Positions 1-21,757 of a stretch of 21,757 nt of DNA are shown here, piece by piece. The stretch covers positions 1,942,740 through 1,964,496 of the forward strand of contig CP070719.1 in NCBI GenBank assembly GCA_020350725.1. The letters are read 5' to 3'. The notes under the pieces were generated by a model, which worked only from the letters and a program-made list of their open reading frames with translations, made no database searches and was not told where the DNA came from. The DNA is from a bacterium. GTDB taxonomy: Bacteria > BMS3Abin14. Every line of letters starts with the position of its first letter. Position 1 is the stretch's first letter. Position numbers and translations under genes: made by a program.

Positions 1-3
1 ACA

Positions 4-52
4 GACGCGGGGAGAAAAGAGTCCAGAGTCCAGAGGCCAGGGTCCAGAGGGG
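4..52. repeat. Composite repeat: gacgcgggga plus four GAGTCCA-type heptads
   Basis: A short GACGCGGGGA block is followed by four 7-base units (gagtcca, gagtcca, gaggcca, gggtcca) and then gagggg. The same composite returns at 21683-21731 with 4 mismatches in 49 bases by hand alignment, and a rearranged version lies at 21593-21634. No coding potential. Function unknown. Confidence 0.85.
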
Positions 53-68
53 AACGGAGAGTAACAAA

Positions 69-105
69 GTCATCGCGAGCTGTCTATGAGCGAAGCGATC
101 TCGGG
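69..105. repeat. CATCGC...GCGAT interspersed repeat, copy 1
   Basis: Begins gtcatcgcgag and ends gcgaagcgatctc. Outer bases ATCGC (72-76) and GCGAT (95-99) are complementary. It resembles, from memory, the 'tcattgcgag...gaagcaatctc' intergenic element common in many environmental bacterial genomes. A second copy is at 241-277. Confidence 0.6.
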
Positions 106-147
106 GAAAGCCTTTACCGCAGAGGACACAGAAGCGTCCCTTGAGAC

Positions 148-184
148 GCCACCACCCCTCGACAGGCTCGGGGCAGGCAGGGGG
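148..184. repeat. CCCCTCGACAGGCTCGGGGC-type interspersed repeat
   Basis: The core cccctcgacaggctcggggc followed by aggcaggggg resembles a repeat familiar from many environmental genomes, where it produces spurious peptides containing STGSGQAG. Exactly that peptide appears here on conceptual translation, which is why I do not call a gene at 141-332. Family assignment is from memory. Confidence 0.5.
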
Positions 185-194
185 CCACAGTAAT

Positions 195-233
195 TGCGAG
201 GGGGAGAGGGGGCGGTGGGGCGAGGGGGCGAAC
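195..233. repeat. GGGCGAGG-type octad array
   Basis: G-rich units with an 8-base period (gggcggtg, gggcgagg, gggcgaac at 210-233, with looser units upstream). Similar gggcgatg/gggcgaga units follow larB near 21648-21679. No coding potential. Confidence 0.6.
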
Positions 234-240
234 AAACGGT

Positions 241-277
241 TGTCATTGCGAACCGACTACCGTGTGAAGCAATCTAT
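241..277. repeat. CATTGC...GCAAT interspersed repeat, copy 2
   Basis: Same layout as 69-105: gtcattgcga at the left and gtgaagcaatct at the right. The outer arms are ATTGC (245-249) and GCAAT (269-273). Compared with copy 1, one base pair of the arm has changed on both sides, so pairing is kept. Confidence 0.6.
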
Positions 278-293
278 AACCGTGAACTGTCTT

Positions 294-350
294 TTTGGAT
301 TTTGGACTTTGGATTCGTTTCCAAATCACTAATCACGAATCACAGATAAC
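294..350. repeat. Heptad arrays TTTGGAT x3 then RAATCAC x3-4
   Basis: Three units of tttggat/tttggac at 294-314, a linker tcgtttcc, then aaatcac, taatcac, gaatcac and a decayed agataac up to 350. The composite is duplicated, with more units, at 362-425. AT-rich in contrast to the GC-rich genes. Confidence 0.85.
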
Positions 351-361
351 GATAATTTTAT

Positions 362-425
362 TTTGGATTTTGGACTTTGGATTTTGGATTCGTTTCCGAA
401 TCACGAATCACAAGTCACTGATCAC
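362..425. repeat. Heptad arrays TTTGGAT x4 then RAATCAC x4
   Basis: Four tttggat/tttggac units at 362-389, the same linker tcgtttcc, then gaatcac, gaatcac, aagtcac, tgatcac at 398-425. This is an expanded copy of 294-350. Confidence 0.85.
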
Positions 426-440
426 GGCGGTCTCCCAACT

Positions 441-461
441 GTGAACGGTGAACCGTGAACC
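441..461. repeat. GTGAACS heptad array
   Basis: Three consecutive 7-base units: gtgaacg, gtgaacc, gtgaacc. A lone gtgaact sits at 282-288. Together with the neighbouring arrays it fills most of the region upstream of galU. Confidence 0.8.
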
Positions 462-489
462 GGATCTATACGCGGTCCTCGTTCATCCC

Positions 490-518
490 TCGACTTTAGG
501 ACTCAGGTGTTCTATAAA
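490..518 (+). promoter_or_regulatory. Candidate sigma-70 promoter for galU
   Basis: TCGACT at 490-495 (4 of 6 to TTGACA), a 17-base spacer, then TATAAA at 513-518 (5 of 6 to TATAAT). The expected start of transcription, near 525, leaves a leader of about 50 bases before galU. It lies directly downstream of the repeat block and is the best promoter match seen in the first 570 bases. Confidence 0.5.
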
Positions 519-572
519 ATCTGATTAACTGATAACATCGATCATCTCGATCCGCCGCGAAAGGAGACCTTT

Positions 573-1442
573 GTGAGAGTCCGCAAGGCTGTGATTCCCG
601 CAGCGGGAATGGGCACCCGTTTTCTTCCCCTCACCAAAGCCTCACCCAAGGAGTTGCTTCCCCTGCTCAACAGGCCGGTGATTCACGCCGTTGTCGAGGA
701 GGCGACCGGCTCGGGCGTGGGGAGTATCATCCTGATCACGGGTATGGGAAAGAATGCCGTGGAGGATTATTTCGACATCTCCCCCCACCTGGAAAGGACC
801 CTGAAGGAAGCAGGCAAGGACGACCTCCTGCGCGAGGTGGCGGGCGCTTCCCGCATGGTGGATGTGGTATCGGTGCGCCAGAAGGAGCAGAAAGGACTCG
901 GACATGCCGTCCTCTGTGCACGGGAGGCCGTTGGCGAGGAGCCTTTTGCCGTTCTCCTGCCGGATGATGTCTTTCAATCCAAAAGGCCCTGTATCGGCCA
1001 GCTCCTCGATCCGTTCGAAAGGTTCGGTAAAACGGTCATCGCTTTGCAGGAAGTCCCCACCTCAACGGTACATCGCTATGGGATCATTGACGGCGAGGAG
1101 ATAGAACCCAATGTCTACAGGATCAAAAGGCTGGTCGAAAAACCGTCCCCTGAGGACGCACCCAGCAACCTGGCAGCCGTGGGTCGGTACATCCTGCCGC
1201 CGGAGACCTTCAGGGTCCTGGACAGCCTCGAACCGGGTGCGGGGGGGGAGATCCAGCTCACCGATGCCCTCGACCGGATGGCCGGGGAGTCGGAAGTCTA
1301 CGGCCTCGTCATCGAGGGAACCCGGCACGACATGGGAAATATTATGGGGTTTTTAACGGCAAACATCGAGTTCGCCCTCGCGGATGAGGAGCTTGGGCCC
1401 ATGCTGCGGGCCTATCTCGCCCGGATCGAGGGCCGGCAGTAA
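573..1442 (+). CDS. galU: UTP--glucose-1-phosphate uridylyltransferase
   Basis: Makes UDP-glucose from UTP and glucose-1-phosphate in the cytoplasm, supplying envelope and exopolysaccharide glycosyltransferases. At 289 residues it has normal family length. The N-terminus carries the nucleotidyltransferase signature AAGMGTRFLPLTKASPKE (residues 10-27), with the GxGTR loop and the KxxPKE stretch typical of GalU. Further matches are LPDDVFQ in the middle, VEKPSPEDAPSNLAAVGRY and GGEIQLTDAL. The start is GTG, preceded by AAGGAG at 561-566 with six bases of spacing. A good sigma-70-like promoter lies at 490-518. The small heat-shock gene begins four bases after the stop, so the two are likely co-transcribed with lon. 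Confidence 0.97.
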   Translation: MRVRKAVIPAAGMGTRFLPLTKASPKELLPLLNRPVIHAVVEEATGSGVGSIILITGMGKNAVEDYFDISPHLERTLKEAGKDDLLREVAGASRMVDVVSVRQKEQKGLGHAVLCAREAVGEEPFAVLLPDDVFQSKRPCIGQLLDPFERFGKTVIALQEVPTSTVHRYGIIDGEEIEPNVYRIKRLVEKPSPEDAPSNLAAVGRYILPPETFRVLDSLEPGAGGEIQLTDALDRMAGESEVYGLVIEGTRHDMGNIMGFLTANIEFALADEELGPMLRAYLARIEGRQ

Positions 1443-1446
1443 GACC

Positions 1447-1893
1447 ATGAAAAAGTTCTGGGACGCATCGGGCGACGCGATCTGGGTAAGGACCATTCGA
1501 TCCAGCTTTCTGAGGCACTACCTCACCAGGGGGATGGTCCCGGGCAGTGAGACGCAGGAAACCTCAGATCCGGCCATCGATGTCCGGGAGACGGATGCCG
1601 AACTCGTCATAGAGGGGGAAATGCCTGGGGTCGACAGGGAGGATTTTCACCTCACCCTCGACGGAGGCCTCCTGATCATAGAGGGTTACAAGCGGGAACC
1701 CAAGTACGGACATTGCCAGGACTTTCACCGGATGGAGAGACAGTTCGGGTTTTTCAGGCGCATTATCGACCTGCCGGCTACCGTTAAGACTTCGGGGACC
1801 AAGGCCGACCTGATCGACGGGGTGCTGATCATCAGACTGCCGAAGGTCCAGGACAGGCGTAAGGGGCGGGTAAAGATCCCGGTTTCCGGATAG
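1447..1893 (+). CDS. Small heat-shock protein (Hsp20 / alpha-crystallin family)
   Basis: ATP-independent holdase chaperone expected to bind unfolding proteins in the cytoplasm. The 148-residue product has an alpha-crystallin domain at about residues 42-133: DVRETDAELVIEGEMPGV at the start, the beta strands LLIIEGYK, and the conserved GVLIIRLPK near the end (the family's GVLxIxLPK). The first 40 residues are basic and hydrophobic, as in many N-terminal arms. I chose ATG 1447 because an in-frame upstream start would lie inside galU, whereas 1447 comes four bases after the galU stop. A lon gene starts 26 bases downstream, so a holdase and a protease sit in one unit. No CIRCE element or heat-shock sigma promoter was recognised. 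Confidence 0.93.
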   Translation: MKKFWDASGDAIWVRTIRSSFLRHYLTRGMVPGSETQETSDPAIDVRETDAELVIEGEMPGVDREDFHLTLDGGLLIIEGYKREPKYGHCQDFHRMERQFGFFRRIIDLPATVKTSGTKADLIDGVLIIRLPKVQDRRKGRVKIPVSG

Positions 1894-1919
1894 TATCTGG
1901 CGGGGCCCGAGGAGATCCC

Positions 1920-4343
1920 ATGAGCGAGGAAGGGAAAAAACAGGAAGAAGGGTCCGGCGAGGCGGCGGGCCAGGAGATCAGCATTCCCCCCGTGCTCCCT
2001 TTGCTGCCCATAAGGGACATGGTGATCTTCCCCTATATGATCGTTCCGCTGGTCGTGGCCAGGGAGAGATCCATCCGGGCTTTGGATGAGGCCCTCAAGG
2101 GCGACAGGCTCATCTTTCTCAGCGCCCAGAAAAGGGGAGAAATGGAGGAGCCCGGCCGGGAGGACATCCATGCCATGGGTACTGTGTCGGTGATCGTTCG
2201 TATGCTGAAGACCCCTGACGGCAAGGCGAAGATACTCGTTCAGGGTCTCCAGCGTGCCCGGATAACGGACTACCAGCAGACGGATCCCTTCTTCACCGTA
2301 CACCTTGAGGCCATCCCCGAAAGGGTCCCCGATCCGGTACCTGTTCAGCTGGAGGCTCTCATCAGGACGGTCAAGGTATCCCTGTCGGCCCTTGTCCGCC
2401 TCGGCAAGGCCGTTCCCCCGGACGTCCTGGCCGTGGCCGAGAACGTCGATGAACCGGGCCGCCTGGCCGACCTCGTGGGCTCGAGTCTCGGCCTGGACCC
2501 GGGTGAGGCTCAGAGTGTCCTCGAGATCGAGGATCCGTCCCAGCGACTGAACTTCATCTTCGATCTCCTCAGCCGTGAACTGAAAGTTCTCGAGGTGCAG
2601 CAGCACATTCAGGATCAGACCAAAGAGGAGATCGACAAGACTCAAAGGGAGTATTTCCTTCGCCAGCAGCTCAAGACGATCCAGCAGGAGTTGGGGGAAA
2701 AGGACGAGCGGCAGGAGGAGATGGAGGAGTTTCAGGAGAAGATCCGGAAGGCCCGAATGCCCGCCGAGGTCCAGCGTGAGGTCGATAAGCAGGTGACGAG
2801 GTTGTCCAAGATGCATCCGGACTCGGCAGAGGCGGCCATCATAAGGACCTACCTGGAGTGGATGGTGGAACTCCCCTGGCGAAAATCCACGCGCGACAGG
2901 CTCGATCTCGCGAAGGCACAGGAGGTCCTTGACGAGGATCACTACGATCTGGAGAAGGTGAAGGAGCGGATCCTGGAGTATCTGGGCGTCCTTAAGCTCC
3001 GCAAGGGGCTGAAGGGTCCGATCCTGTGTTTCGTCGGTCCGCCGGGTGTGGGGAAGACCAGCCTGGGCCGGTCCATCGCCAGGGCCATGAACAGGAATTT
3101 CATCAGGATGTCCCTCGGCGGAGTCCGGGACGAGGCCGAGATCAGGGGGCACAGGAGGACCTATATAGGTGCCCTTCCCGGCAGGATCATACAGGGGATC
3201 AAGCAGGCCGGTTCCAGAAACCCCGTATTCATGCTGGACGAGATCGACAAGCTGGGAGCGGACTTCAGGGGAGACCCCTCCTCCGCGCTCCTCGAGGTCC
3301 TCGATCCGGAGCAGAACCACGCCTTCCGTGACCACTACCTTGCCGTCCCCTATGATCTGTCGTCGGTGATGTTCATCGCCACCGCAAATCTCGCCGATCC
3401 CATACCGCCTCCGCTCATGGACAGGATGGAAGTCATCCGTCTGTCGGGGTACACGGCGGAAGAGAAGATGCATATCGCCCGGCGTTATCTCATCGACCGC
3501 CAGATGGAGCGGAACGGGATCGACGACAAGCTGCTGTCCATCTCGGACGGGGCGCTGAAACAGCTGATCCTGGATTACACACGCGAGGCCGGAGTCAGGA
3601 ACCTGGAGCGGGAGATCGGAAACCTGTGCAGGAAAGTGGCGCGGAAGGTGGCCATGGGCAAGACGGGGCGGACCAGGATCACCGTCAGGGATCTGCCCGC
3701 CTACCTCGGTCCGGCAAGGCATCTAGGCCTCGCCGACCGGGGAGAGCCTCAGGTGGGAGTGGCGGTGGGACTTGCTTGGACACCGGTGGGAGGGGATATC
3801 CTGAACATCGAGGTGTCCTCCGTCAAAGGCAAAGGGTCATTGACCCTGACCGGGTCACTGGGTGATATTATGAAGGAATCCGCCCAGGCGGCCCTGAGCT
3901 ACATCCGCGCCCGCAGGGAGGATCTGGGCCTGTCGGTTGACCAGGTCAGGGACGTCGATCTGCACGTTCATGTGCCGGCAGGGGCCATTCGAAAGGACGG
4001 ACCCTCCGCGGGGATCGCCATCACCACCGCCCTCGTGTCCGCCCTCATCGGGACGTCCCCCCGCGATGACGTGGCCATGACGGGCGAAGTGACTCTGACA
4101 GGGAGAGTCCTCCCGGTCGGTGGACTCAAGGAGAAGATACTCGCCGCCAAGAGGGCCCTGATAACGAAGGTGATCATCCCCGAGAGGAATCCCCCGGACC
4201 TCGAGGAGATCCCTGCGTACATCCTGAAGGGGATGGACATTGTCCCGGTCAGGAATGTCGATCAGGTTCTGGATGCGGCTTTTCCCGCTGAAGCGAAGTT
4301 CCGGAAGGCTGCCCCGGCCGGCAGGCGAGCGCCGAAAAGCTGA
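1920..4343 (+). CDS. lon: ATP-dependent protease LonA
   Basis: Homohexameric AAA+ serine protease that degrades misfolded and regulatory proteins. The 807-residue product has the full LonA layout: an N-terminal substrate-binding domain (about 25-220, beginning LPLLPIRDMVIFPYMIVPL), a helical segment rich in E/K/Q (about 220-340), an AAA+ module and a C-terminal protease domain. Walker A is GPPGVGKT (residues 373-380), Walker B is FMLDEID with D440/E441. The catalytic dyad is Ser696 in KDGPSAGIA and, by family alignment, Lys739 in GGLKEK. The start is ATG, with GAGGAG at 1909-1914. No truncation is visible. A long reading frame on the opposite strand (1725-3722) is a codon-bias artefact of this gene. 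Confidence 0.98.
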   Translation: MSEEGKKQEEGSGEAAGQEISIPPVLPLLPIRDMVIFPYMIVPLVVARERSIRALDEALKGDRLIFLSAQKRGEMEEPGREDIHAMGTVSVIVRMLKTPDGKAKILVQGLQRARITDYQQTDPFFTVHLEAIPERVPDPVPVQLEALIRTVKVSLSALVRLGKAVPPDVLAVAENVDEPGRLADLVGSSLGLDPGEAQSVLEIEDPSQRLNFIFDLLSRELKVLEVQQHIQDQTKEEIDKTQREYFLRQQLKTIQQELGEKDERQEEMEEFQEKIRKARMPAEVQREVDKQVTRLSKMHPDSAEAAIIRTYLEWMVELPWRKSTRDRLDLAKAQEVLDEDHYDLEKVKERILEYLGVLKLRKGLKGPILCFVGPPGVGKTSLGRSIARAMNRNFIRMSLGGVRDEAEIRGHRRTYIGALPGRIIQGIKQAGSRNPVFMLDEIDKLGADFRGDPSSALLEVLDPEQNHAFRDHYLAVPYDLSSVMFIATANLADPIPPPLMDRMEVIRLSGYTAEEKMHIARRYLIDRQMERNGIDDKLLSISDGALKQLILDYTREAGVRNLEREIGNLCRKVARKVAMGKTGRTRITVRDLPAYLGPARHLGLADRGEPQVGVAVGLAWTPVGGDILNIEVSSVKGKGSLTLTGSLGDIMKESAQAALSYIRARREDLGLSVDQVRDVDLHVHVPAGAIRKDGPSAGIAITTALVSALIGTSPRDDVAMTGEVTLTGRVLPVGGLKEKILAAKRALITKVIIPERNPPDLEEIPAYILKGMDIVPVRNVDQVLDAAFPAEAKFRKAAPAGRRAPKS

Positions 4344-4428
4344 GAGGGAGTGAACCTTCCGGCTCAATGGGAGCGGAAAAGAGCGATCGAGCACCTGTGA
4401 CACGGAAGGGACACGGCCGAGAGTGACC

Positions 4429-5928
4429 ATGACCGAAGGTATGATCAAAGGCCCGATCCTCGTCGTTGACGACGAGAGGTTCTTCCAGGATCTGCTTCTG
4501 AAGATACTGTCTGAGGAGGGATATGACGTATCGGTAGCCGGATCGGGAAGCGAGGCGATCAGGATGTTCGGGGAGGGCAGTTTCCAGGTCGTCGTTCTGG
4601 ATCTGGTCCTGCCGGACATCATGGGGACCGAGGTCCTGACCCGCCTGAGGGAGCTCGACCAGGATCTCGTTGCCATCATGATAACGGCCTACGCCTCGCT
4701 GGAGAGCGCCATCGAGGCCCTGAAGGCGGGGGCCTACGACTACATTCGAAAACCCATCGTCAGGGAAGATCTGCTCAGATCCGTGGAACGGGCCCTCGAG
4801 CGGCAGCAGTTGGCCGCCCACAACAGGATGCTGTTCAGGCAGCTCGAGGCACGTCTCGCAGAGGTCAAGGCCCTCAGCCGTGAGAAGGAAGAGGTTTTCC
4901 GGATTCTCGACGAAGGCCTTGTAGTCCTGGAGGAGAACGGCCGGATCATGGATCTTAACCCCATGGCCGAGAGGATCCTCGGCAAGGGGGAGTCACCACT
5001 GGCCGGTGTCGATTTTCACGACACCGGATTCCCTCTTCCGGATGGATTCCTGCCGTCGGTGGCGGCCAATGCGGGCAGGCCGGTCAGGGCGATGCTCGAG
5101 ATCACCGGTAAGGGAGGCGAACACCGCGACATCCAGTTGGTCGGCCTCTCCCTGTCACCCGATCCGTCCGTACCCAAGATCCTCCTCGGACTGCGGGACA
5201 TGACGGAGGTGAAGAATCTTCAGAGACGGCGGGAGGAGTTCCTCGCCATCGTGACCCACGATCTCAGGACCCCGTTGACCTCCCTGAAAGGTTTCATCGA
5301 ATTGCTCATGGAGGAACGTTACGAGCAGAACACCATGGTCATGGATTACCTGAAGATCATCGATGCCGAGACAGACCGCATGGTGTCGCTGATCAATGAT
5401 ATCCTGGACCTCGACCGCCTCGACTCGGACAGCCTCCACCTCGATATCAGGCCTCAGGTACTTCCGGAGCTCCTCGAATATACGGAGAAGATAATGGAGG
5501 GTTACGGTCGCCAGAGGGACGTCAATCTGAGGAGCACCGTCCGGGGAAGGGCCGAGGACCTGGTATTCCTCGGCGACCGCAACAGGTTCCTCCAGGTCCT
5601 GACCAACCTCTACTCGAACGCTATCCGCTTCTCGCCGAGGGGCGGTATCGTCGAGTCCGTCGCCTTCAGAGAGGCCGGGGAGGTCGTGGTGGAGATCCTG
5701 GATGAAGGTCCCGGAGTCCCTCCGGAGGAGATGGAGCGGATCTTCGATAAATACCACCAGGTTCGACAGCCTTTTCCCGAACGGGCCAAGGGGAGCGGTC
5801 TCGGCCTCACGATCGTCAAGAGGATCGTCGAAATGCACGGCGGCAGGATCCGGATGGAGAACAGGGGTGACAAACAGGGGAGCCGGTTCATCATCCGGCT
5901 ACCGACCGGAGACGAGGAGAGCGGTTGA
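4429..5928 (+). CDS. Receiver-PAS-histidine kinase (hybrid sensor kinase 1)
   Basis: Cytoplasmic two-component protein of 499 residues with no membrane segment. Order: receiver (about 6-125), with acidic pair D14/D15, phospho-acceptor D58 in VVVLDLVLPD and the K of RKPI; a coiled-coil linker; a PAS domain (about 158-262); HisKA with the H-box THDLRTPL (His277, Asp278); and a HATPase with N-box NLYSNAIRFSP, G1 DEGPGV and G2 GSGLGL. All catalytic motifs are intact. Having the receiver at the N-terminus suggests it takes phosphate from another kinase and controls its own catalytic half (inference). Start: ATG 4429 has GAGAG at 4419-4423; GTG 4423 or ATG 4441 are possible. The next gene begins on the last base of its stop codon. 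Confidence 0.9.
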   Translation: MTEGMIKGPILVVDDERFFQDLLLKILSEEGYDVSVAGSGSEAIRMFGEGSFQVVVLDLVLPDIMGTEVLTRLRELDQDLVAIMITAYASLESAIEALKAGAYDYIRKPIVREDLLRSVERALERQQLAAHNRMLFRQLEARLAEVKALSREKEEVFRILDEGLVVLEENGRIMDLNPMAERILGKGESPLAGVDFHDTGFPLPDGFLPSVAANAGRPVRAMLEITGKGGEHRDIQLVGLSLSPDPSVPKILLGLRDMTEVKNLQRRREEFLAIVTHDLRTPLTSLKGFIELLMEERYEQNTMVMDYLKIIDAETDRMVSLINDILDLDRLDSDSLHLDIRPQVLPELLEYTEKIMEGYGRQRDVNLRSTVRGRAEDLVFLGDRNRFLQVLTNLYSNAIRFSPRGGIVESVAFREAGEVVVEILDEGPGVPPEEMERIFDKYHQVRQPFPERAKGSGLGLTIVKRIVEMHGGRIRMENRGDKQGSRFIIRLPTGDEESG

Positions 5929-7967
5929 TGGAACCCAGAATACTGGTCGTTGACGACAGCCCATTCATTCATGAACTGGTCAAGGATATCCTCACCAAGG
6001 AGGGTTACAAGGTTGAGAGGGCCATGAACGGTCACGAGGCCATGGTCTCCATCGGTGAGAACCCGCCCAGCCTCGTTCTCCTCGACATCATCATGCCCGA
6101 GATGAGCGGTTACCAGGTGTGCCGCCTCATCCGGAGCGACGACCGCCTCAAGGACCTGCCGATCGTGATGATGACGGCCAAGGATACCCAGAAGGACCGG
6201 TTCTGGGGTCTCGAGGTGGGGGCGGACGCCTATATCACAAAACCCATCGAGGAGAAGGACCTCCTGGACACCCTTTCATCCCTTCTGGAGGAGACGCGTG
6301 TTCCCGCTGTGCCCGTCAGCAGGGAGGAACTGACCAGCGAGACACTGAAGGGGCGGGCCGACGACATTCTGGAGCGAAAGCTCATGGAGCTGACCATCAT
6401 CAGTGAAGTGGGCAAGCTCTCCTCGCATCTCGACAGGCCGGACGTCCTCCTCCAGAATACCCTCCAGCTTATCTCCAAGGTCATTGATTTCGATCTGGGC
6501 GCCATCCTGCTGGCCTTTCAGGGGAGCCGTACCAAGACCGTGGCGATACGCAGCCGGAACGTCCCCCTGAAACTATCCAAGAAGCAGCTGATCAGAAAGG
6601 GCAGCGAGACGCTCAGTTCGGAGAGGGGCTGCCCTGTTAACGAGATCACCTCCCTGGACACCGAACTGGTCGAGGACAGCGAGATCCAGGGGAGGGCGTC
6701 GAGGAAAGCGGTGGGATCGGAACTGGTGGTTATCCTCAGTTCCTCGGGTCGGGTGCTGGGTAATATCATGCTCCACAGCCACCGGAGCAATTTTTTCATC
6801 GCTGACGACAGGGCCCTGATCAACATGATCGGTTCTCAGCTGTCCGTGCTCCTCGACAATCTCAGACTCCTGAGGGAAAGGGACGATCAGCTCGCTGATC
6901 TGGAGCTGGAGAACAGCCGGGTGGAGGCCATTCTGAGGAATATAGGCGAGGGAGTCATCGTCACGGACTGGTCCTACAGGATCATACACGCCAACCCTCT
7001 GACACACCAGCTTCTCGGCATCGAGGACGATGAACTGGTCGGCCAGGTGCTCTTCGATCATATTCCCAAGGAACGTTTCAGTATCCTGGAGGAACAGCGC
7101 ATCGGTCAGGCCAATCCGCAGTGGAGCATCCGTTTTCTGTCCAAAAGGGGTGAGACCCCTCTCCTTGCCAGCGTGGCGGTGGTCGACGAAGAGGATGAGC
7201 AGACTCTGGGCCTTATCATCCTCCTCCGGGATGTAACCTCGGAACGGGAACTGGATCGGTTGAAGAACAAGTTCCTGGAGAACGTCTCCAATCATCTCAG
7301 AAACCCACTGACCTCGCTGAAGGGGTTTTCGGAGCTCCTCCGGGAGGAGGTTTACAGCGGTGCCCAGCCCCGCCAGAAGGAGTACATGGACGCCATCGAT
7401 GTCGAGTCAGGCAAACTGTCCGAGATCGTGGATGACCTGCTGAGCCTGACCCGCATCGAACTGGCCGATTACCGGTTTTCCCCGGAAACGTTCTCCCTGC
7501 CGGACGCTCTACTGACATCCATTGTCAACAATCAGAACGCCGCCCAGGCACGGGAAATCGCCCTCAAGGCGGACGTCCAGGACAATATGCCAAAGGCCTT
7601 TGCCGACAGGGACAGTGTCATCGATATCACCAACAGGCTTATCTCCAACGCCATCAAGTTCAGTCCGAGCAAAACGGTCGTCACCATAGGGGCCAAGGTC
7701 AAAAAGAGGGAGGGAACCGACAGTCAGTTGGAGGTTTTCGTCCGGGACGAGGGGCCCGGCGTGGCCAAGGACCGCAGGGACACCATTTTCGAGAAATACC
7801 AGAGTCACCATATCTTCACGGACGACGGCGCCGACAGCGTCGGCCTGGGCCTTCCCATCTGCAGAAAACTCGTGGAGATGAACGGCGGCCAGATAGAGCT
7901 CATCTCAGAGGCGCAGAAGGGCAGCACGTTCCTCTTTACCCTGCCCGTTTCCAGTGAGAGCCCCTGA
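5928..7967 (+). CDS. Receiver-GAF-PAS-histidine kinase (hybrid sensor kinase 2)
   Basis: 679 residues, soluble. Receiver at about 3-122 with D9/D10, phospho-acceptor D53 (VLLDIIMPEM) and the K of ITKPI; a GAF-like domain (about 150-325); PAS (about 328-440, containing IGEGVIVTDWSYRIIHANP); HisKA; and HATPase with N-box NRLISNAIKFSP, G1 RDEGPGV and G2 SVGLGLPI. The H-box reads SNHLRNPL: His456 is present but the next residue is Leu457, where Glu or Asp is usual. That acid assists phosphoryl transfer in HisKA kinases, so activity may be weak or altered (inference). ATG 5928 overlaps the upstream TGA by one base (TGATG) and follows GAGGAGA, indicating translational coupling to kinase 1. Confidence 0.9.
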   Translation: MEPRILVVDDSPFIHELVKDILTKEGYKVERAMNGHEAMVSIGENPPSLVLLDIIMPEMSGYQVCRLIRSDDRLKDLPIVMMTAKDTQKDRFWGLEVGADAYITKPIEEKDLLDTLSSLLEETRVPAVPVSREELTSETLKGRADDILERKLMELTIISEVGKLSSHLDRPDVLLQNTLQLISKVIDFDLGAILLAFQGSRTKTVAIRSRNVPLKLSKKQLIRKGSETLSSERGCPVNEITSLDTELVEDSEIQGRASRKAVGSELVVILSSSGRVLGNIMLHSHRSNFFIADDRALINMIGSQLSVLLDNLRLLRERDDQLADLELENSRVEAILRNIGEGVIVTDWSYRIIHANPLTHQLLGIEDDELVGQVLFDHIPKERFSILEEQRIGQANPQWSIRFLSKRGETPLLASVAVVDEEDEQTLGLIILLRDVTSERELDRLKNKFLENVSNHLRNPLTSLKGFSELLREEVYSGAQPRQKEYMDAIDVESGKLSEIVDDLLSLTRIELADYRFSPETFSLPDALLTSIVNNQNAAQAREIALKADVQDNMPKAFADRDSVIDITNRLISNAIKFSPSKTVVTIGAKVKKREGTDSQLEVFVRDEGPGVAKDRRDTIFEKYQSHHIFTDDGADSVGLGLPICRKLVEMNGGQIELISEAQKGSTFLFTLPVSSESP

Positions 7968-7970
7968 TCC

Positions 7971-9554
7971 ATGCCCCATAAGCACTACATAGTTCCGCAA
8001 CAGGAGATCCGGAGATTTATCGAATCCCTGGCTGAAGTGACCGGCACCATGATCACTTTTCTGAGTCGGGACGAGGACCGGCGATCCGTATCGGCCGGGG
8101 TCGGGCCTTTCTGTTTGAGCGTCCGGGGCACCAGTATGGGGGACAACAGGTGCAGGGAGTCCATCGGCGAACTGCTCGACCGGTCTCAGCCCGATGACGG
8201 GACGCTGTTCACTCTCTGCCATGCCAGGATGGGACAGGTGCTCTGTCCCATCCACATCAACGGCAGGCATCTCGGGCATGTCGTGATCTGCCAGGCGGTG
8301 GTTGAGGGGATATCGGAGGAGCACAGGGATCACCTTCGGTCCCTGGCCGAGAAACTGGGGATGGAGAGTCCCCAGTCCCTGGTTGCGCTGGCGGAAAAGA
8401 GCCCCGTTTTCAGCAGATCCGCCCTCGAGGGCCTGGGCCGTTTTATCCAGGAACAGATGGCGGAGAAGGTTCTGGCCAAAACCAGTCTCGAGGAAACCAC
8501 CCAGTTCCTCATGGATAAATACGAGGAACTGATGTTTCTCTATTCCATCACCGAAAACCTGGCCCCGGACCGGGAATACAGGAACTCCCTTTCGGTGATC
8601 GTGGACAGGGGTCTGCAGAAGCTGTCGGCGGATTCGGGCTTCTTTGTCCTCCCCGGGGCGGAAGGGACGCTGAGCCAGGACTCCTTCGAAATCCATGGAG
8701 AGGTATCCGGCGACCACCACACAGCCGGCCTTGTTGAGATCTCCGAGGACCTTGCCGGACCGGCCTGTGTGCTACCGGATCCGGTGGGGTATGAAGGGGA
8801 TGGAAATCGCAGAGCCGGCCTCATCTTTCCCTTCAGGATCAGGAACTACAGCAGGGGGCACCTGGTATTCTTCTGGGAAAACATGGAAAACGTGGGAGAC
8901 AGCGAAGTGAAATTCGCCGAGGCTCTCGCCAATCAGGCATCGTCCCTGCTCCACGGCGCCTATATGTACAAGGAGCTGGCCGATCTCCTCTTCAACACCC
9001 TCGAAGCGCTCAGCTCCGCCGTCGACGCCAAGGACCCTTATACCAGAGGGCACTCGCAGCGGGTTGCCGAATACGCTCTTATGATAGCCGCCGTCATGGG
9101 ATACGATTCGAAGTTTCTCACCATGCTCAAGGTCGCCGGCATGCTGCATGATTTCGGGAAGATCGGGGTCTCGGAAAAGATCCTGGCAAAAGAGGGCAGG
9201 CTGAGCGACGAGGAGCGGGAAGCCATCAATGATCATCCCGTGATCGGTTCCCGCATCCTGGGCAAGTTCAGGTCCTTCTCCGAGATCGTTCCCGGAATCA
9301 GACATCACCACGAGAGATTCGACGGGGGTGGATATCCGGACGGATTGACCGGGGAGAGGATCCCCCTCGTCGGCCGGATCATATCGGTGGCTGACGCCTT
9401 CGACGCCATGACCACCACACGTCCCTACAGGGAGAAGATGAGCCTCGAGGAGGCAAGCCAGGAACTCCGCAGGAACTCGGGAACCCAGTTCGATCCGGAA
9501 CTTGTCGAGAGCTTTCTCGCGTCCCTCGAAAGCAGGAATTCCCATGACGACTGA
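7971..9554 (+). CDS. PocR-GAF-HD-GYP protein, probable c-di-GMP phosphodiesterase
   Basis: 527 residues in three parts. Residues about 8-135 match the PocR sensory domain, with conserved Cys/His positions around LCHARMGQVLCPI and NGRHLGHVVICQA; such domains are thought to bind small metabolites. The middle (about 180-325) looks GAF-like. The C-terminal part (about 345-520) is an HD-GYP domain with the HD pair in GMLHDFGKIG (His393, Asp394), HHHERFDGGGYPDG with GYP at 454-456, and ISVADAFDAMTT. The expected reaction is hydrolysis of cyclic di-GMP, and the metal-binding residues appear intact. No membrane segments. It starts three bases after kinase 2 and overlaps the next gene by 11 bases, so it belongs to the same transcript. 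No GGDEF cyclase is present in the window. Confidence 0.9.
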   Translation: MPHKHYIVPQQEIRRFIESLAEVTGTMITFLSRDEDRRSVSAGVGPFCLSVRGTSMGDNRCRESIGELLDRSQPDDGTLFTLCHARMGQVLCPIHINGRHLGHVVICQAVVEGISEEHRDHLRSLAEKLGMESPQSLVALAEKSPVFSRSALEGLGRFIQEQMAEKVLAKTSLEETTQFLMDKYEELMFLYSITENLAPDREYRNSLSVIVDRGLQKLSADSGFFVLPGAEGTLSQDSFEIHGEVSGDHHTAGLVEISEDLAGPACVLPDPVGYEGDGNRRAGLIFPFRIRNYSRGHLVFFWENMENVGDSEVKFAEALANQASSLLHGAYMYKELADLLFNTLEALSSAVDAKDPYTRGHSQRVAEYALMIAAVMGYDSKFLTMLKVAGMLHDFGKIGVSEKILAKEGRLSDEEREAINDHPVIGSRILGKFRSFSEIVPGIRHHHERFDGGGYPDGLTGERIPLVGRIISVADAFDAMTTTRPYREKMSLEEASQELRRNSGTQFDPELVESFLASLESRNSHDD

Positions 9555-10524
9555 TCGGATCAAGCTCCTGATCGTTGACGACGAAGACAGCATTCGCCAC
9601 CTCCTGCGTCTCACTTTCAGTGAGGAGTACGACATCGTGGAGGCCGGTGATGGAGAGGAGGCCTTCGACGTAGCGCTCAGGGAACAGCCGAACCTCATCG
9701 TATCGGACATCATGATGCCGCGCCTCGACGGGTATGGTCTTTACCGTAAACTCAAATCCCGAACGGAGACCGCCTCGATCCCCTTCGTGTTCCTGTCGGC
9801 TAAGAAGGATATAGACGAGAGGGTCGTCGGCCTCGAGATGGGAGCGGATGACTATATTACGAAACCCTTCAGCGTCAAGGAGCTCAAGGCCAAGGTCAAC
9901 TCGATACTCAAGAAAGCCGGCGATCTTCGATTGAGGGGTAGCTTTGAGGGCCTTCTTGGAGATGTCGATCTGGTGGAAGTCGTTCAGCTCATCGAGATGG
10001 GGCGCAAGACGGGCATGCTGGTCCTTCAGGGTAAAAAGGACATCGGCAGGATCTACTTCGTCGAAGGGGAGCCCCGCTTCGCGGAGGTGGGTCCCTGGAA
10101 GGGGATCGAGGCTTTCTATTCCCTCCTCGCCTGGAAGGAGGGGAGATTCTGGCTCGATCCGTCGTCCTTCAAGGCGGAGGAGAACCTGGGGCGGACTAAG
10201 GGGCAGGAGCTTCTCATGGAGGGTGTCCGGCTCATCGACGAGATGAACGAGGCCAGCCGGCAGTTGCCGCCGGCTTCGGTGACCCTGTCACCTTCGGAGG
10301 ACCAGGTCCCGACCCAGGAGGATATGGCACAGGTCTGCAGGGCCTTCGAGGGCGGCACGACCGTTGAGGGTGCGGTCAAAAGGACGAGCCTGCCCCCCTT
10401 CCGTTTTATTCCCCAGGTCGCCAAGGCCATGTCTTCGGGTTACTTGAGGGCCGGTTCGGCCGATGACGGTGAAGCCGGTCTGCGATCGCTTCACAGGCTC
10501 ATGGATGAGCTGAGAAAACTATAG
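9544..10524 (+). CDS. Receiver-PATAN (DUF4388) response regulator
   Basis: 326 residues. N-terminal receiver (about 5-122) with D12/D13, phospho-acceptor D55 in IVSDIMMPRLDG, and the K of YITKPF. It is followed by a PATAN/DUF4388 domain (about 133-230) recognised from FEGLLGDVDLVEVVQLIE, GRKTGMLVL, GRIYFVEGEPRFAE and the AFYSLLAWKEGRFWLD segment. PATAN domains are protein-interaction modules, known from cyanobacterial PatA and common next to MglA-like GTPase systems. The C-terminal 95 residues are less conserved. No DNA-binding domain is visible, so output is probably by protein contact. ATG 9544 lies inside the end of the HD-GYP gene (11-base overlap), which favours coupled translation. It likely receives phosphate from one of the neighbouring kinases (inference). 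Confidence 0.88.
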   Translation: MTTDRIKLLIVDDEDSIRHLLRLTFSEEYDIVEAGDGEEAFDVALREQPNLIVSDIMMPRLDGYGLYRKLKSRTETASIPFVFLSAKKDIDERVVGLEMGADDYITKPFSVKELKAKVNSILKKAGDLRLRGSFEGLLGDVDLVEVVQLIEMGRKTGMLVLQGKKDIGRIYFVEGEPRFAEVGPWKGIEAFYSLLAWKEGRFWLDPSSFKAEENLGRTKGQELLMEGVRLIDEMNEASRQLPPASVTLSPSEDQVPTQEDMAQVCRAFEGGTTVEGAVKRTSLPPFRFIPQVAKAMSSGYLRAGSADDGEAGLRSLHRLMDELRKL

Positions 10525-10577
10525 CTTCCGGACCCGATGGGGGGCGGCGACCGGACTCCGCGCGCCCAGTCCGGAAG
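10525..10577. repeat. 9-base perfect inverted repeat after the receiver-PATAN gene
   Basis: CTTCCGGAC at 10525-10533 pairs perfectly with GTCCGGAAG at 10569-10577. Inside the loop GGGCG (10542-10546) can pair with CGCCC (10563-10567), giving a two-tier stem. It begins immediately after the stop codon. There is no U-tract, so it is not a classical intrinsic terminator; it could be a processing or stability hairpin. Confidence 0.6.
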
Positions 10578-10593
10578 GATCCCTCCCTCAGCC

Positions 10594-10607
10594 GCTTTCG
10601 CGAAAGC
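10594..10607. other. 14-base perfect palindrome
   Basis: GCTTTCGCGAAAGC is its own reverse complement. As RNA it folds as GCTTT-CGCG-AAAGC; as DNA it could be a dimeric protein site. A further hairpin, GCGCC (10614-10618) with GGCGC (10625-10629), follows at once. Function unknown. Confidence 0.6.
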
Positions 10608-10698
10608 CGCGGTGCGCCGTAAGGGGCGCGGAGAGTCGGGAGATGGGTGTTCGGCAGGCGGGAGCGGTTGTGTCGAGGTTGTCCAACAGGAGACCCCA

Positions 10699-11121
10699 AT
10701 GTTCTTCAGATACCTGATCATTTCTCCCTCGGGCGAGCTGAGACAGGCCTTTCTCGGCGGGATCTTCGGCGAGTTCGAACTGGCACCCAAGGGCCGAGGC
10801 GAGACCGCGCGGATGAGGACCCAGGCCGGTGATGAACTGGAGATCATCGGGGTGGGGGACGTCTCTAAGCTCAAGGCCACGGGTCAGGCGATCATCAACA
10901 GCGGCATCCGTATCGATGCCGTCCTGATGCTCCTCCCGTCCGGCGACGGAGATTCCTGGGAGGAGATCCAGCTCCTCACGGAGTGGCTCAAGAAAACGGA
11001 TCCCACATTACCGGTCAAGACCTGGGTGGTGAACAGCAGGACCGACATAGAAAAGGAGAGCTCGAGAAAGATCCTCCTGGAGTTGATGGACGAACATGAG
11101 AGAGCCATGAGGTTCGGTTGA
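10699..11121 (+). CDS. Small conserved-looking protein, possible degenerate Ras-like GTPase
   Basis: 140 residues, not confidently recognised. The alternation of strands and helices recalls an MglA-like small GTPase: strand FFRYLIISPSGELRQAF at the P-loop position, ELEIIGVGDVSKLKATG where a switch-II strand would be, DAVLMLLPSGDGDSWEEIQ, then WVVNSRTDIEKE at the NKxD position. The GxxxxGK[ST] P-loop is absent (residues 8-15 read ISPSGELR) and NKxD is degraded, so nucleotide binding is doubtful. Known PATAN-GTPase neighbourhoods fit a role as partner of the gene upstream (inference). ATG 10699 has AGGAGA at 10688-10693. The next start codon comes two bases after its stop. A receiver-like fold is the alternative. 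Confidence 0.7.
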   Translation: MFFRYLIISPSGELRQAFLGGIFGEFELAPKGRGETARMRTQAGDELEIIGVGDVSKLKATGQAIINSGIRIDAVLMLLPSGDGDSWEEIQLLTEWLKKTDPTLPVKTWVVNSRTDIEKESSRKILLELMDEHERAMRFG

Positions 11122-11123
11122 TC

Positions 11124-12752
11124 ATGCAGCCGGCCTTCACCGTGCACATCGACCTCCCCGATCCGGGGATTGTTTCCACACTGACTGGTTTGATAGGGGA
11201 TCTGGGAGGGGGTGTCCTGACGGCGTCCTCCTCGGATAGGGAGATCGACATCCTTCTCACGGAAAGGGAACGGGTTCAACCCCGCCAGGGCACCAGGGAA
11301 TCCTTGCTCGAATCACCCACCATCCTCCTGTGGTCTGAATCCACCCGGTGGGATCCCCACGATCTGCTGCGGAACAGGATTTTCGGCATTGTCGGACCCG
11401 GCTCGGACGGCGACGAGCTGAGGGATCTCCTGCAGGACGCTCTGGAGGACAGAAGATCCAGGCTCAGGCTCGTGTCTGAGTACGAGGACGTCAGGGATCG
11501 TTACATTGAACTGGCGACCGTGGTCCGGCTCAATCTTGAACTCGAACTCGAACTGAACGTCGACGAGGTCCTGGATAAAATAGTCAGACAGATCTCGGGT
11601 GAATTGGGATTCTCCATCATCTCCATCATGCTCCTCGATCGTTCGGAGAAATTTCTCAGGATCCGGGCATCCAAGGGTCTTGGCGAGGAGGTCCTCGCCT
11701 CGGCCAAGGTCGAGGTCGGGAAGGGGATCGCCGGCTGGGTAGCCAAGACCGGAGAGCCCCTGCTCGTCAGGGATATCGAGAGCCATCCGACACTGAAGAA
11801 GCTCCAGAGCCACGGGCGCTACACATCCAAATCCCTCATATGTGTTCCCCTGAAAGTCGGCGAACGGATCATCGGCGTCTTGAACGGCAACAACAGGGTG
11901 GGCCGGCAGGAGCTTAACGAGCATGACCTGAGGCTCCTGAGCGTCTACGCCTCCCAGGTCTCCATGAAGATCGAGAGGGCCCGCCTGTACAGGGACCTCA
12001 AGCGGCAGGCGGACAAGCTCAAGACGGCCTACGACAGACTTCAGGCCCTGGACAACATCAAATCGGACTTCATCACCAATGTTTCCCACGAGTTCCGGAC
12101 GCCTATCACCGTGATCCTGGGATATCTGGAGCTGCTAAAGGCGGGCCTTTCCGTGGAGGGCCAGATCAACAAGGTGAACATCGCGATGAAGGCGGCCTAC
12201 AGGCTTGCCCGGCTGGTCGATGACAGCACGGATATCCTGAGGCTGGACTCGGACACGATGCCCTTCTCCTTCACGCAGGTGAGCATACCCGATTTTGTCG
12301 GGAGCCTGGCGCAGAGGTATTCGACCCTCTTTGCCGAGAAGGGCGTCACGCTGACCGTCGATCTCCCCAAGGATCTTCCGAGGGTGTTTTTGGATACGGG
12401 CAAGATGAACAAGGTTTTCGATAAATTGATGGACAACTCGCTCAAATTCACACCCAAGGGTGGGCGGGCGACTCTTTCCTGCTCGATGCCGAATGAAGGT
12501 GAGGTTCGTTTCGCCATGGAGGACACCGGGCCGGGTATCCCCTTCGGTGAGAGGGAAAGGGTGTTCGAGAGGTTCGAGCAGGGTGGCGACATCATGACCT
12601 CGAAACCCGAGGGGACAGGACTGGGGCTTCCCATTGCCCGGGCGATCATCGAACGCCACGGAGGACGGCTCTGGATCGACGGGAAATACAGGGACGGATG
12701 CCGGATCCTGTTCACCCTCTCCTCGGGGAAGAAAAAGGACACACCGGGATAA
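11124..12752 (+). CDS. Pseudo-receiver-GAF-histidine kinase (sensor kinase 3)
   Basis: 542 residues, soluble. Residues 1-110 have a receiver-like strand order (FTVHIDL, IDILLT 41-46, TILLWSES 66-73, IFGIVGP 86-92) but lack the acidic pair, the phospho-Asp and the KP motif. A GAF domain follows (about 130-290: LNVDEVLDKIVRQIS, VGKGIAGWVAKTGEP, SLICVPLKVGERIIGVLNG), then a coiled coil, HisKA with H-box NVSHEFRTPI (His322, Glu323), and HATPase with N-box KVFDKLMDNSLKFTP, G1 EDTGPGI and G2 GTGLGL. The kinase half is intact. ATG 11124 begins two bases after the previous stop; its ribosome site is weak (GAGG at 11109-11112), suggesting coupling. A 490-base gap follows, so it probably ends its operon. 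Confidence 0.88.
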   Translation: MQPAFTVHIDLPDPGIVSTLTGLIGDLGGGVLTASSSDREIDILLTERERVQPRQGTRESLLESPTILLWSESTRWDPHDLLRNRIFGIVGPGSDGDELRDLLQDALEDRRSRLRLVSEYEDVRDRYIELATVVRLNLELELELNVDEVLDKIVRQISGELGFSIISIMLLDRSEKFLRIRASKGLGEEVLASAKVEVGKGIAGWVAKTGEPLLVRDIESHPTLKKLQSHGRYTSKSLICVPLKVGERIIGVLNGNNRVGRQELNEHDLRLLSVYASQVSMKIERARLYRDLKRQADKLKTAYDRLQALDNIKSDFITNVSHEFRTPITVILGYLELLKAGLSVEGQINKVNIAMKAAYRLARLVDDSTDILRLDSDTMPFSFTQVSIPDFVGSLAQRYSTLFAEKGVTLTVDLPKDLPRVFLDTGKMNKVFDKLMDNSLKFTPKGGRATLSCSMPNEGEVRFAMEDTGPGIPFGERERVFERFEQGGDIMTSKPEGTGLGLPIARAIIERHGGRLWIDGKYRDGCRILFTLSSGKKKDTPG

Positions 12753-13005
12753 CGGCCCCGGGAGGAGTCCAGGCCCGCTCCCGAAACCCCGTCACATCCT
12801 CTGTGTAAATCCCGCCGACGGCTACCGTTTCCTTCCGCCGGCTTCCACCGTTGCGGGCAGGATTCGGCACCCTCTCGAAACTCCATGGCCCGGCGCCAGA
12901 TCGGGCCGGGAGGCGGAACCGACCGTTTTCGGAAGAGATGACAGAGGGCACTCCCCGGACCGGAATTCAGCGTTGAAGGCGACAGTAGGCGGTTGCCCGG
13001 CGATG
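12753..13005. other. Non-coding gap after sensor kinase 3
   Basis: GC-rich, without a credible gene on either strand: the open frames give low-complexity, Arg/Pro/Gly-rich peptides and match no family I know. One clean inverted repeat is visible, GGCCCG (12887-12892) with CGGGCC (12902-12907). No U-tract terminator was seen. Together with 13006-13244 this is the longest gene-free stretch inside the signalling region. Confidence 0.6.
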
Positions 13006-13033
13006 TTGACATTGTCAGATTTGTTGTGATACA
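13006..13033 (+). promoter_or_regulatory. Candidate sigma-70 promoter for the chemosensory operon
   Basis: A perfect TTGACA at 13006-13011, a 16-base spacer, then GATACA at 13028-13033, preceded by TG at 13025-13026 as in an extended -10. The -10 hexamer is a modest match. It lies in the only AT-richer patch of the gap and would give a leader of roughly 200 bases before cheR. Confidence 0.4.
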
Positions 13034-13040
13034 AACCCAT

Positions 13041-13244
13041 TAATTTTGGTGGATGGGCAGCAGGTCCGTGAAACCGAGTGTTTTGGACAGGTTACAGCTG
13101 AACCGGGGCACGGGCCCGTTTTTGACAGCAGTTCCGTACATTCTGCCGGAGAAGGGGGGAGGGCATGACCTCCCCCTCCTAGTAAGCGGGACCCGAGTGG
13201 CCCAATGCTGGGCCCAATCATGAGGCCGTTACAGAGACGGAGCC
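13041..13244 (+). promoter_or_regulatory. Leader region of cheR with stacked hairpins
   Basis: Contains GGTT/AACC arms at 13090-13104, a short CGGG/CCCG stem (13104-13118) followed by TTTTT at 13119-13123, which resembles a weak terminator or attenuator, and a strong 9-base stem with a 6-base loop between 13154-13162 and 13169-13177. I could not match it to any riboswitch class I know. Confidence 0.4.
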
Positions 13245-14129
13245 TTGGTCGAACTGAAAATCTCAGATACCAGCCAACTCCCGGAAAGGGACGCCTGGGC
13301 CTTCGAGGCCCTGAAGGACCTCTTGATCAGGGAGAAGGGTTTCGATCTGGAGGCCTACAAGGAGAGATGTATCCTTCGCCGGATCTACCTGAAAGTCCGG
13401 TCCCGGGGATACGGCAGCCTCGGGCATTATTTCAGGGTTCTCAAACGCGACAGGGACGCTCTCGAGGACCTCTTCCAGTACCTGACCATTCATGTCACCG
13501 AATTCTTCCGCAACCCCTCCGCTTTCCATTACCTTCAGCAAAAGATCGTGTCCCGACTCCTTTCCGAAAGCGACAACTCCCACAGGTTGAATATATGGAG
13601 TGCCGGCTGTTCGAGCGGAGAGGAGCCGTACAGCCTGGCGATCCTCATGCTGAGGGTCCTCGAGAGGGAATCACCGTCACGATCGTTCAACATCCTGGCG
13701 ACAGACGTGGACGGGGCGGTCCTGGAAAAGGCGAAAAAGGGCTGGTACAAGACGGACGCCCTGAAGAACCTCCCCAGAGAGGAGCGGGAGACCTTTTTCT
13801 TCCCGGCGGACGGAGGCTATCAGGTCGTCGACCGGGTCAGAAAGTCCGTGACCTTTAAAAACGCCAACGTCCTGACCGAAATGCCCGAGAGCCGTCAGGA
13901 CCTGATCGTATGCAGAAATCTCCTCATATATCTGTCGAGAGAGAAACAGGAAAAGGTCATCACCAACTTCTCCAGGTGCATGAGACGAGGCGGCTATCTG
14001 ATGCTGGGAAAGGCCGAAACGCTCATCGGGCGCAACAGGCTTTACTTCCAGAATGTCTCGCCCACCGAGAGGATCTATAGAAAGAGGGACGTGCCCCTTG
14101 AGGAAGATCCCCTGGTCCCGAGAATCTGA
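13245..14129 (+). CDS. cheR: Chemoreceptor methyltransferase CheR
   Basis: Transfers methyl groups from S-adenosylmethionine to glutamates of chemoreceptors. 294 residues, normal length. N-terminal helical domain with LLIREKGFDLEAYKERCILRRI (about 26-47), then TIHVTEFFRN (81-90), the SAM-binding segment NIWSAGCSSGEEPYSLAI (116-133), ATDVDGAVLEKAKKGWY, and DLIVCRNLLIYL with a C-terminal MRRGGYLMLGKAE. An in-frame stop at 13221 limits the start, and the only reasonable codon is TTG 13245, with GGAG just two bases upstream; CTG 13254 would be better spaced, so the exact start is uncertain. No C-terminal pentapeptide-binding extension or tetratricopeptide repeats. First gene of the chemosensory operon, with a 67-base gap before the receptor gene. 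Confidence 0.95.
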   Translation: MVELKISDTSQLPERDAWAFEALKDLLIREKGFDLEAYKERCILRRIYLKVRSRGYGSLGHYFRVLKRDRDALEDLFQYLTIHVTEFFRNPSAFHYLQQKIVSRLLSESDNSHRLNIWSAGCSSGEEPYSLAILMLRVLERESPSRSFNILATDVDGAVLEKAKKGWYKTDALKNLPREERETFFFPADGGYQVVDRVRKSVTFKNANVLTEMPESRQDLIVCRNLLIYLSREKQEKVITNFSRCMRRGGYLMLGKAETLIGRNRLYFQNVSPTERIYRKRDVPLEEDPLVPRI

Positions 14130-14196
14130 CCACGGCCTCCCGTGTTCAGTTTGAAGGGACCGGGTCGGACACGGTAAGGGAAAGGAGTTCCCTGTT

Positions 14197-15453
14197 ATGA
14201 GAATGGAGATGAGATATAAGCTGATCCTGTCGTTTCTGATAGTGATCGCGGTGGTTGTTTTCGTTCCCTACATCTTCGATCTCTTCGGCGTGAGGGGGGG
14301 GTGGAGTGAGTTCGGGTCCACCTCTGCGGCCATAGCGGTCGGTCTGATTTTGGGCAGTGTCTTTGCCACCAACATCACCCGGGATATCCGGGAAATGAGA
14401 GACATCGCCAACTCCGTGAGCGAGGGTGACCTGACAGTGGATCTCTCTCCCGTCAAGAAGACCTTCGAGGATGAACTGACGGATCTCAGGGAATCACTCG
14501 GCGTGATGGTCAAGAGACTCTCCCTGATGGCCAAAAGCCTCAAGGCGTCGTCCGAAGACGTCCACGAGTCGGCCCAGACCCTCTCGGCAACTGCGGAGGA
14601 GATGAACGCTTCGACAGAGGAGATCGCCGCATCCATCGACGGCATCAGCAAAGGTGCCGAGAGCCAGGTGTCCCAGGTGGAGCGCATGTCCGAGTCCATC
14701 CACCAGATAGCCTCGAGCCTCGAGGCCATGGCCGAGAAGGGGAAGGAGGCGGCGAGGGTTTCCACCGAAGCGGGCTATACGGCTCAGGCCGGCGGCAAGC
14801 ACACGGAAACGGCGGTGACCAAGATCCGCCAGGTGTTCGATGCCGTCTCCCGTGCCGGTGAAATGGTGACGACCTTCGGCGAGAGCAGCAAGGAAGTCAG
14901 TGAGATCGTCGACATCATCACGGGCGTCGCGCAGCAGACGACCCTTCTTGCTCTCAACGCCACCATCGAGGCAGCCCGGGCGGGTGACTACGGCCGGGGA
15001 TTCGCCGTCGTTGCCGAGGAGATCCGGAAGCTGGCCGAAAACACCGGACAGTTCGCCGAGAGGATCTCGGGCATCATAGACCGCATCCAGAACGAGAGCG
15101 AACAGGTCCTCCTCTCCATGAGAGAGGTGGGCGGGGTTCTGGATGAGGGACAGGAGATCGTTCAGAGCATGGGCGGAGCCCTGGATGATATCGTCAAGGC
15201 TGTCCTGGAATCGACCAGCAACGCCCAGGAGATATTCCAGCTCACGGAAAAACAGAGCAAGGCCGCCGCCGATCTGACGACAGCCGCCGACGAGATATCA
15301 AGAGTTGCGGAGGATAACGCCGCCTCCACGGAAGAGGTTTCGGCGGCTACGGAGGAACAGACCGCCTCCATGGAGGAATTGGCGGCCTCGGCCCAGGACC
15401 TGACCGTCCTCTCTGATAAGCTGAAGAAACTATCAGAGGAGTTCAAGGTTTGA
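14197..15453 (+). CDS. Methyl-accepting chemotaxis protein without an extracellular sensor domain
   Basis: 418 residues. Two membrane segments (about 8-29 and 42-59) are separated by only about a dozen residues, so there is no periplasmic ligand-binding domain. A HAMP region follows (about 57-112), then the signalling coiled coil with the hairpin tip around 245-275 ([35 protein letters not shown]). Methylation-type EE pairs occur in both helices: [10 protein letters not shown] and [10 protein letters not shown] near 130-146, and [18 protein letters not shown] and SMEELAAS near the C-terminus. This fits CheR and CheD in the same operon. It presumably senses through membrane state or cytoplasmic partners (inference). 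ATG 14197 follows AAAGGAG at 14181-14187. Its stop overlaps the TTG start of cheW. Confidence 0.95.
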
Positions 15454-15956
15454 TCGGAGACAAGATCGAGCTCGTCGAATTCGGAGCGGATGTCGGAGAT
15501 CAGCCCGAAGACAGCGGCCACGGAGTCATCCTCTTTACCATCGGGAGTGAATATTTCGCCCTGCCCCTGGAGGACATCGCTGAGATCCACCGGACCGAGG
15601 AGATAACACCCCTGCCTCTGGCCCCCGAATTCCTGCTCGGCGTGATCAACGTCCACGGCATCCTCTCCTCGGTCATCCACATTGCGAAGATCATGAATGT
15701 CTCGGGGGACGAAGAGAGCGAACTTCTGATCAGGCTCATTCCGGAAAGGGGCGGCATCTCACTGATGGTCGGCGCGACGATGGGGATGGCCAGGTACTCC
15801 TTCCTCGAGGAGGTAACCAGGGAGATCAGTGACCGAACGGGGCAGGTAACTTTTGTCGAGGGTATCTTCCGCAGCGGAGAGAGGCTTGTCTCTTTGATTA
15901 ACCCCGAAAAACTTCGGGTCTGGATAGACGCGGCGTTCTCGAAAGGGGAGTTGTAA
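15450..15956 (+). CDS. cheW: CheW adaptor protein
   Basis: Couples the receptor tip to CheA. 168 residues with a variable N-terminal extension of about 24 residues before the CheW domain, which begins [21 protein letters not shown] and continues with [19 protein letters not shown], the hallmark of CheW, where GVIN-[VL]-RG is usual and NVHG replaces NLRG here. Start TTG 15450 overlaps the receptor stop (TTGA) and is preceded by GAGGAG at 15437-15442, a well-spaced ribosome site, so the unusual start is well supported. The stop overlaps the cheY start by one base (TAATG). Single CheW domain; no receiver, so not CheV. Confidence 0.92.
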
Positions 15957-16348
15957 TGGCCATTAAAGTGATGATCGTTGACGACGCCATGTTCATGAGA
16001 AACATGATCGGCGATATCTTCCAGGGAAAGAAGTTCGGCGAGGAGGAATACCAGATAGTCGCCGAGGCCGAGAACGGCCTCGAGGCGGTGGAGAAGTTCA
16101 AGGAACACCATCCTGATATCGTCACAATGGATATCGTGATGCCCGAGATGACGGGCATTGAAGCTTTGCGGGAGATCATGGATTACGACGGCAAAGCCAA
16201 CATCATCATGTGCAGCGCCCTCGGACAGGACAGCCTGGTCATGGAAGCCCTGGATTCGGGAGCCAAGGATTTCATAGTCAAGCCCTTTCAGCCCGAAAAA
16301 GTCCTGGACGTGGTCGTTCGGATCCTCAGAGAGGCGAGGGGGAACTGA
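15956..16348 (+). CDS. cheY: Single-domain response regulator CheY
   Basis: 130 residues, a lone receiver. Acidic pair at D9/D10 (VMIVDDAMFMRNM), phospho-acceptor D59 in VTMDIVMPEMTG, the conserved Ser in IMCSALGQ and Lys in DFIVKPFQPEKV. AMFMRNM after the acidic pair is typical of CheY proteins of the CheC/CheD-bearing type. It should take phosphate from the CheA encoded next and be dephosphorylated by CheC. The ATG overlaps the cheW stop by one base. A 103-base gap with no recognised element separates it from cheA. Confidence 0.93.
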   Translation: MAIKVMIVDDAMFMRNMIGDIFQGKKFGEEEYQIVAEAENGLEAVEKFKEHHPDIVTMDIVMPEMTGIEALREIMDYDGKANIIMCSALGQDSLVMEALDSGAKDFIVKPFQPEKVLDVVVRILREARGN

Positions 16349-16451
16349 AGATACAGCCGATCAACCGATACGTCCCCTGATCCCCCGCCAGAGCCGAGAA
16401 CGAGGCCGGATCGAGGATCACTGTCCCCTTCCCCCTGCGTCCGGGAGGTTT

Positions 16452-18485
16452 GTGCCCGCCATGGACATGTCCAAGTACAAGGATCTGTTTATCTCCGAGG
16501 CGAGGGAGCATCTGCAGGGCATCAACAACTGCATCCTCGTGCTGGAAAAGGATGCACAGGCCGTTGACAGCATCAACGAGCTGTTCCGCCATGCCCACTC
16601 CATCAAGGGAATGGCGGCCTCAATGGGATACGGCAAGATCTCCGAACTGAGCCACCACCTGGAGGACATGATGGATGTCTTCCGGAGGGGTCCGGCCCGG
16701 ATCACGCCTGCAGTGGTGGACCTGCTCTTTTCGGGGATCGATCACCTCGAGGAAATGGTCTCTGCTGTTGAAAAGGATGCCTCCTTCGACGATATCGATA
16801 CAGCCCCTTACGTTGCCCAGATCCAGAAGGTCATAGACGGTGAGATGCCCGGTGTGGAGGACGAGAAGGCGGGTGAAGAGGCCGGCATCGCGGCTGACGA
16901 ATCCGCAGTCGAGATCCCCGCGAAGGAATTTCCCTCCCTCGCCAGAGAGGATGTCCTGGTGAATTTCAGGATCGCGGAGGACTGCCCGGTACCCAACGCC
17001 AGGGCTTACCTCGCCATCAAAAGGCTCGAGTCCGCCGGGACCGTCAAGCTGGTCCAGCCGCCCGTTGATTCGGTGAAAGCCGGCGATTTCGACGGGGAGG
17101 TGACCGTCGTTCTATCCGGGGCGGACAGCCAGGATGTGAGGGGCATTCTGGAGAACTGTGCCGAGATGGGAGAGATCATCGTCCAGGCTGCAGCCGATCT
17201 GGAGGTGAAGAAAAAGCCGGTCAAGCCTCCGGAGAAGGAAAGGACGCCGCCGGCAGCGGCTGCCGAGAAGGAGGCGCCCGCGCCGGCCGCTCCCCCGGTT
17301 GCGGACCCGGTTGAGTCCGGGAGGGCCGCCAAAACGTCCGGGGCCAAGACGGTGCGCATCAGCACCGCCCTGCTGGACACCTTCATCAATCTGGTGGGCG
17401 AGCTCATCGTCACCAAGAGCCGGCTCAAGGACCTCGTCCAGGATCTCGGCACCACCACCTCCGAGCAGGTGATGACCCGCCTCGACCACCTCGTCGGCGG
17501 GCTGCACACAGAGGTCATGAAAGTCAGGATGGACCCTCTGGAGTCCGTGACCCAGAGGCTGCCGCGGGCGGTCAGGGACCTCGCCAGGAAAGCCGGGAAG
17601 GAGGTTGTCCTGGAGATCGAGGGATCGGAGATCGAACTCGACCGTGCGATCCTCGACGAGCTGGGCGACCCCCTCATCCACATCCTTCGAAACTCCGTGG
17701 ACCACGGCATCGAGAAGGCCTCGGAGCGCAAGAAGGCGGGCAAGGACGCCACCGGCCACATCAGGATCGTTGCCTACCGGGAGAGGGACATGGTCCATGT
17801 CGAAATATCCGACGACGGGAGGGGGATGGACCTGGAGAAGATTCGAGGCAAAGCCGTCGAGCGGGGCATCATCACCTCCGACCAGGCCAGGCTCATGGGC
17901 GAGGAGGAGACGATCATGCTCATCTGCAGGCCCGGTTTTTCGACGGCCGACGAGGTGACGGACGTGTCAGGGCGGGGCGTCGGTATGGACGTCGTCCAGT
18001 CGGTGGTGGAGGGGCTCGGCGGGACTCTCTCCATCCACAGCGTGACCGGCCAAGGAACCAATTTTACCCTCAAGCTGCCCCTCACAGTCGCTATCGTGAA
18101 GATGCTCCTCGTCCATCTCCTGGAGCACGTCTTCGCCATCCCCATCACGAGAGTTGTCCGAACCGTCAGCGTTGAGCTGGAAGAGGTTCAGGAGAGCCAG
18201 GGCCGTTTCTACCTGACCGTCGACGAGGATCTCGTTCCCCTCTTCGAATTGAGGAAGCTCCTGAACCTCCCCGGTTCCCTGAAGGACAGGCCCCTCCTTA
18301 CGGTGGTCCTCGTCGAAGTCACCAACAGGGTGGTGGGTATTGCCGTTGACGGTGTGTCGGGACAGGAGGACATCGTCATCAAGCCGCTCTGCTTCCCCCT
18401 CCAGTATCTGACGAGGTATTCGGGCATGACCGTTCTCGGGGACGGCAGGATCGTCCCCATCCTCGACCTGGGCAATCTATTCTAG
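16452..18485 (+). CDS. cheA: Chemotaxis histidine kinase CheA
   Basis: 677 residues with all five CheA domains. P1: FRHAHSIKGMAASMGYG with the phosphorylatable His49. P2 (about 160-250): VNFRIAEDCPVPNARAYLAI, the CheY-binding type seen in Thermotoga/Bacillus-like CheA. Then a Pro/Ala/Glu linker; P3 dimerisation (about 297-370, VRISTALLDTFINLVGELIV); P4 kinase with N-box HILRNSVDHGIE, G1 ISDDGRGMD, GFSTADEVTDVSGRGVGMD and GQGTNFTLKLPLT; and P5 CheW-like (about 540-677). All motifs are intact. Start: GTG 16452 is three bases after GGGAGG (16443-16448), whereas ATG 16461 is twelve bases after it; either is possible. cheC begins four bases after its stop. Confidence 0.97.
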   Translation: MPAMDMSKYKDLFISEAREHLQGINNCILVLEKDAQAVDSINELFRHAHSIKGMAASMGYGKISELSHHLEDMMDVFRRGPARITPAVVDLLFSGIDHLEEMVSAVEKDASFDDIDTAPYVAQIQKVIDGEMPGVEDEKAGEEAGIAADESAVEIPAKEFPSLAREDVLVNFRIAEDCPVPNARAYLAIKRLESAGTVKLVQPPVDSVKAGDFDGEVTVVLSGADSQDVRGILENCAEMGEIIVQAAADLEVKKKPVKPPEKERTPPAAAAEKEAPAPAAPPVADPVESGRAAKTSGAKTVRISTALLDTFINLVGELIVTKSRLKDLVQDLGTTTSEQVMTRLDHLVGGLHTEVMKVRMDPLESVTQRLPRAVRDLARKAGKEVVLEIEGSEIELDRAILDELGDPLIHILRNSVDHGIEKASERKKAGKDATGHIRIVAYRERDMVHVEISDDGRGMDLEKIRGKAVERGIITSDQARLMGEEETIMLICRPGFSTADEVTDVSGRGVGMDVVQSVVEGLGGTLSIHSVTGQGTNFTLKLPLTVAIVKMLLVHLLEHVFAIPITRVVRTVSVELEEVQESQGRFYLTVDEDLVPLFELRKLLNLPGSLKDRPLLTVVLVEVTNRVVGIAVDGVSGQEDIVIKPLCFPLQYLTRYSGMTVLGDGRIVPILDLGNLF

Positions 18486-18489
18486 ACAG

Positions 18490-19119
18490 ATGAAGGGCAC
18501 CCGGATCACCGGTCACCTCATGACGGAAGATGATATCAATATCATCCGGGAGGTCTGCTCCATCGGTGCCGTGCAGGCCGGCAAGGCCCTGACCAGGTTG
18601 ACCGGTCTGGATATCCTGGTCGAGGATCCCGATTTCATTACCATGACCATCGGTGACGTGCCGTCCCTGTTCGGCGGGATGAGACAGCCCGCTCTCGGGG
18701 TCCTGGTACCCTACGGGGGTGACGAGGAGGGAAAGATACTCCTTCTCCTTTCCGAAGAGGCGGCTACGGAACTGAAGGGCCTGATCCTTGAGGGCTCCCG
18801 GCAGAAGAGCGAGGCCATGGTGGACTCGGCCTTCCTGGAAATGGGAAACATCCTGACCGGGGCTGTCCTGACCATCCTGGCCAGACTGGCGGACAGGGTG
18901 CTCGTCAACAGACCGCCGATCCTCGTCAGGGACATGGCTGGAGCCATCCTGGATTCGATCCTCGCTGAGCTCGGAACCCTTTCGAACGTCGCCGTCGCCC
19001 TTGTCTACAGGCTTTCCCATCCTTCCGGCGGCGGTCTCCTCGAGACGGTGATCCTGCCCGATCCCGGGAGCCTCTCATTGTTCACGGATGCGGCCGAAAG
19101 GCTCAGATCCGGTCGATGA
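18490..19119 (+). CDS. cheC: CheC-family CheY-P phosphatase, one active site altered
   Basis: 209 residues. CheC removes phosphate from CheY-P and is stimulated by CheD. The second active-site signature is intact: SAFLEMGNILTGAVLTIL with Glu117 and Asn120, followed by NRPP at the expected spacing. The first, usually ExxNIGAGNA, reads EVCSIGAVQAG, so Glu21 is present but the Asn is Ser24. Single-site activity is therefore likely (inference). ATG 18490 has no strong ribosome site, and the gene lies four bases after cheA, suggesting coupling; ATG 18520 is an alternative start. Its stop overlaps the cheD start (ATGA). FliY is excluded because no C-terminal FliN domain is present. Confidence 0.9.
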   Translation: MKGTRITGHLMTEDDINIIREVCSIGAVQAGKALTRLTGLDILVEDPDFITMTIGDVPSLFGGMRQPALGVLVPYGGDEEGKILLLLSEEAATELKGLILEGSRQKSEAMVDSAFLEMGNILTGAVLTILARLADRVLVNRPPILVRDMAGAILDSILAELGTLSNVAVALVYRLSHPSGGGLLETVILPDPGSLSLFTDAAERLRSGR

Positions 19120-19598
19120 AACCCGTCGTCGTCGGGATCTCCGACTTCAGGATAGCCCGTAAGCCCCAGAGGCTTGTGACCTACGGCCTCGGGTCATGCG
19201 TGGCCATAGCCATCTACAGCCGCCGGGACGGGGTGGCAGGAATGGCGCACATCATGCTCCCCCTGGCATTCGAACGGGACCAGGTTCTCATGCCCGGCAA
19301 ATATGCCGACACCGCGGTAGAGGCCATCATGGAGGCCTTCAGGGAGAGGGGGATCGGACAGGGCGACATGGAGGCCAAGCTGGCCGGCGGTGCGGAGATG
19401 TTCCCCAGGGCCGTCGAGGGGATAGGAACCAGGATCGGTGCCCGAAACGTGTTAGCGGCCCGATCCATCCTGGAAGATCATGACGTCCGGATCGACGGCC
19501 AGGATGTGGGGGGCAACCTGGGAAGGACCGTGGAATTTCACACGGAGACATGGGAGATGCTCGTCAGAACCCTGAGGGGCGGGATGAAGGTGATCTAG
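19116..19598 (+). CDS. cheD: Chemoreceptor glutamine deamidase CheD
   Basis: Deamidates receptor glutamines and, in systems with CheC, shuttles between receptors and CheC. 160 residues, standard length. LVTYGLGSCVAIAIY carries the catalytic Cys28, with Thr22 and His45 (GMAHIMLP) completing the triad known from the Thermotoga enzyme. Other conserved parts are KYADTAVEAIM, AKLAGGAEMF, IGARNVLAARSIL and DVGGNLGRTVEFHTETW. The ATG overlaps the cheC stop. It is the last chemosensory gene; no cheB follows, and the next 197 bases are repeat-containing non-coding DNA. Confidence 0.96.
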   Translation: MKPVVVGISDFRIARKPQRLVTYGLGSCVAIAIYSRRDGVAGMAHIMLPLAFERDQVLMPGKYADTAVEAIMEAFRERGIGQGDMEAKLAGGAEMFPRAVEGIGTRIGARNVLAARSILEDHDVRIDGQDVGGNLGRTVEFHTETWEMLVRTLRGGMKVI

Positions 19599-19641
19599 TA
19601 TGATCGCTCCCACAGAGCAGGGTATAAAGTCCCCAGCACCC

Positions 19642-19690
19642 GGTTTCCAGTTACCGGTTTACAGTTTCCGGATTACGGTCTAAGGTTGGA
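19642..19690. repeat. RGTTTCC-type heptad array upstream of folD
   Basis: Seven consecutive 7-base units: ggtttcc, agttacc, ggtttac, agtttcc, ggattac, ggtctaa, ggttgga. It lies between cheD and folD, and an inverted counterpart is at 19751-19778. Confidence 0.8.
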
Positions 19691-19750
19691 CCGTGGATTC
19701 GCGGGTCCGGGATCCGGAACCTGTCGATCCCTGAAATGCAACCTGCTTCC

Positions 19751-19778
19751 GGAAACGGGAACCATGAACCTGGAACGT
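19751..19778. repeat. GGAACCW-type heptad array, inverted relative to 19642-19690
   Basis: Four units: ggaaacg, ggaacca, tgaacct, ggaacgt. They read as the reverse complement of the RGTTTCC words at 19642-19690, so the transcript could form a long imperfect hairpin. A run of six T follows at 19778-19783, just before the folD ribosome site. A small stem TCCGG-GAT-CCGGA (19706-19718) lies between the two arrays. Confidence 0.75.
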
Positions 19779-19795
19779 TTTTTGGGGAGTGAACA

Positions 19796-20716
19796 ATGAC
19801 CAGCGCGAAGATTATCAGTGGGACCGAGATATCCGAGAAAGTCCTCGGAGAGGTGAGGGGCGAGGCGGAAGCGTTTCGATCCCGGCACGGCCGTTCGCCG
19901 GGTCTGGCTGTGGTCCTGGTCGGGGACGACCCTGCATCCACCGTCTATGTGAGGATGAAGATCAGGGACTGCGGCCTCAGCGGCATCGAGTCCTTTTCCC
20001 ACCACCTGCCGGGCGATACCCCGACGGAGGAGATCCTCCGGATCGTGAAGGATCTCAACGGGGACGACAGGGTGGACGGCCTCCTCGTCCAGCTTCCCCT
20101 TCCCGATGAGGTGGATACGGTGTCGATCCTGGACAGCATCGACCCGGCCAAGGACGTTGACGGATTTCATCCGGTGAATGTCGGACGGCTGGTCCGGGGG
20201 GACCGTGACGTCCTCATGCCCTGCACACCGGCCGGCGTCATGCGGATGCTGGATGAGGAGGGGATCGACCCGCACGGCCGGCGGGCCGTTATCGTGGGCA
20301 GGAGCGATATCGTAGGAAAACCCATGGCCTTTCTCCTCCTTCACCGCCACGCCACCGTGACCATCTGCCACTCGAGGACACCGGACCTGGATCGGACCGT
20401 CCGGAATGCCGACATACTCGTCGCCGCCGTTGGCCGCCCCCTCATGGTAAAGAAGGAGTGGGTTAATCCGGGGGCGGTGGTCATCGACGTCGGGGTGAAC
20501 CAGCTGACCCGCGAGGACGCCCCCGGGCACATCCTGGAGGACCCGGATCGGGTGAAGGATTTCGACAAGAAGGGCTACACGCTGGTCGGTGACGTGTCTC
20601 CCGATGCCGTTGAGGTGGCCGGATGGTATACACCCGTCCCCGGCGGCGTCGGCCCCATGACCCGGGCGATCCTCATGGCCAACACGGTCAAGGCGGCGAA
20701 GTGGAGAGCTGACTGA
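19796..20716 (+). CDS. folD: Bifunctional methylenetetrahydrofolate dehydrogenase / cyclohydrolase
   Basis: Interconverts 5,10-methylene-, 5,10-methenyl- and 10-formyl-tetrahydrofolate in one-carbon metabolism, using a pyridine nucleotide. 306 residues, slightly longer than the usual 280-300. Conserved parts: [17 protein letters not shown] with the catalytic YxxxK (Tyr51, Lys55), [37 protein letters not shown], the nucleotide-binding [17 protein letters not shown], the [10 protein letters not shown] segment and [18 protein letters not shown] 19796 follows a GGGGAG ribosome site within TTTTTTGGGGAG. The gene is flanked on both sides by heptad repeats and is unrelated in function to the chemosensory genes. 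Confidence 0.97.
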
Positions 20717-20720
20717 TCCC

Positions 20721-20793
20721 AGGTTTCGGGTTCCAGGTTGCAGGCCGGTGGATTTACCCTGGAACGTGAAACATGGAGACTGGAACATGAGCT
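20721..20793. repeat. Paired heptad arrays forming a hairpin between folD and larB
   Basis: Units aggtttc, gggttcc, aggttgc, aggccgg (20721-20748) are followed by ctggaac, gtgaaac, atggaga, ctggaac, atgagct (20759-20793). Bases 20723-20736 pair with 20759-20772 at 12 of 14 positions around a loop of about 20 bases. No U-tract follows. The array runs almost into the larB start codon. Confidence 0.75.
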
Positions 20794-20794
20794 G

Positions 20795-21568
20795 ATGGAT
20801 CGATCAAGGCTTCTGGAAATACTCGCCGGTGTCTCCTCAGGGGAGATGTCCGCGGATACCGCCATGGAACTCCTCGCTGACTTTCCGTCGGCCTGCCTCG
20901 GATATGCCCATCTCGATACCCACCGCCAGCTTCGGCGCGGAATTCCGGAGACGATTTACGGAGAGGGCAAGACCCCGGAGCAGATAGAGGGCATCGTCCA
21001 GCATCTCACGGATTCGGGTTCGCCACTTCTCATAACCAGGATCGCCTCCGAGGCGGCGCAAGGTGTGCTGGCGCGGTGGCCGGAGGCCGATCATGACGAT
21101 CTATCCAGGACACTGAGCATCGGGTCTCTCCCCGCGGCAGGCGGCCCGCCCGTGATGGTGGTGGCGGCCGGAACGTCCGACCTCCCGGTTGCCGAAGAGG
21201 CCGCCAGGACCCTGCAGTTCCTGGGAAGGCCTCCCCAGAGGGCCTATGACGTAGGCATTGCCGGGCTCCACCGGCTGGCGTCCTTTCGGGATGAGATGAC
21301 CAGGGCCGGCGTCATCATAGCCGTTGCCGGGATGGAGGGGGCCCTGCCCTCCGTTGTGGCCGGGCTCGTCTCGGTCCCGGTCATAGGTGTCCCCACCAGC
21401 GTCGGTTACGGGGCATCCCTGGGCGGACTCACGCCCCTGTTTACCATGCTGTCTTCTTGTGCATGCGGCCTGACCGTGGTCAACATCGACAACGGTTACG
21501 GAGCCGCGGTGGCGGCCCATCTGATGCTGGGAATAGAAAACGGACAAGGGGAGCCGGGGGCGCGGTAG
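20795..21568 (+). CDS. larB: Nickel pincer cofactor biosynthesis protein LarB
   Basis: LarB carboxylates nicotinic acid adenine dinucleotide and cleaves off AMP to give pyridinium-3,5-biscarboxylate mononucleotide, the first step towards the nickel-pincer cofactor of lactate racemase and related enzymes. 257 residues, normal length. An N-terminal helical part (LLEILAGVSSGEMSADTAMELL) precedes a PurE-like domain: VAAGTSDLPVAEEAARTL, YDVGIAGLHRL, VAGMEGALPSVVAGLVSVPV, GVPTSVGYGASLGGLTPL, and SSCACGLTVVNIDNGYGAA with Cys222/Cys224 in the region of the catalytic cysteine. ATG 20795 lacks a good ribosome site, because the bases before it are heptad repeat (a GGA at 20782-20784). larC and larE are not within the window; they may lie downstream or elsewhere. 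Confidence 0.93.
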   Translation: MDRSRLLEILAGVSSGEMSADTAMELLADFPSACLGYAHLDTHRQLRRGIPETIYGEGKTPEQIEGIVQHLTDSGSPLLITRIASEAAQGVLARWPEADHDDLSRTLSIGSLPAAGGPPVMVVAAGTSDLPVAEEAARTLQFLGRPPQRAYDVGIAGLHRLASFRDEMTRAGVIIAVAGMEGALPSVVAGLVSVPVIGVPTSVGYGASLGGLTPLFTMLSSCACGLTVVNIDNGYGAAVAAHLMLGIENGQGEPGAR

Positions 21569-21757
21569 GGCGAGAGGAGAGGGGGCGAAATGAGTCCAGA
21601 GCCCAGGGGCCAGAGTCCAGAGGGAGACGCGGGGACCTACCCGAGGGGGCGATGGGGCGAGAGGGCGATGGGGCGAAAAGCGGACGCGGGGAGGAATGAG
21701 TCCAGAGTCCAGGGGCCAGTGTCCAGAGGGGGCGATGGGGCGCTTGGGCGAGGGGGC
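21569..21757. repeat. Mixed heptad/octad repeat block after larB
   Basis: Gene-free to the window edge. It holds gagtcca-type heptads at 21593-21620 (gagtcca, gagccca, ggggcca, gagtcca), a gagacgcgggga block, gggcgatg/gggcgaga octads near 21648-21679, and at 21683-21731 a near copy of the composite found at 4-52. No promoter or terminator recognised. Confidence 0.85.

Follow-up and report, generated by a model that had tools for sequence, protein, structure and literature searches.

The window analyzed here, a stretch of 21,757 nucleotides, spans positions 1,942,740-1,964,496 of the closed 2.78-Mb genome (G000) of an uncultured bacterium. From left to right it carries galU, hsp20, lon, the kinase-type genes HK1 and HK2, a PocR-GAF-HD-GYP gene, a REC-PATAN gene, the gene for a small protein that we call p140, HK3 and, after a 490-bp gap, cheR, mcp, cheW, cheY, cheA, a CheC/CheX-like gene, cheD, folD and larB. 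Every gene from galU through larB lies on the + strand, and galU, hsp20, lon and folD are named from their own sequences. The larB gene (nickel pincer cofactor synthesis) occupies window positions 20738-21568, downstream of folD. The features of the run between lon and folD are, in window coordinates, as follows.

4429-5928, + strand: HK1, REC-PAS-HisKA-HATPase_c, with an intact receiver Asp and the canonical H box THDLRTPL (Pfam; family alignment)
5925-7967, + strand: HK2, REC-GAF-PAS-HisKA-HATPase_c, a candidate pseudo-histidine kinase (Pfam; family alignment)
7290-7310 (G000:C1:1950029-1950048), + strand: codons of the degenerate HK2 H box NHLRNPL (residues 456-462)
7971-9554, + strand: PocR-GAF-HD-GYP, a predicted c-di-GMP phosphodiesterase with a PocR sensor (Pfam; alignment)
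about 9544-10524, + strand: REC-PATAN (DUF4388) response regulator (Pfam; alignments)
10699-11121, + strand: p140, a predicted Ras/MglA-fold protein without the G1, G3 and G4 motifs (AlphaFold, structural matches, family alignment)
11118 or 11124 to 12752, + strand: HK3, pseudo-REC-GAF-HisKA-HATPase_c (Pfam; alignments; model and fold match)
12753-13244, no strand: non-coding gap that divides the run into a kinase half and a che half
13245-14129, + strand: cheR (Pfam)
14197-15453, + strand: mcp (Pfam; alignments)
15450-15956, + strand: cheW (Pfam)
15956-16348, + strand: cheY, a single receiver domain with its Asp intact (Pfam; alignment)
16452-18485, + strand: cheA, Hpt-P2-dimerization-HATPase-CheW, with the Hpt His intact (Pfam; alignment)
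18490-19119, + strand: predicted CheC/CheX-like CheY-P phosphatase (below-cut-off Pfam and NCBIfam matches; ExxN motif)
19116-19598, + strand: cheD (Pfam)

Every domain that an earlier note had named in this run was found at the position given there, by Pfam or, for the pseudo-receiver of HK3, in an AlphaFold model. The absence of a transcription-factor output, also remarked upon in that note, is borne out, as no protein of the 4429-19598 run has a DNA-binding domain match in Pfam. The kinase genes had been placed directly upstream of a che operon. The two halves are indeed adjacent, but the non-coding gap separates HK3 from cheR, and in three relatives (L017, L018, and L021) a TrkH-type cation transporter gene sits in this interval (identified by Pfam in L017, positions L017:10912-12348, and by sequence likeness in the other two). 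Because of the gap and of the transporter gene found there, the run probably comprises two transcription units, and the interval at 12753-13244 may hold the che promoter. Rfam returned no match, including for the gap itself, and promoter and terminator scans gave no more matches than in shuffled sequences, none of them credible.

The receiver Asp and Lys of REC-PATAN are intact and strongly conserved in the family alignments. The HD-GYP motifs (HD...HDFGK...HHE..DG.GYP, corresponding to HD, HDxGK, HHE, and DGxGYP) are likewise intact and conserved, and the earlier assignment of a c-di-GMP breakdown function to this protein agrees with its predicted catalytic residues. The PocR cysteines are conserved except in G001, where a scaffold gap cuts off the PocR part. 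CheA, CheW, and the MCP, the core of a chemosensory system, are all present by Pfam. The MCP, which shares 73-79% sequence identity across the family, has two membrane segments separated by a ∼12-residue loop, a HAMP domain and a signaling domain, and no ligand-binding domain was found in it by Pfam or in the alignments. The CheC/CheX-like protein scores below cut-off both in Pfam and against the NCBIfam CheC model (E 2.8e-14) and shows an ExxN motif in the alignment.

Further PATAN genes lie elsewhere in the genome. The gene for a second CheA, of 679 aa, is immediately preceded by that for a PATAN protein of 601 aa (G000:C1:1472902-1478246; L062:6902-12246), so that a PATAN gene stands beside cheA twice in G000, and this second pairing is kept in G008. 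Another locus (L064:3313-7756; G000:C1:2401312-2405755) encodes a REC-GAF-GGDEF protein, a tRNA-synthetase-like gene and a PATAN-REC-GAF protein, in an order again kept in G008. PATAN proteins of G000 occur also outside any type IV pilus (T4P) context.

Gene order was compared in close relatives, which represent one family; all other comparison genomes are related only at the domain level. On unbroken contigs, G002, G003, G007, and G009 keep the complete order that runs from lon or HK1 through to cheD. Together with the window's own genome this gives unbroken order in four genera, with consistent partial loci in three more, and protein identities across the family loci range from ∼43 to 87%. 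Partial but consistent pieces are present in G001, G004, G005, and G008. Two of these drafts interrupt the order, between cheY and cheA in G008 and at two points in G001, each time exactly at a 100-N scaffold gap, and 119 bp are duplicated as an overlap on both flanks of the break in G008; these breaks are therefore assembly joins. The recurrence of the gene order that had been proposed as a check was thus found, but it does not by itself establish the single linked pathway that had been envisaged: galU, hsp20, lon, folD, and larB are retained in the same run in most relatives, a clean background for comparison was not found, and gene order alone is consequently weak evidence for a shared pathway and does not single out this run. 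Between G000 and G008, 15 of 16 neighboring ortholog pairs are kept inside the run and 76 of 114 outside it, a contrast that we dropped as evidence in either direction because the G008 assembly is interrupted by 342 scaffold gaps and all broken pairs are close to such a gap.

These data bear on the view that the locus consists of two independent neighbors with separate outputs, namely a kinase/c-di-GMP/PATAN unit at 4429-12752 and a che unit at 13245-19598, which would be adjacent only through slow change of gene order in the family. The intergenic gap with its TrkH insertion, the retention of the flanking genes and the pairs kept outside the run, with the broken ones attributable to scaffold gaps, all speak for such an arrangement. 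The locus is nevertheless the longest conserved run found in the G008 comparison (12 genes), and the second CheA of the genome, too, has a PATAN gene just upstream; overall we regard two unrelated units as rather unlikely and prefer a connected network.

The three kinases differ in their H boxes. Those of HK1 and HK3 are canonical (THDLRTPL or SHEFRTPI and close variants; SHEFRTP in HK3). In HK2 the motif reads F-L-x-N-V/I-S-N-H-L-R-N/S-P in all six family genomes in which the gene could be read, so that Asn occupies the phospho-acceptor position and is followed by His (+1), where other kinases carry an acidic residue. An alignment slip was rejected as the cause of this motif: the residues F, V/I, S/T, L, R, and P around it line up on either side with no gap. 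All HK2 members retain their receiver Asp along with the N and G boxes for ATP binding, and the HATPase_c domain of HK2 is matched with an E value of 1.7e-19. A codon scan of 386 genomes for NHLRNPL found family genomes at the HK2 locus and in a few cases elsewhere. Outside the family it matched five genomes, compared with six matches of a reversed control pattern, and the DNA-level motif is therefore not enriched there. HK2 is thus probably a pseudo-histidine kinase conserved in this family, as judged from the aligned sequences. The phosphotransfer profile suggested earlier for the three kinases cannot hold for HK2 in the ordinary sense, because its phospho-acceptor histidine is lost.

Two positions of the H box help to weigh whether HK2 is catalytically dead. 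In HisKA kinases the acidic residue after the acceptor is required for phosphotransfer chemistry, and the residue four positions after the acceptor supports phosphatase activity. The +4 residue of HK2 is Asn in five of the six genomes (Asn or Ser overall). HK2 could accordingly be a phosphatase-only enzyme, with the +4 residue aiding dephosphorylation of REC-PATAN or of the HK1 receiver, or it could use the shifted histidine. The Asn at this position and the retention of the N and G boxes in all members are in line with a residual phosphatase, but the acid after the acceptor has also gone, replaced by His, and this +1 His would be expected to point to another face of the helix. We consider an active HK2 of either kind somewhat improbable and treat it in the following as a candidate pseudo-kinase.

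The N-terminal domain of HK3 has no Pfam match. Its AlphaFold model, of moderate confidence (pLDDT 75), is receiver-like (Z 12.8 to PleD and other REC domains). The acidic pocket is absent from this pseudo-receiver, and the whole domain is absent in the alignments of G003, G007, and G009 and is therefore dispensable.

The earlier note had called the 140-residue protein GTPase-like. For p140 this holds at the level of the predicted fold and fails at the level of motifs and profile matches. An AlphaFold model calculated from eight family sequences (pLDDT 90, pTM 0.85) has the strand-helix order E H E E H E H E H. Its best structural matches are Rab35 (Z 13.5, 136 residues, 2.8 Å) and Myxococcus MglA (Z 12.9, 136 residues, 3.0 Å), and the structural matches listed are all Ras-superfamily or related G domains (Z 11.6-13.5, 124-137 residues aligned) with sequence identities of only ∼8-14%. 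We are thus confident in the prediction of a Ras/MglA fold. The GxxxxGK[ST] (G1), DxxG (G3), and [NT]KxD (G4) motifs are missing in all eight aligned members, such that p140, by its sequence, is not able to bind GTP through the known motifs and represents a candidate pseudo-GTPase. No sequence link to GTPases was obtained by Pfam, NCBIfam, PDB profile search or hhalign; hhalign against the MglA of the family gave a probability of 2.8, placing the likeness at the fold level only. PDB profile matches to designed repetitive β-trefoil proteins were judged spurious. This lack of sequence similarity to MglA or any GTPase would suit an unrelated small adaptor whose likeness to Ras reflects convergent α/β topology. 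We deem such convergence quite improbable, given that p140 matches many Ras-superfamily structures over its whole length and that strands 2 and 3 are adjacent in its predicted order, as is typical of small GTPases.

Profile matches to p140 in the 386 genomes are confined to this family. A scan of GTDB contigs found the protein in three family MAGs, from relatives named SZUA-204, bin582, and bin676; matches in Pseudomonas cover part of the query only, at 34-47% identity, and there was no match in plasmids. In a survey of prokaryotic Ras-like GTPases, sequences shorter than 150 aa were excluded because a conserved region was missing from each of them, and MglA and MglB genes were reported to lie sometimes near PATAN genes (PMC4316618). 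Being short, without the conserved regions and close to a PATAN gene, p140 fits both remarks. The literature that we searched, with incomplete coverage, contained no paper on a bacterial small pseudo-GTPase. The missing GTP motifs of p140 and the lost acceptor histidine of HK2, both read from alignments, go beyond the earlier note; its observation is confirmed, and its interpretation is partly supported.

We next consider what such a system could control. The closed G000 genome lacks the flagellar motor switch protein FliG, the sole weak FliG_C match being an MgtE-like magnesium transporter, and a flagellar (class F) chemotaxis system was rejected on these grounds. T4P genes are present elsewhere in the genome, away from the locus, with PilB and PilT side by side and an additional PilM. 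The CheA/CheW/MCP core, the missing FliG and these pilus genes agree with a pilus/ACF-type chemosensory system. PilB carries an MshEN domain with the motif RLG..LV...LI....L..AL..Q and adjoins PilT at L059:5350-8379 (G000:C1:660349-663378); MshEN is a c-di-GMP receptor (PMC5013675). A type II/IV secretion ATPase carrying a fused FHA domain is encoded at L060:3601-5226 (G000:C1:845600-847225), with no match in G008 by tblastn. A canonical pair of MglB (Roadblock) and MglA lies outside the locus (L083:1459-2558, about G000:C1:112278-113376); the pair is kept in the family, and an alignment over four relatives shows 88-93% identity for MglA. G008, which was read whole, has PilB, PilT, PilM, MglA, and MglB at 80-90% identity. 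With 12 GGDEF and three PilZ matches, G000 is equipped for c-di-GMP signaling.

These GGDEF and PilZ matches, and the PATAN proteins found apart from pilus genes, would also suit an output in exopolysaccharide (EPS), biofilm or an alternative cellular function, with REC-PATAN binding some partner other than the pilus machinery. In G002 (99% complete, 160 contigs), where the locus is intact, a PilB-PilT pair was not found and PilM was matched only weakly, which speaks against a pilus output, though less so because its congener G008 has PilB-PilT. The PilB of Myxococcus xanthus is itself reportedly an EPS regulator. To our knowledge, however, the only characterized PATAN partners are PilB and PilC, and the PilB of this genome contains the MshEN domain. 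We hold a non-pilus output to be unlikely.

From the parts and their motif losses, which are facts of the sequence, and from the confidently predicted p140 fold, we infer a flagellum-independent chemosensory/two-component network, which most likely sets T4P activity or polarity; we favor this reading tentatively, at slightly less than an even chance. HK1 and HK3, and perhaps CheA, would phosphorylate REC-PATAN and the HK2 receiver. Like DivL, HK2 would not serve as a phosphate donor, being presumably incapable of autophosphorylation; its role would be to detect a phosphorylated receiver or to gate a partner kinase. Phosphorylated REC-PATAN would then act on the pilus motor PilB, in the manner of the PATAN regulators of Synechocystis chemotaxis-like systems, which bind PilB (PMC10519157; PMC12288463). 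With a Ras fold and no nucleotide switch, p140 could serve as a fixed-state adaptor that connects REC-PATAN to the pilus motor or to the separate MglA-MglB pair. PocR-HD-GYP may lower c-di-GMP in response to a small-metabolite signal and thereby affect the MshEN domain of PilB. Going further, the pseudo-GTPase and the pseudo-histidine kinase might be the core adaptors of the circuit, with p140 mimicking one fixed MglA state and so letting phosphorylated PATAN recruit or block the pilus motor without a GTP cycle, an idea that we put forward as doubtful. Taken together, our analysis suggests a circuit for the control of surface motility in which some of the components are "dead" enzymes.

PATAN control of pili by chemosensory systems and MglA control of polarity are known separately. 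If this locus joins the two through a non-switching Ras-fold protein, a GTPase fold would have been turned into a plain adaptor in bacteria, as is known mainly for eukaryotes. With its shifted N-H motif, HK2 likewise offers a clean natural test case for histidine kinase function without the histidine.

Comparison with the Pix, Pil, and Tax systems of Synechocystis reveals a shared CheA/CheW/MCP core, a REC-PATAN output regulator and a single-domain CheY-like receiver, in organisms with T4P and a c-di-GMP pathway and without flagella. PATAN follows the REC domain here and precedes it in Synechocystis; CheC, CheD, and CheR are present here; and separate REC-kinases, including a probable pseudo-kinase, lie upstream of PATAN, with the Ras-fold protein and PocR-HD-GYP alongside. 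The Frz/RomR/MglA-MglB system of M. xanthus also combines a chemosensory system with MglA, MglB, and T4P in one organism, and as in Frz the circuit proposed here includes a receiver protein along with one of Ras fold, and no MCP ligand-binding domain was found. The Ras-fold protein of our locus, however, lacks all GTP motifs, and the real MglA-MglB pair is located elsewhere in the genome.

For HK2 the closest parallel is Caulobacter DivL, which lacks the acceptor histidine, keeps the other kinase boxes, senses a phosphorylated receiver and acts in a network with true kinases (PMC4211667), a setting that we count as a further likeness. Both proteins show a conserved replacement of the acceptor histidine, intact remaining boxes and a PAS domain. 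HK2 differs in having its own intact receiver and a GAF domain, and in carrying Asn in place of the DivL Tyr, with His at +1. Eukaryotic pseudo-GTPases such as Rnd, CENP-M and the p190RhoGAP domains act as scaffolds or allosteric regulators and, like p140, keep the Ras fold while having lost features of the nucleotide switch (PMC10211241). In contrast to these, p140 is bacterial, comprises only 140 residues, belongs to a chemosensory locus and has lost all three of the main GTP motifs.
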